Below are positions 1 to 64,000 of a stretch of 64,000 nt of DNA, in pieces. The position numbers and the translations under genes were made by a program. The notes under the pieces were generated by a model, which was given only the letters and a program-made list of their open reading frames with translations, made no database searches and had not been told where the DNA came from. Each line of letters opens with the position of its first letter. Position 1 is the stretch's first letter. The stretch lies in NCBI RefSeq assembly GCF_007995085.1, contig NZ_VOQS01000005.1, forward strand, positions 1,054,001 through 1,118,000, read 5' to 3'. Source of the DNA: Paraburkholderia azotifigens (GTDB lineage: Bacteria > Pseudomonadota > Gammaproteobacteria > Burkholderiales > Burkholderiaceae).

Positions 1-459
1 CTTGGCGAGACTGCCTCGCTGTATGTCCGGCAAGGCGATCAGCGACTCGTCCTGTTTCGCGTCGAACCTGCGCGCGCCGTGCGCGTGTCCATCCGGATCG
101 GCGAAGAATTTCCGATCGACAAGGGCGCGTCCGGCAAGGTGCTCCTCGCGTTCACCGATACTCACGACGCGCGATGGGACACCGTGCGCGCACGGTTGTG
201 GGCGGTCTCGCACGGGGAGCGCGATCCTGAGACAGCGTCCGCATCGGTGCCCGTATTCAGCGCGACGGGCGAACTGGTCGGCGCGTTAACGCTATCAGGG
301 CCGAAGGCCCGGTTCGACATGGCATCGACCTTCACCGTCGCGCTGACCGCGCTGCTCGAAGCGGCAAGGCGCGCGACCGTGACGTTGGGCGGCAATGGCG
401 CGCGCTTCGATGCAAGTATCGAGACGATGAAGCGAGAGGGGTTTCGGAGCGGCGAATAG
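1..459 (+). CDS. IclR-family transcriptional regulator, C-terminal part (5' truncated by window edge)
   Basis: The reading frame is open from base 1, so only the last 152 or so residues are present. They match the IclR effector-binding domain: a strand carrying a VLFRVEP-like segment, then the typical IDKGASGKVLLAF helix start, and near the end an ALTLSGPKARF-like segment that closes the ligand pocket. The DNA-binding winged helix lies outside the window. These regulators usually control aromatic or other carbon catabolism. The neighbouring MFS transporter is convergent, so no target can be assigned from position. The family is clear; the ligand is unknown. Confidence 0.85.
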   Translation, partial: LGETASLYVRQGDQRLVLFRVEPARAVRVSIRIGEEFPIDKGASGKVLLAFTDTHDARWDTVRARLWAVSHGERDPETASASVPVFSATGELVGALTLSGPKARFDMASTFTVALTALLEAARRATVTLGGNGARFDASIETMKREGFRSGE

Positions 460-522
460 GTGAATTGGGGGGAACGGCCGGACTCGCGTCTCCCGATCGG
501 CTGCGGCCCTGCCCGGCATTGC

Positions 523-551
523 GTCGGGCGACGAGGCTAACGTCGCCCGAC
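523..551. terminator. Perfect 10-bp inverted repeat between convergent genes (possible bidirectional terminator)
   Basis: GTCGGGCGAC at 523-532 and GTCGCCCGAC at 542-551 form a 10-bp stem with a 9-nt loop, between the convergent IclR and MFS genes. No T-tract follows on either strand, so intrinsic termination is only a guess. Confidence 0.35.
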
Positions 552-592
552 TGACAACCACGAAAGTTCTGCGAACCAGTCCCTGCGCGGCG

Positions 593-1906
593 TTATGCGC
601 GCTCGTGGCTAAAGTTGCCGTCACGCGATCCGGCCTGGCCGTCTGTATGCACAGCGGGATCACGCGAAGTCTCGTGCAAATCGGTACCACTCGTCTCGGG
701 CAGGAACACAGCCGCACAGAACGCCACGCCGTAAGCGCACAGCGCGCATGTTCCCATCGCCGTACCGAGCGGCAGGTTCGCTGCCAGCAACCCAACCGTC
801 GCCGGAACGACCGAGCCGAAACCGCGGCCACCGCCGAGGCAAAATCCCTGACCACTCGCGCGTATGTTGCTCGGAAACAATTCGGCAAACGTCGGAAGCA
901 TGCCGGACGCCAAAGCGCCCTGGAATGCGCCCAGGAAAAAGCTGAGCACCACGGTCACGCTTGCGCCGATCGGCGCGAGCAGATAGATGGCCACGTTGCC
1001 CGCCTGCAGCACGAGGAACGTCATGAACGCAGGCCGGCGGCCAACACGGTCCGACAACCAGCCGTACAGAAGCGGGCCCACCAGCGAGCCGAGGATGTTG
1101 CAGGCCAGATAACCCGCGCTCGATCCAACGGAAAGATGCAGCGCTGTGCGCAGATAGGTCGGCAGCCACGTGATCATCACGTACGCGCCACCGAAGATGC
1201 CTGTCCCCATGATCACCGCCGCCAACGTGCGGCGCAGGTGAGCGCGCGCGAAGATCTCCCAGAACGGGGTTGCCTTGACGCCGTCGCTGCGCGCCGCCTT
1301 CGCCTCGGCATACACGCCCGACTCGGGCACGAGACGGCGAACGAAGAAGACAAGCCCGGCAGGCACGACGCCGAGCGCAAAGAACACGCGCCAGCCGAAT
1401 TGCTCGGGAAACATCGAAGCGATCACAGGCAGCAACGCAACCGAGATGGCATAGCCAAGCGCGTAGCCGCTTTGTACCGCGGCTGCGACGCGGCCGCGAA
1501 CCGCAGGCCGGATGACTTCGCTGATCAGCACGCCGCCGACAGCGGCCTCGCCGCCGTAGCCCAGGCCTTGCAGGAACCGGATGCCGAACAGCACCGGAAA
1601 GGAGTCGGCGAATGCGGCAGCGATGGTGGAAACGGCGACCCACAAAATCGTGAATTGCAGGATCCGCACGCGCCCGATCTTGTCGGCGAGGATGCCGGCG
1701 CCCCAGCCGCCGATCGCCGTTCCCAGCAGAGCCGCCGTGGCGAGGTAACCCACCTGAGGATGCGTCAGGCCGAGCGTCGCAATAAGCGCCGGGATGACGA
1801 GTGAAAAAATGGTGGCGTCCATCGAATCCAGGCCGAAGCCGGCAAAGCATGCCCAGAACGTGCGGCGTTCGACAGACGTGAGACTAGAGTACCAACCCAG
1901 ACGCAT
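593..1906 (-). CDS. MFS transporter (metabolite:H+ symporter type)
   Basis: This is a 437-residue integral membrane protein with 12 predicted hydrophobic segments. It has the MFS signature after TM2 (GILADKIGRVRIL) and its echo between TM7 and TM8 (GWLSDRVGRRP). The N-terminal region containing GFGLDSMDATIFSL, and the GGEAAVGG segment in TM4/5, resemble sugar/aromatic-acid symporters of the AAHS and related groups. It probably takes up an organic acid or aromatic compound by proton symport; the substrate is not readable. The C-terminal tail of about 30 residues is hydrophilic. The gene is divergent from the alpha/beta hydrolase at 2332 across a 425-bp gap. Confidence 0.85.
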   Translation of the reverse strand: MRLGWYSSLTSVERRTFWACFAGFGLDSMDATIFSLVIPALIATLGLTHPQVGYLATAALLGTAIGGWGAGILADKIGRVRILQFTILWVAVSTIAAAFADSFPVLFGIRFLQGLGYGGEAAVGGVLISEVIRPAVRGRVAAAVQSGYALGYAISVALLPVIASMFPEQFGWRVFFALGVVPAGLVFFVRRLVPESGVYAEAKAARSDGVKATPFWEIFARAHLRRTLAAVIMGTGIFGGAYVMITWLPTYLRTALHLSVGSSAGYLACNILGSLVGPLLYGWLSDRVGRRPAFMTFLVLQAGNVAIYLLAPIGASVTVVLSFFLGAFQGALASGMLPTFAELFPSNIRASGQGFCLGGGRGFGSVVPATVGLLAANLPLGTAMGTCALCAYGVAFCAAVFLPETSGTDLHETSRDPAVHTDGQAGSRDGNFSHERA

Positions 1907-2331
1907 CCTGTTCCTCTTGATCCAGTTGAATGCAAAGTCGCGACAGCCGGCGGCAATGCGTCGAACCGTCTGTCGGGACGCAAGCTATCGAAATTGAAGG
2001 CTGCCCCGAAAGGTCGGGTTAACCATATGAAATGGCGCGAGTCGCTCCGGCGAGGGAGCGCTTTCTCACAACCGGGCGATTGGAATTCATCGGCGTTGCT
2101 GGCTGTTGAAGGCTCACGGCGTGATATTCCTGACGGTGCCGCATCACCCGCTTCGATGCTTTTATTTGAGCGACGCGATAAACAGATTAGATAGCAAAGA
2201 CTCAAGTTCGAAACCTGACCGGGCGTCGACGCGGGACTTGCACTGCGAATTGCAAAGCCCCCTCGTAGACTTGTTCATGCCCGCGTGTGCGGATCATTCG
2301 CTCGCGATGTTCATTTCCAAAGGGTGTTCCA
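1907..2331. other. 425-bp divergent intergenic region
   Basis: This separates the leftward MFS gene from the rightward exported hydrolase. Short frames exist on both strands, but they show no family resemblance and have poor start signals. The region probably holds both promoters. I see no clear operator or terminator. Confidence 0.4.
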
Positions 2332-3309
2332 TTGCTCAAGTCCTGGATTCTCGCTTCATGGGCCGCATGCCTGGGCATGGCGATGACGACGCCATCGCAG
2401 GCGGCATCCGCAACGGCCAATGCCGGCACGACGGATACGCCCGTCTACTATCGGACCGTGAAGGTAGACGGGTTGTCGATCTTCTACCGCGAAGCAGGCC
2501 CGCGCGATGCGCCGACGATCCTGTTGCTGCACGGCTTTCCCTCTTCGTCGCGGATGTACGATCCGCTGCTGTCGCGCCTGTCCGATTCGTACCATCTGGT
2601 CGCGCCCGACTATCCGGGTTTCGGCCACAGCGATGCGCCTGCCGCAAAAGACTTTGCCTATACGTTCGACCATCTCGCCGAGGTCACCGATCACTTCACG
2701 CAAGCGTTGGGACTTAAACATTACGTGCTGTTCGTGCAGGACTATGGCGGACCGATCGGCATGCGTCTCGCCGTTCAGCATCCGGGGCGTATCGACGCAT
2801 TGATCGTTCAGAATGCGGTGTCGCATGAAGACGGACTCGGGCCGCTATGGGACACGCGGCGCAGATTCTGGAAAGACCGCGTATCGAATGAAGCGGCGCT
2901 GCGCGAGAACTTTCTTTCTCTCGCTTCGGCCCGCCAGCGGCATGTCGGCGCGAACCCTCACCCCGAAACGATCAACCCCGACCTGTGGACCGACGAATTC
3001 GCTTTCCTGAGCCGTCCGGGGCAAGCGGAGATCCAAACCGATCTGTTCTACTCATATCAAACGAACGTCGCGAGCTATCCGAACTGGCAGGCATGGCTGA
3101 GGAAGCATCAACCGGCGACGCTCATCGTTTGGGGCAAATACGATCCTTCTTTTCAGGTCGCGGAAGTGGCGGCTTATCAACGCGATTTGCCCAACGCGGA
3201 AGTGCATGTTCTCGATGCCGGCCACTTTGCACTCGATGAAAAACCCGGCGAAATAGCGGGGATCATGCGCAGCTTCCTTGGGCGCGTGACGCATGGCGCG
3301 ACGCAATGA
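2332..3309 (+). CDS. Exported alpha/beta hydrolase of the epoxide hydrolase / haloalkane dehalogenase type
   Basis: I chose the TTG at 2332 because an AAAGGG ribosome site lies just upstream and the product then begins with a clean signal peptide (cleavage near residue 24, after PSQA). A GTG at 2287 would add 15 non-signal residues. The 325-residue product has the oxyanion motif HGFP (67-70), a nucleophile elbow VQDYGG with Asp137 in place of the usual Ser, and a catalytic His near 298 (DAGHFALDE). The Asp nucleophile with a following Tyr-Gly-Gly points to epoxide hydrolase or dehalogenase chemistry rather than an esterase. Periplasmic location is inferred. The substrate is unknown. Confidence 0.82.
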   Translation: MLKSWILASWAACLGMAMTTPSQAASATANAGTTDTPVYYRTVKVDGLSIFYREAGPRDAPTILLLHGFPSSSRMYDPLLSRLSDSYHLVAPDYPGFGHSDAPAAKDFAYTFDHLAEVTDHFTQALGLKHYVLFVQDYGGPIGMRLAVQHPGRIDALIVQNAVSHEDGLGPLWDTRRRFWKDRVSNEAALRENFLSLASARQRHVGANPHPETINPDLWTDEFAFLSRPGQAEIQTDLFYSYQTNVASYPNWQAWLRKHQPATLIVWGKYDPSFQVAEVAAYQRDLPNAEVHVLDAGHFALDEKPGEIAGIMRSFLGRVTHGATQ

Positions 3310-3468
3310 GCCCACGCGGCACGCCGATTGCTAAACAGCTTGATTTCCGGCCCCTTGATTTTCGGCCCTCTTCGCGACAGAAAGCGGGCGGCGCGCCTCA
3401 TCCTTGAACAGGTTCGTCGTCCCGGTTCATACTATTTCGTCTAACGATGAGATGACCGACCGAACGCC

Positions 3469-4665
3469 GTGGCAACCACTTTCACCTCCACCCTGCGCCC
3501 TGCGGGCGCGCTCTTTTTGCTCATCGGCACGCTGCTGACGGGCGCGGGATACGGCGCCACGTTTCTCCTTTCAATGCGCTTCCGGACCATCGGCGGTAAT
3601 GAATTCGACACGGGCATCGCGCTCGCGGGCGGCGTGTTTGGAACCTTCGTCGGTGTGACGATGGTCCGCTCGCTGGCACCGCGCATCGGGACGGCGCGCA
3701 TGAGCGCGCTCGCTGCACTATGCGTCGGCATCGGCATTGCGGGTTTTTCGCCGGCCGTTCGCGACAGCTCGCTGGAAGTGCTTGCCGGATTTCTTCTCGG
3801 TCTCGGTTGGGGCGCGTTCTACGTTGCAGCGCCGCTGGCGTTATCGGAGCGAACCGATAGCGCGAATCGCGGTATCTGGTTTCTACGCTTCGGGACATTC
3901 CAGATGGCGGGAATCGGCGGATGCCCGGCACTCGCCGCCTACGCGATCCACTTTCTGCACTGGTCCGTCAACGGCGCGCTTGGTGTGATAGCAGGCCTGT
4001 GCGCGATCGCTGCCGTTCTGCTGGAGATGTTTGGCCGCCTCTCGCCGCATTCGCCCGCTGAGGTACTGAAAGAGCGATGGCTCGGCGACCTCGGCGCGAT
4101 CGCGCGCACGCAGGCCGTCTATCCGATTCTGATGATCGCGCTCGGCGCATGCGTCTTCTCGGGCATCATGACGTTCCAGATGTCTCTGGTTCAAGGCACG
4201 CGTGCCCAGGCGAGCACGTTCTTCAGCCTCTATACGTTGACCGTCGTCTCGATGCGCTGGCTGCTCGCACGGCTCGTTGCCAACGTCTCCACCGAAACCG
4301 CGACCAAAGTTCTGCTCGTCGTAATGGTGCTCGGCATTGCATCGATGTTCGCGGTGCCTTATCACGTGTTCTTCCAGGTATCGGCGGCGGTGCTGTTCGG
4401 AACGGGCTACGGGCTGGTTTATCCCGTGATGCAGACACAGCTTGTCAACGACTCCGACGTCGCGCATCACAATGCCGTTCTGACGTGGTTCGTCACCGCG
4501 TACTTCATCGGCGCATTTGGCTTTCCGACGGTCGGAGGCTGGTTGTTGATCCACAGCGGCAAAGGCGCGCTACTGACCGCCATCTCGGCGTGCGCGATGG
4601 CGGCGTTGTTGCTGGCGTTCGTGCGCGACAAACGACGCATCGCGGCGCTGACGCTCAAGGCGTAA
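3469..4665 (+). CDS. MFS transporter
   Basis: This 398-residue membrane protein of about 12 segments starts at a GTG. It shows MFS architecture with an LLTGAGYGATFLL first helix and a long cytoplasmic linker near residues 185-205, but a degenerate loop signature after TM2. It resembles the broad group of drug or metabolite exporters; I cannot assign a substrate. It follows the exported hydrolase by about 160 bp on the same strand and precedes the small exported protein by 43 bp, so it may be cotranscribed with either. Confidence 0.8.
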   Translation: MATTFTSTLRPAGALFLLIGTLLTGAGYGATFLLSMRFRTIGGNEFDTGIALAGGVFGTFVGVTMVRSLAPRIGTARMSALAALCVGIGIAGFSPAVRDSSLEVLAGFLLGLGWGAFYVAAPLALSERTDSANRGIWFLRFGTFQMAGIGGCPALAAYAIHFLHWSVNGALGVIAGLCAIAAVLLEMFGRLSPHSPAEVLKERWLGDLGAIARTQAVYPILMIALGACVFSGIMTFQMSLVQGTRAQASTFFSLYTLTVVSMRWLLARLVANVSTETATKVLLVVMVLGIASMFAVPYHVFFQVSAAVLFGTGYGLVYPVMQTQLVNDSDVAHHNAVLTWFVTAYFIGAFGFPTVGGWLLIHSGKGALLTAISACAMAALLLAFVRDKRRIAALTLKA

Positions 4666-4708
4666 TCCGACGATGGCAGGACTCGCCGCCATGAGAGGGA
4701 GCACGACA

Positions 4709-5290
4709 ATGAAGATCCGCTATTTTCTTGCGGCAGCCGTTGCCGCCATGATGACGGGAGCGGCTTTAGCCCAGCCGCAGACATCCGTGCAGGTCGAGAA
4801 AGGCAACGGCAGCACGACTGTGACGGGCACGGCTACCGTGGTTGCAACGGTGGTCGCGATCGATCCCGCGACGCGGACCGTCACGCTAAAGAACAAAGAT
4901 GGCCGGACGGAAGAACTGAAGGCGGGCGAGCAGGTGCGCAACTTCGATCAGCTGAAGATCGGCGATGTCGTCACCACCGAGTACCACGAGGCGAGATCTT
5001 TGAGTCTCAGGAAGACGAGCGGCCCGAGGTCTTCGAAGGAGCGGCAGATCTTGCTGCCGGCTGCGTCCGGGGCTAAGCCTGGTGGCACGATTCGACGCGA
5101 GGTGACGATCGTGGGCGATGTCGTTGCCATCGATGCCAACGGGAAACACATTACGGTAAGAGGCCCGCAGGGCAAGGAGAATGTGCTCGTCGATCCCGAG
5201 CAGTTGAAGGATATTCGGGTGGGCGATCAAGTGGAGGTTGTGCGCTCTGAAGGCGTCGCTATTTCTGTTTCCCCAGGGGTGGGGAATTAG
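4709..5290 (+). CDS. Small exported protein of unknown function
   Basis: This 193-residue product has a signal peptide (MKIRYFLAAAVAAMM, cleavage near residue 25 after ALA-Q). The ATG at 4709 is preferred over the in-frame ATG at 4673 because it puts the signal sequence at the N-terminus and follows GAGAGGGA-like bases. The mature part contains two similar beta-rich units (GTATVVATVVAIDPATRTVTLK and GDVVAIDANGKHITV), each followed by a charged segment and an IGDVV or VGDQV turn. This suggests a duplicated OB- or barrel-like fold. It is probably periplasmic. I do not recognise a function. Confidence 0.75.
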   Translation: MKIRYFLAAAVAAMMTGAALAQPQTSVQVEKGNGSTTVTGTATVVATVVAIDPATRTVTLKNKDGRTEELKAGEQVRNFDQLKIGDVVTTEYHEARSLSLRKTSGPRSSKERQILLPAASGAKPGGTIRREVTIVGDVVAIDANGKHITVRGPQGKENVLVDPEQLKDIRVGDQVEVVRSEGVAISVSPGVGN

Positions 5291-5560
5291 TGTTTTTTGT
5301 TTTTTGGTTTGCTTGCGTTGCCCCTGTGCGGGGCGGCACCTACCCTCTTTGCCGCCGCAAAGAAAGTCGGCAAAGAAAGCGGGCTAACACCGCCAACCCT
5401 TGACCTTTACCCACGGGCCCCGCGCGACAGCGGTGAATGCACGCGGCCCTGGTTGTCGACTCGCCGACGATTCGCGAAGTCCGACACGCGGATGGGGCGT
5501 CACTGTAAGAAAATCCGGAAAATGAGGCTTCGCTCCGGCAGGCGGTTCCGCTCCGGATCG
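5291..5560 (+). repeat. Probable dispersed intergenic repeat of the Burkholderiaceae
   Basis: Right after the stop codon at 5290 is a TTTTTTG-rich segment, then a GTGCGGGGCGGCACC-type palindrome (near 5325-5342) and paired CTTTGCCG / CGGCAAAG blocks. From memory, near-identical segments recur downstream of many genes in Paraburkholderia genomes; I could not run a search. It may act as a terminator-like 3' element. The right boundary is uncertain. A frame of 179 codons across it is not credible as a gene. Confidence 0.5.
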
Positions 5561-5875
5561 GCCATGTTATGCATGGCCCCGCTGTCGATACAAAGTCAGC
5601 TCAGGCTTGGCGGCCTGATTGACACGACCAGCACGGCGACGCGTAGGCCGATTCGGACTTCACAAATACTGTCCGCTTACCAACCTGAAGCGAACAGATC
5701 GAACAACTCGCTCCATTCGTCGAAGCGGGCTTCAATCGTCATAGCGACAGAGCGAAGACGCCGCCACGCTCGACGGCATGCAGTAACGCATCGCGCAGCG
5801 CCGCCGCGCCACTTGCGTACAGATCGCGCGTGGTGAGCCTTTACGAAGAATGGCGCGAATAGCTACACCAGAAAC
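5561..5875. other. Gene-poor stretch with no recognisable gene
   Basis: Short frames in both directions end here (one on the plus strand stops at 5862), but none has a usable start or a family match. It may be decayed coding sequence. I see no intact feature. Confidence 0.3.
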
Positions 5876-5911
5876 GACAAAGCCCGCATTGCGCGGGCTC
5901 TCATTTTGTCC
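5876..5911 (+). terminator. Rho-independent-like hairpin
   Basis: The stem AGCCCGC / GCGGGCT (5881-5887 and 5892-5898) has a 4-nt loop and is flanked by A-rich sequence on the left and TCTCATTTTG on the right. It would terminate rightward transcription from the repeat region before the type VI island. No intact gene ends immediately upstream. Confidence 0.5.
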
Positions 5912-6137
5912 AGGCTCAAGTTTGGACCATCTGAATCATTCGCAATATCGGCCCACAAACGGCATTGGTCAACATTCGTTGTCCAGAAGAATTATTCTTT
6001 TCGGTGAAATAGAAAAACGTCATTAGAGACAAATCACCACCCAATTTCGAAGTTTTCTTATAGCGCAATTTCTCCGGTTCAGCGAAATTCAACCGTTCGG
6101 ACATATCCGGGGGCGAAGTGGAAGAGGATAACAATTA
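5912..6137. promoter_or_regulatory. AT-richer leader region upstream of the VgrG island
   Basis: These 226 bp are visibly richer in A and T than the flanks and carry no convincing gene. They presumably contain the promoter of the vgrG island. I cannot fix -35 and -10 boxes with confidence. Confidence 0.35.
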
Positions 6138-6269
6138 ATGAACGAGAGACGAAACAGATACGTGCATCATGCATATCCGCTCTGTGCAGGCGGGCCGCGT
6201 AATGGGAGCGTACCCGTTGCCTGTACCGGGCGCAAAATCGCGTGCCCTACCACGCTTCAGAAGGCGTGA
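6138..6269 (+). CDS. Possible small ORF (43 aa) in front of vgrG
   Basis: An ATG at 6138 is preceded by a good ribosome site (AGAGGA at 6122-6127). The frame encodes 43 residues with two Cys in the C-terminal half. Its stop (6267-6269) lies 8 bp before the vgrG ATG, a spacing compatible with translational coupling. I know no family for it. It could equally be a leader peptide or chance. It is too short to judge by codon use. Confidence 0.3.
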   Translation: MNERRNRYVHHAYPLCAGGPRNGSVPVACTGRKIACPTTLQKA

Positions 6270-6277
6270 GGTCTGTC

Positions 6278-9079
6278 ATGGAACCGTGGACACTCCAGTC
6301 CTACACCATCACGCTTGAATGCCCCGCCCTGCCCGAAATCGTCGGCTACGGGCCGCGCGGCAAGGAAATCCGTGAGCAGATGCTCACTGTCCGAAGCCTG
6401 AAAGGTCGCGAGGCACTAGGCGAAAGCTTTCGCTACACGATTCTTGCACAGGTCGAGAACGCGGATTTCCTGCGCGACCCTGACGACGCCGCACAGGTCG
6501 ATCTTGAACATATCCTGCACTCCAACGCGACGATTGCCATACAGGGAACCGGCATCGGCACACCCGATCCCGGCATGCGCGGTTCGCCGCCCAGGACGAA
6601 CATCGGTGCCGATATCCGCTATATCAACGGCGAGATTACGGCCGCAAGTATCAAATGCGTGGACGATCGTGCGGCAGTTTATGAGTTTGTCCTTGAGCCC
6701 TTTATATGGTGCGCAAAGATGAACCGCGAACGGCGGATATTCAAGGATCAGAACGTCCAGGAGGTCATTTCCAGAGTTTTCCGCGACTACCAAGGAACGA
6801 TCGAATGGCGGATCGGCGGGCCGTGGAGCGGCCGCCTGGATTATCCCAAACGTGAGTACATGCGGCAGGAAGGCGAATGCGACTGGGATTTCGCCATGCG
6901 CCTCATGGAAGAATGGGGGCTGGTCTGCTGGTTTGAACACCGGAAAGGCTTTCACTCGCTGGTTATCTCGGACACGATGGGCGGTTTTCACCCGCACGGG
7001 ATCGCATATAAAACACTGCGCTATCACACGGGCAGCCGCATTGACGAAGAGCACATCAGCGAGCTTGAGATCGTGTACGCAAGCACGGTCGGCAAGGTCA
7101 CCGTGGGCGACCATAGCTATATGCACCCGCGTTTGAACAAAAACCTTGTGCCCAACCGTGAGACTTGCGAAAGCAATAGCGAAACAGCGCTGAGTGAGAT
7201 CGAAATTTACGACCGCGCTGAATTCACCCAGGCATCGTCTCACCGGGAACCAACGCCCGAGGAACTACGCGACGAGGGCCAGCACTTTGCACGCGTAAAG
7301 CTTGAGGCGGAACGCTGCAAGGGTGTTCGCGCGCGTGGTAAAGGACATTTACGTGCGCTACAGGCAGGCCGCACGTTCGACCTCATCCAGTATCCCCAGA
7401 ACAAGGCGAACGGCGAGTATCTCGTGCTGTCGTGCGATCTGGAAATAACCGAAGTCGGTGCATCATCGGGCACATGGCGCACCTATTCGGTGGACACGTC
7501 GTTCGAACTGATGCCCGCTGGTGAGTATTACCGGATGCCCCAGGTGACCCACAAACCGCGAATTGACGGTTTCGAACTCGCCGTTATTGTCGCCCCCCAT
7601 GAGCATGAAACATGGATCGACTACCGGCATTGCCTGCTGATCCAGTTCGAGTGGGATCGCGACGGTGATTATGAAGGCGGTACGTCGATCTGGGTCCGCG
7701 TCGTGTCGCAATGGCAGGGTGACGAAATGGGCACCATCGCGCCGGGCCGTGCCGGGCAGATGGTCGTTGTCTCGCACGTCAACGGCGATCCGGACCGGCC
7801 CATCGTGGCGGGCTTTGTCGTGGACAAGTTTAACCGGCCGCCGTTCCAGCTTCCTCACAATCAGGCGCTTTACGGAACGCGCATCAAAAGCCTTGGATAT
7901 GGTCGGGAGTCGGCACATTCGGTGCTGGATGCGACGCCCGGCCGGATACAGGCGCAGATCGCCAGCGACCACGGCAAATCGAGTTTGAGCCTAGGCTATA
8001 ACACCCGCATTGATGGCAACAAGGGCTTGCAGGATGCGCGCGGCGAAGGCTATGAACTACGTACCGATCTGTGGGGCGTGCTGCGCGCGGCAAAAGGGAT
8101 GCTACTCACGACCGTTGCGCGGCCCATTGCAACAGGCAAGGCCAGGGACATGGCCGAGACCGTCGCGCAACTCACCCGGGCCCGCGCGCAACACGAGGAC
8201 ATGGCGAAGCTTGCGCAGCAGCATCAGGCGCAATCGGTAGACGTGAACCAGCACGATGCGACCCAAACGATCAAGACACAGAATGACGCGATCAAGGGTG
8301 ATGCGAAATCTGACGACGCTCCATCGCCGGAAATGACGCGTCCCGATCTGCTTCTATCAAGCAGTGCAGGCATTGCGACCACTACAGCCGATAGCACACA
8401 TCAGGCAAGCCACAAGGACCATGCGATAACGGCAGGCCGCGACGTGAGTGTATCGACGGGCCGTTCGTTTCTTGCATCGGTACGCGGCGCCGTCTCGATG
8501 TTTGCTTACCAGCTTGGCGTGAGACTGATTGCAGCGAAAGGCAAGGTCGAGATACAGGCGCAAAGCGATCAAATGGCACTCGCCGCGTTGAAGGACATCA
8601 CCATCAGCAGCGTCAATGGACAGATCGTCATCAACGCATCGAAGGGCGTCTGGATTGGTTCAGGTGGTTCATATACCCACATCACCGGCGACGGAATTAC
8701 CAACGGCTCGCCGGGACCGATCCTTGAAAAGACGCCGTCGTGGGACAAACCTGGTGCATCGGCCATCCGTGCCCCGCTACCCGCGCTTCCGCTTGCGCCG
8801 CTCGCACAAGAACAGGCCGCCTTCTACTCGCAAACGTTCGACGTCAGTACCGTTGCGGAGAACTACGGCATAGGGCCGGCAATCGCTAGCCAGCCCTATC
8901 GCGTGTATCTGCCGGACGGCACGATCCAGCAGCAAGGCATGTTGACCAAAGGCTCCACCCTGACCGTCAATACATCGACGCCAACCAAAGTCAGATGCGA
9001 AATTGGCGCGGGCGACTGGGGTATCGCCGAGGACGCATACGACCGTGACGAGTTCGATGGCGCTAAGGCGATCGCCTGA
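6278..9079 (+). CDS. vgrG: Type VI secretion spike protein VgrG
   Basis: This 933-residue protein forms the trimeric puncture tip of the type VI system. The N-terminal 400 or so residues are the gp27-like part (TLQSYTITL, then a LVCWFEH segment typical of VgrG). A gp5-like OB domain follows (QFEWDRDGDYEGGTSIWVRV, then GQMVVVSHVNGDPDRPIVAG). After that comes a DUF2345-type segment with needle-like repeats (DVSVSTGRSFLASV, KGKVEIQAQSDQM) to about residue 810. A further tail of about 120 residues may load cargo. I start at ATG 6278 (MEPWTLQ); a GTG at 6242 would add 12 residues. It heads an effector/immunity/PAAR island. No other type VI structural genes are in the window, so it is an orphan spike locus. 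Confidence 0.95.
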   Translation: MEPWTLQSYTITLECPALPEIVGYGPRGKEIREQMLTVRSLKGREALGESFRYTILAQVENADFLRDPDDAAQVDLEHILHSNATIAIQGTGIGTPDPGMRGSPPRTNIGADIRYINGEITAASIKCVDDRAAVYEFVLEPFIWCAKMNRERRIFKDQNVQEVISRVFRDYQGTIEWRIGGPWSGRLDYPKREYMRQEGECDWDFAMRLMEEWGLVCWFEHRKGFHSLVISDTMGGFHPHGIAYKTLRYHTGSRIDEEHISELEIVYASTVGKVTVGDHSYMHPRLNKNLVPNRETCESNSETALSEIEIYDRAEFTQASSHREPTPEELRDEGQHFARVKLEAERCKGVRARGKGHLRALQAGRTFDLIQYPQNKANGEYLVLSCDLEITEVGASSGTWRTYSVDTSFELMPAGEYYRMPQVTHKPRIDGFELAVIVAPHEHETWIDYRHCLLIQFEWDRDGDYEGGTSIWVRVVSQWQGDEMGTIAPGRAGQMVVVSHVNGDPDRPIVAGFVVDKFNRPPFQLPHNQALYGTRIKSLGYGRESAHSVLDATPGRIQAQIASDHGKSSLSLGYNTRIDGNKGLQDARGEGYELRTDLWGVLRAAKGMLLTTVARPIATGKARDMAETVAQLTRARAQHEDMAKLAQQHQAQSVDVNQHDATQTIKTQNDAIKGDAKSDDAPSPEMTRPDLLLSSSAGIATTTADSTHQASHKDHAITAGRDVSVSTGRSFLASVRGAVSMFAYQLGVRLIAAKGKVEIQAQSDQMALAALKDITISSVNGQIVINASKGVWIGSGGSYTHITGDGITNGSPGPILEKTPSWDKPGASAIRAPLPALPLAPLAQEQAAFYSQTFDVSTVAENYGIGPAIASQPYRVYLPDGTIQQQGMLTKGSTLTVNTSTPTKVRCEIGAGDWGIAEDAYDRDEFDGAKAIA

Positions 9080-9091
9080 ACGGTCGCTGGA

Positions 9092-9813
9092 ATGAACACA
9101 CGGAAATCTCTCATGCAACATCGTCAATCCGCCAGCCAGCACGCACACGTACCGAAGGCTCCCCCGAGCCCGTATGTCGAAGTGACCTTCGTCTTCCGCG
9201 ACGTGCTGCAAAAGCCCATCGAAGGGCTGTCTGTACAGGTCAAGGCTGGAACAGGTGCGCAGCCTGCACCCGCCTGGTCAACAGGACCTGCCGCGGATGC
9301 AGACACTCCCGGGATTCCCGGCGCTGCCTCAGCAATAAGAGCGATCATTGGGAGGATCGAGATTACTCAAATATTACAAACCATTTTCCAAAATATCCCG
9401 ACCTCTGTTTTCCGAAACTCGGAGGGTATTCAACAGGAAAACCAAAGAATGGCAACGGTGGGTGGTTGCACCAGGATGCCGATGTTATGTATCAGTATGA
9501 AAGACTGGTTCGGGCGTCACAGTTGGACTTTCCTGCCTCAATTATGGCCTGCTCCTGGGGGGCGTTCCAAGTAATGGGATTCTTTTATTATCGAATGGGA
9601 TATGCCAGTCCTATCGCCTTAGCTAATGCAGTAATGACCGGAGTCGATGCGCAGTTTGACTTATTCGTCGCATACATGACCAAGGTAAGCGCCGGAGCTT
9701 TAGAAGCCTTGCAAAAAAGAAATTGGACAAACTTCGCAAAGCATTATAACGGGTTGGGATATCCCGCCGCATTTCCACAGCAAATGGAACAACACTATAA
9801 TGAGTTCAAATAA
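9092..9813 (+). pseudogene. Broken type VI effector: N-acetylmuramidase (DUF3380-type) with frameshift and internal deletion
   Basis: The frame starting at ATG 9092 (or 9113) encodes an N-terminal segment (VEVTFVFRDVLQKPIEGL) typical of Burkholderia peptidoglycan-targeting effectors, up to roughly 9330. The homologous sequence then continues in the +1-related frame: FPKYPDLCFPKLGGY, MYQYERLVRAS, SWGAFQVMGF and FAKHYNGLGY, which is the C-terminal two thirds of an N-acetylmuramidase domain, ending at 9813. That second frame has no start codon upstream of a TTG at 9466. The expected middle region, including the start of the muramidase domain with its catalytic Glu (the usual ESGG/ESKG motif), is absent. 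So the gene is both shifted and deleted, and presumably dead. Confidence 0.8.
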
Positions 9814-10477
9814 AATTATCAATGTCGTTGTTTTACTTTTGCTTTTGTCTTTTCGCAGCCCGGCCATTTGCGGAGAAGTTTCAATTTACGATGAAACATC
9901 CGTGGTTACCCTCAAAGACGGAGGGGAAATTTATGGTTTTTATTCTGCACACAATGAAAGATTCTTTTGCAATTTTTTCTTCATGTCGGTCGACAAGGTG
10001 CGTGCTAGTCAGAATGGTTTGATACCCATGGAAACCTTTAATCTTGACTACCATAAACGGCAATTCAATTACACGCAACGTGATGCGGATTCCCCTATAA
10101 AAGGTAGCCTGTCTATGAACGGTGACAAGCTAAATATTCGTACAAATGCGCGGCGTCCTGGCTGTGATAGCGCGGCAGGAGGGTTGTTTAGCGAAGGAGG
10201 ACTTCCCTACACTGAAAAAATGAAAGTCCCGGGGCTGGGTATTGCAGTGGCAACCAAAAAGACGGCTGTTTATGACGTGGCTGGACGGAGTGGCAAGCAC
10301 GGCTATTTGATGGCCGGTGATGTCGTTGTAGTGCTTAGGCGGACAAATCGGTATTCATACATCCGATACTTCAATCCAGACATACTTGTTGAGGATGACG
10401 ATAAGAGGAAAATCGTCACCGGCTGGATTCTTAGCGCCGATCTCAGTAATCCTTTTCCACCAGCTGCCAAACATTAA
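9800..10477 (+). CDS. Exported protein, probable immunity protein to the adjacent muramidase effector
   Basis: This 225-residue product has a signal peptide (VVVLLLLLSFRSPAICG, cleavage near 25). Its mature part ends in a compact SH3-like unit of about 70 residues (TKKTAVYDVAGRSG, AGDVVVVLRR, VTGWILSADL). The start overlaps the 3' end of the effector remnant by 14 bp, the usual coupling of effector and immunity genes. A periplasmic protein is what a peptidoglycan hydrolase effector would need for self-protection. The gene is notably richer in A and T than its surroundings, suggesting transfer. The immunity role is inferred from position and export; I do not recognise a named family. Confidence 0.65.
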   Translation: MSSNKIINVVVLLLLLSFRSPAICGEVSIYDETSVVTLKDGGEIYGFYSAHNERFFCNFFFMSVDKVRASQNGLIPMETFNLDYHKRQFNYTQRDADSPIKGSLSMNGDKLNIRTNARRPGCDSAAGGLFSEGGLPYTEKMKVPGLGIAVATKKTAVYDVAGRSGKHGYLMAGDVVVVLRRTNRYSYIRYFNPDILVEDDDKRKIVTGWILSADLSNPFPPAAKH

Positions 10478-10487
10478 GGACAGTCGC

Positions 10488-10739
10488 ATGATTGATTTGA
10501 TCCGGTTGGCCGACACCACCGACCACGGCGGCAGCGTCATCACCGCATCCGAAACGATGCGCTATGACGGCCGCCGTGTCGCACGCAAAGGCGACCTGAT
10601 AACGTGCCCGCTGCATCCTGATATCAACCCCAACGTCATCCTTGAAGGCGATATGAACATCACCGATGCTGGCGTTCCCATTGCCCGACATGGGTATGCG
10701 GCCACTTGCGGTTGCCATCTTGTTTCGAGCATCATCTAG
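10488..10739 (+). CDS. PAAR-domain type VI spike tip protein
   Basis: This 83-residue single-domain PAAR protein sharpens the VgrG spike. Visible features are the opening RLADTTDHGGSV, a CPLH motif near residue 40, and the closing HGYAATCGCHLVSS with conserved His and Cys for metal binding. I chose ATG 10488, 10 bp after the immunity stop, with AAGGA in front. An in-frame start at 10386 would add 34 unrelated residues inside the upstream gene. It has no C-terminal toxin extension, so the effector would be a separate protein, as the layout suggests. Confidence 0.88.
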   Translation: MIDLIRLADTTDHGGSVITASETMRYDGRRVARKGDLITCPLHPDINPNVILEGDMNITDAGVPIARHGYAATCGCHLVSSII

Positions 10740-10826
10740 ATTCGTTTTGCCGCGCTGTGTTTGCGCGCCATCGTCGCGTTCATACCTCAACCGCCATCAC
10801 CACGCCGCGCTGCACGCACAACCTCC

Positions 10827-11831
10827 TCACGTCGACTGCCGCCTCACCAGTTTCGGCAACGGCGCAATCACCGCAGGCGGCGGCCCTTCCCCATGCGGCT
10901 CGTGAATCAGCCGTATCAGCAATTCGATCGACGCCTGCGCAATCGCTTCCGTATTGATCGCCACGGTGGTCAACGAAGGACGCACCTGGTGCGCCAGCTG
11001 AATATCCGTAATGCCGATCACGGATACGTCGTCAGGCACTTTGCGCCCTAACGTAGCAAGCGCCTGCAACGCGCCAATCGCCAGCAGATCGTTGGTCGCG
11101 AACAGCGCGCCAAGGTGCGGCTCGCGCTCCATCAATTCCATGCACGCGGCAAAGCCCGCGTCGATCGTATCGGGAATCTGCAGCACGGCGGCATCGTCCG
11201 GTTCGAGTCCCGCTTCGCGCATCACTTCCCGAAAGCCCGTTGCGCGCGCATCCTGCAAGCCGCCGCATCCATCGCCGACCAGCATGCCGATGTCGCGATG
11301 CCCCAGTTCGAGCAGATGCCGCGCCGCAAGCTCGCCCGCATGCGCGAAATCGACGGCCACGCATGGCAGCGCGGGCAGGTTCTCGGGATGCTCCCACAAG
11401 CTCAGCACGATCGGCGCGCCCACCGCCGCGGACGCGCACAACTCATTGATCGCGATATCCGTGTTGAGCACCAGTACGCCTTCCGCCAGCGTGCCCGCAA
11501 TCTGCGTCAGATACGCGCGACCGATCTCCGCGTCATCGTCCGTGTTGCACACCATCAGGAAATAGCCGGCGCGCCGCGCCGCGCGCTCCGCCGCAAGCAC
11601 GAACTCCGGATAGAACGGATTCGCAATGCTCGACAGCATCAGCGCCAACGTCGGCGAGCGCCCTTCCGCCAACGCGCGTGCGTTCAGATTCGGCCGGTAG
11701 CCGAGTTCGCGGATCGCACGCATCACGCGCTCGGCCGTTTCCGGGCGCACCTTGTCCGGATTGCGCAAGACGTTCGATACCGTGGCCGCCGTGACCTGCG
11801 CACGCCGCGCCACGTCGCTTAATGTCGCCAT
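10827..11831 (-). CDS. LacI-family transcriptional regulator of the beta-galactoside operon
   Basis: This 334-residue protein opens with a classic LacI headpiece (ATLSDVARRAQVTAATVSNVLR), a hinge helix near residues 45-58 (NLNARALAEG) and a periplasmic-binding-like core (NPFYPEF, a FATNDLLAIGAL segment, DVSVIGITD). It is divergent from the ABC transporter and beta-galactosidase operon. The gap between them holds two mirror-image 16-bp palindromes that it most likely binds. By analogy the inducer would be a galactoside or its product. Confidence 0.92.
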   Translation of the reverse strand: MATLSDVARRAQVTAATVSNVLRNPDKVRPETAERVMRAIRELGYRPNLNARALAEGRSPTLALMLSSIANPFYPEFVLAAERAARRAGYFLMVCNTDDDAEIGRAYLTQIAGTLAEGVLVLNTDIAINELCASAAVGAPIVLSLWEHPENLPALPCVAVDFAHAGELAARHLLELGHRDIGMLVGDGCGGLQDARATGFREVMREAGLEPDDAAVLQIPDTIDAGFAACMELMEREPHLGALFATNDLLAIGALQALATLGRKVPDDVSVIGITDIQLAHQVRPSLTTVAINTEAIAQASIELLIRLIHEPHGEGPPPAVIAPLPKLVRRQST

Positions 11832-11892
11832 GCTTCGTGCACTGCCCGAAAGAAAAGGAAAGATCCCACATTGAGAGACTGCGAATCAGATG

Positions 11893-11921
11893 TTGCACAC
11901 TTCGCGTAGGCTTTGATAACT
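11893..11921 (+). promoter_or_regulatory. Candidate sigma-70 promoter of the galactoside operon
   Basis: TTGCAC at 11893-11898 and ATAACT at 11916-11921 have 17-bp spacing. It lies upstream of both operator palindromes, so repression would act downstream of the start as a roadblock or loop. This is the best match I could see by eye; the true promoter may lie between the operators. Confidence 0.35.
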
Positions 11922-11974
11922 TTGCCCGAAAGCACAATGGAGACGAACATGAACGCGCCTTCGAGCACACCCGA

Positions 11975-11990
11975 ATTTAAACGCTTAAAT
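11975..11990. promoter_or_regulatory. LacI-type operator 1
   Basis: ATTTAAACGCTTAAAT is a quasi-palindrome with a central CG, as usual for LacI-family sites. It is the exact reverse complement of operator 2 at 12031. Confidence 0.75.
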
Positions 11991-12030
11991 CTACGCCGCG
12001 CAAGCTTCTGTGCGATTTTTTTCGATGCAA

Positions 12031-12046
12031 ATTTAAGCGTTTAAAT
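12031..12046. promoter_or_regulatory. LacI-type operator 2
   Basis: ATTTAAGCGTTTAAAT lies 15 bp before the ATPase start codon. It is the exact reverse complement of operator 1, with 56 bp between the two left ends. The pairing suggests a regulator tetramer or two dimers bridging the promoter. Confidence 0.78.
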
Positions 12047-12060
12047 CCAGGGAAAACACC

Positions 12061-13212
12061 ATGTCCGCGATCTCCCTGAGAAACATCCAGAAGACGTTCG
12101 GCGCGAACGCGCCCGTCATTCGCAACCTCGACCTCGAAATCGGCGCACACGAGTTCTGTGTGTTCCTCGGTCCGTCCGGCTGCGGCAAGTCCACGTTGTT
12201 GCGCATCGTCGCCGGACTCGAAGATCAGACCGACGGCGACGTGACGATCGGCGGCCAGTCGATGAACGGCGTCCCTGCCGCCGAGCGCGGTGTCGCGATG
12301 GTGTTCCAGAGCTACGCGCTGTTCCCGCATATGTCTGTCTTCGAAAACATGGCGTTCGGCCTGAAGCTCGCGAAGACGCCGAAAGCCGAGATCGACCGCA
12401 AGGTGCGTGAAGCGGCGCGCGTGCTGCAACTGGATGCGCTGCTCGAACGCAAGCCGCGCGAACTGTCGGGCGGCCAGCGTCAACGTGTCGCGATTGGCCG
12501 GGCGATCGTGCGCGAGCCGGGCGTGTTCCTGTTCGACGAGCCGTTATCCAATCTCGACGCAGCCTTGCGCGGCCAGACGCGCATCGAAATCGCGCGGCTG
12601 CATCAGCGCTTTGCGCAGGCAAGCGTCGTCTATGTGACGCACGATCAGATCGAAGCGATGACGCTCGCCGACAAGATCGTGCTGCTGCACGCAGGCGCGG
12701 ACACGCAGCGCTTCGGCAGCATCGCGCAGGTTGGCGCGCCGCTCGAGCTTTATCATCGGCCGCGCTCGAAGTTCGTCGCGGGCTTCATCGGTTCGCCGCG
12801 CATGAATTTCATCGACGGTGAAGTCGACGCTATTGCGCATGACGGCGTGCATGTGAAGCTCAAGAAAAGCGAATCGATGCTGCACGTGCATGTCGATGGT
12901 GCGCGCCTGACACGCGGCCAGCCCGTCACGCTGGGCATTCGTCCCGAGCACATCCGGCTCGACGGCGATGCGCAAACGCTCGCGGTGAAGTCGCTGATCA
13001 CGGAACAACTGGGCGAGCACAGCTACGTGCATGTCGAATGCGCAGACGGCACGCTGATCGCGAAGGCACCCGGCGATATCGCGATCCGCAACGGCGAGCC
13101 GCTCGCATTGCGTCTGCCCGCCGACGCGTGCCATCTGTTCGACGAAGAAGGCACGGCGCTGGAGCGCACGGTCGCAACAGAAACACAAGCCGTCGCGCTG
13201 CAAACAGCTTGA
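12061..13212 (+). CDS. Sugar ABC transporter ATP-binding protein (MalK/UgpC type)
   Basis: This 383-residue ATPase energises import of an oligosaccharide. Walker A GPSGCGKST is at 37-45, the signature LSGGQ at 135-139 with QRQR following, and Walker B FLFDEP at 157-162. A C-terminal TOBE/OB regulatory part runs from about 235 (GFIGSPRMNFIDG, LGIRPEHI), as in MalK-like proteins. It is the first gene of the operon, 15 bp after operator 2. Having the ATPase first, before the binding protein, is less common than the reverse order but is seen in Burkholderia. Confidence 0.92.
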   Translation: MSAISLRNIQKTFGANAPVIRNLDLEIGAHEFCVFLGPSGCGKSTLLRIVAGLEDQTDGDVTIGGQSMNGVPAAERGVAMVFQSYALFPHMSVFENMAFGLKLAKTPKAEIDRKVREAARVLQLDALLERKPRELSGGQRQRVAIGRAIVREPGVFLFDEPLSNLDAALRGQTRIEIARLHQRFAQASVVYVTHDQIEAMTLADKIVLLHAGADTQRFGSIAQVGAPLELYHRPRSKFVAGFIGSPRMNFIDGEVDAIAHDGVHVKLKKSESMLHVHVDGARLTRGQPVTLGIRPEHIRLDGDAQTLAVKSLITEQLGEHSYVHVECADGTLIAKAPGDIAIRNGEPLALRLPADACHLFDEEGTALERTVATETQAVALQTA

Positions 13213-13354
13213 CGGGCACCCGGCCCAACGACGCGAGCCTTGCCTGCCGGGCTCGCGGTTCTCAGCAGCCGGCCACAGAGCCGGCGCGGTGGGCACGAAG
13301 ACCGCCGTCCGCATCGAGCGGGCGGCCAACAACGCAGTTCAAGGAGACACCACG

Positions 13355-14638
13355 ATGATCAACAAGCACCTGAGCCGCATTGCCGGGCTCGCCTCTTTCA
13401 ACCCGCGCGCCGTGACGGCTGCCGTCGCGGTATCGGCGGCGCTGCTGTCAGGCCTCGTCTCGAATGCCGACGCCGGTCAGCTGAACGTCAACGTGTCGGC
13501 GCGCGGCAACCAGCGCTCGACCTGGCAGGACGCATTCGACAAGTTCAAGAAGGCCAATCCCGACGTCGACCTGAAGATCACCTACATCACGGAAGAAGCG
13601 TACAAGGTGCAGATGGGCGGCTGGCTCGCCACCGATCCGCCTGATGTCGTATCGTGGCACGACGGCGAACGCATGGCCTATTACGCGAAGCGCGGCCTGC
13701 TCGAAGATCTATCCGGCGACTGGGCGAAGAACGGCTGGAGCCAGCAATATGCTTCGGTGAAGGAAGCCTCGACGTATAACGGCAAGCAGTATGCGGCGCC
13801 ACTTGGTTACGATGCGTACGGCTTCTTCTATCGCAAGGATCTGTTCGAAAAGGCGGGGATCAAGAGCGAGCCGAAGACGTGGGAAGAATTCCTCGATGCT
13901 TGCAAGAAGCTCAAGGCAAGCGGCGTCGCGCCCATCGCCGTCGCCGCGCGCGACAGCTGGACGCTTGCCGCATGGTTCGATTATCTCGATCTGCGCATCA
14001 ACGGCAATGCGTTCCACCAGAAGCTGATGGCAGGCGAAGTGCCGTACACCGATCCGCGCGTTAAGAAGGTCTACACGACGTGGAAGACGCTGATGGACGA
14101 TCACTATTACATCGACAACGCGCTCTCCTACGATCTCGATTCGATCGGCCCGTTCCTCGCCAACGGCAAGGCCGCGATGATGCTGATGGGCACGTTCTTC
14201 TCGGCGGGCATTACGTCGAGCGTCAAGGACCAGATCGGCTTCATGCGCTTCCCGGTCATCGATCCGAAGGTGCCGACGGCGGAAGACGGTCCCGTCAACG
14301 TGCTGCTCGTTCCTGCGAAGGCAAAGAACAAGACCGACGCGCGCCGTCTGCTCGCCTTCATGGAAACGCCTGAAATCAACGCGGATCTCGCGCGCGGCTG
14401 GGGTCAGCTGCCGTCGAACAGCAAGGCGACCGAGCCTGAAGATCCCATCTCCAAGGTCGGTTTCCAGACGCTCGCCAGCACGACGGGCGGCATCGCGCAG
14501 TTCTACGATCGCGACATGACGAAGGAAATGGCCGACGAAGGCATGAAGGCGATGCAGCAGTTCTATAACGATCCGTCGCAGATCGATGCGCTGCTCGCCC
14601 GTCTCGAAGCAACCCGCAAGCGCATTTACCACAAGTGA
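13355..14638 (+). CDS. Sugar ABC transporter periplasmic substrate-binding protein
   Basis: This 427-residue protein belongs to the extracellular solute-binding family 1 (MalE-like). The start at ATG 13355 follows AAGGAGA and gives an N-terminal signal region with cleavage near residue 41 (SNADA-G). The mature part shows the family's early repeat of an extended strand then an amphipathic helix (FDKFKKANPDVDLKITY), a PLGYDAYGFFYRKDLF segment and the GKAAMMLMGTF motif. It captures the oligosaccharide for the two downstream permeases. A beta-galactoside ligand is inferred from the two galactosidases in the operon. Confidence 0.92.
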   Translation: MINKHLSRIAGLASFNPRAVTAAVAVSAALLSGLVSNADAGQLNVNVSARGNQRSTWQDAFDKFKKANPDVDLKITYITEEAYKVQMGGWLATDPPDVVSWHDGERMAYYAKRGLLEDLSGDWAKNGWSQQYASVKEASTYNGKQYAAPLGYDAYGFFYRKDLFEKAGIKSEPKTWEEFLDACKKLKASGVAPIAVAARDSWTLAAWFDYLDLRINGNAFHQKLMAGEVPYTDPRVKKVYTTWKTLMDDHYYIDNALSYDLDSIGPFLANGKAAMMLMGTFFSAGITSSVKDQIGFMRFPVIDPKVPTAEDGPVNVLLVPAKAKNKTDARRLLAFMETPEINADLARGWGQLPSNSKATEPEDPISKVGFQTLASTTGGIAQFYDRDMTKEMADEGMKAMQQFYNDPSQIDALLARLEATRKRIYHK

Positions 14639-14757
14639 TGTCCTGAAGGGCGGCCGCGCTGTCGGCAGCCGCCCGCCGGGCGCGTCTCATGCGATGCGCC
14701 CACGAATCACCTGCCGCTCGCCGCATCTGGCGAGCGGTATCGAACGAGGTCTTCGTC

Positions 14758-15660
14758 ATGTCCACGTCTATTGCCCGCCTGCCTTCGGCGCGCAGCCGCC
14801 GCACGTCCGCATCCGGGCGCGCACGCAATCGCGCGGCGTTCTTCTTTCTGCTGCCGGGCTGCGCACTGTTCGCGCTGTGCGTGATCTATCCGATCTTCAG
14901 CAGCATCGCGCTCAGCTTCTACAACTGGGATGGGATGACGGCGAAGACTTTCATCGGACTCGCCAATTACGTCGAGCTGTTTCAGGCCGATACGTTCTAT
15001 GTCGCGTTGAAGAACAACCTCATCTGGCTTGTGTTCTTCCTGCTCGCGCCGCCGCTGGGCCTGCTGTTCGCGCTGTATCTGAACCAGCAGGTGAAGGGCA
15101 TGCGCGTCGTGAAGTCGCTGTTCTTCGCACCGTTCGTGTTGTCGGGCGTCGTCGTCGGTCTCGTGTTCAGCTGGTTCTACGACCCGACGTTCGGCCTGCT
15201 CAAAGTGATTGTCGGCCACGGCATTCCCGTGCTCGGCGACGCGCATACCGTGACCTTCGGCATCGTGTTCGCCGCGCTCTGGCCGCAAACGCCCTACTGC
15301 ATGGTGCTGTATCTCACGGGCCTCACGTCGATCAACCCTGAAGTGGTCGAGGCCGCACGCATGGAAGGCGCGAAAGGCTGGCGTCTGCTGTGGCACGTGA
15401 TCCTGCCGCAACTGCGCCCCGCTACGTTCATGGCCGTCGTGCTGACCGTGATCGGCGCGCTGCGCAGCTTCGATCTGATCGCCGTCATGAGCGGCGGCGG
15501 TCCCTTCGACAGCTCGACCGTGCTCGCCTATTACATGTACGACCAGGCCATCAAGTACTACCGCGAAGGCTACTCGGCCGCAATTGCCGTCGTGCTGTTC
15601 GCGATCATGCTCGTCTACATCGTGTTCCATCTGCGCCGGATGCTGCGCGAAGAACGCTGA
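14758..15660 (+). CDS. Sugar ABC transporter permease 1 (MalF type)
   Basis: This 300-residue inner membrane protein has six transmembrane segments. The binding-protein-dependent permease (EAA) loop is visible as EVVEAARMEGAKGWRLLWHV around residue 200, with the conserved Gly. The chosen ATG at 14758 (MSTSIARLP) leaves a short basic N-terminus before TM1; an in-frame ATG at 14689 would add 23 residues with no better ribosome site. It pairs with the permease at 15690. Confidence 0.9.
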   Translation: MSTSIARLPSARSRRTSASGRARNRAAFFFLLPGCALFALCVIYPIFSSIALSFYNWDGMTAKTFIGLANYVELFQADTFYVALKNNLIWLVFFLLAPPLGLLFALYLNQQVKGMRVVKSLFFAPFVLSGVVVGLVFSWFYDPTFGLLKVIVGHGIPVLGDAHTVTFGIVFAALWPQTPYCMVLYLTGLTSINPEVVEAARMEGAKGWRLLWHVILPQLRPATFMAVVLTVIGALRSFDLIAVMSGGGPFDSSTVLAYYMYDQAIKYYREGYSAAIAVVLFAIMLVYIVFHLRRMLREER

Positions 15661-15689
15661 ATCACGCATCCTGCTCAAGGAGAACTGAC

Positions 15690-16541
15690 ATGTATCCGCT
15701 TCCCGTCGAACGCTGGAAACCCTGGAATCGCGCGATCTACAAGGCGTCGCTGCCGCTCGCGCTGTTCGTGTGGCTGCTGCCGATGCTCGCCGTGCTCATC
15801 ACGTCGATCCGCTCTTCCGATGAACTGTCGCAAGGCGACTACTGGACCTGGCCGAAGCATTTCGCGCTTCTCGACAATTACGGCACGGCGCTCGCGCAAA
15901 CGCCGATGCTGCATTACTTCGCCAATAGCGTGCTGATCACCGTGCCGTCCGTGCTCGGCGCAATTTTGTTGGCGTCGATGGCGGGCTTCGCGCTCGCGAC
16001 GTATCGCTTTCGCGGCAACATCGTCGTGCTGTTCATGTTCGTCGCGGGCAACTTCGTGCCCGTGCAGATCCTGATGATTCCCGTGCGCGACATGGCGCTG
16101 AAGGTCGGCCTGTTCAACACGGTGTGGGCGCTGATCATTTTTCACATCGCGTTTCAGACAGGATTCTGCACGCTGTTTCTGCGCAACTTCATCAAGCAGT
16201 TGCCGTTCGAGCTGATCGAAGCGGCGCGCGTCGAAGGCGCGAGCGAATGGACCATCTATGCACGCATCGTGCTGCCGCTGATCCGTCCTGCCCTCGCCGC
16301 GCTCGGCATTCTCGTCTTCACATTCGTCTGGAACGACTACTTCTGGGCGCTGTGCCTCACGCAGGGCGACGACGCCGCGCCCATCACGGTCGGCGTCGCG
16401 GCGCTCAAAGGGCAATGGACGACCGCATGGAATCTCGTTGCAGCGGGTTCGGTGCTGGCCGCACTGCCCTCCGTGCTGATGTTCTTCGCGATGCAAAAAC
16501 ATTTCGTGGCCGGCCTCACGTTCGGCGCAAGCAAAGGCTGA
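15690..16541 (+). CDS. Sugar ABC transporter permease 2 (MalG type)
   Basis: This 283-residue permease of six segments starts at the ATG after AAGGAGAACTGAC. It has the MalG-type EAA loop (ELIEAARVEGASEWTIYARI) and the typical C-terminal FVAGLTFGASKG. With the previous gene it forms the membrane channel of the importer. Intergenic gaps of about 30-40 bp on both sides fit one transcript with the binding protein and GH42 genes. Confidence 0.92.
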   Translation: MYPLPVERWKPWNRAIYKASLPLALFVWLLPMLAVLITSIRSSDELSQGDYWTWPKHFALLDNYGTALAQTPMLHYFANSVLITVPSVLGAILLASMAGFALATYRFRGNIVVLFMFVAGNFVPVQILMIPVRDMALKVGLFNTVWALIIFHIAFQTGFCTLFLRNFIKQLPFELIEAARVEGASEWTIYARIVLPLIRPALAALGILVFTFVWNDYFWALCLTQGDDAAPITVGVAALKGQWTTAWNLVAAGSVLAALPSVLMFFAMQKHFVAGLTFGASKG

Positions 16542-16579
16542 CGCCGACAGCCCACTACTGATCTCTGGAGAAATCGACA

Positions 16580-18553
16580 ATGCAACTGGGTGTTTGCTAC
16601 TACCCCGAACAATGGCCGGAAACGATGTGGGCCGACGACGCGCGCCGGATGGTCGAAATCGGCATCACGCATGTGCGGATCGCGGAATTCGCCTGGAGCC
16701 GTATGGAGCCGCGCGCAGGCGTGTACGAATGGGCGTGGCTGGACCGCGCCGTGCAGACGCTCGCCGACGCGGGGCTCAAGATCGTGCTCGGCACCCCCAC
16801 GGCTTCGCCGCCGAAGTGGCTCGTCGATTCGATGCCGGAGATGCTGCCCGTGCGCGCCGACGGCAAGACGTGGAACTACGGTTCGCGCCGCCATTACGAT
16901 ATTTGCAGCGAACCCTATCGACGCGAGTGCGTGCGTATCGTCGACGCGATGGGGCAGCGCTACGGCGCGCATCCCGCGGTCGTCGCGTGGCAGACGGATA
17001 ACGAACTTGGCTGTCATGAGACCGTGCCGAGCTATTCGAAGGCGGCACGCCGGCACTTTCAGGCATGGCTCGCGCGCCGTTACGAAACCGTCGACAACCT
17101 GAACCAGCGTTGGGGCAACGTGTTCTGGAGCATGGAGTATCTGTCGTTCGATACGATCGAACTGCCGAACCTCACGCCCACCGACGCGAATCCGATTCAT
17201 CTGCTCGACTTCCGCCGCTTCATGTCCGACGAGGTGTCGAGCTTTCATCGCGAACAGATCGACGTGCTGCGCCGTTACGCGCCGAACGCGGACATGCTGC
17301 ACAATTTCATGGGCTTTTTCACGACCTTCGATCACTACCGCTTCGCCGCGAACAACAGCATCGATGTCGCTACGTGGGACAGCTATCCGATTGCGCGTAC
17401 CGAAGTAATCGCCCTGAGCGAAGAGGACAAGGCACGCTACGCACGCACCGGACACCCCGACGTGTCGGCGTTCGATCACGACCGCTATCGCGCGATCGGC
17501 CAAGGCCGTTTCTGGGTGATGGAACAGGAAGCGGGCCCCGTTAACTGGGCGCCATGGAACCCGGTGCCCGCACCCGGCATGGTGCGTCTGTGGGCCTACG
17601 AGGCGTTCGCACACGGCGCCGAACTCGTGTCGTATTTCCGCTGGCGCCAGGCGCCGTTCGCACAGGAGCAGATGCATTCGGGTCTGAATCTGCCCGACAA
17701 CACGCTCTCGCCGGGCGGGCGCGAAGTGGCGCGCGCCGCGCGGGAAATCGTGCAATCGGCGGCGCTGTCGAGCCTCGCGCAAAGCGGCCCCGCGCCGCAT
17801 GCTCAGGTCGCGCTCGTATTCGACTACGAGACGCAATGGATGTTCGAGATCCAGCGGCATGCGAAGGGCTTCGACTATCAGACGCTCGCATTCGAGTACT
17901 ACCGTACGTTGCGCGAGATGGCGCTCGATGTCGATATCGTGTCCGCGCAGGCCGATCTTTCCGGCTACGAACTGATCGTCGTGCCGGGTCTCGCGGCCTT
18001 GCCTGCAGGCTTTGCGAAGACGGTCGAACAGTCGTCGGCGCAATGGGTGATCGGGCCGCGCACAGGATCGAAGACTGCCGACTTCGCGATTCCCGCGCAG
18101 TTGCCGCCCGGCGCGTTGCAGACGGCCTTGCCGTTCAAGGTGCTCGAAGTCGATTCGTTGCGTCCCACGCTTCAGCCGTCGGCCACGCTCGACGGCGTGA
18201 CAGGCATGGCATTGCACTGGCGCGAGCATCTGGAGACGCGCGACGGCATCGACGTGCTCGCACGCTTCGACGACAACTGGCCCGCCGTCGTCGCACGCGG
18301 GCATGTGCGCTATGCAAGCGCGTGGTTCGATGCGCCGTTGCATCGCGCGCTGCTGGAAGGCGCGGCGCGTGATGCAGGACTCGCGGTGACGCCGTTGACG
18401 GAAGGCCTGCGCGTGCGTCGTCGCGGCGATGTGACATTCGCGTTCAACTTCGGCGCGCAAAGCGTCGACGCGCCCGCACCGGACAACGCGCAATTCGTGC
18501 TGGGACAACGCACGCTCGGCACCGCCGACGTGTGTGCGTGGATCGACGCATGA
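16580..18553 (+). CDS. Beta-galactosidase, GH42 family
   Basis: This 657-residue cytoplasmic glycosidase has a GH42 TIM barrel: opening GVCYYPEQWPE, acid/base Glu142 in TDNELG, and nucleophile Glu315 in the VMEQEAGPVNW segment. A trimerisation-like domain (HAQVALVFDYETQWMFEIQ, from about 410) and a small C-terminal beta domain follow. No signal peptide is present, so it acts on imported oligosaccharides. The length matches family members. The last bases overlap the start of the GH35 gene (ATGA), indicating translational coupling. Confidence 0.94.
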   Translation: MQLGVCYYPEQWPETMWADDARRMVEIGITHVRIAEFAWSRMEPRAGVYEWAWLDRAVQTLADAGLKIVLGTPTASPPKWLVDSMPEMLPVRADGKTWNYGSRRHYDICSEPYRRECVRIVDAMGQRYGAHPAVVAWQTDNELGCHETVPSYSKAARRHFQAWLARRYETVDNLNQRWGNVFWSMEYLSFDTIELPNLTPTDANPIHLLDFRRFMSDEVSSFHREQIDVLRRYAPNADMLHNFMGFFTTFDHYRFAANNSIDVATWDSYPIARTEVIALSEEDKARYARTGHPDVSAFDHDRYRAIGQGRFWVMEQEAGPVNWAPWNPVPAPGMVRLWAYEAFAHGAELVSYFRWRQAPFAQEQMHSGLNLPDNTLSPGGREVARAAREIVQSAALSSLAQSGPAPHAQVALVFDYETQWMFEIQRHAKGFDYQTLAFEYYRTLREMALDVDIVSAQADLSGYELIVVPGLAALPAGFAKTVEQSSAQWVIGPRTGSKTADFAIPAQLPPGALQTALPFKVLEVDSLRPTLQPSATLDGVTGMALHWREHLETRDGIDVLARFDDNWPAVVARGHVRYASAWFDAPLHRALLEGAARDAGLAVTPLTEGLRVRRRGDVTFAFNFGAQSVDAPAPDNAQFVLGQRTLGTADVCAWIDA

Positions 18554-20973
18554 CGGCCCGCTCGGCGCACGCGTCGACGCCGTTGACCGTCGATGCAAGC
18601 CGTCCTGGCGATGCGCCGCGCACGGGCATGCTGCAGATGGGCACGAACACGTCGCCCGATGGCCGTGCGATCGGCATCAACAGCCGCTACCTGACGCGCG
18701 ACGGCGAGCCGTGGCTGCCCGTGATGGGCGAACTGCACTATTCGCGCGTGCCCGAAGCGCAGTGGGGCGACGAACTGGCGAAGGTCAGGGCGGCGGGCGT
18801 CGATATCGTGTCGTCGTATGTGATCTGGCGATATCACGAGCCGCGTCCCGCGCAATTCGACTGGAGCGCACGCAATGATCTGCGCCGCTTCGTCGAAATC
18901 AGCGCAAAGCGCGGCCTGCTCGCGTTCGTTCGCATCGGTCCGTGGGTGCATGCGGAAGTCCGTTATGGCGGCATTCCCGCATGGGTCGTCGATCAGGTGC
19001 CGGTGCGTAGCGACGATCCGCTGTATCTGCAATACGTGCAGCGCTTTTTCGAGGAAATAGCCGCGCAGTTGAAGGGTTTGTTGTGGAAGGACGGCGGCCC
19101 TGTCATCGGCATTCAGCTTGAGAACGAGTACAACCTGACGGGTCCGCAGCAGGGACGCGAGCATATCGCGACCCTCAAGCGGCTCGCGCTCGAAGCAGGA
19201 CTCGATGTGCCCTTGTACACGGTGACGGGTTGGGACAACGCGGTGTTTCCGCACCGCGAAGTGACGCCCGTTTTCGGCGGCTACCCGGACTTGCCGTGGG
19301 GTACGTCGACCGATATGTCGCCGCCCAACGAAGTGTATGGGTTTCGTTTCGCGAGCCGCGTGGGTGGCGATCTCGGCGCCCAGACGCACAACGCCGGACC
19401 GGGCGATGCCGATGCCGTCGCCGATGAAACGCCGTTTCTCGGCGCCGAGTTCGGCGGCGGCGTGCCGATGATGTATCGCCGCCGCCCCGTCCTCGACGCC
19501 GACGACATCGCGGCGATGCTGCCCGTGCAGCTTGGCTCTGGCGTGAACCTGTACGGCTACTACATGCTGCATGGCGGGCGCAATCCGCCTCGCGATCTCG
19601 ACGGACAGGAATCGACGGCGACGGGCGGCTACAACGACCTGCCCGTCATCCACTACGATTTTCAGGCTCCGTTCGGCGCCAATGGCGAAGCGCATCCCGT
19701 GCTCGGCAAACTTCGGCCGGTGCATCTGTTCCTTCAGCAATGGGGTCGCGCGCTGGCGACGTGCGATGTGTATCGGCCGGACATCGTGCCGCATGGCCAC
19801 GACAATCTGGAAGTGCCGCGCTATTCGGTGCGAGCCGACGGCGATCGTGGCTTCCTGTTCTTCAATAACCACGTTCGACAGCACCGGATGCCCGCATGGA
19901 ACAGTGTGCAGTTCTCGGTGAAGCTCGCGACGCGCACGATCACGCTGCCTTCAACGCCGATCGATATCGCGCCGGGCGCGTGGTTCATCTGGCCGATCGG
20001 CGTGACGCTCGGCAACGCACGCTTGCGATATGCAACCGCGCAGCCCGTCACGCGGCTCTCGTCTGCCGAAGGCGAAACGCATGTGTTTGCGGCGACGGAC
20101 GGCATCCCGCCGGAATTCGCATTCGACGCGGATTGCGTGAAACACGTCGCGTCTGTGGACGCTCGCTCGAATCTATCGGTGCACGAAGCCGACGGCGCGC
20201 TCATCGTGCAACCGACACCAGGCGAACCGTTCGTCGCGACATGCAGCGACGGCACACGCATCACGATCATCGTGCTCGCGTGCGAAGACATTGAACGGCT
20301 CAGCGTGTTGCCGTTCGACGGCCAGCGACGATTGATTCTGACCGATGCGCTGGCGTTCGCTCGCGATGGTGAACTCGTGTTGCGTTCAACGGATGCGGCA
20401 TCGTTCGATTTCGCTGTGTATCCGCCCTTCACGCGCACACCAACTTCGACGCAGCAAATGGTCGAATCGAAGCAAAGCGGATTCTTCCAGCGTTTCATCG
20501 TTACCGTGCCGCCCGTCGCATTCGATGCAACGATTACGCCTTTGCGCGCGGCACAAACGGTGCCGCCTGTCGTGCCGGGCGGTACGGCGCATGCCGCTGT
20601 CGAGCCCACGCCGGAGACGTTCGGCAAGGCCGCGGCGTGGCGGATCGATTTGCCGGAAGCGGCGCTGAACGCGCCTGGTCTTGGCAACGCTTATCTGTCG
20701 ATTCGCTACACGGGCGATATCGGCCGGCTGTTTTCTGGCGCGAACATGATCGACGATCACTTCTACAACGGCCTGCCGTGGCAGATCGGCGTACGCAACG
20801 TGACGATCGATACGCGGCAGCCGTTGATGTTAACCGTGCTGCCGCTGCGCGCCGACGCGCCCATCTATCTCGACGCCCGACACGATCCGCGAGTCGGCTT
20901 GAAAGATCAGGTCGCTGACGTGCAAAGCGTGAACTGGGTGCCTGAGTATGAAGTGATCGTTTCGAGAGGGTGA
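18550..20973 (+). CDS. Beta-galactosidase, GH35 family
   Basis: This protein is 807 residues from the ATG that overlaps the GH42 stop. The GH35 catalytic domain is clear: GELHYSRVP near 60, RIGPWVHAE near 128, acid/base Glu193 in ENEYN and nucleophile Glu300 in LGAEFGGG. The C-terminal half contains jelly-roll-like beta domains (for example the GRLFSGANMIDDHFYNG segment that supports the active site in large GH35 enzymes). No signal peptide is evident, so it is probably cytoplasmic and complements GH42 on a different linkage or chain length. Confidence 0.92.
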   Translation: MTARSAHASTPLTVDASRPGDAPRTGMLQMGTNTSPDGRAIGINSRYLTRDGEPWLPVMGELHYSRVPEAQWGDELAKVRAAGVDIVSSYVIWRYHEPRPAQFDWSARNDLRRFVEISAKRGLLAFVRIGPWVHAEVRYGGIPAWVVDQVPVRSDDPLYLQYVQRFFEEIAAQLKGLLWKDGGPVIGIQLENEYNLTGPQQGREHIATLKRLALEAGLDVPLYTVTGWDNAVFPHREVTPVFGGYPDLPWGTSTDMSPPNEVYGFRFASRVGGDLGAQTHNAGPGDADAVADETPFLGAEFGGGVPMMYRRRPVLDADDIAAMLPVQLGSGVNLYGYYMLHGGRNPPRDLDGQESTATGGYNDLPVIHYDFQAPFGANGEAHPVLGKLRPVHLFLQQWGRALATCDVYRPDIVPHGHDNLEVPRYSVRADGDRGFLFFNNHVRQHRMPAWNSVQFSVKLATRTITLPSTPIDIAPGAWFIWPIGVTLGNARLRYATAQPVTRLSSAEGETHVFAATDGIPPEFAFDADCVKHVASVDARSNLSVHEADGALIVQPTPGEPFVATCSDGTRITIIVLACEDIERLSVLPFDGQRRLILTDALAFARDGELVLRSTDAASFDFAVYPPFTRTPTSTQQMVESKQSGFFQRFIVTVPPVAFDATITPLRAAQTVPPVVPGGTAHAAVEPTPETFGKAAAWRIDLPEAALNAPGLGNAYLSIRYTGDIGRLFSGANMIDDHFYNGLPWQIGVRNVTIDTRQPLMLTVLPLRADAPIYLDARHDPRVGLKDQVADVQSVNWVPEYEVIVSRG

Positions 20974-20993
20974 CGGTCGGGGACCGTCTTGAC

Positions 20994-21032
20994 GGCGTAC
21001 GCGCAAGCGATGCGCGTACGCCAGTTTTTTTT
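20994..21032 (+). terminator. Rho-independent terminator of the galactoside operon
   Basis: GGCGTACGCGC (20994-21004) pairs with GCGCGTACGCC (21012-21022) around a 7-nt loop. After AG comes a run of eight T. It lies 21 bp after the GH35 stop and closes the plus-strand operon. Confidence 0.92.
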
Positions 21033-21053
21033 CGCTTCCGCCGACAGCTACGA

Positions 21054-22424
21054 TCAGCGCACAGGCGTCGCGTGTCCGTGATCGCCCATCATTCGCTCTT
21101 CATCATATTCGCGCGAAATATCCCGGTTCGTGTAATCGCCCAGACGTGAAGTGGCGAACAGACTGATCACGGCGCACACCAAGATATAAATCGCAATTGC
21201 ATAGCCCGAGTGGTAATAGGCGAACAGCGCAGTCGCGATCAACGGCGCGGGACCGCCTGCGATCACAGACGCAAGCTGGTAGCCGAGCGACGCGCCGCTA
21301 TAACGCAGCCGCCCCGTGAACGTCTCGGCGATCAACGCGGCCTGCGGGCCATACAGCATCGAGTGCGGTACCAGCGAAAGCACGATCGCGGCGAAGATCC
21401 ACATCGGATTCCTCGTGTCGACCATCGCGAAGTACACGAAGCCGAATATGCCGACCAGCGCCGCACCGATCATGTACATCCGCTTGCGCCCGATCAGATC
21501 GGACACGTGCCCAAACAGCGGGATCGTGAAGAATTCCAGCACGGACGCCGCGAGTACGGCCATGAGCAGCAGATCGCGCGACGCGCCGAGGTTCGTCACG
21601 CCATACGTGAACACAAAGGCCGTAAAGATATAGAACGGCGCCTGCTCGGCCATGCGCGCGAACGCGGAAAGCAGGATGTCTTTCGGCTGACGGCGGATCA
21701 CTTCGAGCGCCGGCGCTTTTTCGATCCTCCGTTCTGCGAGCAGACGCGCAAAGATCGGTGTTTCCAGAATATTCAGGCGGATATAGAGGCCGATGGCGAC
21801 CAGCACGATGCTGAGAAAGAACGGCACGCGCCAGCCCCAGGCAAGAAAAGCGCTGCCGGATATCTGGCTGATCGCCAGCACCGCGAGGTTAGCGATGAAC
21901 AGCCCGGCGGGCACGCCGAATTGCGGCCACGACGCGACGAAACCGCGATGCGCATTCGTGCGCGCCCATTCCATCGACATCAGCACCGAGCCGCCCCACT
22001 CGCCGCCGACTCCGACGCCCTGAATGAAACGCAGCACAGTGAGCAGGACCGCGCCCCAGATGCCGATCGTCGCATAGGTCGGAACAAAGGCCACAGCGAA
22101 CGTGGCGAGCCCCATCAACAACAGCGTGACGATCAGCGTCGCCTTGCGTCCGATGCGGTCGCCGTAGTGCCCGAAAATCGCCGCACCGACAGGCCGCGCG
22201 ATAAAGCCGACGGCGTAGATCAGGAAGGCCTGCAAGGTGCCGACAAGCGGGTCTGATTCAGGAAAGTACAGCTTCGCGAATACAAGGCCCGTGACGATGC
22301 TGTAGAGGAAGAAGTCGTACCATTCGATCGTCGTGCCGATCGTGCTGGCAATCACGGCGCGGCGCAATTGCCGGCGTGCATCGTCTTCGGAAAGGGGTGT
22401 CGCCCCCGGCTGTTCCGTAACCAT
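21054..22424 (-). CDS. MFS transporter, metabolite:H+ symporter (MHS/ShiA-like)
   Basis: This 456-residue protein begins at ATG 22424, which follows AGGGG on the coding strand; a start at 22463 is possible but adds 13 unlikely residues. The motif TTIEWYDFFLY in TM1, GHYGDRIGRKATL after TM2 and GVGVGGEWGG in TM4 are typical of the MHS family (shikimate, proline/betaine, citrate and alpha-ketoglutarate carriers). It probably imports an organic acid. It lies downstream of a LysR gene on the same strand. Confidence 0.9.
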   Translation of the reverse strand: MVTEQPGATPLSEDDARRQLRRAVIASTIGTTIEWYDFFLYSIVTGLVFAKLYFPESDPLVGTLQAFLIYAVGFIARPVGAAIFGHYGDRIGRKATLIVTLLLMGLATFAVAFVPTYATIGIWGAVLLTVLRFIQGVGVGGEWGGSVLMSMEWARTNAHRGFVASWPQFGVPAGLFIANLAVLAISQISGSAFLAWGWRVPFFLSIVLVAIGLYIRLNILETPIFARLLAERRIEKAPALEVIRRQPKDILLSAFARMAEQAPFYIFTAFVFTYGVTNLGASRDLLLMAVLAASVLEFFTIPLFGHVSDLIGRKRMYMIGAALVGIFGFVYFAMVDTRNPMWIFAAIVLSLVPHSMLYGPQAALIAETFTGRLRYSGASLGYQLASVIAGGPAPLIATALFAYYHSGYAIAIYILVCAVISLFATSRLGDYTNRDISREYDEERMMGDHGHATPVR

Positions 22425-22564
22425 TTCGCATCCCCTATAAAGGGCGATATGGTTTACCGACACGATGCGCAGCGAGTGGTTCCAGTCGCCGCAGTAAGGA
22501 AAACGCTGATAAATTTTCTATCACGGCGTGAGCATAAAACGATCCCGCTCGCGAGCCTGCCCGA

Positions 22565-23539
22565 TCAAGCCGCAATCGGCCCATGATCCGGCTGCGTCTC
22601 GCGTCTCGGCACGGCGACGCGCCGCTCGTCGCCGCCCGCGAGTGCAGGCGTCGAATCGAACAGCTCGGCGACCCAGTCGGCGAATACGCGTACTTTCGCG
22701 GACAGATGCCGGTTGTTCGGATAGACGATCGAAATCGGCTTGGGCTTCGGCTTGAACGCGGGCAGCACTTCCTTCAGCGAGCCATTGCGAAGTTGCGGCG
22801 CGACCATGAACAGCATCGGCTGGATCAGCCCGAAGCCTTCCATTCCGCACGTGACGTATGCCTCGGAATCGTTGACCGTGACGACGCCGTTCATCCGCAC
22901 TTCGATCGGCTTGCCGTCGACGAGAATGATCCACGGCATCGGACGTGTGCCGTGCGCGACGCGGAAATTCACCGCGTGATGCAAGGCGAGATCGTCGATG
23001 CTCTGCGGCTCGCCGTAACGCGCCAGGTAGTCGGGCGAGGCACACGTCACGCGTTTGAGCGTGCCGATCCGGCGCGCGACCATCGACGAATCTTCGAGCG
23101 CGCCCGCGCGGATCATGCAGTCGATGCCCTCTTCGACGGGATCGACGGGCCGGTCCGACAGGCCCAGATCGAGCGCGATGTCCGGATAGCGCTGATGGAA
23201 GCTCTGCAACGCGGGAATCACGAGATGACGGCCGAGCGAGTTCGGCATGTGCACGCGAAGCGCGCCGCTCGGCTTGCGGTTGCCCGCCTGAAAACTCGCA
23301 TCCGTTTCCGCGATGTCCGTGATGATGCGGATGCAGTGCTCGTAGTACGCGGCGCCCTCCGGCGTAAGCGACAGACGCCGCGTGGTCCGGTTCATCAGAC
23401 GCACGCCGAGCACCGCTTCGAGATTCTGGATGGTCGTCGTCACCGTCGCGCGCGGCATGCCGAGCTGCTCGGCGGCACGCGTAAAGCTGTTTGCATCGAC
23501 CACCCGAGTGAACACTTCCATTGCCTGAACGCGGTCCAC
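22565..23539 (-). CDS. LysR-family transcriptional regulator
   Basis: This 324-residue regulator has an N-terminal winged helix (MEVFTRVVDANSFTRAAEQL, then RATVTTTIQNLEAVLGVRL) and a C-terminal effector domain (ALRVHMPNSLGRHLVIPAL). It belongs to the large DsdC/CrgA-like subgroup common in Burkholderia. It is 140 bp upstream of the MHS transporter on the same strand, so it may be its regulator or simply a neighbour. The ligand is unknown. Confidence 0.9.
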   Translation of the reverse strand: MDRVQAMEVFTRVVDANSFTRAAEQLGMPRATVTTTIQNLEAVLGVRLMNRTTRRLSLTPEGAAYYEHCIRIITDIAETDASFQAGNRKPSGALRVHMPNSLGRHLVIPALQSFHQRYPDIALDLGLSDRPVDPVEEGIDCMIRAGALEDSSMVARRIGTLKRVTCASPDYLARYGEPQSIDDLALHHAVNFRVAHGTRPMPWIILVDGKPIEVRMNGVVTVNDSEAYVTCGMEGFGLIQPMLFMVAPQLRNGSLKEVLPAFKPKPKPISIVYPNNRHLSAKVRVFADWVAELFDSTPALAGGDERRVAVPRRETQPDHGPIAA

Positions 23540-23741
23540 GCTATCCCCTTTCGCCTTTCAAACGAAACAGGATAGAACGCGCGGGATGGCAAAAACAAGC
23601 AAATCACCTCATTAGGCTGATTTAACGAACAGTTCGGCGCGCCAGATCCGGAATCGCGTGGAAATGGCGCTTATCGTCGGATGAAATGGGAGCAAAGCTG
23701 ACGGTAGCCTCAGGTTCGGCGTTTGGGTTTGAAACGCGCGA

Positions 23742-24020
23742 TCAGCCGCCGCGATACATCGGATCGATACTGTCGGGCTGTTCGCGCCGGCCCGATTCCG
23801 ATTTCCCCGCCCCAGTCCCGCCGACGCCGCCGACGCCGCCGTGATTCTTCAAAGCCTCGGAATTTGCGCCTTCGTGCTGAACGGCATGCCCGGCGTGAGA
23901 CGTTTTCACGACCCCGCCTGCTCGAGCGTCGGAAGCCGCGTCATAACCGCCCGCCAGCACAGGCATCGCAAACGATGCGAAGCACGCCGCAAGCAGCGCA
24001 CCGGTGAGTTTCGTGTTCAT
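23742..24020 (-). CDS. Small exported Gly-rich protein
   Basis: The frame from ATG 24020 (preceded by GGAG) gives 92 residues with a signal peptide (NTKLTGALLAACFASFAMPVLA). A hydrophilic mature part follows with a GGVGGVGGTGAG stretch and a charged tail ending SIDPMYRGG. The longer upstream frame has no signal sequence. It is probably periplasmic or secreted. I know no function for it. It stands alone between a LysR gene and a flavin monooxygenase gene. Confidence 0.6.
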   Translation of the reverse strand: MNTKLTGALLAACFASFAMPVLAGGYDAASDARAGGVVKTSHAGHAVQHEGANSEALKNHGGVGGVGGTGAGKSESGRREQPDSIDPMYRGG

Positions 24021-24352
24021 GTGGTCTCCATTGCAGATAGGGGCGCGAAAACACCCGTAGCGACCAGTGCACGAGATATGCCAATCGCACTGCACCCGTG
24101 CCTGATGCGACGCGAAACGCCTGCGAATAAAGGCGTCGGCGCGGAGTCGCGAATCGGCTCGCCATGCGATGCCTGGGCCGAAGTGACTGAAGAATGCCAA
24201 CCTCTCGTGAACGGCTGTTCGAGTGCGGCCAACACCACCGCTGAGATGCAAGCGTGGCAACCCGCCAGCCGGATTCGCGCGCCTGTCGTATCGTATTTCG
24301 CGCACGCTCGCTGTTCCGCTCAACGCTCAACGCTTCGACGAGGGCTTTCACG

Positions 24353-25690
24353 ATGACCCGTTCACGTCAACTGCATCTCGGCGCCTTCATGCGACCCGTC
24401 AGCCTGCACACAGGCGCGTGGCGCTTTCCCGGCGCGTACCCCGACGCCAACTTCAACATCGCGCATCTGAAGCGCTTCGCGCAGACGCTCGAACGCGCGT
24501 GCTTCGACGCGTTCTTCATGGCCGATCATCTCGCCGTGCTCAACATGCCGCCCGACGCGCTCAAGCGCAGTCACACGGTCACGTCGTTCGAGCCGTTGAC
24601 GCTGCTTGCCGCGCTGTCGTCGGTGACGGAGCGCATCGGGCTGATCGCCACCTCGTCGACCACTTTCGACGAGCCGTATCACGTTGCGCGCCGCTTTGCG
24701 TCGCTCGACCATCTGAGCGGCGGCCGCGCAGGCTGGAATCTCGTCACCACGTCCAATCCCGACGCGGCGCTCAACTTCGGCCTCGACGAGCATGTCGAGC
24801 ACGGCGATCGATATCGGCGCGCCCGCGAGTTCCACGATGTCGTCACAGGGCTGTGGGACAGCTGGGCCGACGATGCGTTTGTCCGCGACGTCGAGAGCGG
24901 CGTCTATGTCGATCCCGAGCGGATGCATGTGCTCGGACACAAGGGCGAGCAACTGTCCGTGCGCGGGCCGCTGAACATCGCGCGGCCAGTGCAGGGATGG
25001 CCTGTCGTCGTGCAGGCGGGATCGTCGGAAGCGGGCCGCCAGATCGCGGCCGAAACGGCGGACGCCGTGTTCGCCGCACCGCCCTCGCTCGCCGAAGGCA
25101 AGCGCTTTTACGCGGACGTGAAGAGCCGCGTCGAGCGCGCCGGGCGCGATCCGGAATATCTGAAGATTTTGCCCGGCGCGTTCGTCGTGGTCGGCGACAG
25201 CATGGACGAAGCACGAGAAAAGCGCGCGCTGCTCGATACCTTCGTGCACTACGACAGCGGCATCGCCTCGCTGTCGATCGCGCTCGGCCATGACGTGTCG
25301 CATCTCGATCCGGACTCGCTGCTGCCCGAGATTCCCGAGAGCAACGCCAGCAAAAGCGCGCGGCAACGCGTGGTCGACTGGGCGCGCGCGGAACACCTGA
25401 CGATCCGCCAGCTGGCGCAGCGGATCGGCGGGTATTCAGGGCTGGAGATGGTCGGCACGGCCGCGACGATCGCCGACGAGATGGAGCAATGGCTCACCGG
25501 GCGCGGCTCGGACGGCTTCAACGTGATGTTCCCTTATCTGCCCGGAGGGCTCGACGATTTCGCCGGGAAGGTCGTGCCCGAACTGCAGCGGCGCGGCATT
25601 TTCCGGCGCGCCTATGAAGGCACGACGCTGCGCGACCACCTCGGTTTGCCGCGTCCGGAGAATCGATTCTTCGCGCGGCGCGCCGGCTAG
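24353..25690 (+). CDS. LLM-class flavin-dependent monooxygenase (NtaA/SnaA/DszA family)
   Basis: This 445-residue luciferase-like TIM barrel uses reduced FMN from a separate reductase to oxidise a small organic substrate. Family landmarks are LHLGAFMRPVSLHTGAW at the N-terminus, FFMADHLAVL near 50, SSTTFDEPYHVARRFASLDHLS (shown in parts: SSTTFDEP then ASLDHLSGGRAGWN) and QAGSSEAGRQIAAE near 225. The start at ATG 24353 gives the usual family N-terminus. Its 3' end overlaps the convergent LysR gene by 4 bp. Substrates in this family include nitrilotriacetate, sulfonates and dibenzothiophene; none can be chosen here. Confidence 0.9.
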   Translation: MTRSRQLHLGAFMRPVSLHTGAWRFPGAYPDANFNIAHLKRFAQTLERACFDAFFMADHLAVLNMPPDALKRSHTVTSFEPLTLLAALSSVTERIGLIATSSTTFDEPYHVARRFASLDHLSGGRAGWNLVTTSNPDAALNFGLDEHVEHGDRYRRAREFHDVVTGLWDSWADDAFVRDVESGVYVDPERMHVLGHKGEQLSVRGPLNIARPVQGWPVVVQAGSSEAGRQIAAETADAVFAAPPSLAEGKRFYADVKSRVERAGRDPEYLKILPGAFVVVGDSMDEAREKRALLDTFVHYDSGIASLSIALGHDVSHLDPDSLLPEIPESNASKSARQRVVDWARAEHLTIRQLAQRIGGYSGLEMVGTAATIADEMEQWLTGRGSDGFNVMFPYLPGGLDDFAGKVVPELQRRGIFRRAYEGTTLRDHLGLPRPENRFFARRAG

Positions 25691-26535
25691 ACGGCGACTT
25701 CTTCGCGCAGAAAATCGACAAGCGCGGACTGCACCGCGTTCAGCGCGCCGCCCGCGCCGATCAGCGCGAGTTCCGTGGGCGGCAGACGCGGCAGATCGAA
25801 ACACAGGCTGTGCTCGGGCAGCACGGCCGTGGTCGGCAGAACGGTGATGCCGAGTCCCGAAGCGACGGCGGCCTGGATGCCCGTCAGGCTATGGCTGCCG
25901 AACGCGACGCGCCAGCTGCGCTTCGACTGGTCGAGCGTGCGGATGGCGCGCCTGCGGTACACGCAGCCTTGCGGGAACAGCGCAAGGGGAACGGGCTCGC
26001 CGTCTTCGGGCGGCACTTCAATCTGGCGGCCGCGCACCCAGACGAGCGATTCGGGCCACGCTGCGAGGCTCGGCCCGCTGCCCGGCTCGCGTTTGACAAG
26101 CGCGATCTCGATCTCGCCGCCCGACAGCTTGCGTTGCAGATCGCCACTCATGCCCGCGACCGTTTCGAGCCGCGCGTCCGGCCGTGCCTTGACGAAGCCC
26201 GACAGAATCGACGCCATCCGTTTCGCGCAGAAGTCTTCCGGCACGCCGATACGGATCGGGGTGCGCGACAGGTCGCTGGCCAGCGCGTCCTGCGCTTCCT
26301 GCGACAGCGCGATCAGACGGCGCGCATAGTGCGTGAGCAGTTCGCCATGTTCGGTTGCCGTCACCTGATTGCCCGTGCGGTCGCGCGTCAGCAGCGTGCG
26401 CCCGACGAGTTCTTCCAGGCGCCGCACCTGCTGGCTGACGGTGGACTGCGTACGGTGCACGCGATCGCCCGCCCGCGTGAAGCTGCCTTCATCGACGACG
26501 CAGACCAGCGTCTTCAGGAGTTCGAGATCGAGCAT
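25687..26535 (-). CDS. LysR-family transcriptional regulator
   Basis: This 282-residue regulator starts at ATG 26535 (MLDLELLKTLVCVVDEGSF), giving the standard LysR N-terminus. The helix-turn-helix contains RTQSTVSQQVRRLEELVG. The effector domain is a little short (IRIGVPEDFCAKRMASIL onward). It is divergent from the HAD/aldolase pair with a gap of about 117 bp, which makes those genes the most likely targets. It is convergent with the monooxygenase, with a 4-bp overlap. Confidence 0.9.
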   Translation of the reverse strand: MLDLELLKTLVCVVDEGSFTRAGDRVHRTQSTVSQQVRRLEELVGRTLLTRDRTGNQVTATEHGELLTHYARRLIALSQEAQDALASDLSRTPIRIGVPEDFCAKRMASILSGFVKARPDARLETVAGMSGDLQRKLSGGEIEIALVKREPGSGPSLAAWPESLVWVRGRQIEVPPEDGEPVPLALFPQGCVYRRRAIRTLDQSKRSWRVAFGSHSLTGIQAAVASGLGITVLPTTAVLPEHSLCFDLPRLPPTELALIGAGGALNAVQSALVDFLREEVAV

Positions 26536-26652
26536 GGCGGGGCACCTCATATTTGGATTTCCACTGAGCATGGCATTTTAATTTAATTTCCGAATATCGG
26601 CGGCGCAGCGTAGCCTGCGATTCATCTCGACGTTTCCGCAAAGGACCGAACC

Positions 26653-27357
26653 ATGTCGCTCGCCAACACACACCGCCCGTCGTGGCTGACCTTTGATTGC
26701 TACGGCACGCTCATCCAATGGGACGAAGGTCTGCAACACGCCGTCGCGGCGATTCTCGCCAGCAAGCGCGCAGCGGCGATCGATCCGCGCGCGTTCATCG
26801 CCGTCTACGACCGTCACGAGCACGCGCTCGAACAGACCCCGCCGCATCGCTCGTTCCGCGAAGTCGCAGGCGAAGCGCTGCGCATCGCGCTCGACGAATT
26901 CGATCTGCACGCGGACGACAACGACATCCGCATGCTCACGGAGCGCATCTCCGCGATGCCGCCCTTCCCCGAAGTGGTCGACACGCTGCGTGCATTGAAG
27001 GAAGCGGGCTATCGGCTGTGCATCGTGTCGAATACCGACGACGACGTGATCGCCGGCAACGTCGCGCAGCTCGGCGGGTACATCGACCGCGTGATCACCG
27101 CCCAGCAGGCGGGGGCGTACAAACCCGACCGCCGGCTTTTCGACTATGCTCACGAACAGCTCGGCGTATCGCGCGACGACGTCGTGCATATCTGCGCGAG
27201 CCCGCATCTGGATCATGCGGCGGCACGCGATATCGGCTTTCGTTGCGTGTGGATCGATCGCGGCACGGGCCGCACGCTGTTGCCCGACTACACGCCCGAC
27301 GCGACGCTGGCGACGCTCGACAAGGTGCCGCCGCTGTTCGCGTCGGATGGCTGGTGA
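26653..27357 (+). CDS. HAD-family hydrolase (haloacid dehalogenase type II-like)
   Basis: This 234-residue cytosolic enzyme has HAD motif I in FDCYGTLIQWDE (nucleophile Asp14), motif II in SNTDDDVI, the Lys of motif III in GAYKPDRRLF, and the closing CASPHLDHAAARDIGF. FDCYGTL is characteristic of 2-haloacid dehalogenase-like proteins, though many of these are phosphatases or of unknown activity. The class II aldolase gene starts 20 bp downstream, so the two are probably cotranscribed. A joint role on a phosphorylated or oxidised short carbon acid is speculative. Confidence 0.88.
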   Translation: MSLANTHRPSWLTFDCYGTLIQWDEGLQHAVAAILASKRAAAIDPRAFIAVYDRHEHALEQTPPHRSFREVAGEALRIALDEFDLHADDNDIRMLTERISAMPPFPEVVDTLRALKEAGYRLCIVSNTDDDVIAGNVAQLGGYIDRVITAQQAGAYKPDRRLFDYAHEQLGVSRDDVVHICASPHLDHAAARDIGFRCVWIDRGTGRTLLPDYTPDATLATLDKVPPLFASDGW

Positions 27358-27377
27358 AACCTGCAAAAGGATCTGTG

Positions 27378-28163
27378 ATGGCTCATACGCTCGACGTCAA
27401 GACTTCCGCCCTGTCGCGCCGCGACGCGCTCGACTCCGATGCGATGTGGACCGCCCGCGCCGAACTGGCCGCGTGTTTTCAGCTTGCCGCCCAATATGGC
27501 TTCGAAGAAGGCGTGTGCAATCATTTTTCGGCGGTCGTGCCGGGGCATGACGATCTGTTCTTCGTCAATCCGTATGGCTATGCGTTCGCGGAGATCACGG
27601 CGTCGCGCCTGCTGATCTGCGATTTCGACGGCAACGTGATCGAGGGCGAAGGCAAGCCGGAAGCGACGGCGTTCTACATTCACGCACGGCTGCACAAGGC
27701 AATGCCGCGCGTGAAGGCGGCTTTTCACACGCACATGCCGAATGCGACCGCACTGTGCCTGATCGAAGGGCCGCCGCTGTTGTGGCTCGGACAAACGGCA
27801 TTGAAGTTCTACGGCCGCACTACCGTCGACGAGCAGTACAACGGCCTCGCGCTCGACAACTCGGAAGGCGACCGCATTGCAAACGCAATGGGTGACGCCG
27901 ACATCCTGTTCCTGAAGAACCACGGCGTGATGGTCGCGGGCGAGAGCGTCGCGCAAGCGTGGGACGATCTCTACTACCTCGAACGCGCGGCCGAAGTGCA
28001 ACTCAAGGCGATGCAGAGCAACCGCCCGCTCAAAGCCGTGCCGCACGAAGTCGCGCAACGCGCGTACGAACAGATGCGTCTGGGCGACAAGGAAAGCGCG
28101 CGGATACATCTCGACAGCGGCATGCGGCGTCTGCGCGACGCGGGCAACCGCTTCGAGATGTAA
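27378..28163 (+). CDS. Class II aldolase/adducin-domain protein
   Basis: This 261-residue protein has the class II aldolase zinc site: GFEEGVCNHFSA near 38, AFHTHMPNATAL near 117 with the paired His, and the later NHGVMVAGES with the third metal His. Fuculose-phosphate aldolase relatives cleave a C-C bond or decarboxylate through a Zn-enediolate. The catalytic acid residue lies in the KPEATAF segment. It sits right after the HAD gene. It could be a decarboxylase of the OtnC kind, given the tetronate-type genes nearby, but those lie in another operon. Confidence 0.87.
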   Translation: MAHTLDVKTSALSRRDALDSDAMWTARAELAACFQLAAQYGFEEGVCNHFSAVVPGHDDLFFVNPYGYAFAEITASRLLICDFDGNVIEGEGKPEATAFYIHARLHKAMPRVKAAFHTHMPNATALCLIEGPPLLWLGQTALKFYGRTTVDEQYNGLALDNSEGDRIANAMGDADILFLKNHGVMVAGESVAQAWDDLYYLERAAEVQLKAMQSNRPLKAVPHEVAQRAYEQMRLGDKESARIHLDSGMRRLRDAGNRFEM

Positions 28164-28192
28164 CCCACTCCAGCACTCACGGAGCGCGGCGA

Positions 28193-28678
28193 TCAGACGT
28201 GCATGCCCTGCATCCGCCGTCCGAAGTGCGCGCGTTCGGCGCCGTCCATCAGCGCCAGGAACTGCTCGCCGTCCATATGCACGAGCGCTTCGTGATCGCC
28301 GCATTCGAAATACACATCCGGCTGCCGCACGAGGCTCTCATCCAGATACGTTTTCATGCCATACGCGGTGCAAACGGGCGGCAGCGCACCGTATTCGCAA
28401 TCCTTGAACAACTCGCGCAAATCCGCTTCGTTCGCGAGCGACAGGCGCCGCCCTGCTTTCGTCGACAGTTCAGCGAGACGCACCGCATAAGTGGACGACA
28501 GCACGGCTGCGATATAGCCCTGCTCGTCTTCGAACAGCACGGTCTTGGCTAGGCGATCGCCGGGGACGTGCGCGGCGGCTGCCGTTTCCATGCTCGAGTG
28601 GCTGTACGGATGACGCACGATTTCGTAACGGGAGCCCTTGTCGCTCAGGCACCCCTGAAGAGTCGTAGACATAGACAT
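28193..28678 (-). CDS. YbaK/EbsC-type aminoacyl-tRNA deacylase
   Basis: This 161-residue protein starts at ATG 28678 behind a strong GGAGGTG site. It has the YbaK fold landmarks: a HSSMETAAAAHVPGDRLAKTVLF run (read as MxTAAxAHVPGxRLAK) containing the conserved Lys of the editing pocket, and AYGMKTYLDES in the second half. Such domains hydrolyse mischarged tRNA, typically Cys- or Ala-tRNA(Pro). It is free-standing and convergent with the aldolase gene. Its exact tRNA substrate is unknown. Confidence 0.8.
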   Translation of the reverse strand: MSMSTTLQGCLSDKGSRYEIVRHPYSHSSMETAAAAHVPGDRLAKTVLFEDEQGYIAAVLSSTYAVRLAELSTKAGRRLSLANEADLRELFKDCEYGALPPVCTAYGMKTYLDESLVRQPDVYFECGDHEALVHMDGEQFLALMDGAERAHFGRRMQGMHV

Positions 28679-28797
28679 GACACACCTCCGTGTCGGAAGT
28701 CGCAGGCGATCCATTCAGGATAGTCCGCCTGCGCGTGATCCGCATGCGGGCATCGACATGATGCGCGCACGCATAGGTGCCGGCATGACGACATCGC

Positions 28798-29772
28798 TCA
28801 CGCTGTCGCGAGGCCTTTTTCCTTCAGCCACGCTTCATTGAAGAGCCGCGCGCGGTACAGTTCGCCGCGATCGCACAGCGGCGTGACGATCGTGTGGCCC
28901 GGCCCCATCTGCCGCGCGAGCGCGACGGCAGCTGCAACATTGATTCCCGTCGATCCGCCGACATACAGTCCCTCCTCCCGCAACAGGCGATACACCATCG
29001 TCACGCACGCCTGATCGTCGATGCGAAAGGCGTCGTCGATCGCCGTGCCTTCCAGGTTGGCCGTCACGCGGCTCGAACCGATGCCCTCGGTGATCGAACT
29101 GCCTTCCACCTTGATCTCGCCGGTTTTCACGTAGCTATACAGGCCGCTGCCATGCGGGTCCGCAAGGGCGATGCGCACCGTGGGATCCTGCTCCTTCAGA
29201 TAGCGGCTGACGCCCGCGAGCGTGCCGCCCGTGCCCGTCGCGCAGACGAACGCATCGACCGTGCCCGCCGTGTCGGCCCAGATTTCGGGGCCCGTGGTTT
29301 CGTAGTGCGCCTGCCGGTTGACGACGTTGTCGAACTGGTTGGCCCAGATCGCGTTGTCGAGCTCGTCGGCGAGGCGGCCCGCGATCTTCTGATAGTTGTT
29401 CGGATCTTTGTACGGCGCGGCAGGCACGGGCCGCACATCCGCGCCGAGCACGCGCAACAGCTCCATTTTGGCGGGCGATTGCGTTTCGGGAATCACGATC
29501 ACGCAGCGATAGCCGCGCGCCGCGCAGAGGTGCGCGAGGCCGATGCCCGTGTTGCCCGCCGTGCCTTCCACGACCGTGCCGCCGGGCTTGAGCGCGCCGC
29601 GCCGCTCGGCGTCGAGGATGATGTAGAGCGCCGCGCGATCCTTCACCGAACCGCCCGGATTCATGAACTCGGCTTTGCCCAGGATCTCGCAGTCCGTCTC
29701 CTTGCTGAGCGCTGCGAGCCTGATGAGCGGCGTGCCGCCGATACATCCCGTGAACCCCTGGTGTACGCGCAT
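28798..29772 (-). CDS. Cysteine synthase-like PLP enzyme
   Basis: This 324-residue fold-type II PLP enzyme has the PLP lysine Lys44 in GGSVKDRAA and the phosphate loop EGTAGNTGIGLA. The more usual CysK wording is TSGNTG; Ala replaces Ser here. The FVCATGTGGTLAGVSRYLKE loop and the PLP-ring-binding Ser in GGSTGINVAAA are present. It probably makes cysteine from O-acetylserine and sulfide, or a related beta-substitution product. The altered asparagine loop leaves some doubt. It stands between the YbaK gene and the DeoR operon on the same strand. Confidence 0.87.
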   Translation of the reverse strand: MRVHQGFTGCIGGTPLIRLAALSKETDCEILGKAEFMNPGGSVKDRAALYIILDAERRGALKPGGTVVEGTAGNTGIGLAHLCAARGYRCVIVIPETQSPAKMELLRVLGADVRPVPAAPYKDPNNYQKIAGRLADELDNAIWANQFDNVVNRQAHYETTGPEIWADTAGTVDAFVCATGTGGTLAGVSRYLKEQDPTVRIALADPHGSGLYSYVKTGEIKVEGSSITEGIGSSRVTANLEGTAIDDAFRIDDQACVTMVYRLLREEGLYVGGSTGINVAAAVALARQMGPGHTIVTPLCDRGELYRARLFNEAWLKEKGLATA

Positions 29773-29910
29773 GAGCGTCCCCCGTTTCGGTGCCGGGCAG
29801 CGAACGCGGCTGCCACATTCGAAGGATAGGCGATGGCCTGGCCGCTAACAGGGGAGCATTTCGCGAGCCAGCTTGTCTCGCGACGCGTTCAATGGCTGCG
29901 CAGTATGGGA

Positions 29911-30681
29911 TCAGGGCGCGAGTTCGACGGTCACTTCATCGAGCGCGCGAAACGGCGCGAGCAGCGCATCGTCGGCACTCGCCGATGTGATGAGCCGCCA
30001 GTCGCGCTGCAGCGGCGTCCAATGCTGCTGGCGCGCGCGGCCGAGCTTGTCCGAATCGGCAAGCACGATGATTTCTGCCGCACGCGCGACGATGCACTCT
30101 TTCAGATACGCCTGTTGCGCGGACGCTTCGCACAGACCGAAGCCCGCGACGACGCCGTCCGCGCCGAGAAACGCGCGATCGACGGTCAGACGGCTCAGGA
30201 TCAGTTCCGCCAGCGGGCCGAGCGTGCTCATGCTGGAGCCGCGCAGTTCGCCGCCGATCAGCGTGAGCCGCACGCCCGGCGCGTTTGCGAGCGCCGTGAC
30301 GGCCAGCAGATTGTTGGTGACGACGTGCAGTTCTTCGCGCGTCGCCAGGTGCCACGCAAGCGCGGCACACGTCGTGCCGCCGTCGAGCAGCACGGTATCG
30401 CCGTCGCGGACATGCGCGGCGGCTGCCTGTGCAATCGATTCCTTCTGCTCGCGCTGCGCCGCCTTGCGTTCTTCGAGCGATGCTTCCGGCTCGTGCACGC
30501 CGACCAGCGCCGTCGCGCCGCCGTACGTGCGCACGAGGCGCTTCTGTTTCGCGAGCGAAGTCAGGTCACGGCGGATCGTCGCTTCCGACACGCCGAGCGC
30601 AGCGCACAACTCTTCGACGTTGGCATCGCGGGTACGGACGAGTTCGAGAATCGCCTGATGCCGGTCTATCGTTTTTTTCAC
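29911..30681 (-). CDS. DeoR-family transcriptional regulator of the threonate-type operon
   Basis: This 256-residue regulator starts at a GTG at 30681. Longer in-frame starts reach into the intergenic gap and add non-homologous residues. The N-terminal winged helix (RHQAILELVRTRDANVEELCAALGV, then SEATIRRDLTSLAKQ, shown separately) leads into a DeoRC sensor domain with DTVLLDGGTTCAALAWHL and FLGADGVVAGFGLCE. The sensor normally binds a phosphorylated sugar or sugar acid. It is the last gene of a minus-strand operon after the PdxA2-like gene. Confidence 0.9.
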   Translation of the reverse strand: MKKTIDRHQAILELVRTRDANVEELCAALGVSEATIRRDLTSLAKQKRLVRTYGGATALVGVHEPEASLEERKAAQREQKESIAQAAAAHVRDGDTVLLDGGTTCAALAWHLATREELHVVTNNLLAVTALANAPGVRLTLIGGELRGSSMSTLGPLAELILSRLTVDRAFLGADGVVAGFGLCEASAQQAYLKECIVARAAEIIVLADSDKLGRARQQHWTPLQRDWRLITSASADDALLAPFRALDEVTVELAP

Positions 30682-30745
30682 GTCTGCACGGGCGGGAGAA
30701 TGGGGCTCGATCTTACACCAGCCCCTGCGCCAACCCCATTGGCAA

Positions 30746-31744
30746 TCAGCGGCGGGTCGCCAGTTCGGCGCCCTGGCGCAGCGCTTCGAGCATGCTGCCT
30801 TCGTCGACGACACCCTTGCCCGCGATGTCGAACGCCGTGCCGTGATCGACCGACGTGCGGATCACTTCGAGACCGACCGTCACGTTCACGCCCGCTTCGA
30901 GGCCGAGCACCTTCACGGGACCATGGCCCTGGTCGTGATACATCGCCACCACCAGATCGAAGTCGCCGCGTCCCGCGCGGAAGAAGAGCGTATCGGCGGG
31001 CAGCGGACCCGTCACGTCGAGGCCGCGCTCCTGCAGCCGTTTCACGGCGGGGATGATCTTCTCTTCCTCTTCGCCGTAGCCGAACAGGCCGTTTTCGCCC
31101 GCATGCGGATTGATCCCGCACACGCCGATGCGCGGACGTTCGATGCCCGCCTTCACGAGCGTCGCGTTGCCGCGTTCGATGGTCCGCTGCACGAGGCCCG
31201 GCTCGATCTTGCGGATCGCGTCGATGATGCCGATATGCGTCGTCACGTGGATCACGCGCAGTTGCGGCGCGACGAGCATCATCGACACTTCGTCGACGCC
31301 CGTCAGATGCGCGAGCATTTCCGTGTGGCCCGGATACTTGTGGCCGCCCGCGTGCAGCGCTTCCTTGTTGAGGGGCGCCGTGCAGATCGCGTCGATCTTG
31401 CCCGACTGCGCGAGTTCGACGGCGCGCCTGATGTACTGATACGCGGCATCGCCCGCGACGGCCGACAGCTCGCCGAACGGCAGGTCGTCGGGAATCAGGC
31501 CGAGGTCGATGCAGTCGATCGTGCCCTGCTCGTAGCGCGCTTCGCTCGCGTCTTCGATGCGGCGAATCGTCATCGCACCGCCGACGATCTGATTCGCGCG
31601 TTCAAGGCGCTTCGCATCGCCAATCACGAGCGGACGGCATTGCGCATAGACCGATGCGTGCGCGAGGCTCTTGACGACGACTTCAGCGCCGACGCCGGCT
31701 GCATCGCCCATCGTGATGCCGATTACGGGAAGGTAGGTGCTCAT
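30746..31744 (-). CDS. pdxA2: PdxA2-type 4-phospho-D-threonate/D-erythronate dehydrogenase
   Basis: This 332-residue member of the PdxA family begins at ATG 31744 (STYLPVIGITMGDAAGVG). Metal-binding and substrate motifs are present: KYPGHTEMLAHL near 140, GINPHAGENGLFG near 205 and VAMYHDQGHGPVK near 270. PdxA proper makes pyridoxal phosphate from 4-phosphohydroxythreonine. The PdxA2 branch oxidatively decarboxylates 4-phospho-D-threonate or -erythronate to dihydroxyacetone phosphate. Placement next to a DUF1537 kinase, a KdgT permease and a DeoR regulator supports the catabolic PdxA2 role rather than vitamin B6 synthesis. Confidence 0.88.
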   Translation of the reverse strand: MSTYLPVIGITMGDAAGVGAEVVVKSLAHASVYAQCRPLVIGDAKRLERANQIVGGAMTIRRIEDASEARYEQGTIDCIDLGLIPDDLPFGELSAVAGDAAYQYIRRAVELAQSGKIDAICTAPLNKEALHAGGHKYPGHTEMLAHLTGVDEVSMMLVAPQLRVIHVTTHIGIIDAIRKIEPGLVQRTIERGNATLVKAGIERPRIGVCGINPHAGENGLFGYGEEEEKIIPAVKRLQERGLDVTGPLPADTLFFRAGRGDFDLVVAMYHDQGHGPVKVLGLEAGVNVTVGLEVIRTSVDHGTAFDIAGKGVVDEGSMLEALRQGAELATRR

Positions 31745-31783
31745 GATGTGATCTCGTGAATTCGTGCTGTTCATTCCCGGACG

Positions 31784-33043
31784 TCAATGCTGCACGACGT
31801 CCCGTTCTGTTTCGTTGCGCAGCGTCAGCCATGCGGCGTACAACGCGTGATCGGTGCCGAACGCACCTGCTTTCGTGACGACGCCGGGACAATGCGTGCG
31901 CGTTGCATCGAGCGGTTTCGCGACGGCGACGCCCGCTTCCACTTCGGCCAGCAATTGCAGATTGCCGATGTGCGCCGCCGACAGCATCGCGCGCGCGGTC
32001 TCGCCGCCCGTTGCGATCACGCCGCCCGTCTTCGTGAAGTGCGGCTCGACGAGCGCGGCCAGCGCGGCCGACAGATGCGCGCCTTCGGCGGGATCGAACG
32101 CGTCGTCGCGGCCGATGCGCAGCAGCAGATCGACATCTGCTTTCAGCGATACGCCGATCTGCTCCTGCAACGCGCGCCAGTCGCGATGTGTCGCGCCCTC
32201 GCGCAACACGGCGGGCGGCACGACCCGCTCTTCGACGCCGCCGCGTTCGCGCAGCATCGCGCATTGCCGTTCGCTGACGGCCGACAGGCTGCCGACCAGA
32301 ATCAGGATCGGGCCGCCGGGAAATGTTTCGTTGTCGCGCCTGCTTTCCGCTGTTTCGTTACGCGAATCGAGCGCGGCGATTTCCCGCGCGAGCCCACCCG
32401 AGCCGACCCAGAAAAATGGCGCATCGCTGTGCAGCGTCGCGCGGGCGAGCGCGCGCAGCGCCCGCTCGCTTTGCGTATCGACGATCAGCGCCTGCGCGCC
32501 GCTCGCCGCCATCGCGCCGATGCACACGGCGAGCGTGTCCGGGTCGTCGGCGAGCGCGTCGGCATCGAGCCGGTCGGTCGTCAGACCTGCTGCTTCGAGT
32601 TGCGCCGCGATGCCGGCGGGCAGGCCCGCGTGCTCCAGCTTCCACGTCGCCGTCTGTTCGAGCGGTTCGCCGTGCACGAACACGCGGCCGTCGCGCACCG
32701 TACGTCCCGTCGCGGGAAACGCGGGCGCGACGATCGCCATGCCCGCAAGTGGCTGCAGGCCCGCGACCTCGGCGGCCCAGTTGCCGCGCAACGTCGAATC
32801 GATCTTCTTGTAGAGGCGCTGGCCGCGCGCGCTCATCTCCGCATACGCCGCCGCCGTGCGCGCCGCTGCATCCTGCGGCGCGAGACGGCGCGTATCGGTG
32901 TCGACGGCAATCGTGTCCGCGCCGTCGTGCGCCGGCGTGCGCGTCGCCTCCAGCGTGACGACCGTGCGATGCCCGGCGCTCGCGAAACCGATCGCGCAGT
33001 CCGCGGCGCCCGACAGATCGTCCGCAATGATCAGAATGCTCAT
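31784..33043 (-). CDS. dtnK: DUF1537 four-carbon acid sugar kinase (D-threonate/erythronate kinase type)
   Basis: This 419-residue kinase has the N-terminal substrate-binding motif [19 protein letters not shown], and a C-terminal ATP-binding part with [15 protein letters not shown] and a [14 protein letters not shown] run near the end. It phosphorylates the 4-position of a tetronic acid for the PdxA2-like enzyme. The ATG overlaps the stop of the permease gene (ATGA), showing tight coupling. Whether D-threonate, D-erythronate or L-threonate is the substrate cannot be read. The gene symbol is a best guess by context. Confidence 0.85.
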
Positions 33044-34038
33044 CGGGCCAGCCCTTGGCGCTTTTCCGGGCGCGCGCGTTCATTGCGCTGCTGATAGCGT
33101 TTGGCGACGGCCGAGGTCAGAATCGGCGACAGGATCGCCGTGACGACCACACACGCGGCGACCAGCAGCGTCGCGCTGTGCGCCGCTTCCGTATAGACCG
33201 GGTTGGCCGCCGCGACGAGCGCGGGCACGGCCGCTGCATTGCCTGCCGTATTGGCTGCCGCGACACCCGCGACGCCCGTGCCGCCCGTCAGACGATCGGC
33301 GAAGTACAGAGGAATGCCCGTCACGATCACGACAGCGATGCCCAGCCCGATGCCGAGCAAACCGGCTTGCCACACCTTGTGCAGATCGAGACCCGCGCCG
33401 AGCGCCAGCGCGAAGAACGGAATCATCACGGGCACGGCCTTCGCGAGAAAGTCGCGCATGTCGCGGTCGAGATTGCCGAGCAGCATGCCGAGCGCGAGCG
33501 GCAGAATGCTGCCGACCAGCGTCTGCCACGGAAACGCCGACAGACCGGCTACGCCAAGCGTCACCATCGTCAGGAACGGGCCCGATTCGAGCGACATCAG
33601 CGTGTACGCGCCGACGTCTTCCGAGCGGCCGTACTGGCCCATCAGCGCCATGTAGAGGCCGCCGTTCGTGTCGTTCATCGCGGCGACGACGGCGAGCGTC
33701 GAGATGCCCGCGAACAGGCCCGACGACACCGGCTGCTCACCGAGAAAATGCCCGAGAATCACGCCGACTATCACAGCTGCGCCCACTTTGGTGACGAGCA
33801 GCGCGCCGCCCTTCTTCATCAGATACGGCGTCGCCTTCACGTCGATGCTCGCGCCCATGCAGACGTAGAACACGGCGAGAATCGGCAGCGCTCCCGTGAA
33901 CAGCGCACTGGTGAACGAACCGAAGAACTTCGGCATGCCGGGCAGGAACGTCGCCACCAGCGAGCCGATGAGCAGCGGCACGATCATCATGCCGCCGGGA
34001 ACACGCTCGATCGAGCGCTTGATGGGGATTTGAACCAT
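33040..34038 (-). CDS. kdgT: 2-keto-3-deoxygluconate permease (KdgT-family sugar acid symporter)
   Basis: This 332-residue inner membrane protein has ten or so hydrophobic segments and KdgT-family wording: [20 protein letters not shown] at the N-terminus, [17 protein letters not shown] near 165 and [19 protein letters not shown] near 260. The founding member imports 2-keto-3-deoxygluconate with protons. In DUF1537/PdxA2 operons the homologue is thought to import the tetronate substrate. It is the first gene of the operon, and its promoter region carries repeated 8-mers described separately. Confidence 0.88.
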
Positions 34039-34086
34039 ACGAGTCTCCTGGCTTTATTGCACCGCGTCTGTCCGCGTTTTTGATTG

Positions 34087-34190
34087 AAACAATCATCCGA
34101 TCGATCAAATCGATCGAATGTGTCCGTCCGCAGTGTAGACGCTTTGATCGAATCGCGCAAACCGATCAAACATATGCGCAAAACAATCAT
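34087..34190. promoter_or_regulatory. Repeat-rich promoter region of the kdgT-dtnK-pdxA2-deoR operon
   Basis: CGATCAAA occurs at 34102-34109 and 34163-34170, and its complement TTTGATCG at 34143-34150. A 10-mer AAACAATCAT recurs at 34087-34096 and 34181-34190. DeoR-family proteins often bind several short spaced repeats. These are likely operators for the DeoR protein of the operon; the assignment is inferred. Confidence 0.5.
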
Positions 34191-34270
34191 TTTCGCGACG
34201 ATCATGAACAGCGTCCGCTGCCACGGCCGTCGGTGTATCGCGCATGCCTGAAAACGCAGGACAAAAAGCA

Positions 34271-34306
34271 AAAACCGCGACGCGCATCCAGCCGCGTCGC
34301 GGTTTT
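34271..34306 (-). terminator. Strong hairpin terminator of the exported hydrolase gene
   Basis: AAAACCGCGACGCG (34271-34284) pairs perfectly with CGCGTCGCGGTTTT (34293-34306) around an 8-nt loop. On the minus strand it is followed by more T (GCTTTTTG). It lies 21 bp past the stop of the hydrolase at 34328 and insulates the kdgT promoter. Confidence 0.88.
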
Positions 34307-34327
34307 AAAGCAGCATTCAGCGCTCGA

Positions 34328-35107
34328 TCACTGCGCCTTCGCAGCCGCCTCGATGATCGCGTTGGCCACCGCTTCGGGTTTGCTCAGCATCGGCACGTGG
34401 CTGCTGTCGACGTGCGTCACTTTCGCCTTGATTTGCCCCGCCATCGCGTCCTGCAAACGCGGATCGATCATACGGTCATGATTCGCGACGATATAGTACG
34501 AGGGTTTCGTGTGCCACGCGGCGTCCGTCACCTTGTCGTCGGTCGCGCCTGCGAACCACGGGCCTTGCGTCGCCGCAACGACGCGCTTCTGCGCCGGGCT
34601 CAGATCCTGCGCGAAGTCGTTGTCGATCGCTTTCGGCGACAGCGTCAGAAAGTTACCCGAGTCCTTCTGCAACTCGCTCGCCCACGCGGGCGCGGGCTTG
34701 CCTTTGAGCATGTCGTTGATCGACTGGCCGCTGTCGGGCGCAAACGCCGCCACGTAGACAAGCGCCTTCACCTTGTCGTCATTGCCCGCCTGGCTGATCA
34801 CGGCGCCGCCCCACGAATGGCCGACGAGCACCACGGGCCCCGTCTGCGCATCGATCGCGCGCTTCGCGGCTGCGGCATCGTCGGCGAGCGAGCTCAGCGG
34901 ATTCTGCACGGCAACCACATGCAGGCCACGCGCTTCGAGCAACGGGATCACCTTCTCCCAGCTCGAACCGTCGGCGAACGCGCCGTGCACCAGCACGACG
35001 TTCGTGCCCTTCAGATCCTGCGGCTGGGCGGCCTGCGCCGCGTGCAACGACAGCACCGAACCGGCGAGCATGACGGAAGCGATGCACTTTCTGACAAGCG
35101 AATTCAT
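34328..35107 (-). CDS. Exported alpha/beta hydrolase
   Basis: This 259-residue protein starts at ATG 35107 (MNSLVRKCIASVMLAGS), giving a signal peptide cleaved near AQA at residue 26. It has the oxyanion segment VLVHGAFADGSSWEKV, nucleophile Ser in LVGHSWGGAVIS and a C-terminal His in the VDSSHVPMLSKPE segment. This wording is typical of the small hydrolase group related to salicylate-ester and hydroxynitrile enzymes (PF12697-like), often annotated only as alpha/beta hydrolase. It is periplasmic or secreted; the substrate is unknown. A strong terminator follows. Confidence 0.87.
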   Translation of the reverse strand: MNSLVRKCIASVMLAGSVLSLHAAQAAQPQDLKGTNVVLVHGAFADGSSWEKVIPLLEARGLHVVAVQNPLSSLADDAAAAKRAIDAQTGPVVLVGHSWGGAVISQAGNDDKVKALVYVAAFAPDSGQSINDMLKGKPAPAWASELQKDSGNFLTLSPKAIDNDFAQDLSPAQKRVVAATQGPWFAGATDDKVTDAAWHTKPSYYIVANHDRMIDPRLQDAMAGQIKAKVTHVDSSHVPMLSKPEAVANAIIEAAAKAQ

Positions 35108-35264
35108 GAGCGATATGTCCTTCAGGTAGCGAGGAGATTCAGGAAGAGAAACGGGGCGAAGCATCGCAGACGCCTCCCGCGTGCGGTATCGGTCAAATGA
35201 CCGACCTCGCGCGCAGAGGCGCGCGGGGTATAGTGGGGCTCGCTAATCGACCGATACGCGCACC

Positions 35265-36737
35265 ATGCAAACTTCGCCAGGCCCTGCTGTCCGCGTGTTC
35301 GATGCCGTGAAGGCGCTCGCCTTCATCGGCGATCTGAGCATGGGGCAGCCGACCGATCATTCGCTCCGCACCGCGTGGCTCGCCGTGCGCCTCGCGCGTG
35401 CGGCGGAACTCGACGACGCGGCCGTCGTCGCCGTCTGCGAGGCGTCGCTGCTGCGCTGGTCGGGTTGCACGGCGAATGCATCGGGCTTCGCGGAAGCGCT
35501 CGGCGACGACGTCGCGAGCCGCGAAGCGATGCTCGCGCTCAAGCCGGATTGGGCAGGCCCGCTCGAAATGCACGGCGATATCGGCGCCACGCTCACGCCG
35601 CTCGCGCGCATCCATTGCGAGGTGTCGAGCGAAGCGGCGCGCATGCTGGGCCTCGGCCGGGACACGGAAGCCACGCTGCGCCATGTGTTCGAATCGTGGG
35701 ATGGCAGCGGCACGCCCGATCATCTGGCAGGCAGCGAGGTGCCGACCACCGTGTTCATCGTGGCGCTCGCGGGCGAACTGGAGATTTTCTCGCGCACGTA
35801 CGGGATCGAACGCACCAGTGCGCTGATCGGCCAGCGCGCCGATTCGCGCTATCCCGCCACGCTCGCGCGCCTCGCCGTCCGGCTCGCACCCGAATGGCTG
35901 GACGCACTCGAACAGGCCGACGCCGCGTCGATCGATGCCGCGCTGCTGACGCCGCACATGAACGACGTCACGCCCGTCGAACTGGTCGCCGACATCATCG
36001 ATCTGAAACTGCCATGGATGACGGGCTATTCGCGCAGCGTCGCGGCGACGGCGGCTGCATGCGCCGCGCGATTCTCACTCGATGCGAACGCGCAAAACCG
36101 TCTCTATTGCGCGGGTCTGATTCATGGCATGGGGCGCGCAGCCGTGCCGAATCCGATCTGGAACACGCCGTCGCGGCTGTCGCAGGCCGCGTGGGAAAAA
36201 GTGCGTCTCGTGCCGTACTGGACCTCGCGCGCGGGCAGGCAGACGGGCACGCTCGCCGAAGCCGCCGAACTCGGTTCGTATGCGTATGAACGTCTCGACG
36301 GTTCGGGATATTTTCGTGGCGCTTCGGGCGCGGCGCTGTCGATCGAAGCGCGTATTCTCGCCGCGAGCGCGGCGTGGGTTGCGTTGCGCGCAGCGCGTCC
36401 GTGGCGTGCCGCGCTGGCGGATCGGGATGCAGCGAAGCTGCTGCAGGAAGAAGCCGCGCAAGGCCGCTACGATGCCGACGTCGTCAGTGCGCTGATCGAC
36501 GCGGGGTCGTCGCAACGGCGCGTCGTGAATCCGCGCGCGCAGACGGCGCGTCTGTCCACGCGCGAAATCGACGTGCTGCGCGGCATTTCGCGCGGCGCGA
36601 GCAACAAGGAAGTGGCCCGCGATCTGTCCTTGAGTCCGAGCACGGTGCGCACGCACGTCGAAAGCGTATTCCGCAAGCTCGACTGCTCGACACGCGCCGC
36701 CGCCACGCTCAAGGCGCTGGCGCTCGGACTGCTGTGA
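35265..36737 (+). CDS. Degenerate HD-GYP domain protein fused to a LuxR-type DNA-binding domain
   Basis: This 490-residue protein has two halves resembling HD-GYP phosphohydrolase repeats: one with FESWDGSGTPDHLAG near 145, and a second with HGMGRAAVPN near 286 and YERLDGSGYFRG near 343. The key HD pair of the second half reads HG, so hydrolysis of cyclic di-GMP is doubtful. From about 430 comes a complete LuxR/GerE helix-turn-helix (TARLSTREIDVLRGISRGAS, SNKEVARDLSLS, TVRTHVESVFRKL). It probably senses a ligand and binds DNA. It is monocistronic as far as seen. Confidence 0.82.
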   Translation: MQTSPGPAVRVFDAVKALAFIGDLSMGQPTDHSLRTAWLAVRLARAAELDDAAVVAVCEASLLRWSGCTANASGFAEALGDDVASREAMLALKPDWAGPLEMHGDIGATLTPLARIHCEVSSEAARMLGLGRDTEATLRHVFESWDGSGTPDHLAGSEVPTTVFIVALAGELEIFSRTYGIERTSALIGQRADSRYPATLARLAVRLAPEWLDALEQADAASIDAALLTPHMNDVTPVELVADIIDLKLPWMTGYSRSVAATAAACAARFSLDANAQNRLYCAGLIHGMGRAAVPNPIWNTPSRLSQAAWEKVRLVPYWTSRAGRQTGTLAEAAELGSYAYERLDGSGYFRGASGAALSIEARILAASAAWVALRAARPWRAALADRDAAKLLQEEAAQGRYDADVVSALIDAGSSQRRVVNPRAQTARLSTREIDVLRGISRGASNKEVARDLSLSPSTVRTHVESVFRKLDCSTRAAATLKALALGLL

Positions 36738-36754
36738 CGTGCGTTGCGATGCGC

Positions 36755-37096
36755 TCAGGCGCCAGCGATGACGTCGATGCGCAACGCCTCGCCGCCCGCC
36801 GCGATCTCAAGCAGACGATCGACGTTCGGATGCGCGCCCGGACGATTGCGCGCGTCGGCCGTATGCTCGGCGAACACGGCAAGGCCATGCTCTGCGGCCT
36901 TCGCGTCGAGCGTGCCGAATGCTTCACGCAAATAGTGGTACACGGCGAGCGAGCCCTGCTTGCCCGGCTTGTTTTCGATGCTCGCGACCACGGCGCCCTT
37001 GCCGTCGACGAGATCGATGCGCTCGATACCGTCAATGCCCGGCAGTTGCGCGAGGTTGTCCTTGAATACGTTGCCTGGTTGAATCACTGAAAACAC
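36755..37096 (-). CDS. DUF2322-family protein
   Basis: This 113-residue cytosolic protein has wording I recognise from DUF2322: FKDNLAQLPGIDGIERIDL, IENKPGKQGSLAVYHYL and AEHTADARNRPGAHPNVDRL. No function is established for the family that I know of. It is convergent with the HD-GYP/LuxR gene (17-bp gap) and stands alone. Confidence 0.78.
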   Translation of the reverse strand: MFSVIQPGNVFKDNLAQLPGIDGIERIDLVDGKGAVVASIENKPGKQGSLAVYHYLREAFGTLDAKAAEHGLAVFAEHTADARNRPGAHPNVDRLLEIAAGGEALRIDVIAGA

Positions 37097-37362
37097 TCCA
37101 TGGTTCGGAAAATAACTGGCGGCCCGTATCTTATCCGATCATCACGTGCAAGGTTCCCGTCACGGGACGGCACGCCGTTGGCGAAGCGCGCACTGCAAAT
37201 GCGAAGAGCAAAAACGCTCGTCTGCAGTATTGTCAGATCGAAGTTAAAATCGTCTGCTTGAATTCCGTCCGTGTTAACGAGTGCGCCTGACAGTTGCCGC
37301 GCACCGGCCGCATTGCCTTCATCGAGGGCAGATCACCGAGTCAGTAGCAAGGAACGACTTCC

Positions 37363-37911
37363 ATGACAGGCGCAGACTTGTCCAGCATGCTGCCCGACAT
37401 GCTTCCGAGGTTATGGGCTTTCGCATTGCGCATATCCGGCGATCAGCACGACGCCGAAGATCTCGTGCAGCGCGCGTGCGTGCGCGGGCTGGAACGCGCG
37501 CATCAGCTGCAGGCGGACACGGCGCCGCTCAGCTGGATGTTTTCGATCGTTCACTCCACGTGGATCAACGAACTGCGCGCGCGTTCGGTGCGCAGCCGCT
37601 CGAGCATGGAGTGGGACGACGACTTCCTCGAAACGGTCGAAGATCCGTCGGCGCGCACGCCTGAACAGATCACGATGAACGCGCAGATCATCGAGGCCGT
37701 GCAGCGTCTGCCCGAGGCGCAGCGCGTCGTGATGCTGCTCGTCGCCGTCGAAGGCCTCAGCTACAGCGAAACGGCGGAGACGCTCAACGTGCCCATCGGC
37801 ACCGTGATGAGCCGGCTGTCGCGTGCGCGTCAGGCCATCGGCGCGCTGTTTGCGGGCAAAGCGGCCCAGCCGCTGAAGATGGCGGCATTCGGCAAGGACT
37901 CGGCGTCATGA
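37363..37911 (+). CDS. ECF-type RNA polymerase sigma factor
   Basis: This 182-residue sigma-70 family protein contains only regions 2 and 4. Region 2 is at residues 15-85 (LRISGDQHDAEDLVQRACVR, WINELRARSVRS). Region 4 is at about 110-160 (EAQRVVMLLVAVEGLSYSETA, GTVMSRLSRARQ). Its stop overlaps the start of the membrane anti-sigma gene by 4 bp (ATGA), the usual coupling of sigma and anti-sigma. The linked catalase-like peroxidase suggests an oxidative or singlet-oxygen stress signal; this is inferred. Confidence 0.92.
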   Translation: MTGADLSSMLPDMLPRLWAFALRISGDQHDAEDLVQRACVRGLERAHQLQADTAPLSWMFSIVHSTWINELRARSVRSRSSMEWDDDFLETVEDPSARTPEQITMNAQIIEAVQRLPEAQRVVMLLVAVEGLSYSETAETLNVPIGTVMSRLSRARQAIGALFAGKAAQPLKMAAFGKDSAS

Positions 37912-38840
37912 AAGTAGACGACATCACGCTGATGGCCTACGTCGACGGCGAACTCGATATCGAGGAGCGCCGCGAGATCGAGCGCGAACTCGATCATTCG
38001 CCGGAACTCGCGGAGCGTATCGAACTGTTCCGCGCGTCGAGCCTGCCGTTCCACGACGCGTTCGCGCAGCAGAAGCTGCCGCCCGTGCCCGAGTCGCTGA
38101 CGCGCAAGATCGCCGAACTGGCACGCACGCATGCGAGCGCGACATCGACCGTGCCGCCCGGCCCCGCCGCCGATCCCGCCGCGAACGATGCCGTCGCGCC
38201 CGTCCAGGCAGGCGTGCCGCCGTCTGCGCCGATCCGCTCGCGCATGCGTTTTTCCGCGCCGTGGCTGGCCGTCGCGTTCGTCGCGGGCGTGTTCTGCTGC
38301 GGTATCGCGTTACGGCTGACGCCCGGCGTGCTGTCGGGCGGCGCATCGTCGACGGTGGCATCCGCGCAGCCCGCTTCGCCGTGGGTGATGGCGGCAGCCG
38401 GCTATCAGGCGCTGTATTCGCGCGACACGGTCGCCGTGACGACGGACCCGGCCGTGTCGGCGAAGACAGTCGCCGATATCCATGAGATCGACGGACTGCC
38501 TGTGCGCGTGCCCGATCTCAGCGCGCAAGGACTCACGTTCAAGCGCATCCAGCGTCTGCGCTTTCATGACAAGCCGCTCGTGCAGATCGTCTATCTGCCG
38601 AAATCGGGCGGACCCGTCGCGCTGTGCGTCGTGAAGGATGCGAAACCGGACCAGTCGATCGCACAGCAGAAGATCGACGACATGAACGTCGTCACGTGGC
38701 GGCAGTCGGAATTGAGCTATGCGCTGATCGGCTCGGCGGGCCAGGTGAATCTCGACCGGCTCGGCAAGATGATCGCGAATCGCGATGTCGACGCGATGTT
38801 CGGCCGCGCGCCCGTGCCGGAGCATCCCGTGGCGAGTTGA
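37908..38840 (+). CDS. Membrane-anchored anti-sigma factor
   Basis: This 310-residue protein has a cytosolic N-terminal anti-sigma helix bundle (LMAYVDGELDIEERREIERE) that lacks the Zn-binding HxxxCxxC of ZAS proteins. One transmembrane helix lies near 118-138 (FSAPWLAVAFVAGVFCCGIA), followed by an extracytoplasmic domain (KRIQRLRFHDKPLVQIVYLP). It should hold the ECF sigma factor inactive until a periplasmic signal. It overlaps the sigma gene and is followed by a paralogue. Confidence 0.87.
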   Translation: MKVDDITLMAYVDGELDIEERREIERELDHSPELAERIELFRASSLPFHDAFAQQKLPPVPESLTRKIAELARTHASATSTVPPGPAADPAANDAVAPVQAGVPPSAPIRSRMRFSAPWLAVAFVAGVFCCGIALRLTPGVLSGGASSTVASAQPASPWVMAAAGYQALYSRDTVAVTTDPAVSAKTVADIHEIDGLPVRVPDLSAQGLTFKRIQRLRFHDKPLVQIVYLPKSGGPVALCVVKDAKPDQSIAQQKIDDMNVVTWRQSELSYALIGSAGQVNLDRLGKMIANRDVDAMFGRAPVPEHPVAS

Positions 38841-39021
38841 CGCTGCAACGGCGCGCGCATCGCTTTCCGGTCTTTCGGCCCTTCGCGCCCGTGTACGTCA
38901 AATCGGTACATTGACCCTATTGTTTGCACAGAACGCTATACTTGATAGCCAGCTAGCTGTGACATCGCCGTGACATGATCCATTTCCCGTGTTGCGGCAC
39001 TTCCGACCAGGGCCCGAGCGT

Positions 39022-39945
39022 ATGAATGTCGACGATACGGTGCTGATGGCGTATGTCGACGACGAACTGTCGCCGCAGGAACGTCAGCAGATCGAAGACG
39101 AACTCCGTGCACACGCGGAGCTCGCGGACAAGGTCGCCCTCTTCAAGGCGTCGCGCCTGCCGTATCGCGAGGCATTCGCCGAACAGAAGCTGCCGCCCGT
39201 CCCCGCCAGTCTCGTCAAACGCGTCGACGACCTGATCCGCGCGCACACAGAAGCCGCGAAGCGCGGCACGCCGCCTGTCGCGAACGACGCCGCCATGGAA
39301 CACAGCGCGCAATTGCCGCCGTCCGCGCCCGTGCGCTCGCGTCTGCGCATCGCGCCCGCCTGGCTCGCCGTCGCGTTCGTCGGCGGCGCGTTCTGCAGCG
39401 GCGTCGTGCTGCGGCTCGCGCCAGGCGTCGGCTTCGCGCCGGGCAATAACGCGGTCAGCAGCGCGGGCAATACGGCCACGGTCGCGTCAACGTCCATGAC
39501 TTCGCTGCCATGGGTGCAGGTTGCGGCAAGCTACCAGCAATTGTATTCGCGCGACACCGTCTCGCACATGTGGCCCGATGTGTCCGACGCGCAAAGCACC
39601 GTCGACGAAATCCGCACGGAAGACGGCATCGCGCTGCGCGTGCCCGATCTGAGCAAGGCGGGTCTGCGGTTCATCGGCGTGCAGCGACTGAAGTTTCATG
39701 GCCGTCCGCTCGTGCAGATCGTGTATCTGCCGCAGAAAGGCGACCCCGTCGCGCTGTGCGTGATCAAGGAAGACAAGGCGAATCAGCCCGTCGCCTCACA
39801 GCGCATCGATACGATGAACGTCGTCACGTGGCGCGAGTCGAAGCTCGGCTATGCGCTGATCGGCGCATCCAGCAACGGCGATCTTGCACCGCTCGGCAAA
39901 GAAATCGCCGAACGTCATTTCGATCCGCTCTTTGGTTCCGTTTGA
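39022..39945 (+). CDS. Second anti-sigma-like membrane protein, tandem paralogue
   Basis: This 307-residue protein has the same layout as its upstream neighbour: VDDTVLMAYVDDELSPQERQ at the N-terminus, a single membrane helix near 115 (APAWLAVAFVGGAFCSGVVL), and an outer domain with KFHGRPLVQIVYLPQKGDPV. The two proteins align end to end, so this is a tandem duplication. The start at ATG 39022 mirrors the first protein's start. The 181-bp gap between the two suggests it may have its own promoter. Whether both bind the same sigma factor is unknown. Confidence 0.85.
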   Translation: MNVDDTVLMAYVDDELSPQERQQIEDELRAHAELADKVALFKASRLPYREAFAEQKLPPVPASLVKRVDDLIRAHTEAAKRGTPPVANDAAMEHSAQLPPSAPVRSRLRIAPAWLAVAFVGGAFCSGVVLRLAPGVGFAPGNNAVSSAGNTATVASTSMTSLPWVQVAASYQQLYSRDTVSHMWPDVSDAQSTVDEIRTEDGIALRVPDLSKAGLRFIGVQRLKFHGRPLVQIVYLPQKGDPVALCVIKEDKANQPVASQRIDTMNVVTWRESKLGYALIGASSNGDLAPLGKEIAERHFDPLFGSV

Positions 39946-39987
39946 TGCAGCGTGCGCCGTCGCGCGCGCCGCATGAGTTGTCGATTC

Positions 39988-41040
39988 ATGTCCAGATTTC
40001 CCTTTCGCATAGTCGCGGGCGGTGCGCTCGCCGTGGTCGCACTTGGTTCCGTCGCAGGCGCTTATGCCATTACGCATGGCTTGACGGGTCTGCTCGGCGG
40101 GCAGCCTTCGGCGGCGCAGATCATCGACCGGTTCGAAGCCGTTTCCGGGAAGCACGCGGGCTTTCGCCGCAATCACGCGAAAGGCGTGTGCGTCACCGGC
40201 TATTTCGACAGCAACGGCAACGCCGCGCCGCTCTCGCGCGCGAGCGTGTTCGCAGCGGGCCGGTCCCAGGTGGTGGGACGCCTGTCGATCGGCGGCGGCA
40301 ATCCTGCGCAAGCGGATGGCGCGTCGAACGTGCGCAGCCTCGCGCTGCGCATCCTGACGCCGGGCGGCAGCGAATGGCGCACCGCGATGAACTCCGCGCC
40401 GATCTTTCCCGTGCGCACGCCCGAAGCGTTATTCGAGATGCTCGCGGCCTCGCGGCAGGCGCGCGAAACGACCACGTACGGCAGCGACGAAGGCATGGAC
40501 GGATTCATGAAGGCGCATCCCGAAACCGTGCGCTTCGAGCAATGGCTGCACGACCATCCGCCGTCGTCGGCATTCGGCAATGCGGCCTATTACAGCGTAT
40601 CGGCGTTCCGGCTGATCGATCGAGACGGTCACGCGCAGAACGTGCGCTGGCGTGTCGAACCTGACGACGCCTATGTGCCCCTCGCCGATGCGCAAAAGCA
40701 GGATAGCGATTTTCTCGAACGCGGACTCGCGGAACGCCTGCAACAAGGCCCGCTTCGCTGGCATATGGTGATCACGCTCGCGCAGCCGGGCGACGTCAGC
40801 AACGACTCGACGCGGCTATGGCCCGCGAACCGCACGCAGATCGACGTCGGAACGCTCGTGGTGCAGCGTGAAGAGGCGCAGATCGACGGCCCATGCCGCG
40901 ATATCAGCTTCGATCCGTTGACGCTGCCCGACGGCATCGCGCCGTCCGACGATCCGTTGCTCAAGGCACGTTCCGCTGCATACGCGGAATCGCATGAACG
41001 CCGCGTGAGTGAAGAGCGACGCTACGCGGCACACCAATAG
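39988..41040 (+). CDS. Membrane-anchored catalase-related peroxidase (SrpA-like)
   Basis: This 350-residue protein has an uncleaved-looking N-terminal membrane segment (IVAGGALAVVALGSVAGAYA) and a mini-catalase haem domain: HAKGVCVTGYFDSNG with the distal His, LALRILTPGGSEWRTAMN, and NAAYYSVSAFRLID. It is much shorter than a true catalase and lacks the usual C-terminal domains, like the catalase-related peroxidases that reduce organic or hydrogen peroxide. The periplasmic-facing location and the ECF sigma/anti-sigma genes upstream fit an envelope peroxide defence unit. Confidence 0.87.
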   Translation: MSRFPFRIVAGGALAVVALGSVAGAYAITHGLTGLLGGQPSAAQIIDRFEAVSGKHAGFRRNHAKGVCVTGYFDSNGNAAPLSRASVFAAGRSQVVGRLSIGGGNPAQADGASNVRSLALRILTPGGSEWRTAMNSAPIFPVRTPEALFEMLAASRQARETTTYGSDEGMDGFMKAHPETVRFEQWLHDHPPSSAFGNAAYYSVSAFRLIDRDGHAQNVRWRVEPDDAYVPLADAQKQDSDFLERGLAERLQQGPLRWHMVITLAQPGDVSNDSTRLWPANRTQIDVGTLVVQREEAQIDGPCRDISFDPLTLPDGIAPSDDPLLKARSAAYAESHERRVSEERRYAAHQ

Positions 41041-41357
41041 AGGCGGCCGGCCCAGATAGTGGGCGGCATCGTTTTATCGAATGCCGCTTCGCCGCGCAAA
41101 ACAATTAAAAAAAATTTCGCGTTCCAGCGCAAGAGCACTGCCCCGCGCATCGTGTACCTCGTCGCAAACCCTTGCCCCGCAAGCATTTTTCGCATGCCGC
41201 ACATCCGCTTCGCGCGATTGGGAAACGGATGGAATAGTCCCTTGCTATCAGGTGTTCTGTATTCAGGAGCGCTACAAAAGAGATGGCGCCCACGACCAGA
41301 ACGACGGGGGATATCGGCGCGCATCGGCCGCGCCGTGATGATGGTTATGGAGTACAC
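41041..41357. promoter_or_regulatory. 317-bp intergenic region before the HrpG-like regulator
   Basis: A hairpin (GCGGCAT at 41063-41069, ATGCCGC at 41081-41087) just after the peroxidase stop may help termination, though no T-tract follows. An A-rich run (AATTAAAAAAAATTT near 41104-41118) stands out in the GC-rich context and may be part of the regulator promoter. No TTCG-N16-TTCG box was found here. Confidence 0.4.
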
Positions 41358-42077
41358 ATGCGAATTGCCTTATTCACTTTCAGCGACGTACTGTTCAAGC
41401 AGATCAACGAAGGTTTCGAACAGAGCGGCACGTCGTGTACGCGCTTCACCGACGAACTTTCGCTGATCCGCTTTCTGCAGCGCGACTCGGCGGCGCTCGT
41501 CATCTTCGATGCGACGCAAAGCCAGATCCCCGCGCTCGCGACGCTCGAATGGCGCAGCTGCCATTTCCGCACCGATCTGCCCGTGATGATGATCGGCCGT
41601 TCGTGGGACAGCGGGGCCGTGATCGAGGCGCTCGATGCAGGCGTCGACGAAGTCGTGATCGGCACCGCGAACGTCGACGAAATCATGGCGCGCTCGCGCC
41701 GCGTGATTGCACGCTGCCGCGGCTCGCGCGTAGTCGACCGTCTGGCCGTGGCGGGTTATACGATCGACCGCACCGCGCGCACGGTGAGCTTCGGCGAACG
41801 GCGCGTGTCGCTGACGGCACGCGAACTGAGCCTCGCGTGGCTGCTGTTCATGAACGCGGGCACGCTGATGAGCCGCGAACAGCTGGCGCATGCCGTGTGG
41901 GGCAAGGACGCGGATCTTGCCGGCCGCTCGCTCGAACAGCACATCTACAAGCTGCGCTCGAAGCTCGCGCTCGACAACCGCGATGGCTCACAACTGAAAA
42001 CGGTGTACTCGCTCGGCTATGTGTTCGTCCCGCGTGAGCAGGAAGCCACGGAATGCCGCGAGCCCGTCGCCGCGTGA
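41358..42077 (+). CDS. OmpR/PhoB-family response regulator, HrpG-like, with atypical receiver
   Basis: This 239-residue protein starts at ATG 41358 (MRIALFTFSDVLF). The receiver domain spans about 1-120. The N-terminal acidic pair expected of a phosphorylated receiver is missing (FTFSD), though an Asp remains in LVIFDATQSQ. The C-terminal winged helix (about 135-235) is intact: RTVSFGERRVSLTAREL, GTLMSREQLAHAVWG, LEQHIYKLRSKL. Position at the left edge of the type III locus suggests the role of HrpG, which activates the AraC-type regulator gene. That role is inferred from location and architecture only. Confidence 0.82.
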   Translation: MRIALFTFSDVLFKQINEGFEQSGTSCTRFTDELSLIRFLQRDSAALVIFDATQSQIPALATLEWRSCHFRTDLPVMMIGRSWDSGAVIEALDAGVDEVVIGTANVDEIMARSRRVIARCRGSRVVDRLAVAGYTIDRTARTVSFGERRVSLTARELSLAWLLFMNAGTLMSREQLAHAVWGKDADLAGRSLEQHIYKLRSKLALDNRDGSQLKTVYSLGYVFVPREQEATECREPVAA

Positions 42078-42316
42078 AGCGCTTGCGTGCACATACGAGG
42101 TCGAAGTCTGTCACATGACACGGAGTGGACGAATGCGGCCCGCGCGGCACACGATGCACGCGCCCGACGCTGCGGCAACCCGCCCGCAACGCATGCCCGT
42201 TCGCCATGCTCGCGTCGTGTCAGTGCCTGCGCCCGTTTATGCATGCGGATCGCCCATCGAGCTATTCGCGCATGCGTCAGCGGCGTGCTAAAGCGGCGTC
42301 ATGACGACGTGCGGAT

Positions 42317-43270
42317 TCACGCGAGTATCTGGTTCAGATAACCGAGACGCGAGGCCATCTGCGGATCGGACGGCTGCTCGAACGCGTTGCAGAATGCCTG
42401 CGTCGCGGCCTGCGCGCTGTTCGTCTTCTTCACGGCATCGATCGCACCCGCTTGCGAGGTCTGCAATTCCTGCTTCAGATAGCCGTAGTTCGCGGCCTCG
42501 CTCGACGGATCGAGATTGTGCTGACGCGCGTAGTCGATCAACCCCTGCTTGCGCGTGCCGCCCCATTGCGCGATGCCGTAGCCGTTCGCGTTGTCGTCGG
42601 CCATGTTCGAACCCGGCGCACCGATCTTGCCGCCCTGGTTGATGCCCGAGTTCATGCCGCCGCTCTCGTGCCACAGGTTAGCCACGATGCCCGCCGCCTG
42701 GTCCTTCGTCAGCCCGAAGTCCTTTTGCAGATTGCTGACGTACGCATCGGCTGCCTGCTTGCTTTGTGCGGGCGACAGCGCCTGCGTCTGCGGCGCGGTG
42801 CTGAGCCCTTCGGGCGCGGCACCCGATGTGGATACGCCCTTCACCGGCGTCGACGTCGACGCGGGCGTGCTGCCGCCGCTGCCCGCGGCATTGCCTGCGC
42901 CTGCTGCGCCGCCCGTACCGCCATAGCCGCTCGCGGGCGCTGCGTTACCAGGCATCGCCGTGAAATTGCCGTAGCCGCCAGCAGGCGAGCCCGCCTGTGC
43001 GCCCGTACCGCTCGGCGCCCCCGTGCCTTTGGGATCGCTGAGCATGGCGGCGAGATCGGAGAGGAACTGCGACACCGCGCTGCCATTGCCCGCTGCGGCG
43101 CCCGACGCTCCCGCGCCCTGTCCCGAGCCGCCGCCGTCGATCAGCTTCGCAATGTCGTTCAGCAGATTCGCAACCGACGCGTCCTGCGAGGAGCCGTTGC
43201 CCTGCATGCCCGATATGGGCGACAGCCCCGACACACCGCCCACGCCGTTGAAAAGAGAAAGAGAGTTCAT
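42317..43270 (-). CDS. Harpin-like secreted protein with C-terminal phage-tail-lysozyme domain
   Basis: This 317-residue protein starts at ATG 43270. Residues 1-80 (MNSLSLFNGVGG, LLNDIAKLIDGG, AVSQFLSDLAAML) resemble the other harpin-like protein at 44462-45160. Residues 80-160 are Gly/Ala/Ser/Pro-rich, typical of harpins, and there is no Sec signal. The C-terminal 145 residues are a lysozyme-like domain of the phage tail tip type (LWHESGG with Glu202, GYGIAQWGG). It is likely a type III-secreted wall-cleaving or helper protein. A perfect PIP box and -10 element precede it (43329-43390). Confidence 0.82.
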   Translation of the reverse strand: MNSLSLFNGVGGVSGLSPISGMQGNGSSQDASVANLLNDIAKLIDGGGSGQGAGASGAAAGNGSAVSQFLSDLAAMLSDPKGTGAPSGTGAQAGSPAGGYGNFTAMPGNAAPASGYGGTGGAAGAGNAAGSGGSTPASTSTPVKGVSTSGAAPEGLSTAPQTQALSPAQSKQAADAYVSNLQKDFGLTKDQAAGIVANLWHESGGMNSGINQGGKIGAPGSNMADDNANGYGIAQWGGTRKQGLIDYARQHNLDPSSEAANYGYLKQELQTSQAGAIDAVKKTNSAQAATQAFCNAFEQPSDPQMASRLGYLNQILA

Positions 43271-43328
43271 CCGAGTCCTCACGAGAGATGGCCGGCCATG
43301 ACATCGGTTGCGCCGCCCAGGTAACGTC

Positions 43329-43390
43329 ACGATACGGGCCGCGCGGTCGATGCATCCCGTCGCGCACGAAGCCAGATGCGCAAACGCGAA
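43329..43390 (-). promoter_or_regulatory. PIP/hrpII box promoter of the harpin-lysozyme gene
   Basis: On the minus strand, TTCG (43390-43387), 16 nt, then TTCG (43370-43367), followed after exactly 32 nt by TATCGT (43334-43329), which fits the YANNRT -10-like consensus known from Xanthomonas HrpX targets. The gene start is 58 bp further on. Confidence 0.88.
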
Positions 43391-43412
43391 AGCGCCGCGC
43401 GCCGCCAGCCGC

Positions 43413-43475
43413 TTCGCATGCCCGTAGCGCTGCTTCGCGTTGCACGCGCGTCGACTGGAGGACGGCATCTATCCT
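43413..43475 (+). promoter_or_regulatory. Imperfect PIP-like box upstream of the exported repeat protein
   Basis: TTCGC at 43413-43417 and TTCGC at 43434-43438 are separated by one base more than canonical (TTCG-N17-TTCG). TATCCT lies 32 nt downstream (43470-43475). It may be a weaker site or chance. Confidence 0.4.
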
Positions 43476-43512
43476 CGTACGCATCGCTTCCCGTTCGACA
43501 AGGAGCACATTC

Positions 43513-43842
43513 ATGCGCCTCTCTCGACGCGCTCTCATTGCGTTATCGATCATGCTTGGCGCTATCGACGCTCGCGCGCAAAGCCACATCCGCGAAAGCC
43601 TGCTGCGCGTGAACGCCTACGACGACACCATCGAAGCACGCCGCCTCGACGAGGCACGCGCGGCGCAACGACGCCTCGACGAACATCGCGAAGAGACGCA
43701 TCGCGAAGAGGCGCATCGTGAAGAAGAGCATCGCGACGAAGCCCATCGTGAAGAAACTCGCCGCGAAGCACGCATCCACGCCTACAACGCATGGCTGCAA
43801 CGCTGGCACGAAACGCGCACGATCGAAGCAACGACGCCATGA
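43513..43842 (+). CDS. Small exported protein with charged pentapeptide repeats
   Basis: This 109-residue product of ATG 43513 (AAGGAGCACATTC in front) has a signal peptide (LSRRALIALSIMLGAIDARA, cleavage near 22). The middle is almost entirely a run of HREEx pentapeptides predicted to be helical or coiled, and the C-terminus (YNAWLQRWHETR) is aromatic. It overlaps the lytic transglycosylase gene by 4 bp (ATGA). It is probably periplasmic and linked to type III assembly by operon context. I know no named family. Confidence 0.65.
   Translation: MRLSRRALIALSIMLGAIDARAQSHIRESLLRVNAYDDTIEARRLDEARAAQRRLDEHREETHREEAHREEEHRDEAHREETRREARIHAYNAWLQRWHETRTIEATTP
43684..43773 (+). repeat. Six 15-bp repeats encoding HREEx pentapeptides
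   Basis: Consecutive 15-bp units beginning CATCGCGAAGAG (the last one CGCCGCGAAGCA) encode HREET, HREEA, HREEE, HRDEA, HREET and RREAR. Third-position differences between units show the repeat is not a very recent expansion. Confidence 0.85.
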
Positions 43843-44336
43843 ACACGCGCCTCGATCGCTCGTTGCTCGTCGCACGCTCGCTGCTGTTCGCATCGGCCTC
43901 GCTCGCAAGCGTGTCGGCACACGCCGACTGCTTCGACGACGCAGCCGCGTGGCAACATCTGAATCCGCTCGTTCTGCGCGCGATCGCCTGGCAGGAATCG
44001 CACAACAACGCCGACGCGACACATGCGAACGCGAACGGCTCGATCGATTACGGCGTGATGCAGATCAACTCGATCCATCTGCCCGAACTCGCGCGCTACG
44101 GCATCCGCCGCGATGCGCTGATGGTGCCGTGCAAGAACGTCTATATCGCCGCATGGCATCTGCGCAAGCAGGTGGTCCGCTACGGCAACACGTGGACGGC
44201 CGTGGGCGCCTATCATTCGTCGACGCCCGCGCTGCGCGACGACTACGCGCGCCGCATCGCCGCGATCATCGACGGCTGGCGGCGCGATCCTGCGCACAGC
44301 ATCCCGGTGACAGCGGCATCGCTGGCGGCGCGTTGA
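43839..44336 (+). CDS. Type III-associated lytic transglycosylase (SLT family)
   Basis: This 165-residue protein has a signal peptide (LFASASLASVSAHA, cleavage near 29) and an SLT domain: catalytic Glu53 in AIAWQESHNN, GSIDYGVMQINSIH, then NVYIAAWHLRKQV and VGAYHSS. It is like IpgF/HpaH-type enzymes that open the peptidoglycan for the type III apparatus. The start overlaps the stop of the repeat protein gene, so the two are coupled. Confidence 0.9.
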   Translation: MNTRLDRSLLVARSLLFASASLASVSAHADCFDDAAAWQHLNPLVLRAIAWQESHNNADATHANANGSIDYGVMQINSIHLPELARYGIRRDALMVPCKNVYIAAWHLRKQVVRYGNTWTAVGAYHSSTPALRDDYARRIAAIIDGWRRDPAHSIPVTAASLAAR

Positions 44337-44370
44337 GCCACCCCTGCGACGCAGCGAAACCGCATACACA

Positions 44371-44418
44371 TCGCACAACGACATCGCACAACGACATCGC
44401 ACAACGACATCGCACAAC
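44371..44418 (+). repeat. 13-bp tandem repeat, about 3.7 copies
   Basis: The unit TCGCACAACGACA is repeated at 44371, 44384 and 44397, with a partial fourth copy to 44418. It lies in the 125-bp gap between convergent genes for the transglycosylase and the second harpin. No function is evident. Confidence 0.85.
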
Positions 44419-44461
44419 ACGGCGCGCGGTGAATGCCGAGCGCCGCATCGCCTTGCATCGA

Positions 44462-45160
44462 TCAGACGTCGTTCTTCTGATTCAGGTCGCCCGACGACAC
44501 CGATACCTGCGACGAATCGAATACCTGATTGCCGCCGTCGGCCGTTTCCGGTTTCGTGAAGCCGCCCTTGCCGAACATCTGCGCGAAGTTCATTTTGCCG
44601 TCCGCGTGTCCCGTTTCGAGGATCGCCGCTTCCTTCGTCGCGCCCGAGTTCAGCGTGACCGACCCGTCGGCGCCCATATGGCCGACGTTGTTGCCGCTCG
44701 CGTTGTACAGATTGCCCTGCGAGTCTTCCTGCAGATGCAGCGCGTCGCCGCCCGCCTTGCTGTTGATCTTGATGTTGTGCATGCCCTGGCCCGCGGCGCC
44801 GAGACCGGTGTCGCCCGTCGTTGCGCCGACGGGCGAGCCGGCAGGTGAACCGGCGGGAGCGCCTGTCGACGGCATTCCGCCCGGCTGGCCGCCCGGCGAC
44901 GTCGCCGCGTTCTGCGCACCCTGCGCACCCTGCGCACCTTGCTGTCCGCCCAGCACGCCCGCCAGATCCTTCAGGAACTGGCTGACGTTGTTCGATCCGC
45001 CTGCGTTGTTCTGCTGACCGTCGATCAGTTGCGACAGGTCTTGCAGCAGCTTGCCGACGTCGCCGCCCTGACCCGGCACGCCTTGCGTCGAGCTGCCCGT
45101 CATGCCGCCGGCGGGCGTGTAGCTCACGGGATTGAGAAAGGATTGGGTAATGGAGTTCAT
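44462..45160 (-). CDS. Harpin-like type III secreted protein
   Basis: This 232-residue protein from ATG 45160 is acidic, Gly/Gln/Asn/Ser-rich and nearly Cys-free, with no Sec signal, as expected of harpins. The N-terminal module (LLQDLSQLIDGQQ, VSQFLKDLAGVLGG) matches that of the harpin-lysozyme protein. A GAQGAQGAQ run and a Gly-rich linker follow. The C-terminal half (MHNIKINSKAGGDALHLQED, ATKEAAILETGHADG) may be a beta-rich carbohydrate- or pectate-lyase-like part. A perfect PIP box precedes it. Harpins are extracellular helpers that form pores or assist translocation. Confidence 0.78.
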   Translation of the reverse strand: MNSITQSFLNPVSYTPAGGMTGSSTQGVPGQGGDVGKLLQDLSQLIDGQQNNAGGSNNVSQFLKDLAGVLGGQQGAQGAQGAQNAATSPGGQPGGMPSTGAPAGSPAGSPVGATTGDTGLGAAGQGMHNIKINSKAGGDALHLQEDSQGNLYNASGNNVGHMGADGSVTLNSGATKEAAILETGHADGKMNFAQMFGKGGFTKPETADGGNQVFDSSQVSVSSGDLNQKNDV

Positions 45161-45225
45161 CGAATTCTCTCTGGTTAACAAAGAAGACGAACCGGCGATC
45201 TTTGCCCGATCCCGATTCACTGTCG

Positions 45226-45287
45226 ACGATAGAGGGATGCGGACATGCGACGGCTGCATGGCGCGAAGCCGCGTGACGTGTCGCGAA
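45226..45287 (-). promoter_or_regulatory. PIP/hrpII box promoter of the second harpin gene
   Basis: On the minus strand, TTCG (45287-45284), 16 nt, TTCG (45267-45264), then 32 nt, then TATCGT (45231-45226). The arrangement and even the -10 hexamer are the same as at the other harpin gene. The start codon is 65 bp downstream. Confidence 0.88.
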
Positions 45288-45350
45288 TGACCGCGCGCAA
45301 CGCATCGAAACACCATGTGTCCGCGCCTCCGATACAGCACGACGACACGC

Positions 45351-45412
45351 TTCGGCACGCGGCACGACGCTTCGCGCAACGGCGATGCCGACCGCACTGC
45401 AGTACGCAAAAT
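45351..45412 (+). promoter_or_regulatory. PIP/hrpII box promoter of the HrpB1-paralogue operon
   Basis: TTCG (45351-45354), 16 nt, TTCG (45371-45374), then 32 nt, then CAAAAT (45407-45412), which fits YANNRT. The first gene starts at 45467, giving a leader of about 45-50 nt. Confidence 0.85.
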
Positions 45413-45466
45413 GCAGTGTCGGGCATGAGCCCGCTATCGTCCGTCAACTGTTCATGCGAGGCCGTC

Positions 45467-45925
45467 ATGTCGAATCTTCAATGCAGTCCATCCGTGCTCA
45501 ACGCGATGATGTCCGTGTTCTCAGGCGGCATGCGCATCGGCGCCACGCCGGAACTGCATGACGTGCTCGGCGCGCTGCGCGCGTGGCAGCCGGACAGTCC
45601 GCTCGCCGACGTGTGCGAAGCCCGTCTGCTGATCAATCAGACCGAGTGGCGCGAAGCGGCCAGCCTGTTGCGCCACGTGACGAGCCGTCATGCGAATCTG
45701 CCCGTCGTATCGGCGCTGTACGCGCTGTGTCTCTACATGCAGCACGACGACGAATGGCGGCGCGCCGCAACGGAGGCCGTCGATACGAACAACGACACGG
45801 CCATCGCCATCGTCTCGCGCTTCCTGAACGTGCCTGCCGACGATGGCGCGAGCGTCCACGATTCCGATCTGTCGACGCGCGTGCTGGCCGCGATCGAAAC
45901 GAGCCGCGCGCTCGAACACAGCTGA
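45467..45925 (+). CDS. HrpB1/HrpK-family type III secretion protein (paralogue 1)
   Basis: This 152-residue protein of ATG 45467 resembles HrpB1: LHDVLGALRAWQPDSPLADV, EWREAASLLRHV, ALYALCLYMQHDDEWRRAA. It has TPR-like helix pairs and no signal peptide. It aligns with the second HrpB1-family protein at 56884-57477 through the ALRA..P, W..A...LR.V and YA.CL....D..WR pattern. HrpB1 in Xanthomonas is a periplasm-associated assembly factor. This copy heads a separate PIP-box operon with a lipoprotein and a flavoprotein. Confidence 0.85.
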   Translation: MSNLQCSPSVLNAMMSVFSGGMRIGATPELHDVLGALRAWQPDSPLADVCEARLLINQTEWREAASLLRHVTSRHANLPVVSALYALCLYMQHDDEWRRAATEAVDTNNDTAIAIVSRFLNVPADDGASVHDSDLSTRVLAAIETSRALEHS

Positions 45926-45930
45926 TCGCG

Positions 45931-46563
45931 ATGAGCGCCGTTCCGTTGACACGCGCAGCCGCGACTGTCGTTGCGATAGCACTGACGTTGGCGGGCACAG
46001 GCTGCGCGAGTGCGCCGCAAGCCGCGCCTGAAGCGCAGTTGCCGCCGACGTTCGAACCCGCGCGAGGCGAAGTGCCGGGCAGCACGCTGCACGCACAGGG
46101 CGACATGCACTATGTGTGTGCCCGTACGGAAGCGGGCGCGCAGTCCGCAGACTTTGCCGCGTACATGTGGAAACCTGTCGGCACGCTTGCGCGGCTTCTC
46201 GATGATAAGGGCCATGCCGTCGCGCTCGTCACGCCGGAAGGCTATTACTCGGCGTATGACGGCAGCTACGTCGTCGCACGCTTGACGGACACCGTTCAGC
46301 CCGATCCGCAGACGTTGCCGTGGACGCGCGAAGCGATCCGCTTCACGGCGGCGGCGTCGAATGGCGATGGACGATTTGCGGGAACGACGGCGATCGTGCG
46401 CGCGCATACGATCGGCGGCCTGGCGCCTGCGGGCGCATGCGACCAGGAAGGCACGAGCCTCGCCGTGCCGTATTTCGCCACTTATCTGATCTATCGGCAT
46501 GCCGATGCGGATACCAGCGCCGCGGCGCCTCGCATGACGCCCGTCGGCATCACGGCGCCCTGA
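45931..46563 (+). CDS. DUF3455-family lipoprotein
   Basis: This 210-residue protein starts 5 bp after the HrpB1-like stop. It has a lipoprotein signal (IALTLAGTGCAS; lipid-modified Cys near 25). The mature part contains the DUF3455 pattern: QGDMHYVCARTEAG, GYYSAYDGSYVVARL, IRAHTIGGLAPAGACD-like wording (read as AHTIGGLAPAGACD) and VPYFATYLIYRH at the end. The family has no assigned function I can name. Its place between an HrpB1-like gene and the NDH-2-like gene, under one PIP promoter, is unusual. Confidence 0.8.
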   Translation: MSAVPLTRAAATVVAIALTLAGTGCASAPQAAPEAQLPPTFEPARGEVPGSTLHAQGDMHYVCARTEAGAQSADFAAYMWKPVGTLARLLDDKGHAVALVTPEGYYSAYDGSYVVARLTDTVQPDPQTLPWTREAIRFTAAASNGDGRFAGTTAIVRAHTIGGLAPAGACDQEGTSLAVPYFATYLIYRHADADTSAAAPRMTPVGITAP

Positions 46564-46652
46564 CTCTCACGCAGAAACAAAAGAAAAACCAGCGGCATCC
46601 GCCCCGCCGAACTACACTCGAATCCGCATCCTCACCACGGAGCACGCCCGAC

Positions 46653-47897
46653 ATGGATACTGACGTGAAGCGGATCGTCGTGATCGGCGCCGGTTTTGCC
46701 GGCCTGTGGAGCGCGCTGGGCGCCGCGCGCAAGCTCGATGAACTGCGCGTGCCGGGCGACCAGGTCGAAGTTGCCGTGATCAACGGCACGCCGTATCACA
46801 GCATTCGCGTGCGCAACTACGAGCAGCCGCTCGACGACACGCTCGTGCCGCTCGACGACGTGCTCGATCCTGCCGGCGTGCGCCGTATTCTCGGCAAGGT
46901 CAACTCGATCGATCTGCAAAACAGGCGCGTCGGTTTCGAATCCGGCGATGCGCCCGGGCAATCGCTCGGCTACGACCGCCTGATTCTCGCAGCGGGAAGC
47001 GAACTGGTTCGCCCCGCCATCCCCGGATTGCGCGAATTCAGCTTCGATGTCGACACGTTTCAGGGGGCCGCGCGTCTCCAGGCGCATCTGCTCGAACTGC
47101 CGGGCAGGCCTGAATCGCCAGGACGCTTCACGGTGGTCGTGGTCGGCGCGGGGCTGACAGGAATCGAACTTGCCGCGGAATTGCCAGCGCGCTTGCGCAG
47201 CATCATCGGTGAAAGTCACGGCAACGCGATACGCGTGATACTCGCCGACCGCTCGCCGAAAATCGGTCAGGCGATGGGCGGCGCACAGCCGGTGATCGAA
47301 GAAGCGCTCGTCGCGCAAGGCGTGGAACTGCTGCCGCGCGTGTCGCTCGAAGCCGTCACGCGCGACGGCGTGCAATTCACGGGCGGCGAGCACATCGATA
47401 CCGCAACCGTCGTCTGGTGCGGCGGCATGCGTGCAAACCCGTTGACGGCGCAATTCCCCGTCACGCCCGATCCATTCGGGCGCGTTCCCGTCGATGCCTT
47501 CCTGCGCGTCGACAACGTGCCGAACGTGTTTGCAGCGGGCGATTGCGCGCGCATCCTGATCGACGGCGAACGGCCCTCCGTGATGTCCTGCCAGCACGGC
47601 CGCCCGATGGGCCGCTACGCGGGGCACAACGCAGTATGTGACCTGCTCGGTCTCGACATGCTGCCGCTCGCCATCGACTGGTACACGACCATCCTCGATC
47701 TCGGCCCGTGGGGCGCCGTCTATACGGAAGGCTGGGAGCGGCGCCTCGCGTCGCAAGGCGCCGCCGCCAAACAGACCAAACGCACGATCAACTGCGAGCG
47801 CATCTATCCGCCGCGCAACGGCAAGCGCGAAGACATCTTCGCCGCCGCGGCACCCGTCGTACAGGCGCCGCCTTACACGGTCCGCGAAAAGAACTGA
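46653..47897 (+). CDS. NDH-2-like FAD-dependent pyridine nucleotide oxidoreductase
   Basis: This 414-residue flavoprotein has an FAD dinucleotide motif at the N-terminus (IVVIGAGFAGLWSALGAA), a second NAD(P)H-binding Rossmann motif near 165 (VVVVGAGLTGIELAAEL) and the FAD-binding VFAAGDCARI near 292. It lacks a clear membrane anchor, but a C-terminal amphipathic region is present, as in type II NADH dehydrogenases and related quinone reductases. It is 89 bp after the DUF3455 gene and convergent with sctC (12-bp gap). Its role within a type III locus is not known. Confidence 0.85.
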   Translation: MDTDVKRIVVIGAGFAGLWSALGAARKLDELRVPGDQVEVAVINGTPYHSIRVRNYEQPLDDTLVPLDDVLDPAGVRRILGKVNSIDLQNRRVGFESGDAPGQSLGYDRLILAAGSELVRPAIPGLREFSFDVDTFQGAARLQAHLLELPGRPESPGRFTVVVVGAGLTGIELAAELPARLRSIIGESHGNAIRVILADRSPKIGQAMGGAQPVIEEALVAQGVELLPRVSLEAVTRDGVQFTGGEHIDTATVVWCGGMRANPLTAQFPVTPDPFGRVPVDAFLRVDNVPNVFAAGDCARILIDGERPSVMSCQHGRPMGRYAGHNAVCDLLGLDMLPLAIDWYTTILDLGPWGAVYTEGWERRLASQGAAAKQTKRTINCERIYPPRNGKREDIFAAAAPVVQAPPYTVREKN

Positions 47898-47909
47898 AGC
47901 TCACCGCGT

Positions 47910-49718
47910 TCAGAACTCGATTACACGCGGCGTGAGCAGCACCAGCCGCTCCATATGGCTGCTCTGATGCGTGCGCGAGCGGAACAGCGCGCCGAGCACG
48001 GGAATCTTCGACAGCACGGGCACGCCCGTATTCAGATTCGAGTCGTTATCCACGCGATAACCGGCGATGAGCAGACTCTGGCCTTCCGATACGACGGCCT
48101 CGGTGTTGATCTCGCTGGTGCGGATCTCGGGAATGTCCTTCACGCTGTTGCCCGTCGGTTGACCGTCTTCCACGTGCACCTGCAGCTTGATCTGCTGCGT
48201 GCCGTTTGCGTCGACCACCATGGGGAGCACGCGCAGCGTATTGCCGACCTGCACGCTGAACAGATTGCTCGACGTGAAGCCCGATACGGGAATGAAGAAC
48301 TGCGTCTTGTTGTTCATCACGGCTTCGACGTTGTCGAGCGTCGCGACCTTCGGGCTCGCGTCGATCCGCGCGAGGTTGGTCTGCTCCAGCGCGTCGATGC
48401 GCGTCAGCAGATAGCGGCCCGCGTCGCCGACCACGGCTGTCAGCGAGCCGCCCGTCGGCGTCGCCGTCGCGACCAGATTGCCCGCCGTATCGAGCGACGA
48501 AAACGTCGGGCTCACCGTGCCGTTGAAGTTGTTTGCGTTGGCGCTGCCGCTGCCCGTCTGGAAGTCGAAGTGGCTCGAATGCGCGTGCCAGTCGACCCCC
48601 AGCTGCTTGAGCGCGCCGTCGTCGATTTCGATGATGTGCGCTTCGATCTCGACCATCCGACGCTTCACGTCCAGCCGGTCGATCAGCTGCTCATACTGGC
48701 CGACGCGATCGGGCAGATCGCGGATCAGTACCGAATTGGTCCGCGCGTCGGCCTGAATGACGGGCAGCGAGCCTGCGCCGTCCGGCACGGCCGCCGTCGC
48801 CGCGCGGCCACCGCCCTGGCCGCTGCCCGCTGCGCCGCCTGACGTGCCGCCCGCCGTGCCGCCATAGCCGCCGCCCGGCAGTGCGCCGACCGGCCCGCCG
48901 CCCGCCGCCGCGACGCCCGCGAACACATCGGGCAGCGGCGGATTCACGCCGTTGCTGTTGTACGGCGAGCCGCCGCTCGTGCCGCCCTGCACGTCCGCGT
49001 AAGGGCTGACCTGTTGCAGATTCGCCGTGCCGTCCGCCGTACCGCGCGACGTGCCCTGCTGGTCGCTGTCCCGCTCCGGGTGATAGAGACTCGCCAGTAC
49101 GTGCGCGACGCCCGGCACGACCTGCGTCTTGCCGTTCACGGTGATCGTGTGATCGGCGGCCCAGCCGTAGCGCAGCGGATACGCGCGCACTTCGCTGCCC
49201 GTGCGGCGATTCGCGTTCTGATCGAGCCGCGCGGCTACCTCATCGACCAGCTGGATCAACCGGTGCGGTCCCGTGATCAGCGCGACACCCTGCTCGGGGT
49301 CGTAGACGATCGGGAAGCGGTCCGTGTCGAGCCCGATCTGCTTGAGCGTCGCGCGCAGGCTCTGCGTGCCCGCGAAGTCGAGCTTGATGACCTTGGTGGT
49401 CACGTCGTCGGCGGTGCTGATGGAAAGCACGCTGCCGTCGTAGAACCAGACGAAGCCGAAGGTCGCCGCCATCGTGTCGATGAACCGGCGCGGCGGCAGA
49501 TCGAAGCGCCCCGACACGGTGCCCTGCACGTTCGGCGCGATCGTCGCGATGATGCCCTGGCTCGCCGCGAAGTCGCGCAGCACGTCCTTCAGATCGCGGC
49601 TTTCCACCGAAATATGCACTTCGCCGGGCCGCCACGAGATCGGCGCGGCCTGGCCCGTGCTCAGGCCCATCATCAGCAAGGCGGCCGCGATCGCGCGGCG
49701 ACGGAATGTGAGTTTCAT
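47910..49718 (-). CDS. sctC: Type III secretion outer membrane secretin SctC (HrcC)
   Basis: This 602-residue protein forms the outer membrane ring. It has a Sec signal (AAALLMMGLSTGQA, cleavage near 25), an N0 domain (VHISVESRDLKDVLRDFAAS), two N1/N3-type ring domains (IKLDFAGTQSLRATLKQIGL; GSLPVIQADARTNSVLIRDL), and a secretin core (LKQLGVDWHAHS, ASPKVATLDNVEAVMNNKTQ, EGQSLLIAGYRVDN) ending ERLVLLTPRVIEF. A Gly/Ser/Pro-rich insert runs from about 220 to 310. The gene is 52 bp downstream of the AraC activator, as in the Ralstonia hrpB-hrcC arrangement. Confidence 0.95.
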   Translation of the reverse strand: MKLTFRRRAIAAALLMMGLSTGQAAPISWRPGEVHISVESRDLKDVLRDFAASQGIIATIAPNVQGTVSGRFDLPPRRFIDTMAATFGFVWFYDGSVLSISTADDVTTKVIKLDFAGTQSLRATLKQIGLDTDRFPIVYDPEQGVALITGPHRLIQLVDEVAARLDQNANRRTGSEVRAYPLRYGWAADHTITVNGKTQVVPGVAHVLASLYHPERDSDQQGTSRGTADGTANLQQVSPYADVQGGTSGGSPYNSNGVNPPLPDVFAGVAAAGGGPVGALPGGGYGGTAGGTSGGAAGSGQGGGRAATAAVPDGAGSLPVIQADARTNSVLIRDLPDRVGQYEQLIDRLDVKRRMVEIEAHIIEIDDGALKQLGVDWHAHSSHFDFQTGSGSANANNFNGTVSPTFSSLDTAGNLVATATPTGGSLTAVVGDAGRYLLTRIDALEQTNLARIDASPKVATLDNVEAVMNNKTQFFIPVSGFTSSNLFSVQVGNTLRVLPMVVDANGTQQIKLQVHVEDGQPTGNSVKDIPEIRTSEINTEAVVSEGQSLLIAGYRVDNDSNLNTGVPVLSKIPVLGALFRSRTHQSSHMERLVLLTPRVIEF

Positions 49719-49770
49719 GTTCGACGCTCGGGATAGGTATGGTTCTGGCGTGACTGGCTGGCGGCGCGGG

Positions 49771-51228
49771 TCAGCGGTTCAGCGTGTCGGACGGCGATTC
49801 GTTGAATTCGCGGCGGTAGCTGTTGACGAGCGTCGAGCGGTTGCTGACGCCCCATTTGACGGCCGTCGCGAGAATGCCCTGCTCGTGCGCGCTGTCGTCG
49901 GCTTCGAGGTCCGCGCGGATGCGCTCCATGCGCAGCCGCCGGATGATTTCCGTCGGCGTCGAACCGAGGCTCGCCTTGAACGCGCTTTGCAGCGCGCGAT
50001 CCGTCACGCCGATCTGCGCGGCGATCTCGCGGATCGACAGATCCTTGCGTTCGAGGTTGTCGAGCAGATAGCGATACGCACGGCGGTAACGCGCGGGCAG
50101 CCGCGTGCCGATGTCGTCGAGCTGTTCCGGCGCGCGCGCGATGCGCTGGCCGTAGCGCGCGAGCGCGCCCGCTTCGTCGCGGATGCAGTTGACGGCGGCG
50201 AGCGCATAGCGCGTGTACACCTCCAGCGACTCGCCGCTGCGGCCCTGCACGTGACGCAGCTTCGCGAGGCAGTACAGATACTCCAGCTGACGATGGCTTT
50301 GCGGCATCCGCACTTCGGCCGTCAGCAGCGCGAGAATCGTCTCGGCCAGCGACGACACGCCGCCCGCGAGACTCGCGAGCACGATCTCGATGCGCACGGC
50401 GCTCTGATAGTTCTGGATGCCCTGCTTGCCCGCCCATTCGGCATGCGCGAGCATCGGCTGCTGCGCCTCGCGCTCGCCGCCCGCGAACTGCGCGAGCTGA
50501 TCGAGAAACTCGACACGTGCGCGCAGCAGCGGATCGGCGATCGCGCCTGTCAGCATGCGCAGCGCGGCGGGCCGCTGCGGCGCGACGCGCGGCGCGGCAT
50601 CGCCCGTCAGGCCCACTTGCCAGTAGATGTGATCGGACAGCGCGGCGCGCGAGCGCAGCGTGCTTTGCGCCTCGACATCGAAACGCACGGTGCTCAGCAG
50701 GCGCTGCCAGCCATCGGCATTGGGCAGCACACGATCGTTCGACGTCACCTCGTCGAGCAGGTCTTCGAGCGTATCGAGCACGGCATCCGCATCGCGCAGA
50801 CGGCCGACGCAGAAGAGCACGCCGAACGCACCGAACAGCGCGTCGAGCCGCAGCGCCGCGCTTGCCTGCGGATGATCGGCGATCTGCATGAAGCACGACA
50901 TCGCCGTGCCGTAACGGTAGCGGAACAGCGCCTGCCAGCCCGCGTTACGGCACGACGCGAAGCGCATGCCGTCCTTGTCGTCGCGCATGCGCTTTTGCGC
51001 GTCGCGGAACGATTCGTCGGCATCGACCTCCATGCCGAGCGACAGTTGCAGATCGCCCTGCAATTGCAGCAGCGCGGCGGGCGTCGCGTCGTCGTGATGA
51101 TCGACGAGGCGCTGTACGTGCGCGGCAGCCGCCTGCACATTGCCGTTGCGGATCAGTTCGACGACGCTGTAGGGCGCCGACGCCGCGTTGAGCATCGACA
51201 CATACGGGAAGTAGTAGGTAACGAGCAT
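49771..51228 (-). CDS. AraC-family master regulator of the type III regulon (HrpB/HrpX type)
   Basis: This 485-residue protein has a long TPR-like N-terminal half (ATPAALLQLQGDLQLSLGME, RNAGWQALFRYRYGTAMSCF) and a C-terminal AraC domain from about 385 (LLDNLERKDLSIREIAAQIG, RALQSAFKASLGSTPTEIIR, AVKWGVSNRSTLVNSYRREF). This layout is that of HrpB of Ralstonia and HrpX of Xanthomonas, which bind TTCG-N16-TTCG (PIP/hrpII) boxes. Five such boxes are in this locus. No PIP box precedes this gene itself, consistent with control by the OmpR-like regulator upstream in the pathway. Confidence 0.9.
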   Translation of the reverse strand: MLVTYYFPYVSMLNAASAPYSVVELIRNGNVQAAAAHVQRLVDHHDDATPAALLQLQGDLQLSLGMEVDADESFRDAQKRMRDDKDGMRFASCRNAGWQALFRYRYGTAMSCFMQIADHPQASAALRLDALFGAFGVLFCVGRLRDADAVLDTLEDLLDEVTSNDRVLPNADGWQRLLSTVRFDVEAQSTLRSRAALSDHIYWQVGLTGDAAPRVAPQRPAALRMLTGAIADPLLRARVEFLDQLAQFAGGEREAQQPMLAHAEWAGKQGIQNYQSAVRIEIVLASLAGGVSSLAETILALLTAEVRMPQSHRQLEYLYCLAKLRHVQGRSGESLEVYTRYALAAVNCIRDEAGALARYGQRIARAPEQLDDIGTRLPARYRRAYRYLLDNLERKDLSIREIAAQIGVTDRALQSAFKASLGSTPTEIIRRLRMERIRADLEADDSAHEQGILATAVKWGVSNRSTLVNSYRREFNESPSDTLNR

Positions 51229-51481
51229 GGCTGGTTCCGTCGTAAAGCTCGCGCAGCGATGGAGGCGACGCTGCCTGAGCGCGTTGAAACGATCGCGACG
51301 CTGTTCATCGATATTTCATCGATACGTCGCGGCGACGGAATGCACTGTAGCCAAACGGAAATGTGAAATTCTCAATAATCAGAGGAAAGAGTTGAGGCTT
51401 GAGCAAAGTTGAGATTTCGCGTTCTTCACGGACAAGAACGCTCAACAAATCTCACTTCTATGGCATGCGATTGCCGTGACA
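51229..51481. promoter_or_regulatory. Upstream region of the AraC activator gene
   Basis: These 253 bp lie between the sctT stop and the activator start. There is no TTCG-N16-TTCG pair. A hairpin (GCGTTCTT at 51419-51426, AAGAACGC at 51434-51441) without a T-run sits just past sctT. The middle is richer in A and T (near 51361-51400) and probably contains the activator promoter. Confidence 0.4.
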
Positions 51482-52339
51482 TCACGGCGTCACATCGCGG
51501 GAGGGAGGCTTGGCGCCTGGCTTCAGATCGGTGTCGCGATCGCTCATCTGCGCAATCGCGCGAACCTGCTCCCTGAAGAGCCGCAAGTCGAGCTGATCCT
51601 GCACCTGATGCACGAAAAGGCCCGTGAAGACGGCGAGCATCAGCACCGTCACTGCTCCCTTGATCGGCTGACTGAGCGCGCTCAGATCGAGTTTTTGCGC
51701 GGCCTTCGACGCGAGATTCGCACCGAGATCGATCAGCAGCAGCACGAGCAGCATTGGCGCGGCAAGTTTGGCGATGGTCTGCATCAACGTGTCGGTCTGG
51801 TGCATTGCGAACACGCCGAGAAAATCCGTCGACATGGGCTTTGTCGATGCAACCGGCCACCATCGATACGACTCGTACAGCGCCTCCAGCAAAAACTGCA
51901 TGCCGCCGAGCGACCAGAACGCAACGGTCGCGATCTGGCCGAGCAACGTCGCCGATGGTGTGGATTGCTGCGACAGCATCGGGTTGCTCATCTGCGCGTT
52001 GTTGTAGCCCGTCAGATTGTCGAGATAGATGCCCGCGCCTTCCGCCACCCAGAACACGGTCGCCGCCGCGAAACCCATCACGACGCCGATCAGCGTCTCG
52101 CGCAACGCGGTCATCATCAGCGTGAAGCCCGTCAGCGAATCGGCGAACGACGGCGGCTGCGCCAGCGCGACGAACAGCGTGAAGCTCAGCGCGACACCGT
52201 TGCGCAAGCGCCCTTGCAGCACGCCCTCCGCGGTCGGCGGAAAGAGCGTCATGATCGCGTAGAGCCGCAGCGAGCAGACGCCGAGCACGGCGAGATGCCT
52301 GAGCAGCCACGGGCCGTAGAGTTGCAGCAACTCGGTCAT
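51482..52339 (-). CDS. sctT: Type III export apparatus protein SctT (HrcT)
   Basis: This 285-residue inner membrane protein starts at ATG 52339 (MTELLQLYGPWLL), overlapping the sctO stop by ATGA. It has about six hydrophobic segments and the SctT/FliR wording LRETLIGVVMGFAAATVFWV, LDNLTGYNNAQMSNPM and APMLLVLLLIDLGANLASK. With SctR and SctS it forms the export gate. It is the last gene of the leftward operon. Confidence 0.93.
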   Translation of the reverse strand: MTELLQLYGPWLLRHLAVLGVCSLRLYAIMTLFPPTAEGVLQGRLRNGVALSFTLFVALAQPPSFADSLTGFTLMMTALRETLIGVVMGFAAATVFWVAEGAGIYLDNLTGYNNAQMSNPMLSQQSTPSATLLGQIATVAFWSLGGMQFLLEALYESYRWWPVASTKPMSTDFLGVFAMHQTDTLMQTIAKLAAPMLLVLLLIDLGANLASKAAQKLDLSALSQPIKGAVTVLMLAVFTGLFVHQVQDQLDLRLFREQVRAIAQMSDRDTDLKPGAKPPSRDVTP

Positions 52340-52833
52340 GCGCGGGCAAGGCGCGCGAGCGCCGTCTCTTCGATGTCTTCGTCTTCCGCGTCGGCGGCGA
52401 TGCCGTCGAGCACGCGTTGCAGCTTGCCGATGCGCGTTTCGCACAAACCGATGCGACCGCGATTCTTCGCGATCTCGCCGCGCGTGTTCGCAATCGTGCC
52501 GTCGTGGGCCGCGATGGCCTGTTGCGCGGCCGTCAACGCGTCCAGCGCGGCGGCGTGCATGCGGTCCACTTCATCCGCGTAGAGGCGGATCGCCGTCAAC
52601 GTGTCGATCGAAAACGGCTCCGCGCCCGACATCATCGCGCTGATGCGCCGCCCGTAGGAACGCGCCTGCCCCTCAAGCGCCGCTGCGTGAGCGCGCGCCT
52701 GCCCTTCGCGCTCGACGAGCGGCACACGCGCCGCGACGAGCTGCGCAAGCCGCGCGCGCAAGTCCTGTTCGAGGCGCTGGCGGCGCGACACGGCGCGCGA
52801 CAGCGCGGCTATCTGTCGTTGCGGTGCGCTCAT
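52336..52833 (-). CDS. sctO: Type III stalk protein SctO (HrpB7-like)
   Basis: This 165-residue protein is Arg/Ala/Glu-rich and almost entirely alpha-helical coiled coil (RQRLEQDLRARLAQLVAARV, DRMHAAALDALTAAQQAIAA), as expected of the YscO/FliJ-type stalk that contacts the ATPase ring. Sequence conservation in this family is low; the assignment rests on the position between sctN and sctT (HrpB7 in Xanthomonas) and the coiled-coil nature. Confidence 0.85.
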   Translation of the reverse strand: MSAPQRQIAALSRAVSRRQRLEQDLRARLAQLVAARVPLVEREGQARAHAAALEGQARSYGRRISAMMSGAEPFSIDTLTAIRLYADEVDRMHAAALDALTAAQQAIAAHDGTIANTRGEIAKNRGRIGLCETRIGKLQRVLDGIAADAEDEDIEETALARLARA

Positions 52834-52843
52834 CGCCGTGTGC

Positions 52844-54232
52844 TCATTGCGCGTCCCCTTGCGCGAGTTCGTGCAGCGCCGCTTCCGTGTCCGCCGGGTC
52901 CGCGTATGAATCAGTCGGCTGCGACAGGAACGCTTTCAGCGCGTCGATCTTCGCGATCGCTTCGTCGGCGAGCGCGTTCGTGCCCGGCTGGTATTCGCCG
53001 ATCTGCAACAGCATGTCCACCTCGCGATGCTTCGCAAGCAGCTTGCGCAGCCGCCCGGACGACGCCATGAACTCGCGCGGCATCACTTGCGACATCACGC
53101 GCGACAGGCTGCCGAGCACGTCGATGGCGGGGTAACGGTTCTGCGCGGCAATTTCACGCGACAGGATCAGATGGCCGTCAAGCACGCCGCGCACTTCTTC
53201 CGCGATGGGATCGCTGCCCGACTCGTCTTCGGCGAGCACCGTATAGAGCGCCGTGATCGAGCCGCGCTCGCCCATGCCCGCGCGTTCCAAGAGACGCGGC
53301 AACTCGGCGAACACGGACGGCGGAAAGCCACGCCTTGCGGGCGGCTCGCCTGCTGCAAGGCCGATCTCGCGGCCCGCGCGCGCGAAGCGCGTCAGCGAAT
53401 CCATCATCAGCAGCACGCGCTTGCCTTCGTCGCGGAAATGCTCGGCGATGGCCGTCGCCACGTACGCCGCCTTCGCGCGCTCGCTCGACGAACGGTCCGA
53501 TGTCGCGCACACGACCACCGAGCGCGCCATGCCCTTCTCGCCGAGAATCAGCTCGACGAATTCGCGTACTTCGCGGCCACGTTCGCCGATCAGCGCGATC
53601 ACGTTGATGTCGCATTGCGCGCCGCGCGCGAGCATGCCGAGCAAGGTGCTCTTGCCGACACCCGCCGGCGCGAAAATGCCCATGCGCTGGCCTTCCGCGA
53701 GCGTCGTCATCGCGTCGATCACGCGCACGCCCGTGACCATCGGATGCTCGATCATGCGGCGCGTCATCGGGTTCGGCGGGTCCGCGAAAATCGGCCTGCT
53801 GTCTTCGGCCTCGATCGGGCCGCGCCCGTCCATCGGCTGACCGAGGGCATCGATCACGCGGCCGAGCAGGCCGTCGCCGACAGGCACCGACAACGGCCGC
53901 TGCAAGCCGATCACATGCGTCGCGCGCGACACTTCCGACAACTGCGCGAACGGCGACACGACAGCATGCTCGCGCGTAAAGCCGATCACTTCGCCGTGCT
54001 GCAACAGCTTGCCTTGCGGCGTGCGCAGCTCGCACAGCTCGCCGAGCTTCAGGTCGATGCCCGCGACCTTGATCAGCGTGCCGACCACTTCGGCGATCTT
54101 GCCCGTCTGACGCACAGGCAACAGCGAGCGGATCTCGCGTTCGATCGCGCTGCCGAGTTCGCGCAAGCCGTGTTCGTGCAGACCGAACACGTCGGTCAAC
54201 GGCTTGTCCTGCAGTGGATTCACGGTGTTCAT
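52844..54232 (-). CDS. sctN: Type III secretion ATPase SctN (HrcN)
   Basis: This 462-residue cytosolic ATPase, related to F1-beta and FliI, starts at ATG 54232, overlapping the sctL stop by one base. Walker [10 protein letters not shown] is at 188-196, Walker B VLLMMD at 273-278, with [10 protein letters not shown] near 217 and the [15 protein letters not shown] segment. It unfolds and detaches substrates from chaperones. The length is typical of the family. Confidence 0.96.
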
Positions 54233-55005
54233 CAGCTTGTCTCCGCGGGCTCGGTCTGGTCGGCTTGCGCCTTTAACGACGTGTTCAATGCACGAACGAT
54301 GGCCGCGCGCATCGAATCGAGTTGCGTCGACAGGCTTGCATCGACAATGCCGAGGTCCGATTCGCATACGCAGGCGCCCGGCTCCAGGCGCGGGTCTGCC
54401 GCGACGGCGAGGGGCACGGGCCGTCCCAGCATGCGCAGCCGCGCCTCGAATTCGCCGAATGCTGCGCGCGCTGCGTCGAGATCGGCGGGATGCACGCTCA
54501 CGCGCAGGTTCGCCGATCCTTCGACAATGCGGTCGATCGTATCCGTCGCGCGCGCGAACAATGCCTGTGCGCTTTCGGCGCGCACCAGCTGCTCGACGGC
54601 GAGCATCACGAGTTCGGCCATCCGGTTGCGCATGCCCTTTTGCAGGCGCTGCGCATCGGCGCTCAACGCGGCAATGCGTTCGATCCATTGCGCCTCGCCG
54701 CGCGCGACGCCTTCCGCGTAACCCTGCTGCGAGGCTGCTTCACGTTCACGCGCAGCCGATGCGACGAGCGCTTGCGCTTCATCGCGAGCCGCGTGCAGGA
54801 TCTGCTCGCGCTCGATCTGCGCGGCGGCGAGGATCGCCTGGCGCTCGGCCTCGACGCGGCCATAGACGTCGTCGATGGTCGCGAGCATGCCGAAAGTCTC
54901 GCGCGGCACGATATCGCCGACGAGACCAACGCGCGGTTCGTCCTTGCCGTTTTTAGCGTCGCGCGTCGCGTGCGCGTCGCGCGGCCGGCTCAGCCAGATA
55001 ACCAT
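54232..55005 (-). CDS. sctL: Type III stator protein SctL (HrcL/HrpB5)
   Basis: This 257-residue protein links ATPase and C-ring. It starts at ATG 55005 ([10 protein letters not shown]). It has a helical N-terminal region ([40 protein letters not shown]) then the FliH/YscL-type C-terminal part ([40 protein letters not shown]). It overlaps sctK by 16 bp. Order and fold fit HrpB5 of Xanthomonas. Confidence 0.9.
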
Positions 55006-55679
55006 GGATACTCCGGCACAAGAGGTCCGAGACGTTCGCGCAGCAACGCGAATGCGTCTTCGCATTCGTCTTCCGAAGGCGATACGGTGCTTGCATCCGC
55101 AGATGGCAACGCGAAACGCAGCAACATGCGCTGCGCGCCCGCGCGCGGCAGCAACGCCAGCCCTTCGAGCGCGAGTTCGTCGGCATCGAGCGAGCCGAGC
55201 GCGCGCATGCCCGAACGCTCTCGCCTGGCGTCCACGAGCGACGGCGCCTCGGGCACGGCCTTGCTGAGCAGATCGTCGAGCGGGCAGCCGATCCATTCCG
55301 CGAGCCGCTTGCGCGTGGTGCGGTCGACGAGCCGCCGCACTTCCGCGCGGCGTGCGAGCAGCGCGAGCATTCGCAGTATCTGCAAGGCGGTTTCCACCGG
55401 AAGCGCGTCGAGACGCGCGGCGGGCGCGGCGCTGAAGAGATCGAGCGTCGGCGGTGCGGGCTGCAGCACGCGCAGTAGGGCAAGCGAGCACATGTCGTCG
55501 CAGCGTGCGCGTAATGTCGCTAATGCCGCTTCCATATGTGTCTGCGTGCGCAGCTTCGCATCGAGACCCAGCGCTGCCGCCAGCCAGTCGCGATGCAGCC
55601 ATTGCAGCGCGCTGCGCGCATTGCGTTGCCAGCCGAGCAGAATCTGCGCGGCATCGCCCGCCGCAAGCACCGCGCTCAT
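54990..55679 (-). CDS. sctK: Type III sorting platform protein SctK (HrpB4-like)
   Basis: This 229-residue cytosolic protein of the YscK/HrpB4 position starts at ATG 55679, overlapping sctJ by ATGA. It has an acidic helical C-terminus (SEDECEDAFALLRERLGPL) and a WLSG ending. Sequence is poorly conserved in this family; assignment is by gene order between sctJ and sctL and by size. Confidence 0.85.
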   Translation of the reverse strand: MSAVLAAGDAAQILLGWQRNARSALQWLHRDWLAAALGLDAKLRTQTHMEAALATLRARCDDMCSLALLRVLQPAPPTLDLFSAAPAARLDALPVETALQILRMLALLARRAEVRRLVDRTTRKRLAEWIGCPLDDLLSKAVPEAPSLVDARRERSGMRALGSLDADELALEGLALLPRAGAQRMLLRFALPSADASTVSPSEDECEDAFALLRERLGPLVPEYPWLSG

Positions 55680-56476
55680 GCGGACTTCTGCCTGCGTCCC
55701 GGCAGGCGCTGCGCAAGCGCACCGAAACTGGCCTTCAACGGCGCGATCAATCCGGCAAGCCGTGCACGAAACACATAACCCCCAGCGCCAGCCATCGCGA
55801 TCAACACGAACAGCCCGCCCAGCACGAACGGCCACAAGGGTGCATGCGACGGCGCGCGGCTGTCGAAATCGACCTGATCGGCGGCCACGCCCGTGACGCT
55901 GACCTGATCGTACGAAAGCCCTTCGACGCTATGCACGACGAGGTTCTTGATCTGCGGCACGAGCGCATCGAGTTCGAGACCGGGCCGGTATTTGATGAAC
56001 ACGGCAGCGGAAGACGGCTTGATGGTCTGCGCAAGCGGATCGTTGTTCGGAATCACGATCTGCACGCGCGCCACCAGCACGCCGTCGATATGCGACAGCG
56101 TGCCCGACAGTTCCTGCGACAGCCCGTAGATGAAGCGCACGCGCTCTTCCGTCGGCGTCGACACGAGACCGTCCTTCTTGAACAGGCTGCCGAGATCGTC
56201 GAACTTGCTATGCGGCAGGCCTCTTTCGCGCAGCACCTGCATCGCGCGCACCATGTCGCCGTCGTCGACCTGCAACGTGTAGGTCTTGCCGCCGTCGGGC
56301 GTGCTCTTTTCAGCCGGCACACCGCGTTCCAGCAGCGCGACAGTCATCTCGTTGACGTCCTCTTCGGCAAGCCCCGTGTACAGCTCTTTCTTGCAGCCCG
56401 CCAGCAGCGCGCACGCGACGAACAGACCGCCCATCAACATGCGCCGTGCGGGAGGAAGCAGGGTTCTCGTGTTCAT
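55676..56476 (-). CDS. sctJ: Type III inner ring lipoprotein SctJ (HrcJ)
   Basis: This 266-residue protein has a lipobox (CALLAGCKK, lipidated Cys28). The paired ring-building domains follow (ELYTGLAEEDVNEMTVALLE; IYGLSQELSGTLSHIDGVLV, IPNNDPLAQTIKPSSAAVFI), then a C-terminal transmembrane helix near 215-237 (LWPFVLGGLFVLIAMAGAG). ATG 56476 shares one base with the sctI stop. It forms the MS-ring-like basal body with SctD, which is not in this window. Confidence 0.95.
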   Translation of the reverse strand: MNTRTLLPPARRMLMGGLFVACALLAGCKKELYTGLAEEDVNEMTVALLERGVPAEKSTPDGGKTYTLQVDDGDMVRAMQVLRERGLPHSKFDDLGSLFKKDGLVSTPTEERVRFIYGLSQELSGTLSHIDGVLVARVQIVIPNNDPLAQTIKPSSAAVFIKYRPGLELDALVPQIKNLVVHSVEGLSYDQVSVTGVAADQVDFDSRAPSHAPLWPFVLGGLFVLIAMAGAGGYVFRARLAGLIAPLKASFGALAQRLPGRRQKSA

Positions 56477-56868
56477 CACTGGTTCTTCATCAGCGTTTCA
56501 GCCGACGACTTCGACGCCGACACCACGGCCATCTTGGTCTGGAAGTCGAACTGCGCGAGCGACAGATTCAACGACACCTGCGCGGCCGCCGCGATCTGTT
56601 GCGTCGGCGACAGCGACGCCGAATGCGCGCTCAGCGTCGCGACCTGTTCGAGCGCCGCTTCCATCTGGCCGTCCTGCTTGCGGATCGCGTCGACGAGATG
56701 ATTGCCCGCGTGCTGCCCGGCATCGCCGCCCGGCGCGACGAGCGGCTGCTGCATCAAGTCTTCGAAGCGGCTGACGGATTCGGGCGCGGGCATCTGCGGC
56801 AACTGTTCGGGCTTCGCGGCCTCGGCGGCCGCGTGTACAGCCGTTTCGGCAATGCTTGTGATCGACAT
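56476..56868 (-). CDS. sctI: Type III inner rod protein SctI (HrpB2)
   Basis: This 130-residue protein has a low-complexity N-terminus and a helical C-terminal half (ASLSPTQQIAAAAQVSLNL, FQTKMAVVSASKSSAETLM) ending in a helix-Met-Lys-Asn pattern typical of HrpB2/SctI. HrpB2 is an early secreted rod subunit needed for pilus formation. Order hrpB1-hrpB2-hrcJ is as in Xanthomonas and Ralstonia. Confidence 0.9.
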   Translation of the reverse strand: MSITSIAETAVHAAAEAAKPEQLPQMPAPESVSRFEDLMQQPLVAPGGDAGQHAGNHLVDAIRKQDGQMEAALEQVATLSAHSASLSPTQQIAAAAQVSLNLSLAQFDFQTKMAVVSASKSSAETLMKNQ

Positions 56869-56883
56869 GAGCGTCTCCTCGAA

Positions 56884-57477
56884 TCAGGCGCGCAAAAACG
56901 CATGCGATGCGAACGCGGGCGCATCGGCCGATGCGTGCCGCGCGTTATTCGACTCCGCGTTCTCCTGCTCTTGCGCGAGATCGCGGTACGACTCGGGCAG
57001 CACGAAGTCGCCGCCGCGATGATTCGCGCGCGCGGCTTCGAGATCGGCGCGCACGCCGAGCGCACGGACCAGCGCACGCGTTTCCGGGCCTGCCTCGCCT
57101 TCGAGCGCCTGGTCGGCCCATTGACGCCAGCCGGCGTCGTTCTGCGCTGCGAGACAGTACGCATACATCGCCTTCGCATACGCGAACGACGGCGCTGCGT
57201 CGATCACGTCGCGCAGCGTGCGCGACGCGTCTTCCCAGCGTCCGTTGACGATATGCAGCACACCCGCCAGCGTGTCGATCTCGGCGACCTTCGGACGGAA
57301 GGCGCGCAGCGCGTCGAGCACCAGTTCGATGTCGGTCGTATCGGAGGACGCTTTCGGGAAATGCCGGAAGAGACCCGCCGACGCGATCTCGATCAGCGCA
57401 TTCAAGGTGGCGTCGCCGCATTGCAGATAGTTCGGCGCGGACTGGGCGGAAGCAGGTTGTGACGGTTTCGCGAGCAT
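56884..57477 (-). CDS. hrpB1: HrpB1-family type III secretion protein (paralogue 2, first gene of the core leftward operon)
   Basis: This 197-residue protein from ATG 57477 has TPR-like wording (VLDALRAFRPKVAEIDTLAG, WEDASRTLRDVIDAA, AMYAYCLAAQNDAGWRQWA). It is longer than paralogue 1 at 45467, with an added C-terminal tail rich in charged residues. It is the operon-leading HrpB1 as in Xanthomonas. A perfect PIP box lies 88-111 bp upstream. Confidence 0.88.
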   Translation of the reverse strand: MLAKPSQPASAQSAPNYLQCGDATLNALIEIASAGLFRHFPKASSDTTDIELVLDALRAFRPKVAEIDTLAGVLHIVNGRWEDASRTLRDVIDAAPSFAYAKAMYAYCLAAQNDAGWRQWADQALEGEAGPETRALVRALGVRADLEAARANHRGGDFVLPESYRDLAQEQENAESNNARHASADAPAFASHAFLRA

Positions 57478-57526
57478 GGCGTGGACCCTCTTGATGAAAA
57501 CGGGACGCGGGGCGTCATCCGTCGGC

Positions 57527-57588
57527 AAGGTATCAGGCGGGTCGCGCGCAGCCCGCATCGCAGCCGAAGCGAGTCGCGCGAAAGCGAA
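57527..57588 (-). promoter_or_regulatory. PIP/hrpII box promoter of the hrpB1-sctT operon
   Basis: On the minus strand, TTCG (57588-57585), 16 nt, TTCG (57568-57565), then 32 nt, then TACCTT (57532-57527). The -10 hexamer keeps T-A....T but not the purine at position five. It drives the leftward core operon. Confidence 0.85.
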
Positions 57589-57634
57589 CCGCTGGGCGCG
57601 AGCGCAACGCGCTGGACGGCCGGCACCCATGCGC

Positions 57635-57696
57635 TTCGCAACCGTGCGCGGGGCTTCGCCTCGGTGGAAAGCCCGCCGCTGCACGCGCCCTACACT
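57635..57696 (+). promoter_or_regulatory. PIP/hrpII box promoter of the sctU operon
   Basis: TTCGC (57635-57639), 15 nt, TTCGC (57655-57659): a fully canonical PIP box, with TACACT at 57691-57696 after a 32-nt gap from the second TTCG. It is back-to-back with the hrpB1 promoter; the two boxes are 46 bp apart. Confidence 0.88.
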
Positions 57697-57722
57697 CCGG
57701 CAGCACGCACGAGGAGCGCCAA

Positions 57723-58811
57723 ATGAGCGACGACAAAACCGAACAGCCAACCGAGAAACGCCTGCGCAAGGCACGCGAGGACGGCGAAGTCGCGAAGAGC
57801 ACGGATCTCGTCGACGGCGCGCTGCTCGCCGTGGGTGTCGGCATGCTGATGGCGACGGGCGACAAGATCGTCGGCGCGTTGCGCTCGTGCATCTCGATTG
57901 CGCTGAAGTTCGTCGCCGGTCCGCACGACATGACGACGCTGATGCTCGCCGTCAGCCAGATCGGCTCGCGCATGACGGGCGCGATCCTGCCCGTGATCGG
58001 TGCGGCAATTCTGGCTTCCGTTGCCGCGCTCGCGGGACAGACGGGCATCGTGATTTCAATGAAGGCCGTCGGTCTCAAGTTCGAGAACGTCAGTCCGATG
58101 GCGGGCATCAAGCGCATCTTCTCGCTCAAATCGCTGCTCGAACTCGCGAAGATGACCATCAAGGGCATCGTGCTCGCGCTCGTGATGTGGAAGACGATCA
58201 CGGGCCTGCTGCCGCTCGTGACGGGCTCGATGTTCCAGTCGCTGCCGGAGCTGTCGAAACTCGCGAGCTTCGTCGTGATCCGCCTGCTCGCGGTGGCGGC
58301 CGCGCTGTATGTCGTGTTCGGCGGCGTCGACCTGAAGCTGCAGAAATTCCTCTTCATTCGCGGCAAGAAGATGAGCAAGGACGAGATCAAGCGCGAATTC
58401 AAGCAGGACGAAGGCGATCCCATCATCAAGGGCGAGCGCAGGCGTCTCGCGCAGGAACTCGCGACGACCGCGCCGCGCAAGATCGCGACGGCGAGCATGG
58501 TGGTCGTCAATCCGACGCACTACGCGGTAGCCGTGCGTTACGCGCCGGATGAATATCCGCTGCCTGTCGTGATCGCCAAAGGCATGGACGAAGCGGCGCT
58601 GCAGATGCGCCGCGACGCGCAGTTCGCGGGCGTGCCGATAGTCGGCCATCCGCCCGTTGCGCGGGCGCTCTACAAGGTCGACCTCGACGATCCGATCCCC
58701 GACGAACTGTTCGAAGCCGTCGCCGCGATCCTGCGCTGGGTCGATTCGCTTGCGCTGCCGAGCGACGCCGCAGCCACGGCGCCCGCCGCCGTGCGGGCGC
58801 TGTCCGGCTGA
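57723..58811 (+). CDS. sctU: Type III export switch protein SctU (HrcU)
   Basis: This 362-residue protein has four N-terminal membrane segments (for example AILPVIGAAILASVAALAG, and ASFVVIRLLAVAAALYVVFG) and a cytosolic C-terminal domain with the autocleavage motif NPTH at 263-266 (VVVNPTHYAVAVRY). Cleavage between Asn and Pro switches export from early to late substrates. The N-terminus (DKTEQPTEKRLRKARED) is family-typical. It is the first gene of the rightward operon. Confidence 0.96.
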   Translation: MSDDKTEQPTEKRLRKAREDGEVAKSTDLVDGALLAVGVGMLMATGDKIVGALRSCISIALKFVAGPHDMTTLMLAVSQIGSRMTGAILPVIGAAILASVAALAGQTGIVISMKAVGLKFENVSPMAGIKRIFSLKSLLELAKMTIKGIVLALVMWKTITGLLPLVTGSMFQSLPELSKLASFVVIRLLAVAAALYVVFGGVDLKLQKFLFIRGKKMSKDEIKREFKQDEGDPIIKGERRRLAQELATTAPRKIATASMVVVNPTHYAVAVRYAPDEYPLPVVIAKGMDEAALQMRRDAQFAGVPIVGHPPVARALYKVDLDDPIPDELFEAVAAILRWVDSLALPSDAAATAPAAVRALSG

Positions 58812-58863
58812 AGGCTCACGTCGCGCTCATCCACGCCACTCGCTACGCTCAACTACCACGCTC

Positions 58864-60948
58864 ATGTTCAAGACGCTCAAACTGCCTGCCGGAGGCGAAA
58901 TCGGCATCCTCGTGATGATCATCGCGATCGTCTCGCTGATGATCCTGCCGCTGCCGTTCTTCATGATCGACATACTCGTCGGCCTGAACATCGCGACGGC
59001 CGTCACGCTGCTGATGATCACGCTCTATGTGCCGAGCGTCGTCTCTCTGTCCGCGTTCCCGTCTATCCTGCTGTTCACGACGCTGTACCGGCTGTCGCTC
59101 AGCATCGCGTCGACCAAATCAATCCTGCTGCATGCGGAAGCGGGCGACATCATCGACAGTTTCGGCAAGCTCGTGGTGGGCGGCAATCTCGTCGTCGGCA
59201 TGGTGGTGTTCATTATCATCACGCTCGTGCAGTTCATCGTGATCGCGAAAGGCTCGGAGCGGGTCGCCGAAGTCGGCGCGCGCTTCACGCTCGACGCGAT
59301 GCCCGGCAAGCAGATGAGCATCGACGCCGACTTGCGCGCCAACCTGCTGACGGCCGACGAAGCGCGTCACAAGCGCGCGACGCTCGCGCTCGAAAGCGCG
59401 CTGCACGGCGGCATGGACGGCGCGATGAAGTTCGTGAAAGGCGACGCCGTGGCGGGCCTCATCATCACGATGATCAACATCGTCGCGGGCCTCGCTGTCG
59501 GCGTGCTGTATCACGGCATGACGGCGGGCGAAGCGGCGAACCGCTTTTCGATTCTCTCCGTCGGCGATGCGATGGTCGCGCAGTTGCCCGCGCTGTTGTT
59601 GTCCGTGGCGGCGGGCGTGATGATCACGCGCGTCGCCGACGACCGCGACGAGAAACCGCGCTCGCTCGGCGCCGAGATCGGCAAACAGCTGATGGGCAGC
59701 GCGCCCGCGCTCGGCTTTGCGGCGTTACTGCTGGTCGCGTTTGCCGCCGTGCCGGGCTTCCCGTGGCCGCTCTTTCTCGTGCTGAGCGGCATCCTCGGCT
59801 TGACTGCATGGAAGTTGAAAAAGCGCGGACCTTCGCGCGCGTTCGAAGACCTCGAAGCCGTGCGTTCGATGCAGCGCGCGGGCGCGAAGAACGAAACGCC
59901 CGCAATCTCCAGCGTGCCGCCCGCGTTTTCATGTGCGCTCGGCGTGCGGCTCTCGCCCGATCTGCGCGGGCGCCTCGCTGTGGAGCGTCTCAATCAGGCC
60001 TTCGAAGCCGAGCGTGCGGCGCTGCAGGAGGAACTGGGCCTGCCGTTTCCCGGCATCCACATGTGGATCAGCGAAAAGCTCGCGCCGTCTACCTGCGAGT
60101 TCCTGATGCACGACGTGCCCGCGTTCACGCTCGAACTGCCGCAAGGCAAGCTGCTGCTTGCCGACTTGCCGCAACGGCTCGCAGCGCAACCCGAAGATCC
60201 CGACACGAAAGCGCTCGCCGAACGCTGCGAACAGCGCGCTTCGATCGACGGCGGCGGGCAGCCGAGCTACTGGCACGATGAAGGGGCGCTCGCGAACAAG
60301 GCGGCCGGCTGGCGCGCTGAACAGGTGATCGCGCATGTCAGCGTGCAACTGCTCAGGCGCAATGCGTCGCTGTTTCTCGGCGTCAATGAAGTGCAATGGA
60401 TTCAGGAGCAACTCGGCATCGAATATCCGGGCCTGCTCGCCGAGGTGCAAAAAGTACTGCCGCCGCAGCGTATCGCCGATGTGCTGCGGCGTCTGCTCGA
60501 AGAACAGATCCCCATCCGCAATATCCGCAACATCATGGAAAGCCTGATCGCGTGGGGGCCGAAAGAGAAAGACGTGCTGATGCTCACGGAATATGTGCGC
60601 GGCGACCTCGCGCGCTTTCTCGCGCATCGCGCCGCGCTCGGCGCGCGCATTCTGCCCGCCATTTTGCTCGACGGTCCCGTCGAGCAGCATATCCGCCAGG
60701 CAATCAAGCAGACGCCGACGGGCAACTATCTCGCGCTGCCGCCCGATCAGATCAGCTTTCTCGTCGACAGTATCGAATCGTTCGCGGGTCTTGCGCCACG
60801 CCCCGGCATCGCGCTCGTCACGTCGATGGATATCCGGCGCTATGTGCGGCGCATGATCGAAGGCAGGCTCGGCTGGCTGTCCGTCTATTCGTATCAGGAA
60901 CTCGGCGGCCATCTCGAACTGCAGCCGATCGGCCACGTCACCGCCTGA
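58864..60948 (+). CDS. sctV: Type III export gate protein SctV (HrcV)
   Basis: This 694-residue protein starts at ATG 58864. It has an N-terminal half with about eight membrane segments and the FHIPEP-type cytoplasmic loop (AGDIIDSFGKLVVGGNLVVG, DAMPGKQMSIDADLRANLLT), and a large C-terminal cytosolic domain that makes the nonameric ring (ASLFLGVNEVQWIQEQLG, RNIMESLIAWGPKEKDVLML, LAPRPGIALVTSMDIRRYVR). It begins about 50 bp after sctU. Confidence 0.96.
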   Translation: MFKTLKLPAGGEIGILVMIIAIVSLMILPLPFFMIDILVGLNIATAVTLLMITLYVPSVVSLSAFPSILLFTTLYRLSLSIASTKSILLHAEAGDIIDSFGKLVVGGNLVVGMVVFIIITLVQFIVIAKGSERVAEVGARFTLDAMPGKQMSIDADLRANLLTADEARHKRATLALESALHGGMDGAMKFVKGDAVAGLIITMINIVAGLAVGVLYHGMTAGEAANRFSILSVGDAMVAQLPALLLSVAAGVMITRVADDRDEKPRSLGAEIGKQLMGSAPALGFAALLLVAFAAVPGFPWPLFLVLSGILGLTAWKLKKRGPSRAFEDLEAVRSMQRAGAKNETPAISSVPPAFSCALGVRLSPDLRGRLAVERLNQAFEAERAALQEELGLPFPGIHMWISEKLAPSTCEFLMHDVPAFTLELPQGKLLLADLPQRLAAQPEDPDTKALAERCEQRASIDGGGQPSYWHDEGALANKAAGWRAEQVIAHVSVQLLRRNASLFLGVNEVQWIQEQLGIEYPGLLAEVQKVLPPQRIADVLRRLLEEQIPIRNIRNIMESLIAWGPKEKDVLMLTEYVRGDLARFLAHRAALGARILPAILLDGPVEQHIRQAIKQTPTGNYLALPPDQISFLVDSIESFAGLAPRPGIALVTSMDIRRYVRRMIEGRLGWLSVYSYQELGGHLELQPIGHVTA

Positions 60949-60956
60949 GGCCGCGC

Positions 60957-61520
60957 ATGTCGAGAATCACATCGCGGCCCGTGCGCGTGATCGCGGCGCC
61001 GATGCAGACGTCGAACGCTTCGGCCGGTGCGCGCGTTCGGCGTACGCGGCATGCGGACTTCGCCGCGCTCGTGCGCCGCAACGGCAAGGCCTTGCCCGAC
61101 GACGATCTTCTCGCCGCCATGTCCGACGATGACCGTGAGCCCGAACCTCAGGCAGAGCCGTCGCTCGCGCAACGCATCGGTAGCGCGAGCCAGCGCGTCG
61201 TGTCAGCCGTGCTGCGCCGCGAGCAGCAGATGCTCGAACTCGCGCATGTGCTTTCACGGCATGTGGCCGAGTTCGCGTCGAACCCCGCGATCCGCCACGC
61301 GGGTCATTGGGAAGTGACGTTGCGCATCGATCCGCAGCGGCTGCCCGGCACACAGTTGCATCTCACGCTTTCGCCTGCTGTTCTCTTGCTTCGCTTCGAT
61401 GTGGAGACCTCCGACACGCGCCAACTACTCTTGCAGCATGCTGGTCTGCTCGAACGCGAACTGCGCCAGTTGCTCGCGTCGCAAGGCGAAGCGCGCACGC
61501 TCGAACTGACGGTTCATTAG
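60957..61520 (+). CDS. sctP: Type III substrate-specificity protein SctP (HpaP-like)
   Basis: This 187-residue protein has an Arg-rich, disordered N-terminus and a conserved C-terminal segment (WEVTLRIDPQRLPGTQLHLT, LLQHAGLLERELRQLLASQG), as in HpaP/HrpP. This family acts on needle or pilus length and on the SctU switch. It begins 8 bp after sctV. Identification is by position between sctV and sctQ and by the C-terminal pattern. Confidence 0.85.
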   Translation: MSRITSRPVRVIAAPMQTSNASAGARVRRTRHADFAALVRRNGKALPDDDLLAAMSDDDREPEPQAEPSLAQRIGSASQRVVSAVLRREQQMLELAHVLSRHVAEFASNPAIRHAGHWEVTLRIDPQRLPGTQLHLTLSPAVLLLRFDVETSDTRQLLLQHAGLLERELRQLLASQGEARTLELTVH

Positions 61521-61553
61521 CGCGATCCACGACACAACCATCACGCAGCCCGT

Positions 61554-62738
61554 ATGTCCACTGAACGTCCCTATGCAGAGCAGTTGCGCCACGTCACACC
61601 CGATGCAGCGTGCGCGGCCCGCTTTCTCTGCGACGCCCGTCACCACGATGCATTGCGCCGGCTCGGTGCAATCGACGCGCTCGAAATCGCGCCCGCTGCC
61701 ACAGCAGGCAACGCGTTCGACGAACCCGGCCGCATCGTGCTCGCACATCTCGAGGGCACGCTCGATATCGATCTCGATCTCGCGCGCTATCCCGCGTTGC
61801 AGATCGTCGCGGCCAGCGCGGGCGACGGCGCGCGCCACGCACTGCGCAACACGCTCGCCAACGCGCTGCTTGCGCCGCTCGTGCAGCGCTTTCAGGCGGC
61901 GGGACTTGGACGCTGGCGCGTGACGGCGGTGGAACGCGCAGCCGCCGACGCGCATGGCGAACGCTTCGACGTTGCACTGCTGCACGACGGCGTCGTGCAT
62001 CGCTTTTCGATGGGCGCTTCCGGCGCGACGCTCGACGTGCTGCATACACGGCTCGCCGCACTGCCTTCGCTGCACGCAACCGGGATCTTCGCTGCGTCGT
62101 CTTCGCTGCGCGTGCCAGGATCGATCGCGCTCGGCACGCGGCGGGTGCCGCTTGCAGCCTTGCAGGCGTTACGTCCCGGCGACGTGTTGCTACGCACCTT
62201 TGCGCCCGGCGTCGCGCAGGCGTTGCAGAGCGATGCCGCGTTCACTGCGCGCGCCGCGTGGGGCGCAACGGCAGCCGGCATGCGGCGAATTCATGCGCGT
62301 GTCGTGATCGACGGCACGCAGGTCACTGTAGAAGAGAAACCCATGATGAACGAAGACCCCTTGCAGGCCGAAGCACCAGACACGCTGCCCGGCGATGGCG
62401 AAGCGCTGCACGATATCGAAGCCGCGACCCACGATGCGCAATCCTGCGAAGCTCCCGCAAACGACGGCATTGATGCAGAACCGTTCGATGCGCCGCTCGA
62501 TATCGGCCTGCTCGATCTGCCCGTGCAGTTCGAAATCGACAGCGTCGCGCTGCCGCTCGCGCAACTCGCCGCGCTGCGGCCCGGCTATGTGATCGAACTC
62601 GCCGCGCCCGTTCTCGATACACCCGTGCGCCTCGTCACGCATGGGCAGACGGTCGGCTATGGCGAGGTCGTCTGCGTCGGCGAACATCTGGGCGTACGTA
62701 TCACGAGGATGGCTTATGCCGGCGATTCAGACAGGTGA
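61554..62738 (+). CDS. sctQ: Type III C-ring protein SctQ (HrcQ), undivided form
   Basis: This 394-residue cytosolic protein has a poorly conserved N-terminal part and a C-terminal SpoA domain (LPVQFEIDSVALPLAQLAAL near 320, GYGEVVCVGEHLGVRITRM at the end). It builds the sorting platform with SctK and SctL. In Pseudomonas the protein is split into two genes; here it is one. An internal ATG pair at 62343 after GAAGAG may give a shorter SpoA-only product. It overlaps sctR by 23 bp. Confidence 0.92.
   Translation: MSTERPYAEQLRHVTPDAACAARFLCDARHHDALRRLGAIDALEIAPAATAGNAFDEPGRIVLAHLEGTLDIDLDLARYPALQIVAASAGDGARHALRNTLANALLAPLVQRFQAAGLGRWRVTAVERAAADAHGERFDVALLHDGVVHRFSMGASGATLDVLHTRLAALPSLHATGIFAASSSLRVPGSIALGTRRVPLAALQALRPGDVLLRTFAPGVAQALQSDAAFTARAAWGATAAGMRRIHARVVIDGTQVTVEEKPMMNEDPLQAEAPDTLPGDGEALHDIEAATHDAQSCEAPANDGIDAEPFDAPLDIGLLDLPVQFEIDSVALPLAQLAALRPGYVIELAAPVLDTPVRLVTHGQTVGYGEVVCVGEHLGVRITRMAYAGDSDR
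62343..62738 (+). other. Possible internal translation start in sctQ (SctQ-C, 131 aa)
   Basis: ATGATG at 62343-62348 is in frame with sctQ and preceded by GAAGAG (62331-62336). It would yield a 131-residue product carrying the whole SpoA domain. Short SctQ forms of this kind are known from Yersinia and Salmonella type III systems. This one is only inferred. Confidence 0.35.
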
Positions 62739-63372
62739 CATCACCGGGCTGCTGATCGTCGTGCTGGCGATCAGCGTGATCCCGTTCATCGCGATGGTGG
62801 TGACGTCGTACATGAAGATCGTCGTCGTGCTGGGGCTGCTGCGCAATGCGCTCGGCGTCCAGCAGGTGCCGCCGAACATGGTGCTCAACGGCATTGCGAT
62901 CATCGTGTCCGTGTACATCATGGCGCCCGTCGCGTTCTCCGCGATGCAGGGCATGCAGGCGGGCCAGGCGCCCGGCAACGTCACGCAAAACGTCACGGCA
63001 GGCATCGCCGCCGCGCGCGAGCCGTTCCGCACGTTCCTCGAAGCGCATGCGCAGTCGCGCGAGCGCCAGTTCTTCCTGCGCTCCGCCACGGCCTTGTGGC
63101 CCGCCCAGGAAGCCAAGGCGCTCAAGGACACCGATCTGATCGTGCTCGCGCCCGCCTTCACGCTGACGGAACTCACGGATGCCTTCAAGATCGGCTTTCT
63201 GCTGTACATCGGCTTCATCGTCGTCGATCTGGTGATCGCGAACGTGCTGATGGCGATGGGTCTGAACCAGGTGCAGCCGACCAACGTCGCGATTCCGTTC
63301 AAGCTGCTGCTGTTCGTCGCGATGGACGGCTGGTCCGCGCTGATGCACGGCCTCATTCTCGGCTACCGGTAG
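62716..63372 (+). CDS. sctR: Type III export gate protein SctR (HrcR)
   Basis: This 218-residue inner membrane protein starts at ATG 62716 (MPAIQTGDITGLL). FliP/SctR wording: IPFIAMVVTSYMKIVVVLGL, RNALGVQQVPPNMVLNGIAI, LTDAFKIGFLLYIGFIVVDL, IPFKLLLFVAMDGWSALMHG. It forms the pentameric core of the export gate with SctS and SctT. It overlaps the end of sctQ. Confidence 0.96.
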   Translation: MPAIQTGDITGLLIVVLAISVIPFIAMVVTSYMKIVVVLGLLRNALGVQQVPPNMVLNGIAIIVSVYIMAPVAFSAMQGMQAGQAPGNVTQNVTAGIAAAREPFRTFLEAHAQSRERQFFLRSATALWPAQEAKALKDTDLIVLAPAFTLTELTDAFKIGFLLYIGFIVVDLVIANVLMAMGLNQVQPTNVAIPFKLLLFVAMDGWSALMHGLILGYR

Positions 63373-63401
63373 GCGTCGCGGCTCTTCACGATGGATTTGT
63401 C

Positions 63402-63665
63402 ATGACTATCGATACGCTCGTCGGACTCGCGACGCAAGGGCTGCTGCTGTGCCTGTACGTGTCGCTGCCGATCGTCGTCGTTGCAGCCGGAGTCGGGTTG
63501 CTCGTGTCGTTTCTGCAGGCGATCACGTCGCTGCAGGATCAGACGCTTTCGTTCGGCATCAAGCTGATTGCCGTGGTGGTGGCGCTCGTTGTCGTCGCGC
63601 CGCTCGGCGCATCGGCGATTCTGCGCTTTGCAAACCAGCTGCTCCTGACGGCCGTGACGCGATGA
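63402..63665 (+). CDS. sctS: Type III export gate protein SctS (HrcS)
   Basis: This 87-residue protein has two membrane helices (LLLCLYVSLPIVVVAAGVGL; IKLIAVVVALVVVAPLGA) joined by the conserved SFLQAITSLQDQTLSF loop. It starts 29 bp after sctR. Its stop overlaps the next ATG (ATGA). Confidence 0.95.
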   Translation: MTIDTLVGLATQGLLLCLYVSLPIVVVAAGVGLLVSFLQAITSLQDQTLSFGIKLIAVVVALVVVAPLGASAILRFANQLLLTAVTR

Positions 63666-64000
63666 ACCCGATCCACTCGCGCCCCGCTGCGGGCCCCTCG
63701 GCCACGCAAGAGACCGCGCAGACCCAGCGCGGCCAGGTCGAACCCGCAAAGCAGCACACACGCGCACGATTCGCCTCGACGCTGCGCAACAACGTACGCT
63801 TCGCGCATGCGCATCATGCGCATCTGCAAGGCCAGGCGCGTTCGGCCAACGCGCGGCGTCTTGCAAAAGCACTGGCGAAAAAGCGTCAGGGCAAGGCAGC
63901 CGCGATGCGTTTCGCCGCGACACGCCGTCCAGCTACGGCTCGCCCGTCGAACACTGCGCGATCTGCTCAGAACGCGAGAAACGCCGACCGCCAGCGCAAC
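63662..64000 (+). CDS. HpaA-like type III protein, N-terminal part (3' truncated by window edge)
   Basis: The ATG at 63662 overlaps the sctS stop, and the frame stays open for 113 codons to the window end. The visible part is hydrophilic and rich in Arg, Ala, Gln and Asn with basic clusters (RRLAKALAKKRQGKAAAMRF, ATRRPATARPSN). In Xanthomonas the gene after hrcS is hpaA, a secreted export-control protein with a basic N-terminal region. The assignment rests on position and composition, as no diagnostic domain is in view. Confidence 0.6.
   Translation, partial: MNPIHSRPAAGPSATQETAQTQRGQVEPAKQHTRARFASTLRNNVRFAHAHHAHLQGQARSANARRLAKALAKKRQGKAAAMRFAATRRPATARPSNTARSAQNARNADRQRN

Follow-up and report, generated by a model that had tools for sequence, protein, structure and literature searches.

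The closest described systems are the regulons of HrpX in Xanthomonas and of HrpB in Ralstonia and Burkholderia, in which an AraC-family activator serves a Hrp2-type cluster through TTCG-N16-TTCG boxes (PIP or hrpII boxes) and a -10 element 30-32 bp away. YANNRT is the stricter -10 form for HrpX/HrpB-type promoters, and an OmpR-type regulator stands upstream in these regulons. The locus analyzed here, a 64,000-nucleotide stretch of Paraburkholderia azotifigens DNA (the window), resembles them in box, -10 spacing, activator and cluster type, and carries an OmpR-type gene as well. According to the available part of one report, Burkholderia sensu lato genomes have been scanned earlier for the same motif (PMC8565462). 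The accessible portions of two further papers place a HrpX-regulated PIP box 123 bp ahead of the hrcQ start codon in Acidovorax citrulli (PMC6913199) and, for Xanthomonas citri, map the start of the hrpD operon (hrcQRS-hpaA), whose leader is 204 nt long (PMC3937308).

Judged by its gene content, the cluster in the window is a Hrp2-type type III secretion system; HrpB1, HrpB2, HrpB4, HrpB7, HpaP and the core hrc genes are all present, with Pfam or NCBIfam matches above cut-offs. The genes are:

41283..42077 (+): OmpR-type response-regulator-like gene, which we take to be HrpG-like from its position and the biology of such regulons (PF00486 Trans_reg_C, 70 bits)
42317..43270 (-): harpin-like Gly-rich N-terminus followed by a phage-tail-lysozyme domain (PF18013, 93 bits)
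43791..44336 (+), start uncertain (43791 or 43839): IagB-like lytic transglycosylase (PF01464, 65 bits)
44462..45160 (-): harpin-like Gly-rich protein, named from composition and position
45467..45925 (+): second hrpB1/hrpK-like gene (PF09613, 106 bits)
47910..49718 (-): hrcC, SctC secretin (TIGR02516, 485 bits)
49771..51228 (-): AraC-family regulator HrpB, between hrcT and hrcC (PF12833 HTH_18, 53 bits, residues 402-485)
51482..52348 (-), start approximate: hrcT, SctT (TIGR01401, 198 bits)
52336..56868 (-): hrpB7, hrcN, hrcL, hrpB4, hrcJ and hrpB2 (Pfam matches above cut-offs)
56884..57477 (-): hrpB1, the first gene past box 4 (PF09613, 158 bits)
57723..60948 (+): hrcU and hrcV (PF01312, 336 bits; PF00771, 642 bits)
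60957..61520 (+): hpaP, SctP, the frame that contains promoter 6 (TIGR02557, 89 bits, cut-off 65, on the frame 60396-61520)
61554..62738 (+): hrcQ, SctQ (TIGR02551, 137 bits)
62717..63665 (+): hrcR and hrcS (PF00813, 206 bits; PF01313, 71 bits)

Several of these names carry qualifications. The harpin-like gene at 44462..45160 gave zero matches at E<=0.001 in Pfam and NCBIfam searches, and the N-terminal part of the lysozyme-domain protein aligns with it at E 2e-14 (composition correction off). NF011856 scored 91 bits on the transglycosylase, under its cut-off of 208, and TIGR02561 scored 74 bits on the second hrpB1-like gene, under its cut-off of 123.85; that gene shares 31% identity with hrpB1. 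An HrpB-like AraC gene had been reported in the cluster by the first-pass annotation and was found there, its PF12833 match exceeding the cut-off, while an NCBIfam search of the same gene returned no model at its cut-off.

The same annotation had described five boxes, each with 16-nt spacing and a hexamer exactly 32 bp away, as the map of a type III regulon. A scan of the window bore out the coordinates, strand and spacing of all five, together with the 32-bp distance and the hexamer of each. As a map the set was incomplete, since a sixth full motif lies inside hpaP. The regulon reading itself gains support from the boxes standing 5' of hrp/hrc or harpin-like genes, with an AraC-family gene in the cluster. 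The candidate promoters are:

Promoter 1 (-): box 43367..43390, -10 TATCGT 43329..43334, 5' of the lysozyme-harpin gene 42317-43270
Promoter 2 (-): box 45264..45287, -10 TATCGT 45226..45231, 5' of the harpin-like gene 44462-45160
Promoter 3 (+): box 45351..45374, -10 CAAAAT 45407..45412, 5' of the second hrpB1-like gene
Promoter 4 (-): box 57565..57588, -10 TACCTT 57527..57532, 5' of hrpB1 and the genes after it
Promoter 5 (+): box 57635..57658, -10 TACACT 57691..57696, 5' of hrcU-hrcV-hpaP
Promoter 6 (+): box 61370..61393, -10 TACTCT 61426..61431, inside hpaP, 5' of hrcQ-hrcR-hrcS

When a YANNNT hexamer was sought 30-32 bp past the box, all six promoters had it at exactly 32 bp. Three of the six hexamers (TATCGT twice, CAAAAT) match the stricter YANNRT, and the other three fit YANNNT only. 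A seventh full-motif promoter lies just beyond the window edge, 5' of an HrpD5/SctD-like gene. Two further boxes near genes were considered and set aside as chance matches, both having no hexamer at 26-36 bp: one at 41189 (+), 5' of the HrpG-like gene, is missing in the closest relative (G077), and one at 37182 (-), 5' of a DUF2322 gene, is kept by that relative, also without a hexamer.

Conservation was followed in 30 related loci, with each promoter scored over the loci in which its target gene was detected. The hrpB1 promoter (box 4) is kept in 24/24 loci, the hrcU promoter (box 5) in 23/23, two of these at 31 bp, and the hrcQ promoter in hpaP (box 6) likewise in 23/23. The harpin-like promoter (box 2) is kept in all eight loci and the lysozyme-harpin promoter (box 1) at 32 bp in all four; the promoter of the second hrpB1-like gene (box 3, CAAAAT) is the least conserved of the six, being kept in five of ten. 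Six loci that have HrpB, but whose fetched sequence shows no type III genes, contained zero full motifs at 32 bp.

Promoter 6 shares its DNA with a protein-coding frame, its hexamer being encoded by the hpaP codons CTA CTC TTG, and the arrangement is widespread. An internal full motif is present in 142 of 146 hpaP genes from 15 genera and two families: 135/139 in the first set, with the entire motif within the frame in all 135, and 7/7 in the second family. Kinship among these genes is allowed for only roughly, by clustering at 60% identity, which leaves the motif in 31/35 clusters. The leucines under the half-sites are encoded by CTT in 126/126 and 127/127 cases (CTT elsewhere in the same frames, 7.5% of 1,831 leucines), and those under the -10 by CTA or TTA in 130/132 (elsewhere, 3.9% of 1,831 leucines). 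These codon counts come from 135 sequences chosen as motif carriers, and the unselected test is synonymous recoding of the same HpaP proteins, for which 0.04/139 would be expected to carry the motif versus 135 seen. Rare leucine codons of hpaP are held fixed at promoter 6. An HpaP-family search over 399 genomes of the order produced a single clear match (G856) plus four weak ones, and a class-wide search of 369 genomes gave no clear Xanthomonas hpaP and 14 weak matches besides the window's own genome.

Four hpaP genes lack the motif. In two of them the genome's only HrpB match (E<=1e-20) ends well short of the end of the DNA-binding domain, and in the same two genomes the Arg of the LS...LRF segment is changed to Val or Ala. 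The link between a shortened HrpB and a lost box rests on two cases, because the HrpB survey covered the 144 genus genomes and 16 chosen ones. Loss of the hpaP motif is not always tied to HrpB, since the G047 cluster (contig 64) encodes an HrpB of full length, with hrpB1 and hrcU also lacking a full motif upstream, and in G207 (contig 63) the box 5' of hrcU is retained, with TACCGT 32 bp away. In G426 HrpB is shortened, yet hrpB1 retains an upstream box, with TACCGT 31 bp away.

We consider it about 90% probable that the boxes are PIP/hrpII activator sites of the cluster's HrpB, giving seven promoters, six within the window and one outside it, with that of hrcQRS lying in the 3' portion of hpaP. 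Were they chance TTCG matches in a GC-rich genome, the box by itself would cause little surprise; it occurs 14 times in the window against an expected mean of 5.5 (dinucleotide shuffles) or 8.75 (third-order Markov model), and is thus only mildly enriched, and eight of these boxes lack a YANNNT hexamer 26-36 bp downstream. However, the full motif occurs six times where the Markov model averages 0.15 occurrences and never exceeds 2 over 100 simulations. Among 268 boxes in the related loci, moreover, YANNNT lies at 32 bp in 115 and at 31 bp in 22, with every other offset from 0 to 59 accounting for at most 17. With the motif also kept at orthologous promoters, including those of hrpB1, hrcU and hrcQ, the chance explanation is close to negligible.

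The sixth box might instead be a by-product of HpaP protein conservation and no promoter at all, as the stretch beneath it encodes a conserved Leu-Ser ... Leu-Arg-Phe segment that shows no variation across the nine rows of alignment A1. The recoding null speaks strongly against this, and of ten other leucine-dominant hpaP columns compared across 24 genes, nine vary among synonymous codons and one is CTC in all 24. The motif is absent from all 17 weak HpaP-family matches that were scored, which we take to be FliK-like, and we regard this explanation as very improbable. It is also unlikely, though somewhat easier to entertain, that the sites are genuine but recognized by another regulator, not by the product of the window's AraC gene. 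Several relatives have two to four HrpB homologues each, which would leave room for this; against it, the window's genome (G000) contains a single HrpB match at E<=1e-60, the one in this cluster, a count that covers matches at that threshold. Within the genus, HrpB was detected in 62/144 genomes (E<=1e-60), and HrpB4 in 59/144, all 59 falling within the 62.

Building on the observed positions, spacing, conservation and codon constraint, and on published HrpB/HrpX work, we infer that the cluster's HrpB controls these promoters. HrpB would contact both TTCG half-sites and bring RNA polymerase to the -10 element 32 bp downstream, with transcription starts and dependence of the operons on HrpB predicted to match, such that the six window promoters and the one 5' of the HrpD5/SctD-like gene would be turned on together. 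The same DNA in hpaP would then encode a conserved C-terminal part of HpaP and act as the hrcQRS promoter, and synonymous codons would be held there because of this double role. The hrcQRS promoter is probably a dual-use sequence conserved in two or more families within a single order. It would keep rare leucine codons in place and might constrain the protein too, at the Ser and Arg of LS...LRF.

These data provide a promoter map, with a tightly kept 32-bp spacing, of the type III secretion genes in a soil bacterium that has received little study. The hpaP promoter appears to be a clear-cut natural example of protein code and activator-dependent promoter on one DNA stretch, maintained over a deep split. 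Box searches confined to intergenic DNA would overlook it, and alterations of hpaP could upset hrcQRS expression, which bears on the reading of hpaP mutants.

By its sequence features, the promoter set is a PIP/hrpII-box regulon of known type, already reported for Burkholderia sensu lato; the available text describes this motif in Hrp-2 clusters like the present one, at two to eight boxes per cluster, and states for none of its boxes that it falls within hpaP, whereas here one does (PMC8565462). Unlike the HrpX/HrpB regulon, the spacing here is mostly exactly 32 bp, and three of the six -10 elements are YANNNT, not YANNRT. A partial search of the literature on hrcQ promoters found no placement inside hpaP. 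A separate hrcQ promoter appears to be common to X. citri, A. citrulli and the window, where motif and codon constraint point to it; the accessible portions of the two papers do not state its position relative to hpaP, whereas that of the window lies inside hpaP and holds its codons. What goes beyond the known regulon is a probable hrcQRS promoter within the hpaP reading frame that is widely kept.

The five TTCG-N16-TTCG boxes listed by the first-pass annotation are all real, and their positions, 16-nt spacing and YANNNT hexamer exactly 32 bp downstream are as it described. The list was nevertheless incomplete, missing a sixth full motif (box plus hexamer, here TACTCT) inside hpaP and upstream of hrcQ-hrcR-hrcS. 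The features concerned are:

43367-43390, minus strand: box 1
45264-45287, minus strand: box 2
45351-45374, plus strand: box 3
57565-57588, minus strand: box 4
57635-57658, plus strand: box 5
60957-61520, plus strand: hpaP
61370-61393, plus strand: box 6, a predicted promoter within hpaP
49771-51228, minus strand: HrpB, the AraC-family regulator that would act on these boxes

The box alone is common in this window of 64% GC, with 14 matches against a mean of 5.5 in shuffles or 8.75 under a third-order Markov model. The full motif occurs six times, whereas 100 Markov simulations averaged 0.15 and never exceeded 2. A seventh box with TAATCT at 32 bp lies in the right flank (64637 in window numbering, plus strand), about 100 bp upstream of a 408-aa frame that scored 250 bits for HrpD5 (cut-off 300) and 34 bits for SctD (cut-off 86) against NCBIfam, both below cut-off; a Pfam search of this frame returned no family. 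The original finding is correct, and of an already known kind.

The window (G000:C5:1054001-1118000, in a genome of 9.7 Mb and five contigs) carries, by family matches, hrcC, the AraC-family gene, hrcT, hrpB7, hrcN, hrcL, hrpB4, hrcJ, hrpB2 and hrpB1 on the minus strand; hrcU, hrcV, hpaP, hrcQ, hrcR and hrcS lie on the plus strand. The region to their left holds genes for an HrpG-like regulator of OmpR type, for a harpin-like protein that includes a phage-tail-lysozyme domain and for a lytic transglycosylase, followed by second harpin-like and hrpB1-like genes. The lysozyme gene (42317-43270) fuses a harpin-like N-terminus, similar to the adjoining harpin-like protein, with domain PF18013, and has its own box; the second HrpB1_HrpK-family gene (45467-45925) adjoins the harpin-like gene and is 31% identical to hrpB1. 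The closest named HrcT records are from Paraburkholderia sp. Tr-20389 (96%) and from Burkholderia sp. Ac-20365 and Paraburkholderia sp. C35 (92% each), in a set where the source genome itself may be absent.

We fetched the HrpB surroundings from 30 chosen genomes, about half of the HrpB-positive ones, with identities from 97 to 46%. The YANNNT hexamer follows 115 of the 268 boxes in these loci after 32 bp and 22 of them after 31 bp, while every other offset from 0 to 59 has at most 17. Full motifs at 32 bp number 113 across the 23 loci with hrcU; none occurs in the six HrpB loci whose fetched span shows no type III gene; the G127 locus, whose hpaP is some 40 kb distant, has two. Counting loci where tblastn detected the gene and allowing 31-33 bp, box and hexamer precede hrpB1 in 24/24, hrcU in 23/23, hrcQ (from within hpaP) in 23/23, the harpin-like gene in 8/8, the lysozyme-harpin gene in 4/4 and the second hrpB1-like gene in 5/10.

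Box 6 and its -10 element are read within the hpaP frame, the half-sites falling in CTT TCG and CTT CGC and the -10 in CTA CTC TTG. HpaP searches matched 86 of 398 family genomes and 59 of 144 genus genomes; the places shown by these two lists, together with the tblastn loci and one locus (L248) belonging to a second family within the order, gave 139 frames. The motif is present in 135, at exactly 32 bp in 133 and at 33 in two, always entirely within hpaP and in an identical codon frame, whereas 0.04 would be expected if these proteins were recoded with synonymous codons. Single-linkage clustering at 60% protein identity leaves it in 31 of 35 clusters, and seven of seven further hpaP genes from the second family bring the total to 142/146 in 15 genera. 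Two genus genomes of 4.1 Mb each (G014 and G043), a size that would presumably fit amoeba symbionts, keep it also. Class and order searches also gave 18 weak HpaP-family matches, taken as FliK-like; the motif was absent from all 17 that were scorable. The window and fetched loci together contain 24 hpaP genes, and every one keeps both half-site CTT codons and has CTA or TTA for the -10 leucine; among 7,875 leucine codons in six other type III genes, CTT makes up 4.3% and CTA plus TTA 1.3%.

The motif is missing from four hpaP genes (L177 in G426, L181 in G316, L201 in G047 and L208 in G207). In G426 and G316 the sole HrpB match (L262 and L260) breaks off at residue 436 or 442 of the 485-residue query, inside the matched DNA-binding region (402-485), and these two losses therefore point to HrpB's DNA-binding end. 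By the usual anatomy of AraC proteins, both end points precede the second helix-turn-helix. The arginine of LRF in HpaP is Val or Ala in both genomes and still Arg in G047 and G207. G316 has two boxes in the 20 kb read, neither with a hexamer at 29-34 bp; G426 has one upstream of hrpB1, followed by TACCGT after 31 bp, and two elsewhere with hexamers at 31 and 33. In G047 (contig 64) HrpB is full-length, one box elsewhere has its hexamer at 33, and neither hrpB1 nor hrcU has a full motif upstream; G207 (contig 63) keeps the hrcU box at 32. These other two losses therefore show that the hpaP motif can also vanish in another way.

HrpB homologues (E<=1e-60) occur in 62 of 144 genus genomes and HrpB4 in 59, all within those 62, leaving G013, G028 and G109 with HrpB but no HrpB4 match. 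HrpB and HrpG-like homologues lie close together in G109 (L054, L055) and G028 (L056, L057); type III genes are absent from the fetched spans and searches for HrpB4 and HpaP found no match in either genome: a regulator pair retained without its secretion system. In G028, G091, G047, G074 and G085 (L056-L065) an HrpB 68-69% identical to that of the window sits with an HrpG-like gene apart from any type III cluster, and the last four have another HrpB and an HrpB4 elsewhere.

A literature search on an hrcQ promoter within hpaP found no matching title or abstract, older work being thinly covered, and the available parts of PMC8565462, PMC11261895, PMC6913199 and PMC3937308 do not give this position or the codon constraint. 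As far as those parts go, PMC8565462 used this motif to scan genomes of Burkholderia sensu lato, reporting two to eight per cluster, greater numbers in genomes with Hrp-2 systems and no enrichment in three amoeba symbionts, and in PMC11261895 TTCG-N16-TTCG is cited as the element of HrpB in both R. solanacearum and B. pseudomallei. Likewise, PMC6913199 describes an HrpX-regulated PIP box 123 bp from the hrcQ start codon in Acidovorax citrulli and PMC3937308 maps an hrpD operon start of Xanthomonas citri, with a 204-nt leader; an hrcQ promoter is therefore already known. What is added here is the sixth promoter, and evidence that it is a part of hpaP with a dual use across many and diverse bacteria.
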